Origin: Nitrospirota bacterium
GTDB taxonomy: Bacteria; JACPQY01
DNA: 43,389 bases
Direction of reading: 5' to 3'
Assembly (NCBI GenBank): GCA_016190245.1
Contig: JACPQY010000050.1
Span: 1 to 43,389, forward strand
Below, piece after piece: positions 1 to 43,389 of this stretch; positions within the stretch are counted from its first letter, which is position 1; every line of letters begins with the position of its first letter. Made by a program: the position numbers and the translations under genes. The notes below the pieces were generated by a model. That model did no database searches. It was not told the DNA's origin and saw only the letters and a program-made list of their open reading frames with translations.

Positions 1-120
1 ATCGGCGGAGAAATCACCACGTACCGCCTCCTCGCGTACGTGGGCCTCACGATGAACTTCAACTGGAGAAAATATGCGCTCTCGACGCCCCGACACTTTT
101 ACACACTCAAAGCCGCTTGA
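1..120 (+). CDS. C-terminal end of an unidentified protein (partial)
   Basis: The first frame is open from the window edge to a TGA at 118-120, giving 39 residues that end in HFYTLKAA. The start lies outside the window. The segment is moderately basic and aromatic (NFNWRKYALSTPRHFY) with no motif I recognise, so no function is offered. It is called a gene end because the frame has balanced codon use and is followed by clearly non-coding, repeat-like DNA. It could be chance, since only 40 codons are visible. Confidence 0.4.
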   Translation: MGGEITTYRLLAYVGLTMNFNWRKYALSTPRHFYTLKAA

Positions 121-784
121 CCAATCCACTCCCGCAGAAGGGTTTGGTAGGGAACGCCTTTCCGGCGCAGTGCTTGGGGACGTTGTTTCCTGGAGTGCAT
201 AACGGGTGCGCGTCGGCACGGGTGTGTGGCTTGAGGGGTTGTCGTCCGGGTGCACGATCGCGTGTGAGTGCGGCCCCGAGGAAGCGTGGGCGAAGAGGAC
301 CTACCGGAATGTTATTGAGGTCGAGATAGATAGTGGAGTTACGAGATTGCTTCGCTTCGCTCGCAATGACGGCTCCGCGCCGAGTCCACTATCAATCTAG
401 AAATAAATAGTGCAGGGGGGACGTTTCCAAGTATTGTAAGTCATGGGGCTGGGTCGGATCGGGTGACAGGAAGGATGGGTGACGCACTGCCCGGCCCTGC
501 GATTCGGATCGGAGGGAGAGGGGGGGCGTTGAGAGAGCCGTTTCGGCTCAGGAGGGCCGTCGGCGGCGCCGGGCGCCTCCATTGCCGAGGATGCGGCCGT
601 TCGACAAGACTCGACGAAGAAGGAGGTTGTTGGATCCGAGCAGCCGGGTCTGTATCTCCTGGTTCCGGACGATTCGGCCACCGAGCCTGCTCGCGTGGGT
701 CGGGCGGATGATGGGCGACCGCTGGCGCCGGGGATTGGACGCTAGGGCCTGAGCGCGCCCGCCGCGGGCGCTGCCGAGTGGACG
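121..784. other. Gene-poor stretch with repeat DNA and a possible gene fragment
   Basis: No complete gene is supported here. It holds a MITE-like inverted repeat around a commonly seen intergenic hairpin sequence (325-397). Between an in-frame TGA (530-532) and a TAG (743-745) a 70-codon plus-strand frame is open with coding-like codon use and a stretch reading LYLLVPDDSATEPARVGR, but it has no start codon. This may be the eroded 3' end of a gene. The rest (121-324 and 398-529) shows nothing convincing on either strand. Confidence 0.4.
325..397. repeat. Small MITE-like inverted repeat enclosing a hairpin
   Basis: GATAGATAGTGGA (325-337) and TCCACTATCAATC (385-397) are inverted copies with one mismatch in 13. 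Between them sits CGAGATTGCTTCGCTTCGC continuing to TCGCAATGAC (342-370), a self-complementary sequence of a kind common between genes in many bacterial genomes. There is no coding content. It is most likely a non-autonomous repeat; copies elsewhere in the genome would confirm that. Confidence 0.45.
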
Positions 785-1474
785 CTACGCGCCTGACGGT
801 GTGGCGAGGCGCAGGAGCGGGAGCAGGTCGGAGACCCGATCGTCCGGGGCGAAAGCGAGGAGGCCGCCGAGGGCGAACCGCGTGCAGAGGTTCACCGCCT
901 CATCAATCGTGGGCGTGCCTTCCACCACCATCCTGTGCACGAGGTAATGGGTCAGGCCGACGAGGCCCATGGCGAGCGCGGGCTTGTCCGGCACGGTCAG
1001 AAGTCCCGTCCGTTCGAGCCGCTCGAAATCGCTCGCGAAGTCCCGAACGATGTCGGTGATGAAGCCCCAGATCACGCCGTCGATCCGCTCGTTCACGCCG
1101 TAGCCGTGGCGGAACCAAGTGAGCGTGAGCTCGGGACGGGCCATGTGGGCCTCGAACGCCATCCGGAAGGTCTGGCGGAGCACGGCCACCTGCTCGATGG
1201 GCGGGAGCTGTTCGAGGCCGCGTCGAAGATCGGCCATGCGGCCACGGAAGTGGGTGAAGATTTCCTCGAGGAGGACGTACAGGATATCGTCCTTGTCCTT
1301 GAAATAGCGGTAAAAGGTGCCCACGCCGGCCGAGGCCTCCCGGGTGATGTCCAGAATCTGCGTGTGGTGAAACCCCTGACGCGAGAAGAGGGTCTCCGCG
1401 GCATGCAGGAGCCGTTCGCGCGAGCCAAGAGGTTCCTGGCCGGGAGCGGCAGCCCGTGGGGCGCGGCGTGTCAT
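785..1474 (-). CDS. TetR/AcrR family transcriptional regulator
   Basis: 229 residues. The N-terminal third is a typical TetR DNA-binding domain: SRERLLHAAETLFSRQGFHH, then a helix-turn-helix with ITREASAGVGTFYRYFKDKD, the hallmark recognition-helix sequence. The C-terminal ~150 residues form the variable helical ligand and dimer domain. The ATG at 1472-1474 overlaps the hydrolase stop in an ATGA arrangement, so translation is coupled and this start is preferred over the longer open frame, which would run far into the hydrolase gene. Regulators of this class usually repress their own operon; the palindrome at 2533-2547, just upstream of the hydrolase, is a candidate operator. The inducer is unknown; a fatty or acyl compound would suit the neighbours, but that is inference. 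Confidence 0.9.
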   Translation of the reverse strand: MTRRAPRAAAPGQEPLGSRERLLHAAETLFSRQGFHHTQILDITREASAGVGTFYRYFKDKDDILYVLLEEIFTHFRGRMADLRRGLEQLPPIEQVAVLRQTFRMAFEAHMARPELTLTWFRHGYGVNERIDGVIWGFITDIVRDFASDFERLERTGLLTVPDKPALAMGLVGLTHYLVHRMVVEGTPTIDEAVNLCTRFALGGLLAFAPDDRVSDLLPLLRLATPSGA

Positions 1475-2529
1475 TGGAGGGGGCGCCTCGCGGAGTCGGC
1501 TGCGTCCGGGCGTTCGAATCTTTCCAGCCACTGAGCGATCCGATCGGCGGCCGCTCGCCATCGGGTATCGAGCATCGCGTTGTGGGCGAGGCCCGGCAGG
1601 ATCGCGCACTCGGCACGGAGACGACGCGCGGTCGCATGAGTTTGCCACGGGCGGTACATTTGATCGCTTCGGCCGCCCACGACGAGAGTGGGGACGTCCG
1701 GGGCGGCAACGGGACGAAAGGCTTCGCCAACGAGATCCACGAAGGCCCGAAAGGATTCCCCCTGCATTCTCCGATGGTAGTCGAGGAGAAGTGGCGTGGG
1801 GAGATCGGGAGAGAAGAGCCATTTTCGGGTTTGCTCGGGCGAGGCGGCCACTGCATCGAGCCGGCGAGTGCGCAGGGACTCAAGAATCGCCCCCGGAGAT
1901 TGCATGAAGAAACGGAGAGGCGAGACTACCGCGTCTCGAGGCGTGGCCGAGGCGAGGAACACGAGGCCCTGGATTTGAAAGAGACGCGAACAGGACAGCG
2001 CCACCATGCCGCCCATGGAATGGCCGACCAGGATGGGCGGTGTTTCCAGCCATTCGATCAACCGGCCGAGGTCTTGGACGAAGTCGTGGAAGCGTGCGCG
2101 TCGGAGGAGGGAGTGGTCGCCGCCATCGCCGTGGCCGCGGAGGTTGGGGGCGTAGCACGTGAATCCGCGCGAAGCGAAATAGGGGAAGAAATTCTCTGCC
2201 CAACACCACGCGGCGTGCCACGCGCCGTGGACGAACACGAGGGGAGGCTTCGGCTCTCGTCCATGTGGGGTTTCTATCTTATGAATAGTGAGTGGGATCT
2301 CGCCCTCGAGTACGAACGATCGCGTGCGTGGGGAGCTAGGCAGTTGAGCGGGGCTAGCCGGTAACGGAGGCTGGACGCGAAGGCGAGGAGGGGTGGTGGC
2401 TACAGACGTGGGCTGCGGGACATGAATATTCACTTCTGGAATTCTACCAAGTGGAGATGAACGTGTCAAGGGGAGAATTTCTGAATTTCTGGCCGCAAAC
2501 GCAACGGTGGGTGTAGTCAATAATAACAT
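1471..2529 (-). CDS. Alpha/beta-hydrolase fold protein
   Basis: 352 residues from ATG 2529. The core shows the oxyanion-loop motif VFVHGAWHAAWCW, the nucleophile elbow GHSMGG (serine nucleophile), an acid in VVGGRSDQMY and the catalytic histidine in LPGLAHNAML, so the triad is complete. The MenH/lipase/epoxide-hydrolase-like superfamily fits; the substrate cannot be read from sequence. The first ~70 residues are Pro/Ser/Thr-rich and look non-conserved; they begin MLLLTTPTVAFAARNSE, which could be a short export signal or mean the real start is downstream. No other ATG occurs before the conserved core. It is co-transcribed and translationally coupled with the TetR gene and diverges from the SDR gene. 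Confidence 0.82.
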   Translation of the reverse strand: MLLLTTPTVAFAARNSEILPLTRSSPLGRIPEVNIHVPQPTSVATTPPRLRVQPPLPASPAQLPSSPRTRSFVLEGEIPLTIHKIETPHGREPKPPLVFVHGAWHAAWCWAENFFPYFASRGFTCYAPNLRGHGDGGDHSLLRRARFHDFVQDLGRLIEWLETPPILVGHSMGGMVALSCSRLFQIQGLVFLASATPRDAVVSPLRFFMQSPGAILESLRTRRLDAVAASPEQTRKWLFSPDLPTPLLLDYHRRMQGESFRAFVDLVGEAFRPVAAPDVPTLVVGGRSDQMYRPWQTHATARRLRAECAILPGLAHNAMLDTRWRAAADRIAQWLERFERPDAADSARRPLQ

Positions 2530-2532
2530 CTT

Positions 2533-2547
2533 TTAACTACAAGTTAA
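2533..2547. promoter_or_regulatory. Candidate TetR operator (palindrome)
   Basis: TTAACTACAAGTTAA is a perfect 6-bp inverted repeat with a 3-bp centre, 4 bp upstream of the hydrolase ATG on the minus strand, in the divergent region shared with the SDR gene. Size and place suit autoregulation by the TetR protein of the same operon. Binding is inferred. Confidence 0.4.
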
Positions 2548-2566
2548 CACACGCACGCGCCAGGGC

Positions 2567-2595
2567 TTGACACAAAAGCTAGGGCTTGATAATAT
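2567..2595 (+). promoter_or_regulatory. Sigma-70-type promoter of the SDR gene
   Basis: TTGACA (2567-2572), 17-bp spacer, TAATAT (2590-2595): almost consensus. It would start RNA near 2602 and leave a ~150-nt leader before the SDR ATG. The 9-mer AGGGCTTGA occurs twice (2562-2570 and 2581-2589), overlapping the -35 and the spacer, 19 bp (about two helical turns) apart, and could be an activator or repressor site. Confidence 0.6.
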
Positions 2596-2753
2596 CGTCG
2601 GTAATGAATCATCATATCCTTGGTTTGCTGTTTCCGGAACTGTCGTTTTCAAAGGGGCCTCTGAGAATCCTGACTCCAACGCGGGGGGATCGAGTTCTTC
2701 ATGGGGCAGAGCTGCCGATCGCGCGTTCTCTCTCAATCCCGGTTGAGTGACGC

Positions 2754-3641
2754 ATGAAAGATCTACGTGATCGCGTGGCGGTTGTGACGGGCGCGGCGGG
2801 AGGCATCGGCCGTGCCATTGCGCTTGAGCTCGGTCGCGCCGGTTGCCGGCTGGTTCTCAACGACTTGACGGAATCCCCGCTCGATGGGCCGGCGCGGGAG
2901 ATTCGGCGGACGGGCAGGGCGGTAGTACTCGCGCCGGCGGACCTGGCGAACGCGGCGGAAGCGACGGGCGTCATTCGAACGGCGATGGAGGCGTTCGGAC
3001 GCATAGACATTCTCATCAACAACGCGGGCGTCGGCGTCGGCGGGCGGATGGAAAGAATCCCTCACGAAGCGTGGGAGTGGATCATGGGCGTGAACCTTTG
3101 GGCACACATCCACACGGTTCGGGCCGTGCTTCCGCATTTCGTCGAGCGCGGGGAGGGGCACCTCGTTCACGTGGCCTCCGCCGCAGGACTTGTCGCCATG
3201 GGATCCATGCTGCCGTACAGCGTGACCAAGTTCGCGGTGGTGGGCTTGGCCGAGGCGCTGGCCCAACAGGTCCGCCCTCTGGGGATCGGCGTCACCGTGG
3301 TTTGTCCCGCCAACGTGAAGACGCCGATCGCCGAGGCATCGCGTTGTCACTTCGGCTCGCCCGAAAAATCCGACGAGGCCCTCGATGCCGTTCGGGCCTT
3401 TGCGGACGCGGGGATTGCCCCGGAACGCGTGGCCAGGAAGGTGGTGCAGGCGATTCGGAAGGACCGGTTCTTCGTCTCGACCCACGGCTTTGTGAGACCC
3501 TTTGCCGTCGCGAGGGCGCTGTTCCCCGATACGACGGTCCGCGTCGCGGGTTGGCTGGACCGCCGGATGATGGGCTACTACACTCGCCGCTGGCGCCGCG
3601 CCGGCCGTGGGACGGGGGAGGCACACACAGCCGCGGGGTAG
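2754..3641 (+). CDS. Short-chain dehydrogenase/reductase (SDR)
   Basis: 295 residues, classical SDR. The Rossmann NAD(P)-binding motif TGAAGGIG lies at residues ~12-19, the NNAG structural motif at ~90, the active-site serine in HVASAAG (~142) and the YxxxK catalytic pair in PYSVTK (Tyr155, Lys159). The ~30-residue extension past the usual 250-260 length ends in a basic stretch (YTRRWRRAGRG). NDLTESP after the second strand contains an acidic residue, which tends to favour NAD over NADP. The physiological alcohol or ketone cannot be told; SDRs of this kind next to hydrolases often act on lipids or hydroxyacyl compounds. It is the first gene of a plus-strand run; 38 bp separate it from the lipoprotein gene. 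Confidence 0.93.
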   Translation: MKDLRDRVAVVTGAAGGIGRAIALELGRAGCRLVLNDLTESPLDGPAREIRRTGRAVVLAPADLANAAEATGVIRTAMEAFGRIDILINNAGVGVGGRMERIPHEAWEWIMGVNLWAHIHTVRAVLPHFVERGEGHLVHVASAAGLVAMGSMLPYSVTKFAVVGLAEALAQQVRPLGIGVTVVCPANVKTPIAEASRCHFGSPEKSDEALDAVRAFADAGIAPERVARKVVQAIRKDRFFVSTHGFVRPFAVARALFPDTTVRVAGWLDRRMMGYYTRRWRRAGRGTGEAHTAAG

Positions 3642-3679
3642 TGAGGCCGGGAACACGGGATCGAAAGGGAGGTGATCGT

Positions 3680-5257
3680 GTGAGAGAGGGTCGAGGTTCT
3701 GGTGGAGACAGAAAGGGCGAGGCAAGCCCCGCGTGGAGACAGGGCGTGTCCAACGGGCTTGCCCTGGCGCTCCTCGCGGCGGCTTTCAGCGGATGCGGGA
3801 GCGATGGCGCTCTTCCCGACTTCGACATCGAAACGGAGGAGATCTGGGACCACGGCGTGCAGCCGCAGTGGTCGCCGGACGGAACCCGCGTCGCTTTCGT
3901 AGGCACCTCTCCGCAAGGCACGCGCGCGATCCACGTCCTGGATGTGACAAGCCGCGCCGTCACGTGTTTGACGTGCGGGATGAAGAAGAGCGCGGTCAAG
4001 CCCTCTTGGTCGCCCGACAGCCGCTGGATTCTTTTCACCTCCACCGAGGATTTCGAGGGCAGCTCCATTCTCGAGGAACAGGAGGTCTATGCCGTTCGCG
4101 CGGACGGGACGGGTCTCTCGAGGCTCACGTTCGCTGTGGGCGACGACCGCTTGGCCTACTTCTCGCCGGACGGTCGCAAGGTGCTCTGGTCCACGCTGCG
4201 CAACAACCTCCAGGAAATGGTCTTGGCCGACTTCGTGGAGGACGGCTCCGGCGCTCGACTCGAGAACCTGCGTGTTCTCAATCCTCCCGACCTCGACACG
4301 AGCGACCCGATCCGCTTGGAGGAGAGTCTCGCCATCTACGAGGCGAAGGGGTTCACGCCGGACGGGCAATCCGTTGTCCTGGCCTACACGTCCGAGAGTC
4401 TGAACGGCGACGTCTTCACCCTGGACTTGGAGACGCGCGCCCTCACGCGGATCACGGATCATCCGGAGTGGGACGAGGGGGCGGCGTTCTCGCCGGACGG
4501 CAGGCTCGTCGCCTACGAATCCACCCGGGCCTATCGCCAGATCAGGGCCTTCAGCCTCCTGCCCTTGCCCCGCTACCAGAACATCGCGATCATCGCCCCG
4601 CTGACGTATCTCGCGTTGGGACTCGACGCGTTCCCCCTCACCGTGGAGGTCTGGGTGACGGATGCCGAAGGCCGGGAGCACCGCCGAATTTCCGTTACGG
4701 GGGAAGACGGCTACAGCTTCAACGGTCAGCCCTTCTGGCATCCGGACGGGACGGCGATCGTGTACTCGGAGTCGATCGGTGGCGACTCCTCCGGCGGGGC
4801 CGTACCTCCCTCGCGTATCCGCCTGGCCCGCCTCAAGGGCTACACGCCGGGGCCGAAGATCCTGGCCCAACCCACGCCCACGCCGGCCTGGGCCCCGCCG
4901 CTCGAGAACCTTGGCCCGCTGGCCGTAGAGCGGACCGTTGTGGGCAAGGTGGCCGGTTCCATTGAGCTTAGGCTGAAGGGAACCCTCATCGAGATGGAGT
5001 CGTATGCGGTCTATGACCGATTTTCCAACGACGGGAAGACCTACACGACCGGCGTTCTCGATCTCGCCACGTCGCTCACGAAACTCTCGGGTCGGCTCGC
5101 AGGAGATCTGACGCTTGAGGGAGAAGAAAGCGGGAGGCTCCAGTCCGACCTCGAGATGATGGGTCCGCTGTTGAAGGGAGGGTTCACGAGTGCATGGGGA
5201 AACGAAACATTCACCTGCGCGGCCAAAGGGGCCGGCAAGCTGGACTGTCGCCTCTGA
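3680..5257 (+). CDS. PD40/TolB-like beta-propeller lipoprotein
   Basis: 525 residues from GTG 3680, chosen because an excellent ribosome site (AGGGAGGTG, 3667-3675) lies just upstream. The N-terminus is basic, followed by a hydrophobic stretch LALALLAAAFSGC, making Cys39 the lipidated residue. Several PD40/WD40-like blades follow: QWSPDGTRVAF, SWSPDSRWILF, YFSPDGRKVLW, GFTPDGQSVVL, AFSPDGRLVAY and FWHPDGTAIVY, as in TolB propellers. The last ~110 residues form a separate beta-rich domain (GSIELRLKGTLIEMESY). Placement is probably the periplasmic side of a membrane or the cell surface. Such propellers usually bind partner proteins or sugars; no catalytic residues are visible. The stop is one base from the ATG of the next gene, so the two are co-translated. 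Confidence 0.85.
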   Translation: MREGRGSGGDRKGEASPAWRQGVSNGLALALLAAAFSGCGSDGALPDFDIETEEIWDHGVQPQWSPDGTRVAFVGTSPQGTRAIHVLDVTSRAVTCLTCGMKKSAVKPSWSPDSRWILFTSTEDFEGSSILEEQEVYAVRADGTGLSRLTFAVGDDRLAYFSPDGRKVLWSTLRNNLQEMVLADFVEDGSGARLENLRVLNPPDLDTSDPIRLEESLAIYEAKGFTPDGQSVVLAYTSESLNGDVFTLDLETRALTRITDHPEWDEGAAFSPDGRLVAYESTRAYRQIRAFSLLPLPRYQNIAIIAPLTYLALGLDAFPLTVEVWVTDAEGREHRRISVTGEDGYSFNGQPFWHPDGTAIVYSESIGGDSSGGAVPPSRIRLARLKGYTPGPKILAQPTPTPAWAPPLENLGPLAVERTVVGKVAGSIELRLKGTLIEMESYAVYDRFSNDGKTYTTGVLDLATSLTKLSGRLAGDLTLEGEESGRLQSDLEMMGPLLKGGFTSAWGNETFTCAAKGAGKLDCRL

Positions 5258-5258
5258 C

Positions 5259-8231
5259 ATGATCGGCGCGCGCCGTTCCCCATTCGCCCTTGGGCTGTTG
5301 CTGGCGGTAGTCTGGATCTTCGCGGATTCACGACCCGCTCGTGCCCAGTGGGATCCCTGCAAGGTTTTCCAGTACGGCAGTCCCCTGGCTCAGGCCTTCC
5401 TCAACCAGGAGATCCCGGGGACCTACTGCCGGGAGATCATGGACGTCCAGTGCGGGACGCCGAAGGAGGCCATCGACATCCAGTTCATGCGGCGCCTCTA
5501 TCGCGATCGCTTCCGCTCGGACTATGGCGGGACCTGTCCGGCCGACACCTTCGGGCCGGCCGGCGTGGCGAGCCAGACGGAGGTGGAGCGAACCGACAAT
5601 CTCGAGTACGCGGAACACGCCCGCCGCACCTTCTCCACGTCGCTGGGCGATGTGGAGGTCATCTGGGTCTCGTTCACGAGCCAGGTGTGGAAATGCCTGC
5701 CGTGGAGGCACAACCTTCTCGTCTGGGTTCCCGCGAACCGCGCGCACCCGGAGTTCGCCATCCTGGCCAACCAGGGGGTGGTGGATTTTGAGGACGGTAT
5801 CCCTCTCGGGCTCGATCCCTTCCAGCCGGATTACGACGTCGAGAAGAATCCCGCGCTCCGGGCCGCGCGGCAGGGGGCGATCGTGGTGGAACTGTTCGGC
5901 GACAACCCCAAGCACCAGTTCGTGCGCGAGGGGGCCCTCTACAATTTCGACCTCATGAGGGTGGACGGCGTGACGCAAATCCCCCTCCTCTCGTCCGGCT
6001 GCCACCAGGTGCTGGACAATCCCGCCTACTTCCACAGCCTGGACAGCCACATGGCCCTCCAGGACTCGAGCTACGACATGCGGTTCCCCACCTCCCACCT
6101 GCTCCGGCGGGCCCTCACGGTTCTCGATTGGAAGTTCGGTGTTCGGAAAACCATCCTCGGGGGGATTTCCAAACGGGGCATCGCCACCCTGATGGCCGCC
6201 GGCACTCTCGACCCGCGCATCGCGGCCATCGCTCCGCAATCCGCCGAGGGTGTGCTCGACATGGTGCACCTCTTGAACGGCGTGGTGCGGGGCAACATCG
6301 CCCTCGCGACGAATCTGCTCACGCCCAAGATCGCGCGCGATTTCCTGCTGGCCACGGCGATCTTCCCTCGGTTCCTCGATCTCAACCTCGTGAACTTCAC
6401 GTACGCGGCCCCCATCCTCCACATCGGCGCGATGAACGACAGCTTCTTCCCTCCTGAGATCAATCTCGACTGGACGCGCGTGGCCGCCGAGAAGTACTAC
6501 TCGATCATGCCCAACGCGGGGCACGGGGCGGACGGGCCGAAGAAGGAGGCCACGCTCGAGGCCTTCTACAGCCACATCATCACCGGATCGCCGAGCTTCG
6601 AGTACTCCATCGAGGTGGAGCCGGCCCGAGCTGAGGGTCTGGATCTCCTCATGGAGGCGAGGGTGAGAGCCGCCGAGAAGGTCGAGGAGGTGACTTTGTG
6701 GCACACCTGCGACGACGACGGGGACAACAGCCTTCTCAACCACACCTACAGTTCCGTTCCGGGTGACCCGGCATCGGAGGCGCAGTCATTCAGGATCCGG
6801 GGGGGGGCCACGTGCCGCTATCTGGCGTCCCTCGTCGAGATCAAGATCCGCTCCGGTCTGTTCGAGGCCTACCTGACGAGCCTCCCGAATTTTCCGAACG
6901 GCTCCCCCCTCCTCGTGCCGATGGAGGGTTCCGAGGAAAAGGGGCTTGGGTGCGAGACGGCGCGCGGAGGCCAAGGCAGCGGGCTCGGGTTTCTAGCCTT
7001 GCTCCTGATCGTTCCTCTCCTAATGCGTGTGCGTGTGCTCCCCCGCATGTCGGGTCGAGGTGCGGGCGGTTTCCTGGGTATCGCTCTCCTGGCGTTCTCC
7101 GCACCGGCCCGCGCCGGCGTGGTGGACCCGAGCCCGGATTCGGTCGCCACGAATCCCGCGGCCCTCGCCGCGGGGACAGGCACGACGGTGCTGGCCGCGG
7201 TGCAACCGACGCTCGTTTCGTTGCGGGCGCAGTTGGACGATCAACCCTCCGCCTCCAGCCGGGCCGTGGCGCTGCCGTTCTTTCTCGGCGGAACGTCCGG
7301 CCCGTGGTTCGACCGCGTGTGGGGTGGCCTCGCGTTCTATCTCCCACCGACGGGGACGTACGCCTCCTTCCCTGAACGCGGCCCGCAACGGTTCCATCTC
7401 ATCAAGGCCAAGGTTTTCACCCTCAACCTGACTCCTGCGATCGCCGTCCGGCCCGTCCGGTTCCTCTCTCTGGGGGCCGGCTACAACCTGATCCGGGGCT
7501 CAGGGCGTTTCCGGGTGGCGGACGATGCCGTGGATGATGAGGCCGTCCTGGACCTGGACACGGGGACGGCGTGGACGCAGTCCTGGACGATCGGGGCGTG
7601 GGTCCATCCGATCGAACGTCTCACGCTCGGCGCGTCTTACATCACCGGCGCGGATTTCCAGTTGGAGGGCCCGGCCCACGTGAACTACGTCCTCCACCCG
7701 GCCAACACGGGCAGACGGACCGCCCGCCTCACGACGCGGCTCCCCGCCGTGACGCAGGTCGGCGCGGGGTGGCAGCTCTCGCCCCGGCTGTCCACGGACC
7801 TCCTCTTGCGCCTCGAAGACTGGTCGCGCGTGGAGACCCTCCTCATCGAGTGGGACACGGGGACCGACGTCCTCGAGATTGATGACAAGCCCCGCGGCCA
7901 CCGCAACACCCTGGGTGTCCGGTGCGGGTTGCGATACATGTCGCCGAGCTATTGGATCTTTTCTCCTGTGCTCGGCTATCGCCGGGGCAGCCTCAAGGAC
8001 GACTATTTCTCGGCCCAGAATCTCGACCTCGATACGGTGCAAGCCGGACTGACCGTGGCGCATCCGTTGAGTCCGACGCTGGCGGCCGCCGTCGGGTTCC
8101 AGCACTCGCAGGGGCTGTCGCGAGCCATTCGCAAAAGCGCGCCGGATCTCGATCCTTCGGCCGCGGGAGAATATGGGGGATTCTACGACCAGCTCACGCT
8201 CGGTCTCACCTATCGCAAAGCGGCTCCGTAG
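5259..8231 (+). CDS. Fusion: PqaA-like secreted hydrolase, internal anchor/sorting signal, then FadL-like outer-membrane barrel
   Basis: 990 residues in one uninterrupted frame. Residues 1-27 are a signal peptide (cut after ARPARA). Residues ~100-470 match the PhoPQ-activated pathogenicity-related (PqaA) family: LGGISKRG with nucleophile Ser304, a D394 acid in MNDSFF, and H422 in NAGHG. At Cys565 begins CETARGGQGSG followed by a hydrophobic helix and RVRV, exactly like a C-terminal MYXO-CTERM-type anchor, but the frame continues. Met597 starts a second signal peptide (GFLGIALLAFSAPARA), then a ~370-residue FadL/OmpP1-like protein with the family's early NPAALA motif and many alternating beta-barrel strands. 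No Shine-Dalgarno precedes the internal ATG 7047. Either this is one polyprotein cut in the envelope, or two genes whose separating stop was lost. FadL proteins import hydrophobic compounds, so a hydrolase partner is sensible. Confidence 0.8.
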   Translation: MIGARRSPFALGLLLAVVWIFADSRPARAQWDPCKVFQYGSPLAQAFLNQEIPGTYCREIMDVQCGTPKEAIDIQFMRRLYRDRFRSDYGGTCPADTFGPAGVASQTEVERTDNLEYAEHARRTFSTSLGDVEVIWVSFTSQVWKCLPWRHNLLVWVPANRAHPEFAILANQGVVDFEDGIPLGLDPFQPDYDVEKNPALRAARQGAIVVELFGDNPKHQFVREGALYNFDLMRVDGVTQIPLLSSGCHQVLDNPAYFHSLDSHMALQDSSYDMRFPTSHLLRRALTVLDWKFGVRKTILGGISKRGIATLMAAGTLDPRIAAIAPQSAEGVLDMVHLLNGVVRGNIALATNLLTPKIARDFLLATAIFPRFLDLNLVNFTYAAPILHIGAMNDSFFPPEINLDWTRVAAEKYYSIMPNAGHGADGPKKEATLEAFYSHIITGSPSFEYSIEVEPARAEGLDLLMEARVRAAEKVEEVTLWHTCDDDGDNSLLNHTYSSVPGDPASEAQSFRIRGGATCRYLASLVEIKIRSGLFEAYLTSLPNFPNGSPLLVPMEGSEEKGLGCETARGGQGSGLGFLALLLIVPLLMRVRVLPRMSGRGAGGFLGIALLAFSAPARAGVVDPSPDSVATNPAALAAGTGTTVLAAVQPTLVSLRAQLDDQPSASSRAVALPFFLGGTSGPWFDRVWGGLAFYLPPTGTYASFPERGPQRFHLIKAKVFTLNLTPAIAVRPVRFLSLGAGYNLIRGSGRFRVADDAVDDEAVLDLDTGTAWTQSWTIGAWVHPIERLTLGASYITGADFQLEGPAHVNYVLHPANTGRRTARLTTRLPAVTQVGAGWQLSPRLSTDLLLRLEDWSRVETLLIEWDTGTDVLEIDDKPRGHRNTLGVRCGLRYMSPSYWIFSPVLGYRRGSLKDDYFSAQNLDLDTVQAGLTVAHPLSPTLAAAVGFQHSQGLSRAIRKSAPDLDPSAAGEYGGFYDQLTLGLTYRKAAP

Positions 8232-10884
8232 CCGGGTCCGAATCGGCAAGCGATACTGCGTCCTTGCCCTCTTCTTCGCCCTCTCCTGCGCGGACGCTTC
8301 GCCCGCTCCTCAAGATCGCGAGTACGGCTCGGGGGCCTTCGGGCGGTGGACCCGCGACGAGTACGGCCTTCCGGCCTATGAGTACGAGATGGACGAGGAG
8401 GCGGACCCTCGGGCGGAGTGGACGTCCGGCGACTTCGGCGGCGCGATGGTGACTCGCCGCGATCACTGGCACCTCCTCGGCAACGATCGCACCCTCGCGT
8501 TGGCTTACAACCACGGACACGTGGAGCTTCTGAGCGCGGAAGAGGGTGGGGCGTGGGTGAATGCCTGGGATCCCGATCGAAATGCGTACTCGGGCGGATT
8601 CGGATATCTCCGCGTGGGCGACACACTTCTGAGCACGTTCTTTGACGACCGGGAGGGGGACGCTGTCTTTCGCCGCCGGTTTGGCACGGGGTACTTCGAG
8701 AAGGAGGTTCGCCGGCGTGAGTGGGAGATGCGCCAAACCTTGTATCTCCCCGTCGGGCACGATCCGGTGATCCTGTCCCGACTCGAGATCGAGAACGAGG
8801 GCGCAGGCGACGCGCGGGCGTCGTATTTCGAGTACTGGGGGCCGCACCTGCAACTGGTTCTGGGTTCGGAATCCCCGGAGGCAGGCAGGGAGCATGCCGC
8901 GGCGACCTACACCATCCGAACCTTCTATCGTAGGGATGTTGAGGCGCTGTTTGCGGTTCATGAAGGGCCCGAGGCGCCGTACCGCGTCGTTTTCCTCGCT
9001 CCGCTGGGGAGCAGTCCGGCGGGGATCGAGATGGACGCGACGCGGTTCTTCGGCGAGGGAGGCCGCGCGCGGCCTGGCGGTGTCGTGAACGGTCTTGCCG
9101 CCGATCCGCCGCGCAACGGCCAGGGCTCGCCCGGGTCGAACGCGCCCTGTCTCGCGGTTCAGGTGGACGTGGAGTTACCCGCGAGGTCGGCGCGCACCCT
9201 CGAGTTCATCTTCGGCTACGCCCCGCGGATGAAGGATGCACTGGAACTGATCGAGGCGTACCGGCGTCGTGCCGATCCCTTTGCCGAAACGATGGAAGCG
9301 TGGCGCGCCTACGTACCGAGCTTCGAAGTCCCAGGTGAGGAATGGCTTGACCGCGAGATGAAGTGGTCTGCATATTCCCTGCGGGCCGCCATCCTCTCGC
9401 CGGCGGAGGGGGGCCGGAGGGCCGTCTCGGGATTTTCGTCGTATCAGTATTTCCTCGGGGCGGGTAGCTACGCTGGGACGCGCGACGTGGCGGGTCCCTT
9501 GCGGGACGTCTCGCAATACTCCATGCCGTTCGCGTTCCTCGACCCCGAGATTTCGCGTGAACACCTCGCCGTGCTGTCGGCCTCGGTCCCCCAGGATCCG
9601 ACCCTGCCGTGGTGGCACGTGGGGGGGCTGATTTCGCCAAGCGACTACGCACTGTTCTTTCTCTGGGCGGGCACGGAGTACGTCTGGGCCACGAGAGACT
9701 GGGGGTTCCTGGACGTGTCGCTCCCGTTCCACGATGGAGGAGAAGGGTCCTTCTACGATCATCTCGCGGCCGCCTACCGGCACCAGGACGAGCGCGTGGG
9801 CACGGGCGCCTCGGGGCTCGTGCGGATTCTGGGTGGAGACTGGAACGATGGGGTGGCGCTTGCGGCCTACCTGACCGAGGGGGCGGATCGAAATCGGGTG
9901 CTGGAGGAAGGAGAGTCCACGCTGAATACGGCGATGGCGGCCTATGTCTATCCCCGGTTCGCGGAGTTGGTCGAGGCGCGAGGGGATGCCGATCTGGCGG
10001 CGGCGATCCGCGAACGGGCGAGTGCCTTGGCGAGGGCTCTCGAGGGGGAGTGGACGGGGCGGTGGTACACGCGGGCGAAACTGCATGGCACATCGAGCGT
10101 CATCCAGGGGGATGTGTTCGGGGATGAGCGGATGTACTTGGAGCCGCAGCCGTGGGCGATCGTCTCGGGTGCCGCTGGCGAGGAAAGAGGGCGTTCGCTC
10201 CTCGACAACGCCCGACGGCAGCTTCTGGAAGGCGAGCCATGCGGCGCACGCTTGGTCAACGAGCCCGTGGGACACGACGTCGGCGGCGATCCTGGAGAAG
10301 GCGCCGATGGCGGTATCTGGCCCCTCCTCAACGGGCACCTCGTGTGGGCCGCTTCGCGCAGCGACCCCTCGATGGCGTGGGACCTTTTTCGGCGCAACAC
10401 CCTCGCGTGCCGCGCAGAGGCGTATCCAGAGCTGTGGTCCGGCATCTGGACCTCGTTCGATTCATACAATTCAGCGCGTTCGGCCCATCCCGGCCGGACA
10501 TGGGAGTGGTGGCCGATGGTGGACATGAACCGGATGCCCGCTACGCACCCGGACCCCCACTTTGCGCCGCTCTACTCGCTGACCAAGCTCGTCGGGATCT
10601 CGTTCGACAGCCGCGGGCTCACGATTGACCCGCGTCTCCCGTTCGAGCCATTCCGGTTTGCCACGGACCTCGTGAGCGTCACCTACGGTGAAGAGTTCAT
10701 GGAAGGCCGGTACCGCCCCGTGGCCGCCGATCGTGTGCAGATGCGCGTGCGCGTATCTCGAAGCGGCCCGGTGCGGCTCAGGTTGGAATCCGGCCACTCG
10801 ACTCTGATGCCGGCGGACGGCTTCGTTGGCTTCGAGATCGACGCCTCCCCCGAGGCACCGGCCGCATGGCGTCTCGAATGGTAG
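8173..10884 (+). CDS. Exported GH94-like glycoside phosphorylase/hydrolase lipoprotein
   Basis: 903 residues. ATG 8173 overlaps the previous gene by 59 bp and follows GGGAGA. A basic N-terminus precedes YCVLALFFALSC, so Cys39 is a predicted lipoprotein cysteine. The body resembles glycoside hydrolase family 94 (cellobiose/chitobiose phosphorylase, former GT36): a beta-sandwich N-terminal half, then an (alpha/alpha)6 barrel with GGDWNDG at ~554-560, where Asp556 corresponds to the family's general acid, plus LEPQPWAIVSG, ADGGIWPLLNGHLVWAA and AEAYPELWSGIW, all at family positions. GH94 enzymes are normally cytoplasmic and use phosphate, so an exported lipidated member is odd; it may be a hydrolase or work on envelope glycans. 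Substrate unknown. Confidence 0.82.
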   Translation: MGDSTTSSRSVSPIAKRLRSRVRIGKRYCVLALFFALSCADASPAPQDREYGSGAFGRWTRDEYGLPAYEYEMDEEADPRAEWTSGDFGGAMVTRRDHWHLLGNDRTLALAYNHGHVELLSAEEGGAWVNAWDPDRNAYSGGFGYLRVGDTLLSTFFDDREGDAVFRRRFGTGYFEKEVRRREWEMRQTLYLPVGHDPVILSRLEIENEGAGDARASYFEYWGPHLQLVLGSESPEAGREHAAATYTIRTFYRRDVEALFAVHEGPEAPYRVVFLAPLGSSPAGIEMDATRFFGEGGRARPGGVVNGLAADPPRNGQGSPGSNAPCLAVQVDVELPARSARTLEFIFGYAPRMKDALELIEAYRRRADPFAETMEAWRAYVPSFEVPGEEWLDREMKWSAYSLRAAILSPAEGGRRAVSGFSSYQYFLGAGSYAGTRDVAGPLRDVSQYSMPFAFLDPEISREHLAVLSASVPQDPTLPWWHVGGLISPSDYALFFLWAGTEYVWATRDWGFLDVSLPFHDGGEGSFYDHLAAAYRHQDERVGTGASGLVRILGGDWNDGVALAAYLTEGADRNRVLEEGESTLNTAMAAYVYPRFAELVEARGDADLAAAIRERASALARALEGEWTGRWYTRAKLHGTSSVIQGDVFGDERMYLEPQPWAIVSGAAGEERGRSLLDNARRQLLEGEPCGARLVNEPVGHDVGGDPGEGADGGIWPLLNGHLVWAASRSDPSMAWDLFRRNTLACRAEAYPELWSGIWTSFDSYNSARSAHPGRTWEWWPMVDMNRMPATHPDPHFAPLYSLTKLVGISFDSRGLTIDPRLPFEPFRFATDLVSVTYGEEFMEGRYRPVAADRVQMRVRVSRSGPVRLRLESGHSTLMPADGFVGFEIDASPEAPAAWRLEW

Positions 10885-10904
10885 GGGCGTTCAAACGGCC
10901 GACC

Positions 10905-10924
10905 GGGGCCGACGAGTCGGTCCC
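10905..10924 (+). terminator. Intergenic hairpin after the GH94 gene
   Basis: GGGGCCGAC and GTCGGTCCC can pair over about 8 bp (one G-T pair) with a tetraloop, 20 bp after the GH94 stop and 33 bp before the next start codon. There is no T-run, so it is a weak terminator or an mRNA-stability element between the two lipoprotein genes. Confidence 0.3.
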
Positions 10925-10957
10925 TTACAGCCGCCCAGAAGAATTGGAGGTGAAGAA

Positions 10958-11499
10958 ATGCCGCATCATGAGATCCTAAGAGAGCCGAGGGATGGGCACC
11001 TGCGGAATGGTATTCGCAGGTCCAAATGGGCCCTTCTGTGCGTGAGTTGGATCGTCTTTGTCGCGTGTGAGGATTCCGGGCAGGCAGGACTCTTCACCAC
11101 GCCGTGGCGCCATTCGATCCTGATGCCATAGAGCCAAGCGTGGACACGGTTGTTCAGGGCACAACGGGTCAGGCGATTCTAAAAGTTAGTGGCTTTATCG
11201 ATCGTTCAAAAATGGAAGGGAGCGCCTCAGTGGTCTATGAGGATTTCGGCTTTCGAGGATATACGATCAATGGGACTGCTTCCGGAACCTACAACATGCC
11301 CATGAATGTCCTTGGGTCCCAATTTAAGTTCGACATCGAATTGTCTTATGTTGACCGGAATGGCATTCCCTTTCGTTTGGAGGAGCATTGGCGGATGGAG
11401 AACGTGGAAGTGACGGTGGACGTTGTTTTCGAACGACCCGGCAACACAGAGACACGAGCAGTGAAAGTTCCTATCGCAACACTGTTGGGAAGCTTTTGA
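10958..11499 (+). pseudogene. Small lipoprotein gene broken by a frameshift
   Basis: ATG 10958 has a strong ribosome site (TTGGAGGTG). The first frame encodes a basic N-terminus and a lipoprotein signal ending WIVFVAC (Cys37), then EDSGQAGLFTTP and soon an early stop at 11129-11131. A different frame is open from before 11104 to 11499 and encodes 131 residues of beta-rich sequence (GQAILKVSGFIDRS, GSASVVYEDFGFRGYTI, VTVDVVFERPG), with no start signal of its own apart from a GTG at 11104. A shift by one base near 11085-11104 would join them into one ~175-residue lipoprotein. There is no homopolymer at the join. It may be a real mutation or an assembly error. Base composition is lower in GC than in the neighbours. 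The function is unrecognised. Confidence 0.6.
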
Positions 11500-11581
11500 C
11501 GGTGAGGTCAAGACCCGTGAACTCGCCGGCGTGTTGTGCGAAGCGGAACACCGGAACGGGTTGAGGCGCTACCCTGGCGCA

Positions 11582-12508
11582 TCAGGCGCCGAGGGCTTCG
11601 ATCTGGTAGATCCTCCAGTCAGAATTGAACCTGTATTCCTGCTCGACCCGTCCCGTCTTCCTGTCGAGCCGGATGATCCGATGGTTCCCTGAGTCCGCGA
11701 TCACCCAGGCGTCGCGTCCGACATCGAGCGCATCCTGCAGCCAGTCCGTGACGTCCCCAAGCTCCCAGACCCGCCGGTGCCCGTGATCATGGAAGACGAT
11801 GCGGTTGTGCCAGGAATCTGAAAGGTAGAAGCCCGTCTCGTTCCGAGGCCGGATGGCATGGGGCCCCTTCAGGCCCGCCCATCGCCTGCGTGGGCTCCCA
11901 TCCGGCGCAACCTCGACGACCGCGCCCTGGTGAAACAGACAGACCAGCATCCCGCCCCGGGGAAGGGGTACGGCACAATTGAGATGTGTGGCCTGGTCGA
12001 TCGTGGGGTAGATCCTCCGCCGGTGGTCGCGGTCCAGGCGAACGCGCCGTCTTCGGCCCAGCGGAGTAAGATCGAATCCGTGCTCCGTGGCGTTCCATGC
12101 GGAAACGATCTCCAGTCGGGAATCGAGCCGGAAGACCGTGTCGGTGCCGGCGTCCGCCACCAGATATCCGCCGCCAGACGCCTCGATCCATCGCAGACTG
12201 TTGAACGGTGGGTGAGAGATGCGGTCCCTTGTCCGCAGAGTGGATGGATGCAGGATTCGAATCTCGTGCCCGGCGCAAAGGAGAATGCGGCCGCGCTCGA
12301 CGAGAAAACCCGCCGCCCGAGGGTGCCGCGACCGCCGCAGGATCCGTCCGGAGTCCAGATCTACGAGCGCCAGCAGGCCGGGTTCGCTCAAGCGTTCGCG
12401 TCTGCGCGAGCCCAGTCCGGCGTACCCCTTGAGACCGACGCGGTAGCGCACCCACTGTGCCTGGAGGCTGCGAAACTTGAGGTGGCTGAACGAGCAGAGG
12501 AGGCGCAT
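11582..12508 (-). CDS. NHL-repeat-like beta-propeller protein
   Basis: 308 residues, no signal peptide. Repeated short blades such as GGYLVADAGTDTVFRLD, TGFYLSDSWHNRIVFHD and DAWVIADSGNHRIIRLD follow the NHL/SMP-30-type pattern (D-S/A-x-N-x-R-I). NHL propellers act as protein- or RNA-binding platforms and, in some enzymes, as lactonases or lyases; the metal ligands typical of SMP-30 lactonases are not obvious, so binding is likelier than catalysis. The N-terminus is very basic (SRRRERL). A CGAGG ribosome site precedes ATG 12508. The gene stands alone and diverges from the MarR operon, sharing its 220-bp upstream region. Confidence 0.75.
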   Translation of the reverse strand: MRLLCSFSHLKFRSLQAQWVRYRVGLKGYAGLGSRRRERLSEPGLLALVDLDSGRILRRSRHPRAAGFLVERGRILLCAGHEIRILHPSTLRTRDRISHPPFNSLRWIEASGGGYLVADAGTDTVFRLDSRLEIVSAWNATEHGFDLTPLGRRRRVRLDRDHRRRIYPTIDQATHLNCAVPLPRGGMLVCLFHQGAVVEVAPDGSPRRRWAGLKGPHAIRPRNETGFYLSDSWHNRIVFHDHGHRRVWELGDVTDWLQDALDVGRDAWVIADSGNHRIIRLDRKTGRVEQEYRFNSDWRIYQIEALGA

Positions 12509-12672
12509 CTAGCCTCGGCGGGAAAAAGGTTAGGGGCGGTCCGATCGTGACGGGACAGGACACCGCATGGTGCGGATGCTACTCCACGGGGCTACGCATG
12601 GAAAGTCCTCGGTGATGAACTTGGGCCTCAGCCGGGGATGAGCCGGGTCCCGCACGGGTGTGGATCTTCCGC

Positions 12673-12701
12673 TTGACAATAATATTTCGTATGCGTATAT
12701 T
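12673..12701 (+). promoter_or_regulatory. Sigma-70-type promoter of the marR-dehydratase operon
   Basis: TTGACA (12673-12678), exactly 17 bp, then TATATT (12696-12701). RNA would start near 12708, so the GTG at 12732 is the first usable start, ruling out the longer open frame from 12660. Confidence 0.75.
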
Positions 12702-12727
12702 TCTGTTCCATATAATACGGAACAGAA
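12701..12727. promoter_or_regulatory. Candidate MarR operator
   Basis: TTCTGTTCC (12701-12709) and GGAACAGAA (12719-12727) form a perfect 9-bp inverted repeat around a 9-bp AT-rich centre. It begins at the last base of the -10 box and covers the predicted transcription start, the classic place for repression. The gene immediately downstream is a MarR regulator, so autoregulation is the simplest reading. Confidence 0.65.
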
Positions 12728-12731
12728 TAAA

Positions 12732-13184
12732 GTGGACGTCCGAGATCCTAAAGACTGCCCGTACTTCCTCCTCTCGCGGGCCACGCTGGAGGTGACCGCT
12801 TCTCTGAAGAAGAATTTCGCGGCCGCGGGCGTGGATCGGGTCAAGCCGGCCTATCTGGGCGTGCTGATGTGCCTGTGGCGCGAAGAGGGCCTCAAGGTGG
12901 TCGAATTGGGAAGGCGGGCCGGACTCGAGCCCTCCACCATGACGGGTCTGATCGATCGTATGGTGGCCGACGGCCTCGTCGAAGGCTCTGCCGATCCCGA
13001 AGACCGAAGAGTCCAGCGCATTCATCTGACCTCGGAGGGGAGGAAGATCCGCGCCAAGGTACTGGCCGTGGTTGACGAAACCCTGGATGCCGTTCTTCGA
13101 GGCATTGATGGCAGGGAGATCGAACGGACCAAGCAGACCCTGCGGCGCGTGCTGGCAAACGTGCAGGAAGGGGTATCGCCATGA
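12732..13184 (+). CDS. MarR family transcriptional regulator
   Basis: 150 residues from GTG 12732, a normal MarR length. The winged helix is clear: LKVVELGRRAGLEPSTMTGLIDRM is the helix-turn-helix and DPEDRRVQRIHLTSEGR the wing with the conserved D-x-R. The flanking helices (residues ~15-45 and 110-150) form the dimer interface. MarR proteins release DNA when they bind a small molecule, often an aromatic compound or a CoA thioester; BadR, a MarR protein, controls benzoyl-CoA reductase genes in Rhodopseudomonas, a close functional parallel to this operon. The stop overlaps the next start (ATGA). Only a weak GGAA ribosome site is present. Confidence 0.9.
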   Translation: MDVRDPKDCPYFLLSRATLEVTASLKKNFAAAGVDRVKPAYLGVLMCLWREEGLKVVELGRRAGLEPSTMTGLIDRMVADGLVEGSADPEDRRVQRIHLTSEGRKIRAKVLAVVDETLDAVLRGIDGREIERTKQTLRRVLANVQEGVSP

Positions 13185-14239
13185 CCTCCGGGGCGCGCGG
13201 CAGGATCGGTTTTGCATGCGCGTACACCCCTCTGCCGTTGATCCACGCCATGGGCTTTGCGCCTTACCGTGTGCTTCCGATGGGGCGGTCGCCCGAGGAG
13301 GCCGGCCGTTGGCTGCACGACAACCTGTGTCCCCACGTGAAAAGGATTCTCGATCGGGCCCTGTCTCGTGACCTGCCGGAGTTGGCCGGGATCGTTTTCG
13401 TGGAGAGCTGCGATGCCATGCGCCGACTGGAGGATGCCTGGCGGGCCGTCCGGCCGAACGATCGAGTGGCCTCGATCGATCTGCCCACCTCTCGGGATGA
13501 GGCCTCGGTCGCTTTCTTTGCGCGAGAGATTCGGAATTTCGCCCACACCCTCGCCGAGTGGGGCGGAGACGTCCCGGACCACGCGGCTTTGGTCTCCAGC
13601 ATCGGGAGGTACAACGCGCTCCGGGAGGTCCTTGAGAATCTGGCGCGTCGGTCACGAGCCGGGACCCTCGTGGGCGGAAGCGCGCGGCTGCAGAAGCTTT
13701 ACAACACCGTGGTGACCGAGCCGCCGGAGGACGCCCTCGCGGCGGCGCGTCTCTTGACCTCCGAGCCCGAGTCGAACGGGACGGGGCTCGAATCTGTGCC
13801 GGTGTTTCTTTTCGGCCACGTCCTCCCGGACCCGGAGGCGTTTGCTCTCCTGGAGTCGTGCGGTGCCCGCATCGTCTCGGACGACCTCTGCACGGGCTCG
13901 CGGATGATCAGCCGCATGGAGGAGGCGGCGGGTGAGGACGAGATGCTCCGAATGGCCCGCGGGCTGCTGGCCGGTCCGGCCTGCGCCCGCACGTTTGACC
14001 CCGCCGAGCCCGGACGAGTCTCCCGGGAAGTGGCGGAGCGGGCGAAGGCCTGCGGGGCGCGCGGCGTGATCGGCCACGTGGTCAAGTTTTGCGATCCGTA
14101 CTTGGCGCGGATCCCTGCCGTGCGGGAGGCCCTGGCCGAGGAGGGGATCCCGTTTCTCGCTCTGGAGGGAGACTGCACGCTGGGTTCGATCGGCCAGCAG
14201 AAAACAAGGATCGAGGCCTTTGTCGAAATGTTGAGGTGA
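13181..14239 (+). CDS. 2-hydroxyacyl-CoA dehydratase / benzoyl-CoA reductase family, smaller subunit
   Basis: 352 residues, HgdB/BcrC-type. Family signatures are IVFVESCDAMRRLEDAW (conserved Cys), VIGHVVKFCDPYLARIP (conserved Lys-Phe-Cys) and, near the end, QQKTRIEAFVEML. The cysteines at about residues 50, 83 and ~306 are candidates for the [4Fe-4S] cluster ligands of this fold. These enzymes remove water from (R)-2-hydroxyacyl-CoA, or reduce aromatic CoA esters, after receiving one high-energy electron from an ATP-driven activator; they are oxygen-sensitive and cytoplasmic. The gene overlaps marR by 4 bp and is 5 bp from the larger subunit, whose ribosome site GAGGTGA spans this stop. Which of the two reactions applies cannot be decided from sequence. 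Confidence 0.88.
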   Translation: MTSGARGRIGFACAYTPLPLIHAMGFAPYRVLPMGRSPEEAGRWLHDNLCPHVKRILDRALSRDLPELAGIVFVESCDAMRRLEDAWRAVRPNDRVASIDLPTSRDEASVAFFAREIRNFAHTLAEWGGDVPDHAALVSSIGRYNALREVLENLARRSRAGTLVGGSARLQKLYNTVVTEPPEDALAAARLLTSEPESNGTGLESVPVFLFGHVLPDPEAFALLESCGARIVSDDLCTGSRMISRMEEAAGEDEMLRMARGLLAGPACARTFDPAEPGRVSREVAERAKACGARGVIGHVVKFCDPYLARIPAVREALAEEGIPFLALEGDCTLGSIGQQKTRIEAFVEMLR

Positions 14240-14244
14240 CGCCG

Positions 14245-15549
14245 ATGCTGCAGGAGATCTTTGAAAGCATGGAGACCCGCCTCCTGGGCAAGATCCAGTC
14301 CAGCCCCGACGCTCCCCACCATCGCGACAGGTACTCGCTCGAAATCGCGCGCTTGGGCCGGCGGCTATACAGTGGCACCGGCCCCGTGGCCTACGGCGGC
14401 GTCGCGGCGCCCTACGACATCCTGGCCGCCATGGGGATCTCCTCCTGCTTCGTCGAGTTTCTCGGCGCGATGCTCGCGTCAGGCGGGGCGGTCACGCCCG
14501 TCCTGGAGGAGGCCGAGGATGCGGGCTATTCCCCCGACACGTGCGGATACCACCGCTCGACCATCGGAGCGGCCCGACAGGGGCTCCTGCCCGTGCCCGA
14601 TTTCCTGGTCGGCACCACGTTCCCCTGCTCCGGAGGACTCGCCGTGCTCGAGAATCTCGCGCGGCACTATTCGAAGGATCTGTTTGTCCTTCACATCCCG
14701 AAAGCGGACGGGGCGGACGAGGTGAGCTACCTGGCGGATCAGATTGAACGGATGGTGGCCTTCATCGCCCGGCACACGGGGCAGGCCCTTGACCCCAACC
14801 GGCTTCGCGCCGCCGTGGAGAAAACCAACGAAGCAAGCCGGATCATGACCGAAGTCTACGAACTTGCGCGCCACGTCCCATCGCCGGTGGACAGCAGCGA
14901 CCTGAGAAACTTTGCCGTCGTGATGGCCCTCTTCCTGGGGACCGAGGGCTCGCTGGAGGTCGTCCGGGCCTACCGCGAGGAGTTCGGGCGCAGGGTGAGC
15001 GCGGGGGTGAGCGGCCTGCCGGGAGAGAGGTTCCGTCTGATGTGGCTCCAGAACCGCATCCAGTTCAAGCATCCCCTTGAGAAGTTCATGGCGACGGAGT
15101 TCGGGGCATCCGTCGTGGTGGATGAGCTCAACGATGTGACCTGGGATCCGATCGATCCCGACGATCCCTTCTCCGGCGTGGCCCGGCGAATCCTTTCCTT
15201 TCCCCTGAACGGAAGTGTCGAGAGGCGGATTCGTCACCTGCGTGACCTGTCACGTCGCTACAAGATTGACGGGGCCATCAATCCTTGCCACTGGGGCTGT
15301 CGGCAGGGCACGGGCGCGCGAGGTCTGATCGAAAGTGCGATGGGCGAGATCGGGGTTCCGGTGCTGAACCTTGAAGTGGACTGCGTGGACGTGCGCAACT
15401 TCGCGGAGGGCCAGTTGAGGACCCGGATCGAGGCCTTTTTCGAGATGCTCGACGGTCGGCGCGCAGGAGCGATCGCGCCGAGCCCCTCTCCTCCCCTTTG
15501 TAAGGGGAGGTCGGGTGGGGTAGAAGCGCCCGAGCACGAGAGGGGGTAG
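14245..15549 (+). CDS. 2-hydroxyacyl-CoA dehydratase / benzoyl-CoA reductase family, larger subunit
   Basis: 434 residues from ATG 14245. Family signatures: DTCGYHRSTIGAA and FLVGTTFPCSGG in the N-terminal half, INPCHWGCRQGTG near residue 350, and LRTRIEAFFEML near 400. The cysteines in these motifs are the likely cluster ligands. The size resembles BcrB/BadE. The protein should end near DGRR (~407), but the frame runs another ~27 residues (APSPSPPLCKGRSGG and on) encoded by an inserted hairpin repeat (15472-15549). That tail is not conserved-looking and probably arose by repeat insertion at the old stop. Together with the smaller subunit it forms the heterodimeric catalytic core. The activator gene follows after 2 bp. 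Confidence 0.88.
   Translation: MLQEIFESMETRLLGKIQSSPDAPHHRDRYSLEIARLGRRLYSGTGPVAYGGVAAPYDILAAMGISSCFVEFLGAMLASGGAVTPVLEEAEDAGYSPDTCGYHRSTIGAARQGLLPVPDFLVGTTFPCSGGLAVLENLARHYSKDLFVLHIPKADGADEVSYLADQIERMVAFIARHTGQALDPNRLRAAVEKTNEASRIMTEVYELARHVPSPVDSSDLRNFAVVMALFLGTEGSLEVVRAYREEFGRRVSAGVSGLPGERFRLMWLQNRIQFKHPLEKFMATEFGASVVVDELNDVTWDPIDPDDPFSGVARRILSFPLNGSVERRIRHLRDLSRRYKIDGAINPCHWGCRQGTGARGLIESAMGEIGVPVLNLEVDCVDVRNFAEGQLRTRIEAFFEMLDGRRAGAIAPSPSPPLCKGRSGGVEAPEHERG
15472..15549 (+). repeat. Hairpin repeat read into the dehydratase C-terminus
   Basis: CCTCCCCTT (15490-15498) and AAGGGGAGG (15502-15510) form a perfect 9-bp stem with a TGT loop, flanked by GCCCCTCT and TCGGGTGGGG. The sequence type is a common intergenic repeat; here it lies inside the reading frame and supplies the last ~27 codons of the dehydratase subunit as well as the GAGGGGG ribosome site of the activator gene. 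Confidence 0.55.
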
Positions 15550-15551
15550 CG

Positions 15552-16349
15552 TTGGCCTACTACCTCGGTCTCGATATCGGCAGCCTCTCGTGCGATGCGG
15601 TCGTGGTGGACCGGGATGAGAAGGTGAGAGCCAGTACTGTGGTCCCGACCGGGGCGCGGAATCGCCAAGCGATCGCCCGCGCAACCGAAGAAGTGTTGGC
15701 CGCGGCCGGCATCGCGAAGGAAGACATCACCGCCATTGTGTCCACGGGATACGGCCGGGAACGGGTGGAGGGTCGGCTGACGGCGGTGACGGAGATCACC
15801 TGTCACGCCCGCGGCATCCGCGCGCTGTTTCCGGACACGCAATTGCTCATTGACATCGGGGGACAAGACAGCAAAGCCATTCGCCTGAACAAGGAAGGGA
15901 AGGTGGTCCAGTTCGCCATGAACGACAAGTGTGCCGCGGGGACGGGGCGGTTCCTGGAGGCGATGGCGCGGGCGCTCCAGGTCGAGATTGACGAGCTCGG
16001 GGAGATGGATCTGGGCTCGCAATCCGGTCTCGCCCTCAGCAGCATGTGCACCGTTTTTGCGGAGAGCGAGGTTGTGTCTCTCATCGCGGATGGTCACGAG
16101 GTGAAGGAGATCGTCGCGGGGCTCAACCGGGCCATCGCCCGCCGGACGCTGTCGCTCGTGAAACGAGTTTCCCCGCAGATCAACGGCGTTGCGGTGGCCA
16201 TGTCGGGCGGTGTGGCGCGAAATGCCGGCGTCGTGCGCGCGATCGGAGAGGTGCTTAAGTGCGGAGTGGTGGTCCCACCCGAGCCCGACACCGTGGGCGC
16301 TTTGGGCGCCGCCCTGATCGCCCGGGAGCGCGACGTGGAGCGTGCCTGA
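15552..16349 (+). CDS. 2-hydroxyacyl-CoA dehydratase activator ATPase (HgdC/BadF/BadG type)
   Basis: 265 residues starting at TTG 15552, preceded by GAGGGGG. It has the ASKHA/actin-fold nucleotide-binding motifs GLDIGSLSCDAVVVD (phosphate 1) and LLIDIGGQDSKAI (phosphate 2), and AMSGGVARNAGV (adenosine). The two cysteines that bridge a single [4Fe-4S] cluster between the subunits of a homodimer are present: Cys127 in NDKCAAGTGRFLE and Cys166 in SSMCTVFAESEV. Known activators couple hydrolysis of two ATP to injection of one low-potential electron into the dehydratase. Only one activator gene is present, as in hydroxyacyl dehydratases, whereas classical benzoyl-CoA reductases carry two. The electron donor (ferredoxin or flavodoxin) is not encoded here. 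Confidence 0.93.
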   Translation: MAYYLGLDIGSLSCDAVVVDRDEKVRASTVVPTGARNRQAIARATEEVLAAAGIAKEDITAIVSTGYGRERVEGRLTAVTEITCHARGIRALFPDTQLLIDIGGQDSKAIRLNKEGKVVQFAMNDKCAAGTGRFLEAMARALQVEIDELGEMDLGSQSGLALSSMCTVFAESEVVSLIADGHEVKEIVAGLNRAIARRTLSLVKRVSPQINGVAVAMSGGVARNAGVVRAIGEVLKCGVVVPPEPDTVGALGAALIARERDVERA

Positions 16350-16824
16350 ACAGACGACACATTCAGGCAGTGCGCGGGGCATGACGGATTCTGAGGAGCA
16401 CTACAGGCATCTCGAGCGGCTGTACCTGACGGCACCCACGAACGCCTACTACCGGCCGACCATCCGCATCGGCAACGGCACCGCGGAAATTGGTGTTGAG
16501 GTCCGGCCCGATTTCTTCCATTTTGCCGGCGCCGTTCACGGGGCTGTGTACTTCACACTGCTCGACGACGCCGGATTCTTCGCGGCCAACTCACTCGTTC
16601 GGGATGTTATGGTTCTCACGTCCAACTTCACGATCCATCTCCTCCGGCCTGTCACCTCGGGACAGATCACCGCCAAAGGGAAGATACTGAACGGGGGCGG
16701 CAGACAGTGTCTGGCCGAGGCCCACGTCACTGACACTCAGGGCCGACTCGTCGGCCACGGTGTGGGCACCTACGTTCGCAGCAAGATCGTTCTCCCCACG
16801 GCGACCAGTGTCCCACCACGCTGA
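16342..16824 (+). CDS. PaaI-type hotdog acyl-CoA thioesterase
   Basis: 160 residues from GTG 16342, or 147 from ATG 16381; neither has a good ribosome site, and the first overlaps the activator gene by 8 bp. The hotdog core is visible: FFHFAGAVHGAVYFTLLDDAG holds the HG dipeptide and the acidic residue of the PaaI/4HBT active-site helix, followed by beta strands (VMVLTSNFTIHLLRP, GQITAKGKIL). Family members hydrolyse aromatic or short acyl-CoA thioesters, relieving CoA trapping. As the last gene of the MarR operon it would act on the product or a dead-end intermediate of the dehydratase; this is inferred from position. Confidence 0.82.
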   Translation: MPEQTTHSGSARGMTDSEEHYRHLERLYLTAPTNAYYRPTIRIGNGTAEIGVEVRPDFFHFAGAVHGAVYFTLLDDAGFFAANSLVRDVMVLTSNFTIHLLRPVTSGQITAKGKILNGGGRQCLAEAHVTDTQGRLVGHGVGTYVRSKIVLPTATSVPPR

Positions 16825-17131
16825 TCTCGTGCGGGCTCGATGTGCGGGGGCGTCTCCCGGATCGGGAATCAGGGAAGGGTCAGATCGGGTAGCTCATGTG
16901 TGTCAGCCGAAGCATTCCGCGGGTTTCATCCATTGCTGCTGCCCATCCCCGTTCCGAGACGTCGTCGCTCGCGGCATGTCCGCGATGGATACTTGGCGTA
17001 CGAACGTGAATGTCAAGCCCTTAGCACGCCCTCCTCTGGGTGTGACTCGCGGTCCTCTTCCATTTGACTCGCACCACCAGACCATGCTAGTCGCAAGGTA
17101 TGCAAAAGTGGACAATGAATAGTGTGGCACA
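16825..17131. other. Intergenic region, no gene seen
   Basis: 307 bp between the thioesterase and a lower-GC orphan gene. No frame has convincing coding character. Composition falls towards its right end. A TTGACT near 17064 has only a poor -10 partner, so no promoter is called. Confidence 0.5.
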
Positions 17132-17590
17132 ATGAGGAACATGAACAACACTTTCATTCGAGGGTTGCTCTGGGGCACCGGCTTCGCCATCGGATTGGCC
17201 TCAATATCGGCGATATGGATTGTAGGTCTTACTCGGGGAGGTATCGTGACTGACGATTCCCGATGCCGAGACACAGTTGTTGGGACACCGACCATTAGCA
17301 TCAATGAACATAGGCTAGTATTCACCGAAGGGAAGCCGGCGATTTATGGCTCGCTAAGAAATACCGGCAGCACAATGCTCTCTAGCGTAATGGTCGAAGG
17401 CTCGATCTTTGACGAGAAGGGTGTGTTCCTCGATAAGAACACCGAGTACTTCAGTGCCTTGTGGCCGAAAGAACACGTCGGAATCAAGATTGTGTTCCAC
17501 GATTGGCAAGGTGAGAAGAATCTGGCGAAGCTGGTCCACAAGGTGCGCATTAGCCAAGGCTATGAAAAGACTGAGCAACGGACGAATTAG
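17132..17590 (+). CDS. Membrane-anchored FxLYD-like protein of unknown function
   Basis: 152 residues from ATG 17132; a second ATG at 17141 is equally possible. One N-terminal membrane helix (GLLWGTGFAIGLASISAIWIVGL) is followed by an extracytoplasmic beta domain with IYGSLRNTGSTMLSSVMVEGSI and FDEKGVFLDKN, the pattern of FxLYD/DUF3426-type domains that sit outside the membrane. Its codon use and GC content are clearly lower than those of the flanking genes, suggesting recent arrival. It stands alone next to a transposase remnant and a toxin-antitoxin pair. No specific role can be given. Confidence 0.65.
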   Translation: MRNMNNTFIRGLLWGTGFAIGLASISAIWIVGLTRGGIVTDDSRCRDTVVGTPTISINEHRLVFTEGKPAIYGSLRNTGSTMLSSVMVEGSIFDEKGVFLDKNTEYFSALWPKEHVGIKIVFHDWQGEKNLAKLVHKVRISQGYEKTEQRTN

Positions 17591-17637
17591 AAACCAGTGC
17601 CCAACATCGGATTGAGGGGACGGGCGCGCAGAGCACG

Positions 17638-17949
17638 CGCGGGGTCAGGTCTTTCGTTATCACATGGGATGGGGTTGAGCGAGGGCTCGTCCGCTGAGGC
17701 TGGAATTCCCCGGCGCGGTCTTGGGGCAATTTCATGGGCGGCGTCGTCGGGCCATCCATGCGTAGCTCGCGTTCGTGGCGGAGCTCTTGCGGTAGGGGAC
17801 GGATCGGGAGGCGTATCGGGCGCATGTGAGAAACGGGTACCGGCTTCATGAGATCGCGGACCACGGGGAACGGCACTACACTATGGCGAGCCGATGGACG
17901 AAGGGTTGTGAGGGAAAGGGAATCCATGAACGAAAGACCTGACCCCGCG
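17638..17949 (+). mobile_element. Degenerate REP-associated (Y1/IS200-like) transposase element with 21-bp inverted ends
   Basis: CGCGGGGTCAGGTCTTTCG followed by TT (17638-17658) is repeated exactly in inverted orientation at 17929-17949. Ends reading GACCTGACCCC are typical of bacterial REP-associated transposase units. Inside, only the 3' end of the transposase gene is recognisable (17796-17942). At ~310 bp the unit has lost most of the coding region and should be immobile unless helped in trans. Confidence 0.65.
17796..17942 (+). pseudogene. 3' remnant of a REP-associated tyrosine (Y1) transposase
   Basis: A 48-codon frame after TAG 17793-17795 reads TDREAYRAHVRNGYRLHEIADH and then HYTMASRW, and ends ERKT-stop within the terminal repeat. 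This matches the C-terminal helix-turn-helix of such transposases (the pattern HGY-x-EIA-x-H-x-x-HYS-x-VSR). The catalytic HUH domain with its tyrosine is absent. It is a fossil of a larger gene. Confidence 0.55.
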
Positions 17950-18078
17950 AGCGCGGGTTGTTCGAGAAGTGATGTTTCCGGCGACCAAAGCGCTTCACCC
18001 GAATGGCGCCATTATGGAATCTATAGCGCCCGCGGGTGAGCGCAATCGTTCGGCGTTTCGGCCCGCCGGCCCACGGGA

Positions 18079-18107
18079 TTGACATGTATATACGTACGTA
18101 TTACACT
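18079..18107 (+). promoter_or_regulatory. Promoter and operator of the toxin-antitoxin pair
   Basis: TTGACA (18079-18084), 17 bp, TACACT (18102-18107). The spacer contains the perfect 12-bp palindrome ATACGTACGTAT (18090-18101), a typical place for a ribbon-helix-helix antitoxin to bind and autoregulate. RNA would begin near 18114, only about 2 bases before the toxin GTG, so the toxin may be read from a leaderless message. Confidence 0.65.
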
Positions 18108-18115
18108 GGTCGCGG

Positions 18116-18373
18116 GTGGTGGTTCGCTGGGACCAGGGCAAGAACGAGCGCCTCAAGAGGGCAAGAGGTGTGTCATTTGAGGAAATCCTTGGAGCGAAGC
18201 TGCTCGCAGTAGAGCAGCACGCGAGTCGGACAAACCAGAAGGTCATGCTCTTCGAGCTTAGAGGCCATGTCTGGGTCGTGCCTTTTGTCAGGGATGAGCG
18301 AGGGATCTTCCTGAAGACGCTGTTCCCTAGCCGGAAGCTCACCAAGAGGTGGAGGAAAGGGGGATCGGAATGA
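18116..18373 (+). CDS. BrnT-like type II toxin
   Basis: 85 residues from GTG 18116 (a second GTG at 18119). The N-terminal VRWDQGKNERLKRARGVSFEEI is the BrnT-type W-D-x-x-K-N...R-G-V-S-F-E-E signature; the C-terminal half forms strands (VMLFELRGHVWVVPFV) and ends basic (SRKLTKRWRKG). BrnT toxins are small RelE/RNase-fold ribonucleases that stop growth by cutting RNA. Order toxin-then-antitoxin, the ATGA overlap with the next gene and the upstream palindromic promoter all agree. The exact family could also be one of the related uncharacterised BrnT-like groups. Confidence 0.75.
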   Translation: MVVRWDQGKNERLKRARGVSFEEILGAKLLAVEQHASRTNQKVMLFELRGHVWVVPFVRDERGIFLKTLFPSRKLTKRWRKGGSE

Positions 18374-18618
18374 AGAAGGTCCGTTTGAACCGTGGGGAGA
18401 AGGCCATTGAGAAGTCGCTGCTCCGTGGGGAGTTCCGCCCGGTCCGGCGTTCGGAATTTGACCGGATCGCAAAGGCCATCGCGAGAAGGAAGAAGGATGC
18501 GGTTCTCAACATTCGCGTCAATGGTCAGGACTTGGCCAGTATCAAGCACAAGGCCAAGGCGCTCGGGGTTGCGTACCAGACCTTCTTGTCTGAGCTGATC
18601 CACCACTACGCAAGATAG
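18370..18618 (+). CDS. CopG/ribbon-helix-helix antitoxin
   Basis: 82 residues. ATG 18370 overlaps the toxin stop and follows AAAGGGGGATCGGA. The C-terminal part VLNIRVNGQDLASIKHKAKALG followed by VAYQTFLSELIHHYAR has the ribbon (NIRVN) and two helices of a CopG-type DNA-binding domain, as in antitoxins paired with BrnT-like toxins. The basic N-terminal 45 residues probably wrap the toxin. It is expected to bind the palindrome at 18090-18101 and repress the operon. Confidence 0.78.
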   Translation: MKKVRLNRGEKAIEKSLLRGEFRPVRRSEFDRIAKAIARRKKDAVLNIRVNGQDLASIKHKAKALGVAYQTFLSELIHHYAR

Positions 18619-18860
18619 CCGTGTGACGCCGAACCCGTCGCTGGTGCCGATGCACCCTGCCGGCGCGGGGAGCGCGGCTCAGCTCGGCCGTTCGGCGGCT
18701 TGAGTCAGTGTGATGCCGATCATGAGCGACAGCGCCCCCCGGGCTCGGCTTCGCTCCGCCGAACAGCGCCGTGAAGGAGAATCGCGCGTGACCTGGCGAG
18801 CCACCGCGCCCCGTCACGCGGGATCGGCTCACCGCCCCCCGCTGGACGCCAGGAGGAGCC

Positions 18861-19078
18861 ACGACCAAGACCCTGATGGAGGACGACGTGACAGGCAGGA
18901 TCGATTTTGCCGACAACGTCGATGTCCTCCGGGCGCTGCCGCGCTTGAGGTGGGGCGGCGCTTCATTCTGGTGGACAACAGCCCGGAGGCGCTCGAGGTC
19001 ATGGCCCGCCGATTCGGGGGGGTCGAGGGAATCGAGTGGATCGGCTTCGATCCGGCGCCCCATCAGAGGAGCGAGTAG
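18861..19078 (+). pseudogene. Internally deleted site-specific DNA methyltransferase
   Basis: A good ribosome site AGGAGG (18851-18856) precedes ACG 18861, where an ATG would be expected. That frame reads MEDDVTGRIDFADNVDVLRALP, the start of many adenine-specific methyltransferases just before the DPPY block. From about 18945 the other frame continues with VGRRFILVDNSPEALEVMAR and GIEWIGFDPAPHQ to a stop at 19076-19078, which is the usual C-terminal end of the same enzymes (the SAM-binding region near the end). The catalytic DPP(Y/F) motif and several hundred residues in between are missing. The gene is dead; no restriction partner is present. Confidence 0.6.
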
Positions 19079-19182
19079 CAGGCCGGTTTGTTCTTGTCGC
19101 ACGGAGCTGCCGTCTGCCTGAACGCACGTGCCGTACGGACACGCTTGCGGTCCGGGCCGATGAGGACTAGATTCGGCCGATC

Positions 19183-20271
19183 ATGATCCGGCTGAGTCCA
19201 GCGGCCGCCACGCTCGCGGTTCTGCTCGCCTTCGTGGGACTTCCCGGTTCCGCGCGATCCGCCGAGGCCCCAATCATGCTCCGATGGGGGACGCTGGCTC
19301 CGCAAGGCACCGCCTACACGGATGCGCTCGAGGCCTACAAGAGCTACCTCGAAAGGGAAAGTGGCGGGCGGCTTAAGAACCTCCTCTACGTCGGCGGTGT
19401 GGTGGGCGACGAGCCGGACATGATCAAGAAACTGAGGATCGGGCAGCTTGACGTAGGCGGATTCACCATGAAGGGTACCCATGCCGCCCTCGAAGAGCTT
19501 TGCGTGTTCGGCCTCCCGTTCATGTTCGAGAGTTACGACGAGGCCGACTTCGTGCTCATTTCCCTGTTCGATGACATCGATCGGATCATGCAGCGCAAGG
19601 GTTTCAAACTCATCGAATTGGTGGAGGAGGGTTTCGACCTCCTCGCCTCGCGTGACCTCGTGCCCCTGCCGGAAGGCCTGAGGAGCCAGCGCGTGTGGGT
19701 GTGGGGCGCCGATCCCGTCGGTCTGGCCACCTACAAGGCGCTCGGTGTGGAGAGCCCGATCGGCACGCCCGTGCCTGAAGTGCTTCCGGCGCTCCAGACC
19801 GGCCTTCTCAATGTGGTGACGGCGAGTCCCCTCGCCGCGGTCGGCCTCCAGTGGTCCAGCGTAATCCGCTACATCTATGACTTCAACCTGTACTACGACC
19901 CCGGCGTGGTCCTGATGACGAAGTCGAAGTGGGACGCCCTGCCGCAAGACATCAAGGACCTGGTGGCACGAATGCGCAAGGAACTCGGCGACTACTTTTT
20001 CCAACTCGAAAGGCCGGATCAGGATCGCTCTCTGGAGGGGATGATCAAGCACGGCATCCATGTGGTGAGGCCGGACGCGGCCACGCTGAAGAAACTCGAA
20101 GAACGCACTCGACCCGTTTGGGACGAGCTGGCCGACAAGGTCTACCCGCGCGATCTATTGGAGAAGGTCATCGAGAAGAAGAAGGAATGGGCCGCTCTCA
20201 AAGCCAAAGGGGCGGCCAAGCCGTTGCGAAAGAAGGGGCCACCGGCCAAGGGGCTTTCGCGGAAGAAGTAG
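19183..20271 (+). CDS. TRAP-type transporter solute-binding protein (DctP family)
   Basis: 362 residues. A signal peptide ends near SARSA. The periplasmic binding fold is clear: LRWGTLAPQGTAYTDALEAY, KKLRIGQLDVGGFTMKG, the family stretch VFGLPFMFESYDEADFV, and a second lobe with LPALQTGLLNVVTASPLA. DctP proteins hand organic acids to a DctQ/DctM membrane pair, but no such genes flank it, so the partner is elsewhere or the protein has another role. The arginine that grips the carboxylate in typical DctPs is not at the obvious place (SQRVWVWGADP). The C-terminus carries an unusual Lys/Pro-rich tail (KPLRKKGPPAKGLSRKK). Confidence 0.88.
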   Translation: MIRLSPAAATLAVLLAFVGLPGSARSAEAPIMLRWGTLAPQGTAYTDALEAYKSYLERESGGRLKNLLYVGGVVGDEPDMIKKLRIGQLDVGGFTMKGTHAALEELCVFGLPFMFESYDEADFVLISLFDDIDRIMQRKGFKLIELVEEGFDLLASRDLVPLPEGLRSQRVWVWGADPVGLATYKALGVESPIGTPVPEVLPALQTGLLNVVTASPLAAVGLQWSSVIRYIYDFNLYYDPGVVLMTKSKWDALPQDIKDLVARMRKELGDYFFQLERPDQDRSLEGMIKHGIHVVRPDAATLKKLEERTRPVWDELADKVYPRDLLEKVIEKKKEWAALKAKGAAKPLRKKGPPAKGLSRKK

Positions 20272-20338
20272 CCGGCAACCTGCGCGCGCGGCGCCTGGTT
20301 CTCCACGTGATGCGACGCCCCCAGTGTGCCAGGAGGCG

Positions 20339-21772
20339 TCACGAGAGGTCGTTCAGGACCTCTTCGTTGATCTCGATCTTGGACGCGTCGCGGAGGGTCT
20401 TGCGCCAGGCCTCCAGGAACTCGATGCGCTTCAGGCGATTTAGGTCGTCGAGAGCGGTCTGGACCTTCTGCGGCCACTCCTCGGCGGTGGGAAGCCTGCG
20501 CTCGACCAGGCGCAACAGGTACCACTTTCGTCCTTCCTTGATCGGCGCCTCGGCCCAGGGTTTTTCGGGCCGCAGGCGGAGCGCAGCCAGCTTGAAGACT
20601 TCCGACGCGCCCACATGCGGAACGGATGGATTGTTCGGAGCGAAGAGGCCGGTTTCGTAGACAGAGACCCCTTCCGCCTTCAACTTACCGAGACCGCCCG
20701 ACTTCCGCCCTTGCGCGAGGAGCGCCTCAGCCCGACGCGCGGCTCGATGCTCCGACTCCGCCTTCCGCCAGTCCGTCTCCACCTTCGCGCGCGCCTCGTC
20801 GAATGTGGCCGGCCTCGGGGCCTGCACATCGGCTACGCGAATGAGATGGAAGGCATCGCCCGCCTTCGCCGGAGGCCCGATGGTACCCTTTTCCAGGATG
20901 AAAGCCTGTGTGAGGAGACTTGAGGCATCGGTCACGCCCTCGATCGTGCCCTCGCGCGTGACCGCGGGAGGCGTCTGCACGGTCCACCCCTGCTCCTTGG
21001 CGACGGCCGCGAGATCCTGCCTCTCCCCGATCGCCTCCACCGCCTTCTGCGCCTCATCCTGTGTGGCAAACTTGACCATCTCGAGGCTCCGGCGCTCCTC
21101 CGTGAGGTAGCCGTCCTTGTGTGCCTCGAAATGGGCCTTGAGCGCGCCCTCCGTCGCTTTCAGCGATTTCGAGATCACTTCGGCGTCCACCTCGAGTACT
21201 TCCACGTTCACCTGCACCGCCGAGTTCAGCCCGCCTCGCGAGACCTGCTCCGCCGGAATGTAGAGAACGGCCGTGAGCAAGCCCTGCACTTTCTGAAAGG
21301 CGAGGTTTTCGCGCTCGGCTGACTCGAAGTCGGCCGGTGTCGTGCGGAGCTGCTGCTGGATGATCCGGCGGTATTTCTCCATGCTGAATCGTCCGCCGTC
21401 CTGGAAATAGGGCCGTTCCTGGATCTCCGCGCGCAACTCCTCAGCGCCGACCGGCAGGCCGAGGCGAGGGGCTTGCGAGAGAAGGAGGCGCGTCTCGATC
21501 AGATCATCCAGCACCTGGCGCGGGAGGTTAAAGGAGCGCCGCTGATCCGCGGTGAGTTGGCTGAAGCGTCGCTGCACCTCATTGCGGTAGATCCTTTCCA
21601 GCTCGACGCGCGTGATGACGATATCGTTGACGTGGGCCGCGATCCCCGCCGCCTTCTGCTGGCCCACGTTCGTGATGTCGAGGGCGAAACCGATGATGAA
21701 CACGAAGGCGACGAGCCCGAACACGAGCTTGACGTAGAGACGGAACCGCTTGCGGCGGATGAGGGTCAGCAT
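20339..21772 (-). CDS. PpiD/SurA-like membrane-anchored periplasmic chaperone
   Basis: 477 residues. One N-terminal membrane helix (LYVKLVFGLVAFVFIIGFAL) preceded by basic residues leaves the rest in the periplasm. A SurA_N-type chaperone domain follows (AAHVNDIVITRVELERIYRNE and the helices to ~180). A degenerate parvulin-like region occupies ~220-350 (SLEMVKFATQDEAQKAVEAI), ending with a helical domain. PpiD assists folding of outer-membrane and secreted proteins emerging from SecYEG, which fits a locus full of exported proteins. It is last in a minus-strand run; the 105-bp gap before it holds two heptamer repeat arrays. Confidence 0.85.
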   Translation of the reverse strand: MLTLIRRKRFRLYVKLVFGLVAFVFIIGFALDITNVGQQKAAGIAAHVNDIVITRVELERIYRNEVQRRFSQLTADQRRSFNLPRQVLDDLIETRLLLSQAPRLGLPVGAEELRAEIQERPYFQDGGRFSMEKYRRIIQQQLRTTPADFESAERENLAFQKVQGLLTAVLYIPAEQVSRGGLNSAVQVNVEVLEVDAEVISKSLKATEGALKAHFEAHKDGYLTEERRSLEMVKFATQDEAQKAVEAIGERQDLAAVAKEQGWTVQTPPAVTREGTIEGVTDASSLLTQAFILEKGTIGPPAKAGDAFHLIRVADVQAPRPATFDEARAKVETDWRKAESEHRAARRAEALLAQGRKSGGLGKLKAEGVSVYETGLFAPNNPSVPHVGASEVFKLAALRLRPEKPWAEAPIKEGRKWYLLRLVERRLPTAEEWPQKVQTALDDLNRLKRIEFLEAWRKTLRDASKIEINEEVLNDLS

Positions 21773-21779
21773 GGCGGTT

Positions 21780-21807
21780 CGGGAGCCGCGAGGCGCGAGC
21801 CGGGAGC
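21780..21807. repeat. Tandem heptamer array (4 units)
   Basis: CGGGAGC, CGCGAGG, CGCGAGC, CGGGAGC follow one another without gaps, in the gap between the ppiD-like gene and the upstream hypothetical. They share the consensus CGNGAGN with the array at 21866-21907. Confidence 0.6.
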
Positions 21808-21865
21808 CTCAGAGCCTTGCGAAAGGGAAATCGCGGTGGGTCGGATCCGTTCTCTTCCCCCCACA

Positions 21866-21907
21866 CCTCGCTCCTCACTACTCACGACTGCCGTCTCCCG
21901 ACTCCCG
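21866..21907. repeat. Tandem heptamer array (6 units) overlapping a gene end
   Basis: On the minus strand: CGGGAGT, CGGGAGA, CGGCAGT, CGTGAGT, AGTGAGG, AGCGAGG. The first four units encode the last residues (ESGDGSRE) and the stop of the 241-residue hypothetical protein, so the gene's 3' end was built from the repeat. Confidence 0.6.
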
Positions 21908-22603
21908 ATAAATGCGGTCCGTCCCCTTCTCGATCCGCTCGCGCATGATCGTGTAGGCGGAGCGGATCACCTTGAGAACGGGCTTGCGCACGAGCGTGGG
22001 GATCTTGAAGAGGCCGTCCTCGGATTCCATCAAGCCCAGCACGCGCTCGGTGGCGGCAAACTGGCGGTCCATCAGGCCGCGCAGCGTCGCCTGTTGCGGG
22101 AAGGCGGCGCGGACCAGTTCGGCATACGTCTCGCCGGTGCTTTCCATGAGTGGACCGTAGATTTCGAGGCGCGCCTCGTATTCCTCGCGCAACGCCTGCC
22201 TCAGCCTGTCGAGCCCCGGGTGATTCTTCGAGGCGCGGATGAACAGCTCGTTGAGCTTGAGGTAGTGATCGAGCGAGGCATCGATCACGTCCTTCACGTT
22301 GTCGCGGCCCGCCTTGGCGGCCTGGTCCACGATCATCTCGAAGGACCGCCGCCCTCGATCGGTTCCTCCCATGCGGATGAACCATCCGAACAGCTCCCCT
22401 GCGATTTTCCGAACGATGGCGCCGAGGGGGCCGCCGAAGGTCTTGCCGAGTTTCTCCTCGATGAACCCGAAGCTCTCGCGCAGCTCGCGGTCGAACTCCT
22501 CCATGATGAGCTGCTTTGGGTCGGACTTGTCCGCCGCGGCGGACTTGCCGCCCTTTCCCGCCGCCTTGGGCTCCCTTGCTCCACCTTTTTTCGCGCCGGC
22601 CAC
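21878..22603 (-). CDS. Helical protein of unknown function, linked to a lipase-like gene
   Basis: 241 residues from GTG 22603, with a good GAGGAG ribosome site 7 bp upstream. The first ~25 residues are Lys/Ala/Gly-rich and disordered (AGAKKGGAREPKAAGKGGKS). The rest is predicted almost wholly alpha-helical with amphipathic segments (FDRELRESFGFIEEKLGKTF, LRQALREEYEARLEIYGPLM). No signal peptide or membrane helix is present. Only 9 bp separate it from the lipase-like gene. I do not recognise the family. A cytoplasmic partner of that hydrolase, or a granule/membrane-surface protein, is possible. The last residues are encoded by a heptamer repeat. Confidence 0.7.
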   Translation of the reverse strand: MAGAKKGGAREPKAAGKGGKSAAADKSDPKQLIMEEFDRELRESFGFIEEKLGKTFGGPLGAIVRKIAGELFGWFIRMGGTDRGRRSFEMIVDQAAKAGRDNVKDVIDASLDHYLKLNELFIRASKNHPGLDRLRQALREEYEARLEIYGPLMESTGETYAELVRAAFPQQATLRGLMDRQFAATERVLGLMESEDGLFKIPTLVRKPVLKVIRSAYTIMRERIEKGTDRIYRESGDGSRE

Positions 22604-22612
22604 GGTGGCTCC

Positions 22613-23383
22613 TCACCCGATCCGCTCGGGCATGGGGATCACCACGCCGTGCGTTTCGGTGGATCGCAGCTCGCGCAGGAGGATGTCGAAGAAGCGATAG
22701 TCCATGATGAGCCCCAGATGGCCGACAAACTCGGTGCGGATGTCCTTGTCCGCATCGGGCCACGAGCCCCGGTCGCGCGAGCGGACGAAGAAGTCGTGGG
22801 GCGAGTAGAAATTGATGAAACGCACGCCTGCGGGTTTCGGGGTGGAGTTGAGGTCGCGGCAGAAGCGGTTCGGCCGGAGGATCCGGTTCATCTCGACCAT
22901 GCTCGTGAGCAGCGGCACGTACGGGGACAGCCGCGTCCCATAGTGAGGCGCGCCGAGCGTGACGCATGTGCCGACCTTGTCGGAGCGCCGCAGCCCCTGC
23001 ACGTAGTAGCGCACCACCAGCCCCCCAAGGCTGTGGCCGACGAGATCCACCTTGTCGGCACCCGAGTCGCGCAGCACCTCGTCAATGAACCGGTCGAGCC
23101 GCGCGGCGGTGCTCTTCACGGACTGCGGGGTGAAGTAGTTGAAGAGCCGGAGGTCGCGCCCCCGCGTGGCCAAGTAGCGGCGCATCTTGTGGAACACGTG
23201 GCGGGTCTGTCCGAAGCCGTGTACGGCCACGATCGGCCGGCCCACGCGGTTCGACGGAGGGGCGCCATTGCGGGCGAGGACATCCTCCATCGGGCCCAAG
23301 AGCAGGATCCACGTGAAGTCTTCGACGAGGTATAGAAAATCCTCCGCGTGAAGGCGGACCCGCTCGAACAGCGAGGCGGTCAC
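22613..23383 (-). CDS. Lipase-like alpha/beta hydrolase (PGAP1/triacylglycerol lipase type)
   Basis: 256 residues from GTG 23383; a longer form from TTG 23425 would overlap the transaldolase gene by 28 bp. PIVAVHGFGQTRHVF supplies the oxyanion loop, VDLVGHSLGGLVVRYYVQGL the nucleophile serine, then TLGAPHYGTRLS, which is typical of lipases of the PGAP1/class I group; an Asp in NFYSPHDFFV and the His in FVGHLGLIMD are the probable remaining triad members. There is no signal peptide. Substrates are probably esters of lipids. It lies between the transaldolase and a helical protein of unknown function. Confidence 0.8.
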   Translation of the reverse strand: MTASLFERVRLHAEDFLYLVEDFTWILLLGPMEDVLARNGAPPSNRVGRPIVAVHGFGQTRHVFHKMRRYLATRGRDLRLFNYFTPQSVKSTAARLDRFIDEVLRDSGADKVDLVGHSLGGLVVRYYVQGLRRSDKVGTCVTLGAPHYGTRLSPYVPLLTSMVEMNRILRPNRFCRDLNSTPKPAGVRFINFYSPHDFFVRSRDRGSWPDADKDIRTEFVGHLGLIMDYRFFDILLRELRSTETHGVVIPMPERIG

Positions 23384-23397
23384 GCCCGCGGGACCGC

Positions 23398-24048
23398 TCA
23401 AAGCTTCAGACCGGACTTGTTCCAATCGTCGAGAAACGCCCGAAGGCCGTTGTCGGTCAGAGGATGTTTGAAGAGTTGCTCCAGCACCTTGAAGGGGATG
23501 GTGGAAATGTGCGCGCCCGCCAGTGCTGCCTCGGTCACGTGGAGCGAATTGCGAATGCTGGCCGCCAGCACCTGTACGGTGAGGCCGTAGTTCCGGATGA
23601 CGGTCACGATCTGGCGGATGAGGTCCATCCCCGTGTGGGAAATGTCGTCCAACCGGCCGATGAAAGGGCTGACGAAGCTTGCCCCGGCCTTGGCCGCGAG
23701 GAGCGCCTGGGGAAGGGTGAAGATCAGGGTCGTGTTGATCTTGATGCCCTCACTCGCCATCTGGTGGATCGCCTTCAGTCCCTCCGGAGTGATGGGCACC
23801 TTCACCACGATGTTGGGCGCGATCTTGGCCAGCTTGCGGCCCTCCGCGATCATCTTTTCGGATTCCGTGGCCACCACCTCCGCGCTCACGGGGCCGTTCA
23901 CGGTTGCGCAAATCTCCCGCACGGCCTCGTAGAAGTCTCGCTTCTCCTTGGCCACGAGGGACGGGTTGGTCGTCACCCCGTCGAGGATCCCCCAGGCCTT
24001 CGCCTTACGGATCTCGTCGATGTTCGCGGTATCGAGGAAGATTTTCAT
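23398..24048 (-). CDS. Transaldolase / fructose-6-phosphate aldolase family (short type)
   Basis: 216 residues, the length of the compact Fsa/TalC class. The start [20 protein letters not shown], the motif [12 protein letters not shown] and the Schiff-base lysine Lys83 in NIVVKVPIT are all present, as is [12 protein letters not shown], which lines the phosphate site. It forms a (beta/alpha)8 barrel and usually a decamer in the cytoplasm. Whether it transfers dihydroxyacetone (pentose phosphate pathway) or simply cleaves fructose-6-phosphate cannot be read off. Its neighbours are unrelated envelope genes, 22 bp upstream and overlapping downstream. Confidence 0.93.
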
Positions 24049-24070
24049 CTAGGCTGCGTGGTTCTCAGGG

Positions 24071-24820
24071 TCAGAGGTTGAAGCCAAGGCCTAATATTAT
24101 GGCATCCTCCGCGAAATTGTGAAGCTCAGAGTGGAGATAGAGCTCGGGAGTGACGAAGTAGTCCAGCCCGGCCAATAGTCCGATCGGGATGGAGCGGGGG
24201 CGGTAGCTCACATCGCCCTTCCCGGTGATCTCCGAGAGGAACGGCGTGTCCGAGTAGCCGATGCCCATGTAGGGGATGAAGTTGCTGATGCGCTTGTGGA
24301 GATAGAGCGCAGCTTGGATCTCCCAGTAGGTGAGCTTGGCGTCCACGCCTTTTCCGGTGAGATAATCGTCGTTGTAGGTGTACACGGAGTGGGCCTGGAG
24401 GGACACGTCCGGGCCCGCCTCGAGGGAATCGAGGAGTCGGAGCACGACGCCGCCGCCGAAGAACGGTTTCATCGTGCCTTCGAAGTTTGTTTCGTCGAGC
24501 CGAAGATCGGCGAGGCCGAAGACGCCGTAGGGGTTCATCCAGTCGAGGGCGCTGACCTGCGCCTTGAGGACGATCGGACGGATCGAGGTTTGGACCACCT
24601 TGGTCTCGTCCCTCGCGCCGTAGTCGTCGAGTTTCGTGTCGAACTCGACGTCGCGCTGAAACAGCCCGGCGGAGAGGGAGAGGCCGAGTTTGGAGCGGGT
24701 AAGCACGCCGATCGGGCCGCCCACGTTGTCGGCGCTCGCGAGCGACGGAGCCACACAGAGCACGCCAAGAGCGAGGGCAAGCAGCCACCCCGAGCCTCCT
24801 TGCGTCGGACCCGCCTTCAT
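24071..24820 (-). CDS. Outer-membrane beta-barrel protein
   Basis: 249 residues from ATG 24820; a GTG at 24838 is an alternative, with no clear ribosome site for either. A signal peptide ends near PSLASA. The remainder is a chain of alternating polar and hydrophobic strands (KLGLSLSAGLFQRDVEF, WEIQAALYLHKRISNFIPYMG, PELYLHSELHNFAED) and ends in ILGLGFNL, close to the terminal-strand signal read by BamA (final hydrophobic residue here Leu rather than Phe). The size fits an 8-10 stranded barrel. Its ligand or role is unknown. Upstream lies the M6 protease gene (51 bp), downstream the transaldolase. Confidence 0.75.
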   Translation of the reverse strand: MKAGPTQGGSGWLLALALGVLCVAPSLASADNVGGPIGVLTRSKLGLSLSAGLFQRDVEFDTKLDDYGARDETKVVQTSIRPIVLKAQVSALDWMNPYGVFGLADLRLDETNFEGTMKPFFGGGVVLRLLDSLEAGPDVSLQAHSVYTYNDDYLTGKGVDAKLTYWEIQAALYLHKRISNFIPYMGIGYSDTPFLSEITGKGDVSYRPRSIPIGLLAGLDYFVTPELYLHSELHNFAEDAIILGLGFNL

Positions 24821-24871
24821 TCGGTTGGGGAGTACCACGCGAAGCTTGCGGCTGTCAAACCGAGCAGGTGC

Positions 24872-26719
24872 TCAGCGGCGCAGCCGTCGCCGGAGGGCAA
24901 AGAACGCCAAGGGGAGAATCGAGAGGACCGAGGGAAGGGTTCCTCCGGCCGGCCCGAACGAGTGACAACCGCACTGCGGAGGCGGGGGGGGGGAGTTGGC
25001 CTGTGACGCATTGGGATCGGTCCCCGAGCCGCCGCCCTCTGTCCCCTTGCCGTCCTTCCCACCGGCAGGTTCGGGCGCGGCGTTTCCCGTGCCGTCGGTC
25101 CCGGGAGGGCAGGGGCCGCCGGTGGTGCCGTCCAGTCCCGAAGAGCAGAATTTCACGAGATCGCCATCCAGACGAATGTCGTCGATCTCTACGCGGAATC
25201 CAGCGTCCTTGCGAGGTGCGTTCAGATAGGGTGCGGACGAAGGCTGCGTGTCCTTTGCAAAACGCACCTTGGGAGGACTGCCCGGGAAGAAGTCGTCGGC
25301 TGAGCCCTGGTCTGAGTCGGCGTCCGTGTCCAGATCCTGCGCGCCTCCGTGAGCCTCCTCCACGTCCACGCATTTCTGGGCCGGATTGTTCTGCACGCTG
25401 TTGTCCAGGAAGCCCTTCTCGCAGACCGTCTCGTCCACGTGGTAGATGATGAGGCCCTCGTTCGGGAGCCGAGCGTCGAATCCGATCTTCTGGCGATTCT
25501 CCAGCAGGAAATACTGCGTGTCGTCCGGCCCGTTCGCGTTGATCCGGATCACGTCCGCGTTCTGCTCCACCGGGAGGAGTTGACCGTTGCAATCGCCCGT
25601 TCCGAGATAGCGCGGAGTGGCCCAGCCGAGGATCACCTTCATCCACGCGGAGAGATGCGTGGGGAGGTGGGGAGAGGCGTTGTCCGCGCCGTACGCGCCG
25701 GTGGCCATCACGTCGAAGATCCCGATTCCGTCGCTGCCGCCGTCCACGTCGTAAAGATCCGGGAGCTGGAGGATGTGGCCGAACTCGTGCGTGATGACGC
25801 CGATGTTCACGGCGCCGATCTTGCTGCATGGGTTGCTGGCGGGCCCCACGCAACTCTTCTCGGGGACGACGAGGAAGTCGCGCACCTTCACGCCATCCAC
25901 GCTCACGGGGTTGGGAAGGCTCGTCATGGCGGACCACAGGTCGGACGGCGAGCCGCTCTCCTCCGCGCCGAGGCCGGGATGAAGGACGAAGAGGGCGTCA
26001 ACGAACCCGTCGCTGTCTGCGTCGAAGCCGGAGAAATCCACCGTGGAATCGAACTCCTGCACGGCGTCGCGCGCGAGGGTGACGAGGTTTGGTTCCCCCG
26101 TGCAGAGTCCCGACTCGCCGCAGGCGTAGCAGGAATAGAGAGGGGAGCCGCCGCACTTGGTCGAGCTCACGATGGAACGGGGCCCGGAGATCGAGCCGGA
26201 GATATTGAGCAGGCCGTAGGAGACCTCCTTGTAGAAATCGCGCATGCTGCCCGAAGGGATCGTGCCCACGAAGGTGTCCTGAAGATCTTCGTTCGTGACG
26301 GACCCGTCGCGCTTGTTGTCGTTGAAGTCCAGCCGGAGGATGGCGATCCGGATCGAGGAGGGGGCCCTCACGTCGGGCAAGGCGCGAAAGGGGAGGATGA
26401 GGCGGGGAATTCGTTCCGAGGGTTCAGGGAGAAGCTCGCGCAGGGCGGGCTTGAAGGGCAGCGTCCGCAGGGCGAGGTAGCCGGTCGAGTGGAAGCGCCG
26501 GGTGACCGGATCTATGAGACTGGGCCTGGGGGGAATAATACAGCCTGCCGGGTTGTACCGTGCGCGGATCTTGGTGACCTTCGCGGATGTCGCAGTGTCG
26601 GGCGAGGGGCACTGGTCCGCCGCGCGCGAGGGGGCGTCCTGTGTTTCCGGCCCGGCCGAGTCGCAGCCGGGGAAGGAGCCGACCGTGAGGGCCAGGACGC
26701 AGGCGAGAAGGGCTCTCAT
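24872..26719 (-). CDS. M6-family (immune inhibitor A-like) zinc metalloprotease, lipoprotein with C-terminal anchor
   Basis: 615 residues. The N-terminus ALTVGSFPGC is a lipobox with Cys19. The catalytic region has GVITHEFGHILQLPDLYD (HExxH near residue 310, third ligand in the following DLYD stretch) and the Met-turn-like FDVMATGAYG, as in M6 peptidases. The distal part has an acidic, Gly/Pro-rich stretch and ends CGCHSFGPAGGTLPS, a hydrophobic helix and RRRLRR: a MYXO-CTERM-like sorting signal. Carrying both a lipobox and a C-terminal anchor is unusual and also seen in two proteins further right. It probably acts outside the cell or at the surface. The start overlaps the previous gene's stop (ATGA). 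Confidence 0.87.
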   Translation of the reverse strand: MRALLACVLALTVGSFPGCDSAGPETQDAPSRAADQCPSPDTATSAKVTKIRARYNPAGCIIPPRPSLIDPVTRRFHSTGYLALRTLPFKPALRELLPEPSERIPRLILPFRALPDVRAPSSIRIAILRLDFNDNKRDGSVTNEDLQDTFVGTIPSGSMRDFYKEVSYGLLNISGSISGPRSIVSSTKCGGSPLYSCYACGESGLCTGEPNLVTLARDAVQEFDSTVDFSGFDADSDGFVDALFVLHPGLGAEESGSPSDLWSAMTSLPNPVSVDGVKVRDFLVVPEKSCVGPASNPCSKIGAVNIGVITHEFGHILQLPDLYDVDGGSDGIGIFDVMATGAYGADNASPHLPTHLSAWMKVILGWATPRYLGTGDCNGQLLPVEQNADVIRINANGPDDTQYFLLENRQKIGFDARLPNEGLIIYHVDETVCEKGFLDNSVQNNPAQKCVDVEEAHGGAQDLDTDADSDQGSADDFFPGSPPKVRFAKDTQPSSAPYLNAPRKDAGFRVEIDDIRLDGDLVKFCSSGLDGTTGGPCPPGTDGTGNAAPEPAGGKDGKGTEGGGSGTDPNASQANSPPPPPQCGCHSFGPAGGTLPSVLSILPLAFFALRRRLRR

Positions 26720-27198
26720 GGCGCGGCCGGCTTGGGCTCGGGCAGGATCTCAGCCCGCTTGACGTGAAGCTTCCATGTTCCGTCCTCGTGCTTCCAGGCA
26801 CCTTCGAGACGCACCCGCTTCGAGAGAAAGTCCGACATGACTGCGCGTCTTTCCGCGGGTGAGATCCCGGGACGAGGAGGAGCGGTCTCGAGTGGAAGCC
26901 ACGGCAGGATGCCCAGCGAGCGGCCCACATCGGTGATTTCGAAACGCGCGCCTTTAAAATAGCTCGACCCCGCGTTCCGGAGAAGCCCTTCGATCATGAT
27001 GGTGTGATTCTCGTACGCGGCTGGGTCCGCCGCGACAGACGCGAGCGGAACCGGTGTGGTCTCCGCCTGGGCGGAGGGCGGCCCCGCGACGGCCGCGGGC
27101 ATTTCCGGCGAGGTGGCAGCCTTGTTCGGCTCGCCCGACAGGGCGCTCCCCGCTAGAACAAGCACCGCCGTCGCGCCGAAAGCCCACGTTTTGATCAC
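26716..27198 (-). CDS. Small secreted protein of unknown function
   Basis: 160 residues from GTG 27198, with GAGGGGG upstream. Residues 1-21 form a signal peptide (AVLVLAGSALSG), then a Pro/Ala-rich linker to ~50. The C-terminal domain (LASVAADPAAYENHTIMIEG, then LSKRVRLEGAWKHEDGTWKL) has the look of an OB-fold of the sort that begins with 'x-P-x-x-Y-x-x-x-x-V-x-v-x-G'. It is the first gene of the M6 protease run and is translationally coupled to it, so it may assist or be processed by the protease; that is inference. Confidence 0.72.
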   Translation of the reverse strand: MIKTWAFGATAVLVLAGSALSGEPNKAATSPEMPAAVAGPPSAQAETTPVPLASVAADPAAYENHTIMIEGLLRNAGSSYFKGARFEITDVGRSLGILPWLPLETAPPRPGISPAERRAVMSDFLSKRVRLEGAWKHEDGTWKLHVKRAEILPEPKPAAP

Positions 27199-27373
27199 GC
27201 GATGATTCCCCCTCGCATGCTCGTTCCATGATCGGTCACCTCCCCCCCGAAGTCAAACGTGACCCTGCTCGCGGAGAAAGGTCGGCCATTCCGATGGCTG
27301 AAGAGTGAGTGCGTGCGGCGGTCGCAAGGCGACACGTCTGGACATTGCCGGGCGTGCCGGGTAGCATCGCCGC

Positions 27374-28300
27374 GTGGGGAGGGACCTGAAGACGATTCTC
27401 AACGGGCTCGCCTATCCGGACCGCGCCCGGGTCGTGGAACAAATCGTGGCGCATGCGGCGGCGGTCAAGGAGAGGATGCGGTCGGTCCGGCGGAAGGTGC
27501 TCGTCATGAGCGGGAAGGGAGGGGTGGGCAAGAGTACGATCACGGCTCATCTCGCGCTCGCCCTTGCGCGGAGCGGGCAGCGCGTGGGGGTGCTCGATGT
27601 GGATTTCAACGGCCCCTGCCTCCCGACGTTGCTGGGCGTGGCCGAACGTCGGCTCGCCCTCGGGAACGGCGGGGCGCGGCCGGTGGAAGGGCCGCTGGGC
27701 GTGAAAGTCGCCTCCCTCGGTTTTCTGCTGGACCACGCTGCGCCCGTGCGGTGGAAGGGTCCGATGGATCTCACCCCGGTCTGGCTCGGTACCATGGAAA
27801 TGACGGTCCTGCGCGAGCTGCTGGCCGATGTGGAGTGGGAGACGCTCGACTGGTGGCTCGCCGACCTGCCGCCGGGAGCGGCGGCGGACAAGCCCCCGGC
27901 GCTAGCGAGTCTCGTGCCCGACCTCGACGGCGCCATCATCGTGTCCACGCCCTCCGCTCTGGCGGCCGAGGTGGTGCAGCGCTCGGTGGCCTACGCCCGC
28001 GAGGCAGGTGTGCGCCCGCTCGGCCTGGTGGTGAACATGGCGGGCCGCGTCTGTGCGCACTGCGGCCACGAAGAGAGCCTTTTCGAAGGCGAGGGCGCCG
28101 TCGGACCCGCTGAACTCTCCCGGGCAGTGGGTGTGCCGCTGTGGGGGATGATCCCGATGGACCGCACGCTGGCGGGGCCCGCCGCGGCCGCCTCACCCGC
28201 TCTGATCGAAAAGTTCGATGACCTGGCGCGGCGGCTGCGGGATGCGCTCGAAGGAACCGCCGAGGTGGCCCCCGCATTTGAAAGAGGAGTTTCGCCATGA
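27374..28300 (+). CDS. Mrp/NBP35-type P-loop ATPase (iron-sulfur carrier family)
   Basis: 308 residues from GTG 27374; an ATG at 27476 with AAGGAG upstream would skip the first 34 residues. The deviant Walker A SGKGGVGKSTITAHLA is clear, followed by GVLDVDFNGPCLP (Walker A' region) and a Mrp-like WWLADLPPGAAAD segment. The CxxC that holds the bridging [4Fe-4S] cluster in Mrp/ApbC is present (RVCAHCGHEE). These proteins bind and pass on iron-sulfur clusters, using ATP, in the cytoplasm. The next gene, a zinc-ribbon/PCP_red protein, starts inside its stop (ATGA), pointing to a working pair. Confidence 0.88.
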   Translation: MGRDLKTILNGLAYPDRARVVEQIVAHAAAVKERMRSVRRKVLVMSGKGGVGKSTITAHLALALARSGQRVGVLDVDFNGPCLPTLLGVAERRLALGNGGARPVEGPLGVKVASLGFLLDHAAPVRWKGPMDLTPVWLGTMEMTVLRELLADVEWETLDWWLADLPPGAAADKPPALASLVPDLDGAIIVSTPSALAAEVVQRSVAYAREAGVRPLGLVVNMAGRVCAHCGHEESLFEGEGAVGPAELSRAVGVPLWGMIPMDRTLAGPAAAASPALIEKFDDLARRLRDALEGTAEVAPAFERGVSP

Positions 28301-28788
28301 AATTCGTCTGTCGAACCTGCGAGTCGTTCATGACCTACGCGGAACAGGAGCGCATCGGGGACGGCTCGCTCGGCGTCACGTTCCGGTGCGAAACGTGTGG
28401 ACATCGCTTTTCGATGGTGACCAATGCCGGTGAGACTCAAATGCTCAATGCCCTCGGCGTAGCACTGGGCGGTCGCACCGCACCGGAACAGCCGTTGGAA
28501 ATGACACGGACCACCCTTCTGGCTGAATCCTCGCCCGCAGGGCAGGGGGCCTCTCCTGGCGGCTGTCCTTTTCCGGCGATGATGGCGCAGTCCGAAAGGC
28601 AGGATTCCCAGGAAGCGGCGGCGCCGGCTTGGAGCACGGACGCTGAACTTCGCCTGGAACGCATCCCCGCGTTTGTCCGGCCCATGGTCCAGAAAGAAAT
28701 CGAGCGGCTCGCCCGCGAGCGCGGCGTGACGCTCATCACCGAGGAGTTCGTCCAGGAAGCGCGCGAGCGGTTCGGTAGTCGCACGTAG
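28297..28788 (+). CDS. Zinc-ribbon and PCP_red domain protein
   Basis: 163 residues. The N-terminus is a four-cysteine zinc ribbon: MKFVCRTCESFMTY with CxxC at 5-8, and FRCETCGHRF with CxxC near 31-34. A low-complexity linker follows. The last ~50 residues, RLERIPAFVRPMVQKEIERL then ARERGVTLITEEFVQEARERF, match the PCP_red domain found at the C-terminus of light-independent protochlorophyllide reductase subunit B, here without the reductase. Such stand-alone PCP_red proteins recur next to Mrp-like ATPases. The role is probably in metal or cluster handling; no chlorophyll function is implied. Confidence 0.82.
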   Translation: MKFVCRTCESFMTYAEQERIGDGSLGVTFRCETCGHRFSMVTNAGETQMLNALGVALGGRTAPEQPLEMTRTTLLAESSPAGQGASPGGCPFPAMMAQSERQDSQEAAAPAWSTDAELRLERIPAFVRPMVQKEIERLARERGVTLITEEFVQEARERFGSRT

Positions 28789-28814
28789 GTCAGGCGCAGA
28801 TCCCCCCCCCGCGA

Positions 28815-28835
28815 ACCGGTCTGCCGGTCTCTTTT
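28815..28835 (+). terminator. Weak intrinsic terminator candidate
   Basis: A 5-bp GC stem (ACCGG/CCGGT) with a TCTG loop and CTCTTTT after it, 27 bp past the zinc-ribbon gene. The stem is short, so this is a tentative call. Confidence 0.3.
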
Positions 28836-29046
28836 GATGGTCGCCGCCCCGCCCAGGGAGGTAGTCCCCTGCCTCCCGCACCTCACAGCGGCGGCACGGA
28901 GCGGCCCGAAAGTTTTTCCAGAAAAAGAAAAACCGTGCAGGGCCAAGCGGACTGGAAGTACATCCGTTCAGAATCAAATGAGATAATAGATCGTTACAAG
29001 CACTCCTTCGAGGTGGATGGCCGTTCCCTTGCTCCCCTTGAACTGC

Positions 29047-29076
29047 TTGACACATGGCGATCGTCGGGGCTATTGT
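29047..29076 (+). promoter_or_regulatory. Promoter of the five-lipoprotein operon
   Basis: TTGACA (29047-29052), 18 bp, TATTGT (29071-29076). RNA would start near 29083, immediately before the ribosome site GGAGGGAG (29087-29094) and ATG 29100. No other promoter-like sequence was seen between the five genes, whose gaps are 47, -4, 4 and 10 bp. Confidence 0.6.
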
Positions 29077-29099
29077 CAATTGAACTGGAGGGAGTTGCC

Positions 29100-32000
29100 A
29101 TGCGCATGGAGAGGTTGAAAGTCTACGCCCTATTTCTGGCCGTATTCATAGCTTTTGCGTGCTCGACGGACAGTTCGAGCAGCAGCAGTTCCTGCAGCGA
29201 ATCGGACAGCAGCACTTCCAGCACAACGCCCCTCACCCTCACCATCCCCTCCTTTGACGTGGATGCCAACGGCACCTGCGACCTGTGCAACTCCATGGAC
29301 GTCAAGCTCGACAACGCCCTGCTTGACTACCTGAACCGCACGATCAATTGCCTCCTCGGCAAGAACGATGGCCGCTGCAACTTTAGCGATCCGAACAATC
29401 CCTCCACCGAGCTCAACATGACCAAGGATATCCTCACAGGTCTCATCACCGACCTCCTGGGGGACACGAGCCAGGCCCTTTTCGAATTCACGTTCGGCCT
29501 CGATCCCTTCGTGCCCGACATGTGCCTGGCCCTTTTCTTCGAGGACCTCGACAACGACGGCAAGGCGTTCGACTATTCCGTGAACAAGGCCGAGATCGTG
29601 CCGGACCTGACCCGGCAAGCCCTCTCCGTTGTCATCGACCTCGCGCCCGTGACGGCCGACCTCCGATTCCGCCCGCCGACCTCGACCGGCGAGGAGGACT
29701 GCGCGGTGCAGTCGAACGGCGTAGCGCAGGTGGATCCGACGGACCCATCCATGTACGTCGCCGATCCCTTGAAATTCGTCACCGTGAATGCCAAGGCGGA
29801 CATCGCCAACCTTACCCTCACCATGGCCGTGCGCGCCCTCGGCGGCGATCCGGTATCCGTCGACGGAAACGGCAATCCCATCCGCCCGCTCAACCCCGGC
29901 ACGCAACTGGCGCTCGAAATCCCCTACGTCACGCTGGGCACGGGTCTCGACATCGACCTGACGCTCCCGTCCAACCCCGACACCCTTTCTCAGTCCTTCG
30001 CGGCCATGCTCCCGTTTATCAGCCTCGATCTTTCCTTGTCGCTGAACAACCAGTTTGACGCAGCCGTCTCGAAATACTTCGGCCCGACCCCGATGCTGGA
30101 TGCTTCGACGATGCTGACGGACCTTCTCGCCAGCGACAGCCTGGGGGGTCTGACGGGAGACGATTCGTCTTCCTCCTCCAGCGCCACCGATGCCTGCGCG
30201 GCCCAAGGCGGTTTCACGCACCCTCTCACCCAAGCATGTATCACCTTCGGCCTCGGCTTCAACTTCGATTTCCTGACCTCGTGCACGATGGAAAACGGCG
30301 GCAGCACCTCCGCGTGCGAGCCTCAGTTCGATCCGGGCGGAGCGAACCTCAAGGGCGGACTGGGCCTTGCCCTATCGTATCCGAGCCAGTTCAACTGCAC
30401 CTTGCGGCCGCCCGCGGCCGCGCCGGTGGTCATGCCCATCAACCCGCTCTCGTTCCCCGGCACGATGCTTGGCATCGGTCTCCATCAGGACATCCTCAGC
30501 GCCGTTATGTACAACGCCATGACCTCGGGCATCGCCTGCGTCAACATCGACAACGCCACGTTGGTCGCCCTTGGCGTGGACCTCACCGAAATGGGCCTCC
30601 CGGACCTCTTCAACACCGACACGCTCGGTCCCTTCCTGTGGCCCGATCTCCAGAAGGCCTTCCCGAGCTCGGAGGTGAAGTTCGCCATCGCTCCCAAACT
30701 CGTGGACCCCCGCGACGGCCAGTACGTCCTGGCGGAGGACACGCCCACCCTCCTCGTGGGCGGCCACACGATCGATGCCAATGGGAAGTCCGTCCCGGCA
30801 GACCTTCTCGCACGCATCCCGCACCTCGCCTTCGGCATCCAAGTGGATGTAGACCGCGCCAAGAACTTCCAGACCGCCGCGGAGGTGGACGTCGGCCTCG
30901 AACTCGGGGTGGCGCTGGACGTCTCCCGCAAAGTGACCAACGACCAGGGGCAGCCCGTCTTGGATTCGGACGGCAATCCGAGTTGGCTGATGTCCCTCGA
31001 GGTGGGCATCGAGAGCAATCCGCAACTCCGCACGTTCACTTTCAACACCGAAGTGCTCGACCAGGGGAAGAAGTCGCCCGACAAGGTTGTCTCCGAACTC
31101 TTTGGCCTCGTGCTCAGCGTGGCCGTCGGCCTCGACCTGGGTGCCGACATCAACCCCAACGAGTTGCTGGGCATCACGCTGCCCATGTTCGATCTTCTCA
31201 TCGATCCCATGGGCGCGGACAGCGACAGCTTCCCGATCAACGTGAACGGAAAAACGGAGGGGGACGACAACGGCAAAGGGGACTACTTGGGGATCACGCT
31301 CGATTTCCTGGACGGTAGCGACGCCGATTCCGACCCCGACATTCTCTCGCCCAAGGCCGTGTGGACCGCTGCGGCAGGGTTCATGTGCACGGCCGATCCC
31401 TCGGAGGCGATGGACGAAACGTGTCGTCCAATCCTGCACGAGTTGTGCAACACCTGCCCCCAAGTGAACCAGTGCAACGTGGTGCGTACAACGTATTGCA
31501 CGGCACCGCCGACAGACGACACGATCTGCCCCAATTTCCCGAATCCAACCTGCCCCTCGACCGCCCCGGCTCGGTCCGCGCCGACACGGCTCCTCGATCG
31601 TGAGCCCGACACGTTCATCCAGCTCGCGGACGGTCGGTTCGGAAAGAATCTCGTCCTCACGGCGGTCGAGGCCAAACAGGCCGGCTTCCAGTCGTTCGAC
31701 TCCGTTGCCGAGTTCTTCGGCGAAAACGGCGCGCGCGAGTTCAGTTGGAAGCTGGATTTCGGCCCCTGGCACTTCTACACGCCCGATCGGTACACCGGAC
31801 TCCCCGGTCTTTATGAAGGCTGGCACAAGCTCCAGGTGAAGTCCCGCGGAGACGGGCGCATCGTGGACGGCACCCCGGCCACGCTCCTATTCCGCATGGA
31901 TACCGTGGGGCCGGAGATCCGCGTTCTGGGTGACCCGGCGGCGCCGGTCGGGAAGAACCCTTCCTTCAAGATTTCGGTGAGCGACCGGCAGGGGCCCGAG

Positions 32001-32294
32001 GAGGCCATCCGCGTCTCGCACAACCTCGATGGCGGAGAGTGGAGTGACGACTCGGACCGACGCGAAATCCGAGCGACGGGCTTGGCCGAAGGCGAGCATC
32101 GTCTCGGCCTGAAGGCCATGGACGACGCCGGGAACGTGACCGAAACCTCCCACGCGTTCGTGGTGGACCACTCCGTGCGATCGGCGGGCGGATGCGTCTC
32201 CGTACCGGGAGCGGCCGGCGGGTCAGGGGCCGCCATGTTCCTGCCTCTCCTTCTCGCGCCTCTCGCCCGGCGACTCCGCCGGCGGGCCTCCTAG
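29100..32294 (+). CDS. Large surface lipoprotein, TULIP/BPI-like region, Ig-like modules and C-terminal sorting signal
   Basis: 1064 residues. ATG 29100 has an excellent ribosome site. Lipobox at AVFIAFAC (Cys21), then a Ser-rich linker. EF-hand-like acidic loops occur (DLDNDGKAFD near 150). Around residues 445-485, LSFPGTMLGIGLHQDILSAV and MYNAMTSGIACVNI recall the BPI/LBP (TULIP) barrel motif, and the downstream strands (VKFAIAPKL, LARIPHLAFGIQVDVDRA) fit it too. The same motif recurs in the operon's fourth gene. From ~830, two Ig-like modules (FGPWHFYTPD, DTVGPEIRVLGDP). The end, GGCVSVPGAAGG, a helix and RRLRRR, is MYXO-CTERM-like. The TULIP reading is inferred from motifs only; homology to the fourth gene is visible directly. 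Confidence 0.78.
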   Translation: MRMERLKVYALFLAVFIAFACSTDSSSSSSSCSESDSSTSSTTPLTLTIPSFDVDANGTCDLCNSMDVKLDNALLDYLNRTINCLLGKNDGRCNFSDPNNPSTELNMTKDILTGLITDLLGDTSQALFEFTFGLDPFVPDMCLALFFEDLDNDGKAFDYSVNKAEIVPDLTRQALSVVIDLAPVTADLRFRPPTSTGEEDCAVQSNGVAQVDPTDPSMYVADPLKFVTVNAKADIANLTLTMAVRALGGDPVSVDGNGNPIRPLNPGTQLALEIPYVTLGTGLDIDLTLPSNPDTLSQSFAAMLPFISLDLSLSLNNQFDAAVSKYFGPTPMLDASTMLTDLLASDSLGGLTGDDSSSSSSATDACAAQGGFTHPLTQACITFGLGFNFDFLTSCTMENGGSTSACEPQFDPGGANLKGGLGLALSYPSQFNCTLRPPAAAPVVMPINPLSFPGTMLGIGLHQDILSAVMYNAMTSGIACVNIDNATLVALGVDLTEMGLPDLFNTDTLGPFLWPDLQKAFPSSEVKFAIAPKLVDPRDGQYVLAEDTPTLLVGGHTIDANGKSVPADLLARIPHLAFGIQVDVDRAKNFQTAAEVDVGLELGVALDVSRKVTNDQGQPVLDSDGNPSWLMSLEVGIESNPQLRTFTFNTEVLDQGKKSPDKVVSELFGLVLSVAVGLDLGADINPNELLGITLPMFDLLIDPMGADSDSFPINVNGKTEGDDNGKGDYLGITLDFLDGSDADSDPDILSPKAVWTAAAGFMCTADPSEAMDETCRPILHELCNTCPQVNQCNVVRTTYCTAPPTDDTICPNFPNPTCPSTAPARSAPTRLLDREPDTFIQLADGRFGKNLVLTAVEAKQAGFQSFDSVAEFFGENGAREFSWKLDFGPWHFYTPDRYTGLPGLYEGWHKLQVKSRGDGRIVDGTPATLLFRMDTVGPEIRVLGDPAAPVGKNPSFKISVSDRQGPEEAIRVSHNLDGGEWSDDSDRREIRATGLAEGEHRLGLKAMDDAGNVTETSHAFVVDHSVRSAGGCVSVPGAAGGSGAAMFLPLLLAPLARRLRRRAS

Positions 32295-32338
32295 GCGGTG
32301 CCCCAAGGCCCGAGGATGGAAATGGGGAAACCACGGAC

Positions 32339-32393
32339 GTCATGAGTCATGGGTCACGGGTCATGAGCAGAGTCATCCGAATTTCGAAATTCG
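32339..32393. repeat. Heptamer array and 16-bp palindrome at a gene start
   Basis: GTCATGA, GTCATGG, GTCACGG, GTCATGA run in tandem (32339-32366), with another GTCATCC at 32372-32378, then the perfect palindrome CGAATTTCGAAATTCG (32378-32393). The array contains both candidate ATG starts of the following lipoprotein gene and encodes its N-terminal residues. Confidence 0.65.
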
Positions 32394-34045
32394 AATTTCG
32401 GCCTTCGACTTCCGAAATCCGCTCCCCCGCCTCCCTCTTCAGCTTCTCTGCTTTCGCTCTCTCGCTTTCCTCCTTGCCCCTTGCCCTTCTCACCATCGCC
32501 TGCGGACGCTCGGGCGGCACCGACAGTTTCCGAATCCCTTTCTCCGCCAGCGCCATCGTGGATAATTCCTCGGATGCCGGGATTTCACCCTCCTTGCGTT
32601 TTGACGCCCAGAGAAACGCCTTCATCAGTTACTACGACGTCAAGTGCAAGGCTCTCAAACTCATACAGGGCGTTCCTTCGGAAGCGGGCTATGCCTGGCA
32701 ACCGATCGTCAAGACGGGCGATGCCAATCTTCTGGATTGCGGTCCCCTGGAGGAAAACCTTGCCGTCATCCGCGGCCAGATCGTGGATCTCGGCCCCCGC
32801 GCAGGGCAGGGCGTCGGTTACTTCAACTGGCTCCTCCTCGACCGCGATGCCCGCCCGCATGTCGTCTACTACGACGGCGACAATCGCCAGCTCAAGTACG
32901 CATGGGCGACCGGCACAAACCCGGACGGCACGTGGGAGTTCAAGAAGGTCTTCCTGGACTCATCCGGCTCCGCCGTAGGCAAGTGGCTCACCGCGGCCCT
33001 GGATGAGGCCACGCCTCAGAACCTGCACGTGGCCTACGTGGACAGCGAGTTCCAGAAAGTGAAATACCTCCGTTGGAATCGCTCGTGGGATGAGGCCGCC
33101 GAAAAGGATCGGCCGGTCATCGCAGACATCGAACTGGTGGACCTCGGCAACGTGCCGGGCCAGGAACCCACGGGGAAACCGCTGGCTGCCGCGGAAGGCT
33201 CCCGTGTGGCCGTCGCCATCTCGCCGGGGAAGTCCGTGGCCGATCAGGACATCTACGTCCTGTACTATTCCTCCTCCGACGGTGACCTCCGGCTGGCCAC
33301 GCGCAAGGCCCTCTCGCCGCGCGGAACCGCCTTCGCCATCAGCATCCTGGACGATCTCCCCAAGACGAAAGCGTCCGGCAGCACCCCCGAGCTTCCGGGG
33401 GATCTCACTCCGGACAACGTGGGGCTCTGGCCCGCCGCCATCGTGGATCCGAACGGCATTCTCCACATCGCCTACGTGGATGACTCGAACAAGGACCTGA
33501 AGTACCTGCTCTATTCGTCGAAGCTGGGGAAATGGTTCCCGCGCTATCAGCGGGTGAAGAACTTCGATGTCTCCAAGATCCAGGTCCTGGTTGAACTCTT
33601 GGATCCCGAGACGGTCGAAACGGAGACGCGCGTGGTGAGCGAGCAGCCCCTGCGCGATCTTTCTCTCTCCACCGGAACGACGGTCCTCGAGGAATGGGTG
33701 GGTGAAGTGGTGATTGACGGTTCGGGGGCGGGCACGGGCGTCGCGGCTTCCATCACGCTCGATCCCTTCAACCGTGCCATCCTTTCCTACCGCGACGGCA
33801 CCACCGGCGATCTGCGAATCGCTTTCCAGGACTCCCTCACGCCTTCCGTGGTGGGACACTCCTGGATCACGGTGCCGCTCGACGACCCGCGCACCGTCGG
33901 GATGTGGAGTTCGGTGGAGGTCATCGCGGGCGAGGAACCGCAGGATTGGGCCCTCGGGATCAGCTACCAGGGCTTTCAACTCCTCGAAACCGGGGCGCGC
34001 CGTCACGTCCTCATGTTCCGCTATTTCGACAAATTGGAGGCATGA
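32342..34045 (+). CDS. Beta-propeller lipoprotein, first of two tandem paralogs
   Basis: 567 residues from ATG 32342; ATG 32363 is equally possible, and neither has a strong ribosome site because both lie in a heptamer repeat. The long n-region ends in LPLALLTIAC (Cys54). The mature protein repeats a blade of the type hhxYxDxxxxxLKYhxW: FISYYDVKCKALKLI, HVVYYDGDNRQLKYAW, LHVAYVDSEFQKVKYLRW, LHIAYVDDSNKDLKYLLYS and AILSYRDGTTGDLRIAF. This resembles BNR/Asp-box sialidase-type propellers but lacks a sialidase active site, so a binding role is likely. Its stop overlaps the next gene's ATG. It is clearly homologous to that next gene along its length. Confidence 0.8.
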   Translation: MSHGSRVMSRVIRISKFEFRPSTSEIRSPASLFSFSAFALSLSSLPLALLTIACGRSGGTDSFRIPFSASAIVDNSSDAGISPSLRFDAQRNAFISYYDVKCKALKLIQGVPSEAGYAWQPIVKTGDANLLDCGPLEENLAVIRGQIVDLGPRAGQGVGYFNWLLLDRDARPHVVYYDGDNRQLKYAWATGTNPDGTWEFKKVFLDSSGSAVGKWLTAALDEATPQNLHVAYVDSEFQKVKYLRWNRSWDEAAEKDRPVIADIELVDLGNVPGQEPTGKPLAAAEGSRVAVAISPGKSVADQDIYVLYYSSSDGDLRLATRKALSPRGTAFAISILDDLPKTKASGSTPELPGDLTPDNVGLWPAAIVDPNGILHIAYVDDSNKDLKYLLYSSKLGKWFPRYQRVKNFDVSKIQVLVELLDPETVETETRVVSEQPLRDLSLSTGTTVLEEWVGEVVIDGSGAGTGVAASITLDPFNRAILSYRDGTTGDLRIAFQDSLTPSVVGHSWITVPLDDPRTVGMWSSVEVIAGEEPQDWALGISYQGFQLLETGARRHVLMFRYFDKLEA

Positions 34046-35766
34046 AAGCCGTGAAGTCGGGAGGTCGTGAGGTCGGGAGATCCAGGGCGCCTGCCTCGCC
34101 CCATTCCTTCCGACCTTTCTCCTTTCTCCTTTGGCCTTTGGCCATTTTCTCCGCCGTCACCACGGCGTGCGGCCGCTCGGGCAGCGAGGACTTGGTGAGA
34201 CCGCTCCCGATCCCGTCCGTTGTCGTGGATGACTCGGGAGACGCGGGCGTGGGCGCCTCCCTCAAGTTCGACGCGCGCGGCATGCCGCACATCGCCTATC
34301 ACGATATTAAAGAGAGAAGCCTCAAGTACATCTACTTCGCGAAGACCGGCGGGGCCACGGGGCGGTGGCTGCCGCAGATCGAGATCGACGTGCTTGACGA
34401 GTTTGGTCTCCCCACCGGCCAGGTGACCACGATCAAGGGGCAGGTCGTCGATCAGGGCCAGAAAAGCTCCGGGGACGGCGTGGGGAAATGGAGCAGTCTC
34501 CTGCTCGACCGCCTCAATCGTCCGCACGTGGTCTACTACGACGACGATAACAAGCAGCTCAAGTACGCGTGGGCCCTCTACGCTTGGAGCGACGGCTCAT
34601 GGTCGTGCTACCCCGAGGTCACCCGCGATCGACAGTGGTGCATGGTGTGGCTCGATCCGGACGCCCTCAACGTCGGCCGCTGGGTGGCCGCGCTCCTCGA
34701 CGACTCGGACCGGCAGGACCTCCACGTGGCCTACGTGGATGCGACATCACGCAAGGTGAAATACCTCACGTGGTGCCGCTTGACATCCTGTGGCGAGGGC
34801 GGCGTGGCCTGGGACCCGAAAGTGGACGGTGACCGTGTCGCCGTGGCCGGCGCGTTCGTGGATCCCGGGGCGCTCGCCAACGGTGAACAGCCGAGCAAGA
34901 CGGCGATTGCCTTGTCCAGGTCGGACGCCGAGGAAGGGCCCGACACTCTCTACATTCTCTACTACGATCCGAATCAAACGGCACTGGGGCGTCCGGATGG
35001 GAATCTCCGGCTCGCGAGAAAAGTCCGTCTCGGGGGCGAGTGGGAGATTCTTCAACTCGATGACCTCCTGCCGGGTGCCAAAACCCCCGGCGACAAGACC
35101 CCGAGCGACGTCGGCCAATGGGCCTCTTTGACCGTGGACCTTCGCGGCCGCCTCCACATCAGCTACACCGATGCCCTCTCCGGCGACCTCAAGTACCTCG
35201 TCTACTCTCCCGCGCTGACCCGCTGGTATCCGCGCTTTCGCACGATCAAGAATTTCGACCGTGGCACGCTCCAGGTGCTGCGCGAGGACGCGCCGACCAC
35301 CGCCGAAGGCTCGGCCAATATCGTCCTCGTCAGCGAACAATCGCTGGCGGAGGTTACCCAGCCCGAAGGGCAGGAAGTGATCGAGGAGACGGTGGGACAA
35401 GTGGTGGAGGACGGCACCGGGCCCGGCACCGGGCTCGAAAGCACCATCGCCATGGGGCCCAACGGCAGACCTCTTGTCTCTTACAGAGACGGCGCCACCG
35501 GCGATCTGAAGTTGGCGGTCCAACTCCCCACCCGCGTGAACGAGGCCGGAGTGAGCGAAGGAACCTCGTGGGAGATCCTGACGATCGATACTCCAAAAAT
35601 TGTGGGTCTCTGGTCGAGCATGGCGTCTTTCACCTACTCCCAGGAGGTCCTCGAAGGCTGGGTGATCGGGGTCGCCTACGAAGGTTTCGAGCAAAAGGCG
35701 GACGGAGCGCTCGTGCGGCGTCTCCTGTTCCGCGTCTTCAACCCGTTTGTCATGCCCATGTTGTGA
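34042..35766 (+). CDS. Beta-propeller lipoprotein, second of two tandem paralogs
   Basis: 574 residues. ATG 34042 lies in an ATGA overlap with the previous stop, and GGAG is well placed. Lipobox in IFSAVTTAC (Cys43); the same CGRSG follows the cysteine in both paralogs. Blades: HIAYHDIKERSLKYIYF, HVVYYDDDNKQLKYAW, LHVAYVDATSRKVKYLTW, LHISYTDALSGDLKYLVYS and PLVSYRDGATGDLKLAV. The n-region is encoded by three tandem octamers (34056-34079). The pair arose by tandem duplication; the second has an insertion with extra Trp/Cys (WSDGSWSCYPEVTRDRQWC). No catalytic residues are recognised; partner or glycan binding at the surface is the best guess. Confidence 0.8.
   Translation: MKAVKSGGREVGRSRAPASPHSFRPFSFLLWPLAIFSAVTTACGRSGSEDLVRPLPIPSVVVDDSGDAGVGASLKFDARGMPHIAYHDIKERSLKYIYFAKTGGATGRWLPQIEIDVLDEFGLPTGQVTTIKGQVVDQGQKSSGDGVGKWSSLLLDRLNRPHVVYYDDDNKQLKYAWALYAWSDGSWSCYPEVTRDRQWCMVWLDPDALNVGRWVAALLDDSDRQDLHVAYVDATSRKVKYLTWCRLTSCGEGGVAWDPKVDGDRVAVAGAFVDPGALANGEQPSKTAIALSRSDAEEGPDTLYILYYDPNQTALGRPDGNLRLARKVRLGGEWEILQLDDLLPGAKTPGDKTPSDVGQWASLTVDLRGRLHISYTDALSGDLKYLVYSPALTRWYPRFRTIKNFDRGTLQVLREDAPTTAEGSANIVLVSEQSLAEVTQPEGQEVIEETVGQVVEDGTGPGTGLESTIAMGPNGRPLVSYRDGATGDLKLAVQLPTRVNEAGVSEGTSWEILTIDTPKIVGLWSSMASFTYSQEVLEGWVIGVAYEGFEQKADGALVRRLLFRVFNPFVMPML
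34056..34079. repeat. Tandem octamer array (3 units)
   Basis: GTCGGGAG, GTCGTGAG, GTCGGGAG in tandem just inside the start of the second propeller gene, coding for part of its n-region (SGGREVGR). Confidence 0.6.
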
Positions 35767-35770
35767 GACT

Positions 35771-38700
35771 ATGGAAAAGGCAACCCCTGTCCTAAGAACC
35801 TGGCGGGCACGCATCGAGCGATACGTCCCGCTGCGCATCCTGCTCTTCTGGCTCCTCGTCCTCGTTGTGGCTGGATGCTCGGATGGCGGATGCACCGGCT
35901 GCTCGGAGGAAGACAGCAGTGGCGGCCTGCCGCCTCTTGAAGACCCCACGAAACGAAGCGGCGCCCCCTACGACAGCAGCGTGAAAGACGTCCAGTCGGG
36001 CCTCCCCCTCAACCCGATCCCGCACCCGGTCAAGGGCGGTACGTGCACGGACAAGTATGGCCACGATTCCGCCACCTGTTCGCCCATGCCCCCCTTCCTC
36101 AACTTCGAGGCCATCCCTTTCCGCCTCACGGCCGACCCGGTGGGTGGCAGCCAGGACACCGGCTTCGCTTTCATTCAGGAGAAGCTCGACAAGATTATCG
36201 GTGATGTGGACATGCTCACGGAGGTCATCAACAGCGCGCTGGACCCCAACGAGCCGGTGGCCGACGAGGACCTCTGGTTCTGTCAACTCACCATCTACAT
36301 CCGCGACACGAGCGGCGACGGAATCGCCATCTACTTCGACCCCATGGATTCGGCCACGGGCCACAGCTACGTCAACAAGTGCTCGAACGATCCCAACCCT
36401 TACGTCCAGCTCCCTCTCATCACAGACCAGGATACGGTGGGCCTGAGCCTGCGCCTCAACGATTTCTCGATCGAACTGGCCGTGGAGGGATCCTGCGGGA
36501 TCAACTGGATCCGATTCAGCGCCAAGGTGGTCTCGCTGGGCGAATCGAACGACTACGACTACTGCGGCGACGCCGGGCAGACACCCGTGAATGACGTGGT
36601 GGGCCGCTTCGACCCCATGAAACGCACCGAGTTGACCCGCTTCCCGAGCATCCTCGATGCCGATGTGGCGATCAATGACCTTCAGTTCGTTGATGAGGAA
36701 ATCATCATGGACACGGGGTGTGGGTGGTTCTGCAACCTGCTGCTCGATTGGCTCCTCAACGACCTCGGACTGGGCAGCCTGCTGCTCGATCTATTCAAAG
36801 GCGAGCTGCTGACCCCGATCGAGGACGCCATCCAGGAGGCCGTCCAGGAAATGTTCCCCATCGATGTCATGGGCCTGATGACCGGTTGGACCCAGCCCAC
36901 CATGATCCCGAAAGGCACCAACCCCGCCATCGGCGATCAGACGTGCGGCGGGGCCACGGATGTGAAATGGTGTACGCCCGAGTGTCATCCGGACTCGGCC
37001 CGCTACTACGGCGTCATGGGTGGGGCCCAGTCGCTCATCGGCATGGCCCTCTATCCGCACTTGGACGTGGACAACCAGGGGTTCCTCCTCCCCTTCGACT
37101 TCGGAATGAAACCCGTGACCTCCGATCTCTCCCTCCTCAAGTCGGCGGACTGCTACGAATCGCTGTCCACCACCAATCCCCCTAACCCCACCTCCGCCGC
37201 CCCCGTCAAATTCAACTACCTCAGCTTCAACGGGACAAACTACCACATGGCCTTCGGCATGTCGCAGGATCTCCTCGCCTGGATCATGTATCAACTCTAT
37301 GTGTCGGGCAGCTTCTGCATGGAAATCCCCGACCCCAACGCGGACGACAGCAGCGATGAAGAGGAGGACATCTTCTCGTCCTTCGACCCCACCATGCTCC
37401 TCAACCCCGCCTCGCTGGCCTTCTCCATGGCCTCGCTCGAGATGCTTGTCCCCGCCGTGAAGAATTTCGCGAGTGGTGACGGGAGCCAGACGGTCATGCT
37501 CCGCACCCTGCCGCGCGGCACCCCCACCGCGGAAATCGGCGCGCCGATGTGGAGCACCTCCACCACCACCGGCTCGTGCCCCGATTTCATCTGCAACGCG
37601 AACGAAACGGCGGACAGTTGCCCCCAGGACTGCCGCGCCGACTTTGAATTCACTCTCCCCAACTACGACATCGATATCATCCTGAAAGGCGTGGACGGCT
37701 CCGCCCTGCAACGCCTCATGTCCGTCCGCACGAAAACCAGCATGCAGGTCGCCCTCGACTACTTCACGGGCGAGGGGTTCTGTCCGCGGGCGGATTCGGA
37801 CTCGACCACCTCCGATCCAGTCTGCACGCCCAGCGTCACGGTCAACGGCAAAGACTGCAAAGACCCTGTCAACGCGGCCACCTGCTGCTCTTCCACGATG
37901 GAGTTCGGCTGCAGCAATGACGAATTCGGGACGGTCGTGGACTGCGCCACATGCGCTTCCTCCAACTTCACGGATGCGGTGGCGTGCCAGGGGCTCGACG
38001 ACAACGACGGGACGGATGAAGACGATGCCTGCCTCCAGTTCTTCGTGGACACAAAACTCGACATCGAAAGCGTCAGATACCTCGATGTGAACACCGAGCC
38101 GGACCGCAACCTCACGGATACCGGCGGCAACTGCCTCACCGTCTCCGAAGACACGAGCACCAACCCGGTGCCTCAGTCTCTCATCGACAATTGCAAGCAG
38201 CTCCGCAGCGGACTGGCTGAGTTGCTCGGTGAAATGCTCGAGATGGCGATGACCGCGAGCTTCAGCACGAAGATCGCCATCCCGGGCATCAAGCTCAAGT
38301 TCCTGCATATGGGGCCGGAACCGATGACCAAGCTCGAAGGCTCGGAAGGCCAGGACGGGGACGGCAACGGAGCCAAGGACTTCTGGACGGCCTACGCGCG
38401 CTTCGAACAGTTCGACATCATCGAGCTGATGATCGGAGATCTCCTCACCGGCATCGAGGAGACGGAGTGCGACTCGGACACGATCTGCGAGACCGGCGAG
38501 GACGAGTCGAACTGCCTTGCCGATTGCTTCGATCCGAACAACGACACGTGCGTCGGAGGCGAGGAGGCCCTCGCCTACGGGCCGACGGTTGACTGCAAGT
38601 GCGGGGATGCCATCTGCCAGACGGCCGGCGTCATCGGAGGTCAGAACGAGCGGTACGGCACGTGCTCGGACTGCGGCCCCCCCCCCGTCTGCGGCAATGG

Positions 38701-39682
38701 CGCGTGCGAAGGGTGCGAGGCCCTCGATGCCACCTGCTCGGACGGACAATCAAACTACCATTGCACTCAGGACTGTTTCGGCGGCGACGGCGTCTGCTCC
38801 TCCACGCTCAATGAGAGTATCTGGAGCACGGACCCCGGCGCGAAATCGGACTGTCTGCTGGACTGCAACGCGACGTCCGAAGATGGCGGCTCCAGTCTCT
38901 TCGCGCCCGTTCGCGCCGGCGTCGTGGGCTACCAGTCGGATATCAACCCGGGGGCGCCGGACGCGCTTCTCTCCCTCCTCCCGGATGAGCCGCCGAGCGA
39001 TTTCATCCAGCTCGATGCCCGGACCACGGCCGACCGGGGGATCACCCCGCTCGGCGGCACCGTCTACGTTCACTACACGGATGACCGTGACAGGGGAGCG
39101 AAGTACACTTGGCGGAATGACGAGGGGCCGTGGGAGATGATTTCGGCGGAGCCGGCCATCCATCTGCGACCGCAGCTTGAGGGTGAGCATCGCGTGGAGG
39201 TCCAGGCGGTTGACACCGACCACAATGTGGACCCCACGCCCGCCGTCGTGAGCTACGTGGTGGACACCCAAGGTCCGGCCATCCGCGTGATCGGGCCGCA
39301 ATACCCCTCGCCCGAAACCGTTGAACTGCGCGTGGCCTTGGCGGATGCCGTCTCCAAGGAAGACAAGATTCACGCAGAGTGGAGCCTGGGCGGCGGGGAA
39401 TACTCCCCGCTCGCTTCGGATCGGCTCGTGAACATCGCGGGGCTGCCGGACCAGACCTCCCACGCCCTCCTGGTCCGGGCTTTCGATGAGGCGGAGAACA
39501 AGAGCTTCACCCAATATCACTTTACCGTCAGCTACCCGTCGCATGCCGACGAGGGCGGTCTCTCATGTGGTTGTGACATCGTGCCCGGTTCAGGTCCGCT
39601 GCCGTGGGGGGAACTCCCCCCCGCCGCGGCCTTCGTCGGATATCTCCTCTTCCGCCGCCGGCGCGTGGCCCGACGGCCGTAG
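35771..39682 (+). CDS. Large Cys-rich surface lipoprotein, homologous to the operon's first gene, with C-terminal sorting signal
   Basis: 1303 residues from ATG 35771. Lipobox WLLVLVVAGC (Cys36), followed by CTGC. EF-hand-like loop DTSGDGIAIYFD near 180. The motif FNGTNYHMAFGMSQDLLAWI followed by MYQLYVSGSFCMEI (~484-518) matches the first gene's TULIP/BPI-like motif, and DFEFTLPNYDIDIILKG fits the following strand. Cys repeats of the type C-x-x-x-x-C-N-x-x-E-T-x-x-x-C-P-x-D-C (CPDFICNANETADSCPQDC, CDSDTICETGEDESNCLADC) are common in myxobacterial surface proteins. From ~1060, Ig-like modules (NDEGPWEMIS, DTQGPAIRVIGP). The end, SCGCDIVPGSGPLP, a helix and RRRRVARR, is MYXO-CTERM-like. Function unknown; calcium-dependent binding of hydrophobic ligands is conceivable. 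Confidence 0.78.
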   Translation: MEKATPVLRTWRARIERYVPLRILLFWLLVLVVAGCSDGGCTGCSEEDSSGGLPPLEDPTKRSGAPYDSSVKDVQSGLPLNPIPHPVKGGTCTDKYGHDSATCSPMPPFLNFEAIPFRLTADPVGGSQDTGFAFIQEKLDKIIGDVDMLTEVINSALDPNEPVADEDLWFCQLTIYIRDTSGDGIAIYFDPMDSATGHSYVNKCSNDPNPYVQLPLITDQDTVGLSLRLNDFSIELAVEGSCGINWIRFSAKVVSLGESNDYDYCGDAGQTPVNDVVGRFDPMKRTELTRFPSILDADVAINDLQFVDEEIIMDTGCGWFCNLLLDWLLNDLGLGSLLLDLFKGELLTPIEDAIQEAVQEMFPIDVMGLMTGWTQPTMIPKGTNPAIGDQTCGGATDVKWCTPECHPDSARYYGVMGGAQSLIGMALYPHLDVDNQGFLLPFDFGMKPVTSDLSLLKSADCYESLSTTNPPNPTSAAPVKFNYLSFNGTNYHMAFGMSQDLLAWIMYQLYVSGSFCMEIPDPNADDSSDEEEDIFSSFDPTMLLNPASLAFSMASLEMLVPAVKNFASGDGSQTVMLRTLPRGTPTAEIGAPMWSTSTTTGSCPDFICNANETADSCPQDCRADFEFTLPNYDIDIILKGVDGSALQRLMSVRTKTSMQVALDYFTGEGFCPRADSDSTTSDPVCTPSVTVNGKDCKDPVNAATCCSSTMEFGCSNDEFGTVVDCATCASSNFTDAVACQGLDDNDGTDEDDACLQFFVDTKLDIESVRYLDVNTEPDRNLTDTGGNCLTVSEDTSTNPVPQSLIDNCKQLRSGLAELLGEMLEMAMTASFSTKIAIPGIKLKFLHMGPEPMTKLEGSEGQDGDGNGAKDFWTAYARFEQFDIIELMIGDLLTGIEETECDSDTICETGEDESNCLADCFDPNNDTCVGGEEALAYGPTVDCKCGDAICQTAGVIGGQNERYGTCSDCGPPPVCGNGACEGCEALDATCSDGQSNYHCTQDCFGGDGVCSSTLNESIWSTDPGAKSDCLLDCNATSEDGGSSLFAPVRAGVVGYQSDINPGAPDALLSLLPDEPPSDFIQLDARTTADRGITPLGGTVYVHYTDDRDRGAKYTWRNDEGPWEMISAEPAIHLRPQLEGEHRVEVQAVDTDHNVDPTPAVVSYVVDTQGPAIRVIGPQYPSPETVELRVALADAVSKEDKIHAEWSLGGGEYSPLASDRLVNIAGLPDQTSHALLVRAFDEAENKSFTQYHFTVSYPSHADEGGLSCGCDIVPGSGPLPWGELPPAAAFVGYLLFRRRRVARRP

Positions 39683-39692
39683 GGAGCGAGTC

Positions 39693-41669
39693 ATGATCGG
39701 CAGGTCTCCATTTCGGCAAGCCCTCCTCGTCCTCGCGGCCTTTCTTGCCCCTGCCTGCTCGAGCAGCGACAGCGCCACCTCCCCGGCGGCCGACGTCGAG
39801 CGCCTCGCGGAGACGGTCAAGGCACACCCAGAGGACATCGCCGCCCAAGCGGAACTTCTCGCCGTTCTCAATGGGTCGGGCTCGGCGGAAATCTGCACCG
39901 CGGACCCCGACGCCGACGGGCGCGTGGCCGCCCTCGAGGCGGTGGATGCCCTCCGCGGGCGCGTGCCCGCCGCCACAAAGGAGACAGCCGGCACCGGCCA
40001 GGGGAAGGCGCCGATGGAGGCACTCCTGGATCGAGTGGACAGCCTTTGCCCCCAGCACAAGGGCGAGACCGGCTTCACCCGCGCCATGATGCGCGTGGCG
40101 GGATTCGCCGAGCCTTTAGGCGAGCTCGCCCAGGCCGTGTCCAGCCTCGCGGCCCCGTCGGGAGACGCTCCTCCGGACCTCACGGCGCTGGCCGGCCTTG
40201 CGATCTCAGTCCTCAGTCCCGATACACCCTGCGCCGAGGGGAGCCTCGCGATGTGCGGACGCGACCTGTCTCAAGCCGTCGAGGCGATGAGCCCGAGCTT
40301 CCCGAACGGGGTGTACGATGTCGAGAACGTGGTGCTGACCGTCGGAGACGAGTCCGTGGATCTCAGCGGGCGCTACAACGAAGCGACTCTCCGCATCCTC
40401 GCCGCCGCGGGGGAGGGGGTCTACGGGGCGCTCCTCTTCGCCGCCGCCCACGTCGATATCTCCGCCCTCCTGCCGGAAGCCACACCCCTCCTTTCCGGCG
40501 ATTTCGGCTTCGCCACAGCGGGCCAGATCCTGGCTACGGTTGACGCGGCGGACGGCCTCCTCCTGAAAGTTCTCGAAGGGGCCGTGACTCTTTCGCAGGG
40601 CCCCACCCGGCTGGTGGAGTCGAGGGACGGCCTCATCCGATCGCTGCGCTGGATCAACGGTGACGAGCCTGGCGATGCTCCCGCCTTCATCCGCGCCCTC
40701 GAGCACAGTACCGAGGAGGGATTGGGACTCCGCTTTGTGGATCGCAACGGCGACGGCCGGCTCAACGGCTGCGACCATCTCGAAGTCAATTTCGCCTTCG
40801 CTCGGCCGTACCTCGAGCAATACGCGGATCTCATCAGGCTGGCCAGTCTCGCCACGGGGTGCAGCGGGATCCTGCCGCCCAACACCGTTGCGCTGCCAAG
40901 GATGGTGAGCGGCGGCGACATTGACTACCCGGCGCTCTGGTCCACGCTCGCCCGAGCCCTCACCAAGGTCGAGTTGGCGCTTTCGGATCCTCGCATCGCC
41001 CTTGGCCCGGCGGATGTGAACGCGTTCCTTTCTCCGCTCGGACTTCAAGCCCTGGCGCTGCCCGAAGTCGCCGAGGTCCATCCGGGCGTTGTCATGGAAT
41101 CGGGCCTGAGCTTCCTTGCGCCTGCCTCGACTGGCAGTGGCTCATCGCTGCGACTCCTACTGGAAGCCGAGATCAACGCCGATGCGGCAGCCTGTCCGGA
41201 TGCCAAGTCAGCCAAAGGGGAGTTCGTCTGCCGCAGCAAGTCCGGCCGTCAGGACTGGTCCGCCTCCATCGCGCGAGGCGACGCGGAGCACTTCGGCGCC
41301 GGAGCCGACCGCATCTATGTGACCGAGGCGTTGCTCGACGAAAACAAGATTGAGGCAAACAGCTTCCTGCGCGCCTCGCGGGGTGGGGGAATCCTTCCTT
41401 ATCTCAAGTTCAAGCATGTGGACCTGAAGGGTGTCCTTCGTGTCACGGAAGGGCTTGTGGCCGACGTGACCGCCGGCGTACCGGGCGGCCAGGCGGACGG
41501 CGTTTGCCTGCGGGAGATCGGCGCCGCGCCGGCGGGAACTCTCACCGGCATGGACACCCGCTCTGCCAACGCCCTCATCAATTTCGCCATGGTCCGCATG
41601 ATGGCCTGTCGGACGGAACACGACATGATGTCCATGGCCCAGACCTCCGGCTTCCCCCTCGGCCGGTAG
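39693..41669 (+). CDS. Lipoprotein with EF-hand-like calcium loops, unknown function
   Basis: 658 residues. ATG 39693 follows GGGAG at 5-6 bp spacing and lies 10 bp after the previous stop. Lipobox VLAAFLAPAC (Cys22), then a Ser/Asp linker. Two loops fit the EF-hand pattern: DPDADGRVAALE near 70-81 and DRNGDGRLNGCD near 350-361, with acidic or Asn residues at loop positions 1, 3, 5 and 12. The middle is helical and Ala/Leu-rich (LAQAVSSLAA, ILATVDAADGLLLKVLEGAV). Five or more cysteines recur (SGSAEICTADPD, SLCPQHKG, TPCAEGSLAMC). No family is recognised. As last gene of the operon it may bridge the large paralogs and the propellers, but that is inference. Confidence 0.75.
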   Translation: MIGRSPFRQALLVLAAFLAPACSSSDSATSPAADVERLAETVKAHPEDIAAQAELLAVLNGSGSAEICTADPDADGRVAALEAVDALRGRVPAATKETAGTGQGKAPMEALLDRVDSLCPQHKGETGFTRAMMRVAGFAEPLGELAQAVSSLAAPSGDAPPDLTALAGLAISVLSPDTPCAEGSLAMCGRDLSQAVEAMSPSFPNGVYDVENVVLTVGDESVDLSGRYNEATLRILAAAGEGVYGALLFAAAHVDISALLPEATPLLSGDFGFATAGQILATVDAADGLLLKVLEGAVTLSQGPTRLVESRDGLIRSLRWINGDEPGDAPAFIRALEHSTEEGLGLRFVDRNGDGRLNGCDHLEVNFAFARPYLEQYADLIRLASLATGCSGILPPNTVALPRMVSGGDIDYPALWSTLARALTKVELALSDPRIALGPADVNAFLSPLGLQALALPEVAEVHPGVVMESGLSFLAPASTGSGSSLRLLLEAEINADAAACPDAKSAKGEFVCRSKSGRQDWSASIARGDAEHFGAGADRIYVTEALLDENKIEANSFLRASRGGGILPYLKFKHVDLKGVLRVTEGLVADVTAGVPGGQADGVCLREIGAAPAGTLTGMDTRSANALINFAMVRMMACRTEHDMMSMAQTSGFPLGR

Positions 41670-41916
41670 CTCCAGATCTCTGTGTGGGGGTGGGGCTGAC
41701 CCCGTCCTCGGGCTACGGCCGTAGCACCCGGAACCCGGCTTTCTCGAAATCGTCGTCGAGGCGTAATGCATATACGCCACGAGATCAATCCCGCTTGATC
41801 GTCTCCGGCTGCTCCGCCTGACGGACGGGGTCGAGAACGGCTGCCCCTCGCCACGGGACGGAGGTGTCACACCGGAATCGCTCCCCCACTGGTGCGCGCC
41901 GGGCACCTGCCGCCCC
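41670..41916. other. Intergenic region, no intact gene
   Basis: 247 bp. It contains the perfect 14-bp palindrome GCTACGGCCGTAGC (41712-41725). On the minus strand a short frame ending YALRLDDDFEKAGFRVLRP-stop (stop in the palindrome) looks like the end of an eroded gene, but is too short to name. Confidence 0.4.
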
Positions 41917-42168
41917 TCACCTGCCTCCCCACCGCCACCGTGGCCGCTCTCCCTTGAGCCAGCATGCGATGACAAGTGCCACGGTCAGAGCGGCGGCACA
42001 GGCAAGGAATGCAACGGCGTTATCGTGTGGCAGGAACACTGCGGCGCTGAGAGCGAGGAGCAAGACGTAGACACCCATTACAACCCAGCCCTGCCAGCGT
42101 GTGGGCGGGCCCCAGCCCCAGCCGTATCGTTTCGCAGGAAACCAGAATGTGTCGCCGTCTTTGGTCAT
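41917..42168 (-). CDS. Small conserved membrane protein
   Basis: 83 residues from ATG 42168. The N-terminal GDTFWFPAKRYGWGWGPPTRWQGW is a distinctive motif seen in a widespread family of small uncharacterised membrane proteins. Two hydrophobic helices follow (VVMGVYVLLLALSAAVFL and NAVAFLACAAALTVALVIACWL), and the basic/aromatic end KGERPRWRWG completes the pattern. It is predicted to be an inner-membrane hairpin with both ends in the cytoplasm. Function unknown. It lies 171 bp downstream of the SMR gene on the same strand. The longer frame upstream of the ATG has no conserved features. Confidence 0.75.
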   Translation of the reverse strand: MTKDGDTFWFPAKRYGWGWGPPTRWQGWVVMGVYVLLLALSAAVFLPHDNAVAFLACAAALTVALVIACWLKGERPRWRWGGR

Positions 42169-42339
42169 TTCGGGTCTGCGCGGTTCGCCTGCCGCGCCCT
42201 CGCTGTGCCGGCCTGCGGCCATCCTCGGCCGACACGATCCCGTGGGCAAAGGGAAGATCTCCGGAATCGCCCAACGTCCAAGCTCAACGCCGCACGGCGC
42301 GTCACGACTCCCTCTCGAACGCAACGGTGCGCCGGGCGC

Positions 42340-42678
42340 TCAATGTGCCGCCGCTTTTGAAAACACGTTGAGCACAACGACACCAAGAACAATGAGACCG
42401 ATGCCGATGAACGCGGCCAGGTCGAGGGATTGGTGATAGACCGCCCATCCAACCAGCGCAACCAAGGCAATGCCGATGCCGGACCAAATCGCGTAGGCGA
42501 CGCCGAGGGGGATTGACCGCAGCGTGAGTGAAAGAAAATAGAACGCCGAGGCGTACCCGATGACAACAATCAAGGAGGGAGTCCAACGGGTGAACCCCTC
42601 TGCGGCTCTGAGCGCTGAAGTTGCGGCAACCTCAGAGACGATGGCGATGGTCAAATAGACCCAGCGCATATCATTCAT
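42340..42678 (-). CDS. SMR-family multidrug/quaternary-ammonium exporter (EmrE/Qac type)
   Basis: 112 residues from ATG 42678, giving the usual 105-115-residue SMR size. Four membrane helices are evident. The essential glutamate is Glu16 in IAIVSEVAATSALRAAEGF, and later motifs FYFLSLTLRSIPLGVAYAIW, SGIGIALVALVGWAVYH and FIGIGLIVLGVVVLNVFS align closely with EmrE. The protein works as an antiparallel dimer in the inner membrane, exchanging protons for cationic drugs; the sequence looks Qac/EmrE-type rather than the guanidinium-exporting Gdx type. It lies on the minus strand, with a hairpin ~70 bp upstream. Confidence 0.93.
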   Translation of the reverse strand: MNDMRWVYLTIAIVSEVAATSALRAAEGFTRWTPSLIVVIGYASAFYFLSLTLRSIPLGVAYAIWSGIGIALVALVGWAVYHQSLDLAAFIGIGLIVLGVVVLNVFSKAAAH

Positions 42679-42749
42679 GAATGCGTATCCCCTGGCCTTT
42701 GGCACATTTCTGTGGGTCTTCCAGACGCGCCCGTGAAGGCCATGTTCCA

Positions 42750-42770
42750 TGCGGCCCTTCCTGGGCCGCA
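42750..42770 (-). promoter_or_regulatory. Hairpin in the SMR gene leader
   Basis: TGCGGCCC and GGGCCGCA form a perfect 8-bp stem with a 5-base loop, ~70 bp upstream of the exporter ATG on its strand. There is no T-run. It may be an mRNA element or an operator; the guanidine riboswitch consensus was not seen. Confidence 0.35.
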
Positions 42771-42842
42771 ACCTATCATGGCCCCATGCCATCCTCGGCA
42801 AGGGGGTGCGGTTGCCAGTTCGCCGGTGTTGCAGGCGGTAGC

Positions 42843-42905
42843 CGCGGGCTTCCCGCCTGTCCAGTCCGCCACGGCGGACGGACTTCGGCGGGCAGGCAGC
42901 CCGCG
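42843..42905. repeat. Nested inverted repeat
   Basis: CGCGGGCT (42843-42850) pairs with AGCCCGCG (42898-42905), and an inner GTCCGCC/GGCGGAC stem sits between. The inner GTCCGCC...GGCGGAC unit recurs at 43167-43183, showing a family of related elements. Confidence 0.5.
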
Positions 42906-43166
42906 TTCCGTATGTCGTTTCAGTCCCTCCCCGGATGGGCCTGGCGAGGAATCCAGGAGGTTACGTTTGCCCGGAGTGCTAGGCCGTGAAGAACCCGCGA
43001 AGGGCCAGGTATCACCCCTCATGACACTATGCTGTTGCATGGCGGAAGGTTAGGGGAAGAGGGCCAAGTTGTCGAGCCCGACGGGCCTGGAAAGAGCCCG
43101 TCCGGAAGCCGCCTTCACAGTTCGGGTTGGCATCCAGCCTTCGCAGCCGCTTTCCCCTCCGTAGCG

Positions 43167-43250
43167 GTCCGCCTGAGGCGGACGGAGGACGGGTCGGCGG
43201 AGTAGGCAGCCGACCCCTACCACGGCTATCGCCCTGCCTTCCTGGCAGGG
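43167..43250. repeat. Run of three perfect hairpins
   Basis: GTCCGCC-TGA-GGCGGAC (43167-43183), GGGTCGGC-10 bases-GCCGACCC (43191-43216) and CCCTGCC-TTCCT-GGCAGGG (43232-43250) lie in series. Non-coding; either repeat elements or a folded RNA. Confidence 0.5.
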
Positions 43251-43389
43251 CAACACCTGGGCAGGAAGCCCTGGTGCCACGAGCGGAAGGCAGCCCACGA
43301 AGGGCTGCGATGAACGTGGCATTGCGTGGTACCCGGCCTTCCTGAGCCACGGTATGCGATAGGGGCAGCCTTGGTTGCCCGCTCGGGGC

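Follow-up and report, generated by a model that had tools for sequence, protein, structure and literature searches.

A conserved gene module in a Nitrospirota genome pairs two putative BPI-like TULIP giants with propeller lipoproteins

What might two giant lipoproteins do that are encoded on either side of a tandem pair of smaller lipoproteins? The locus was found in the window, i.e. the whole analysed stretch of 43,389 nucleotides, which represents one contig of a Nitrospirota assembly of 3.29 Mb (84.8% complete). An earlier note on this DNA had proposed a calcium-dependent, multi-part surface complex of five lipoproteins. We compared the locus with a set of 386 genomes, in which the host phylum is represented by only two.

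Organisation of the locus

Five genes are located head to tail between positions 29106 and 41669, each of them encoding a lipobox. Their order and the gaps of 47, -4, 4 and 10 bp are as given in the earlier note.

29106..32294, + strand: gene 1 (giant A), 1062 aa; lipobox (Cys19), predicted double-TULIP (BPI-like) body, two Ig-like modules, Cys-TM-Arg tail
32342..34045, + strand: gene 2, propeller-type lipoprotein assigned by its likeness to gene 3
34042..35766, + strand: gene 3, propeller-type lipoprotein (BNR_4, PF15892)
35771..39682, + strand: gene 4 (giant B), 1303 aa; lipobox, probable double-TULIP body, Cys-rich insert, two Ig-like modules, CGC-TM-Arg tail
39693..41669, + strand: gene 5, lipoprotein containing two EF-hand-like loops; a neighbour at this locus, outside the conserved module

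The "good promoter" suggested at position 29047 agrees in 10 of 12 positions, but the single match found compares with 1.6 expected in shuffled sequences and is therefore at chance level.

Gene 5 was rejected as a part of the module and, likewise, as the fifth part of the suggested complex: it has three copies in each of two related genomes, and none of the five copies other than gene 5 itself lies near a giant. The EF-hand-like loops that had been ascribed to genes 1, 4 and 5 are in clear excess in gene 5 only, which contains two full D-x-D-x-DG...D/E loops with 0.008 expected. Genes 1 and 4 lack the full 12-residue EF-hand pattern, and their short D-x-D-x-[DN]-G loops (two and one) are near the level of shuffled sequences, 36 and 275 of 1000 of which reach these counts. 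Judged by the loop counts against shuffles, the case for calcium dependence is weak. Still, the alignments show conservation of D-x-DG-type loops.

Fold of the giant proteins

In a TULIP domain long amphipathic strands form a tube, which a helix closes off, and the fold is known for the binding and transfer of lipids. Proteins of this kind shuttle lipids from one eukaryotic membrane to another and, in animals, recognise LPS. The fold of the giants, which had been missed in the earlier note, represents the main finding of the present analysis.

29286..31316, + strand: stretch of gene 1 (residues 61-737) aligning with both BPI domains, and also with CETP and LBP (VIA Z 12.0; Foldseek E 1.5e-12)
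30468..31322, + strand: predicted C-terminal TULIP domain of gene 1 with the motif LGIGLHQDILSAVMYNAMTSGIACVNI, the region of the homologs' matches to Pfam LBP_BPI_CETP_C
31599..32174, + strand: Ig/FnIII/PKD-like module pair of gene 1 (residues 832-1023; PF19077 at E 0.001, below the cut-off; VIA rows over 831-1024)
32190..32291, + strand: MYXO-CTERM-like tail of gene 1 (GC, hydrophobic helix, Arg-rich end), from the sequence and a helix at 1041-1061 in the model
36014..38461, + strand: body of gene 4 as modelled (residues 82-897), for which LBP and BPI were retrieved first
38957..39535, + strand: Ig/PKD-like module pair of gene 4
39566..39679, + strand: tail of gene 4 (CGC, hydrophobic stretch, Arg-rich end), from the sequence

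Before any model existed, the motif LGIGLHQDILSAVMYNAMTSGIACVNI was presumed by us to resemble the start of the BPI C-terminal domain, and the BPI identity was therefore tested by separate routes. The AlphaFold2 model of gene 1, calculated with 17 aligned sequences, is of middling quality (mean pLDDT 61, pTM 0.41), with the C-terminal TULIP core for the most part at a pLDDT of about 70-84. A Foldseek search of this model against 350,542 PDB chains retrieved BPI (1bp1), again BPI (1ewf) and CETP (2obd) as its top three hits (E 1.5e-12 to 4.6e-11). The VIA alignment with 1bp1 covers 419 of the 456 BPI residues and both domains, at a superposition rmsd of 8.3 that leaves the relative placing of the domains unreliable; with LBP (4m4d) VIA yielded a Z of 8.8. 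Moreover, hydrophobicity alternates along the predicted TULIP strands across the homologs with a value of 3.18 compared to 1.32 in shuffles, none of 2000 of which was as strong. From the model and the strand pattern, together with the sequence routes given below, gene 1 is firmly predicted to encode a double-TULIP protein of the BPI type.

The model of the gene 4 body is poor (pLDDT 39) and, due to this low confidence, serves as supporting evidence only. Its first hit in the PDB was LBP (E 5.5e-4), and the top VIA rows were TULIP proteins throughout, namely LBP, BPI, CETP, SMP-type and PLUNC-type structures. The earlier note had named unrelated folds of genes 1 and 4 as an observation that would speak against its proposal; BPI or LBP came first for both models. 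The relationship that it had seen between the two giants was borne out as well: both contain the motif LSF-GT...QD-L...MY...SG..C, their Ig-like C-terminal pairs share 30% identity over 223 columns (E 8e-21), and both end in a Cys, a hydrophobic helix and an Arg tail. The homology of the bodies extends beyond the motif (profile-profile comparison: 270 columns, probability 99%, E 7.5e-18). Gene 4 thus probably encodes a double-TULIP protein of the BPI type, too.

Relationship to known TULIP families

Direct sequence searches against the PDB gave no match for gene 1 and a single row at chance level for gene 4, and profile searches of the PDB came back empty or with light-harvesting rows at E 1.4 only. 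When searched alone against Pfam, neither protein (P0006 of gene 1, P0004 of gene 4) matched any TULIP family, which speaks against our reading. In three of 17 gene 1-type homologs PF02886 (LBP_BPI_CETP_C) was detected at the position of the motif LGIGLHQDILSAVMYNAMTSGIACVNI, below its cut-off (E 0.0023-0.075). A search of the genomes with PF02886 revealed two bacterial proteins above its cut-off. One of them, a bridge protein in genome G182, aligns with the larger part of the PF02886 domain at 36.1 bits (cut-off 23; E 6e-9) and also matches the gene 1 profile (E 1e-6), and since it matches both, it ties the family of the giants to PF02886.

The giants resemble BPI, LBP and CETP in their two predicted tandem TULIP domains, in these proteins being the best fold match of both, and in the weak direct and stronger bridged match to PF02886. 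They differ from them in being bacterial and far larger, in possessing Ig stalks, a lipobox and a C-terminal sorting tail, and in being paired with propeller lipoproteins; the identity in the structural alignments is only about 8-12%.

DUF4403, YceB (DUF1439), DUF2140, DUF2993 and P47/OrfX have been described as bacterial TULIP proteins, whose members in diderm bacteria are small and predicted to be periplasmic; a transport of lipids or LPS through the periplasm was proposed for DUF4403 and YceB (PMC6791001). With these families the giants share the predicted TULIP fold in bacteria, and DUF4403 members, too, are frequently lipoproteins and contain a BPI-like domain pair (PMC6791001). The Pfam models of DUF4403, YceB (DUF1439), DUF2140 and DUF2993 matched none of the A or B members scanned (A4 members at E up to 1, A5 members at E up to 5). 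The giants also differ from the bacterial TULIP proteins of that study (PMC6791001) in their larger size and other sequence, and neither a propeller partner nor a CTERM tail has been described for the latter.

Conservation and ancestry of the module

The TULIP part of gene 1 was detected by profile search in 20 of the 386 genomes, and more than ten families retain the core motif. The order giant A, two propellers, giant B was found in the window, in G001, which belongs to the same family as the window genome (G000) and to another genus, and in G169. G306 contains the same arrangement with a second giant B at its end. A shorter version with one propeller between the giants is present as a second copy in the window's own genome (contig C44) and in G001 (C3). 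In G015 giant A and two propellers are followed by the end of the contig, and G060 and G050 contain giant A and one propeller. The third gene at the G050 locus was considered as a giant B and rejected, as it did not match B. No propeller was detected near the A gene of G072, G212, G341, G015 (C118) and G045, which counts against the module.

In the tree of 24 giants the A and B types are separated by a single branch (100/99) across lineages, indicating that A and B are ancient paralogs. The pair therefore seems to predate the split of these lineages or to have travelled as a unit.

Conversely, surface lipoprotein genes might have come to lie in a row by chance or in single lineages without forming a functional unit, a reading we consider scarcely credible. 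Gene 5 is unlinked elsewhere, the propeller pairs are of separate origin in different lineages and some A genes stand alone, as would be expected from such a run. It is largely refuted by the recurrence of giant A, one or two propellers and giant B in G169 and G306, which are of a different phylum than G000 and G001, and by its double occurrence in each of the latter two. Giant A, propeller(s) and giant B, i.e. genes 1 to 4, are thus well supported as a conserved module. The gene order that the earlier note had asked to be looked for elsewhere recurs for genes 1 to 4 and not for gene 5, and the multi-part surface complex it proposed is favoured for these four genes by the recurrent arrangement, the clean A/B tree and the myxosortase-type tails, and not for five parts.

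Propeller lipoproteins

Gene 3 exceeds the cut-off of the BNR_4 family (PF15892; 33 bits versus 27.3). Gene 2 was assigned as a propeller only via its 40% identity to gene 3 (583 columns, E 3e-114), which agrees with the description of both as tandem paralogs; a sequence search with gene 2 matched no solved structure in the PDB. Genes 2 and 3 differ from BNR_4 proteins in encoding lipoproteins beside a predicted TULIP giant. In the propeller tree both genes form one group with their orthologs of G001 (94/99). A single ancient propeller pair common to all lineages is not supported in view of this group, and the two propellers of the window operon are, according to the tree, the product of a later duplication.

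Anchoring and probable sorting of the giants

The MYXO-CTERM signal consists of a Cys motif, a hydrophobic helix and arginines, and the proteins that carry it are sorted by the myxosortase MrtX (PMC11980579). This three-part form is present in gene 1 (GGC...RRLRRRAS) and in gene 4 (CGC...RRRRVARRP), and the tails of the A relatives display FGC or GGC and a basic end. Of the 17 A members, three gave a hit to TIGR03901 (MYXO-CTERM) at E up to 1, mostly sub-threshold (best 0.0054), and P0006 of gene 1 gave none; the tails of relatives match MYXO-CTERM or JDVT-CTERM models weakly. The giants are similar to MYXO-CTERM proteins in the Cys, the hydrophobic helix and the Arg-rich end and in the myxosortase family genes of their relatives, and differ from them in the mostly sub-threshold matches to the model and in the additional N-terminal lipobox.

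All five relatives tested (G001, G015, G169, G045 and G306) encode a CPBP protein whose myxosortase core domain scores above the 100-bit cut-off (102-134 bits). Two observations run counter to the reading given below: a search of the window's own genome (84.8% complete) for a myxosortase was negative, and the C-terminal helix is missing in some B giants of the same genome. Several A homologs of other lineages do not contain the N-terminal lipobox that is present in genes 1 and 4. Some B giants apparently possess an N-terminal membrane anchor. Surface display of the giants in the window organism appears likely from their sequence features, and giants with both anchors would be tethered at both ends.

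Alternatively, the proteins could belong to a periplasmic machine of outer-membrane biogenesis, in which inner-face lipoproteins ferry lipids or LPS through the periplasm with their C-terminal helix in the inner membrane. A lipobox together with a C-terminal TM could span two membranes, other bacterial TULIP proteins have been proposed to act there (PMC6791001), and the apparent N-terminal anchor of some B giants would fit as well. Such a role seems quite improbable to us because the Cys-TM-Arg tails have the form of a sorting signal, with myxosortases in all tested relatives, and because stalks of Ig modules are usually found outside the cell; the occurrence of the family in only 20 of the genomes likewise argues against a general role in biogenesis.

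Proposed function

The fold (of gene 1 firmly, of gene 4 probably), the pairing, the gene order, the ancient A/B split and the sorting-type tails come from the computation; surface exposure in the window organism, a physical complex, a lipid cargo and a direction of transfer are inferred. Genes 1 to 4 presumably encode a surface-anchored, paired TULIP system that binds or transfers lipids or other hydrophobic molecules, a reading to which we assign a probability of about 0.6. Each giant would consist of a BPI-type TULIP pair carried on two Ig-like modules as a stalk, with an N-terminal lipid (here) and a C-terminal Cys-TM-Arg tail of the kind cleaved by myxosortases as its anchors. The one or two propeller lipoproteins encoded between the giants would probably act as docking or scaffold subunits. 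Based on the predicted fold, two hydrophobic pockets are expected per giant, which may bind a lipid or another hydrophobic molecule on the outward side of the outer membrane. The bound ligand might then move from one giant to the other, or pass between the outer membrane and its surroundings, e.g. a neighbouring cell, a vesicle or a hydrophobic nutrient. That a heterotypic pair has been kept for so long with propellers made between its members suggests a complex handing on a ligand at the outer surface.

The TULIP folds of the giants could instead be structural. The proteins would then form a surface adhesin or recognition complex, whose TULIP parts serve as structural or protein-binding heads on Ig stalks and move no lipid, and whose propellers bind glycans or proteins of a partner. 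The Ig/FnIII-like stalks are similar to adhesin modules such as those of SiiE, surface recognition is the role of MYXO-CTERM proteins such as TraA (PMC11980579), gene 5 contains EF-hand-like loops and the loops of the giants are highly variable. We nevertheless regard an adhesin as unlikely, since a core motif kept in more than ten families and amphipathic strands across the homologs exceed what a freely evolving head would need, and both giants retain the TULIP body.

A more specific version of the paired lipid-binding system, in which a heterotypic BPI-fold pair, sorted by myxosortase and held by propellers, transports lipids or LPS between the outer membrane and the cell's surroundings in the manner of CETP or LBP, but at the surface of the bacterium itself, can be put forward only tentatively.

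Implications

The bacterial TULIP proteins described in the literature searched are small and either placed in the periplasm or secreted. The same literature contained no description of a surface TULIP-propeller module, an absence that is no proof of novelty. The fold itself is already known. If the proposed reading is true, a conserved paired surface system with the BPI fold in uncultured lineages would represent a bacterial parallel to CETP and LBP and would bear on the origin of the BPI fold. MYXO-CTERM-like sorting would gain a new cargo, and the module would provide a testable candidate for lipid exchange outside the outer membrane.

Sorting-type tails and variants of the giants

The genes of the window considered here are:
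5190-8231 (+), fused open frame (PF03349 match, E 5e-18, in its FadL/TodX part)
13181-16349 (+), BadF/BcrA-type ATPase activator (PF01869), preceded by 2-hydroxyacyl-CoA dehydratase-like genes
24872-26719 (-), M6-family metalloprotease (TIGR03296, 142 bits)

The M6-family metalloprotease is probably sorted by the same route as the large anchored surface proteins (giants), since its tail (CGCHSFG...RRRLRR) is of the same Cys-TM-Arg form. In the fused frame, a segment resembling a PhoPQ_related hydrolase is combined with a CTERM-like tail (GCETARGGQGSG...) and with an outer-membrane transporter of the FadL/TodX type.

Four B-type giants (homologues of gene 4) lack the C-terminal hydrophobic helix, the FGC/WGC motif being followed by only a few residues, as if they were 'cleaved' already at the gene level:
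L009:6090-9275
L037:6747-10094
L010:6038-9241
L011:5959-9156

Genome G306 encodes tandem B giants (L100:3126-6254 and 6498-9644, both (-)), whose C-terminal halves are identical across the compared region, indicating recent duplication or gene conversion.

Neighbouring and related genes

Immediately 3' of the second A-p-B module (giant A, propeller lipoprotein, giant B) a TMEM260-like O-mannosyltransferase gene (PF11028, over cut-off) was detected in 2/2 related genomes, and the giants could be its glycosylation substrates:
L009:4054-6006 (-)
L037:4998-6743 (-)

Two bacterial proteins exceed the Pfam cut-off for LBP_BPI_CETP_C, one of them with a glucodextranase-B-like Ig domain:
L124:1477-3612 (-)
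L123:1-1395 (-)

The BadF/BcrA-type activator, together with the apparent 2-hydroxyacyl-CoA dehydratase subunit genes upstream (judged by eye), points to an anaerobic lifestyle.
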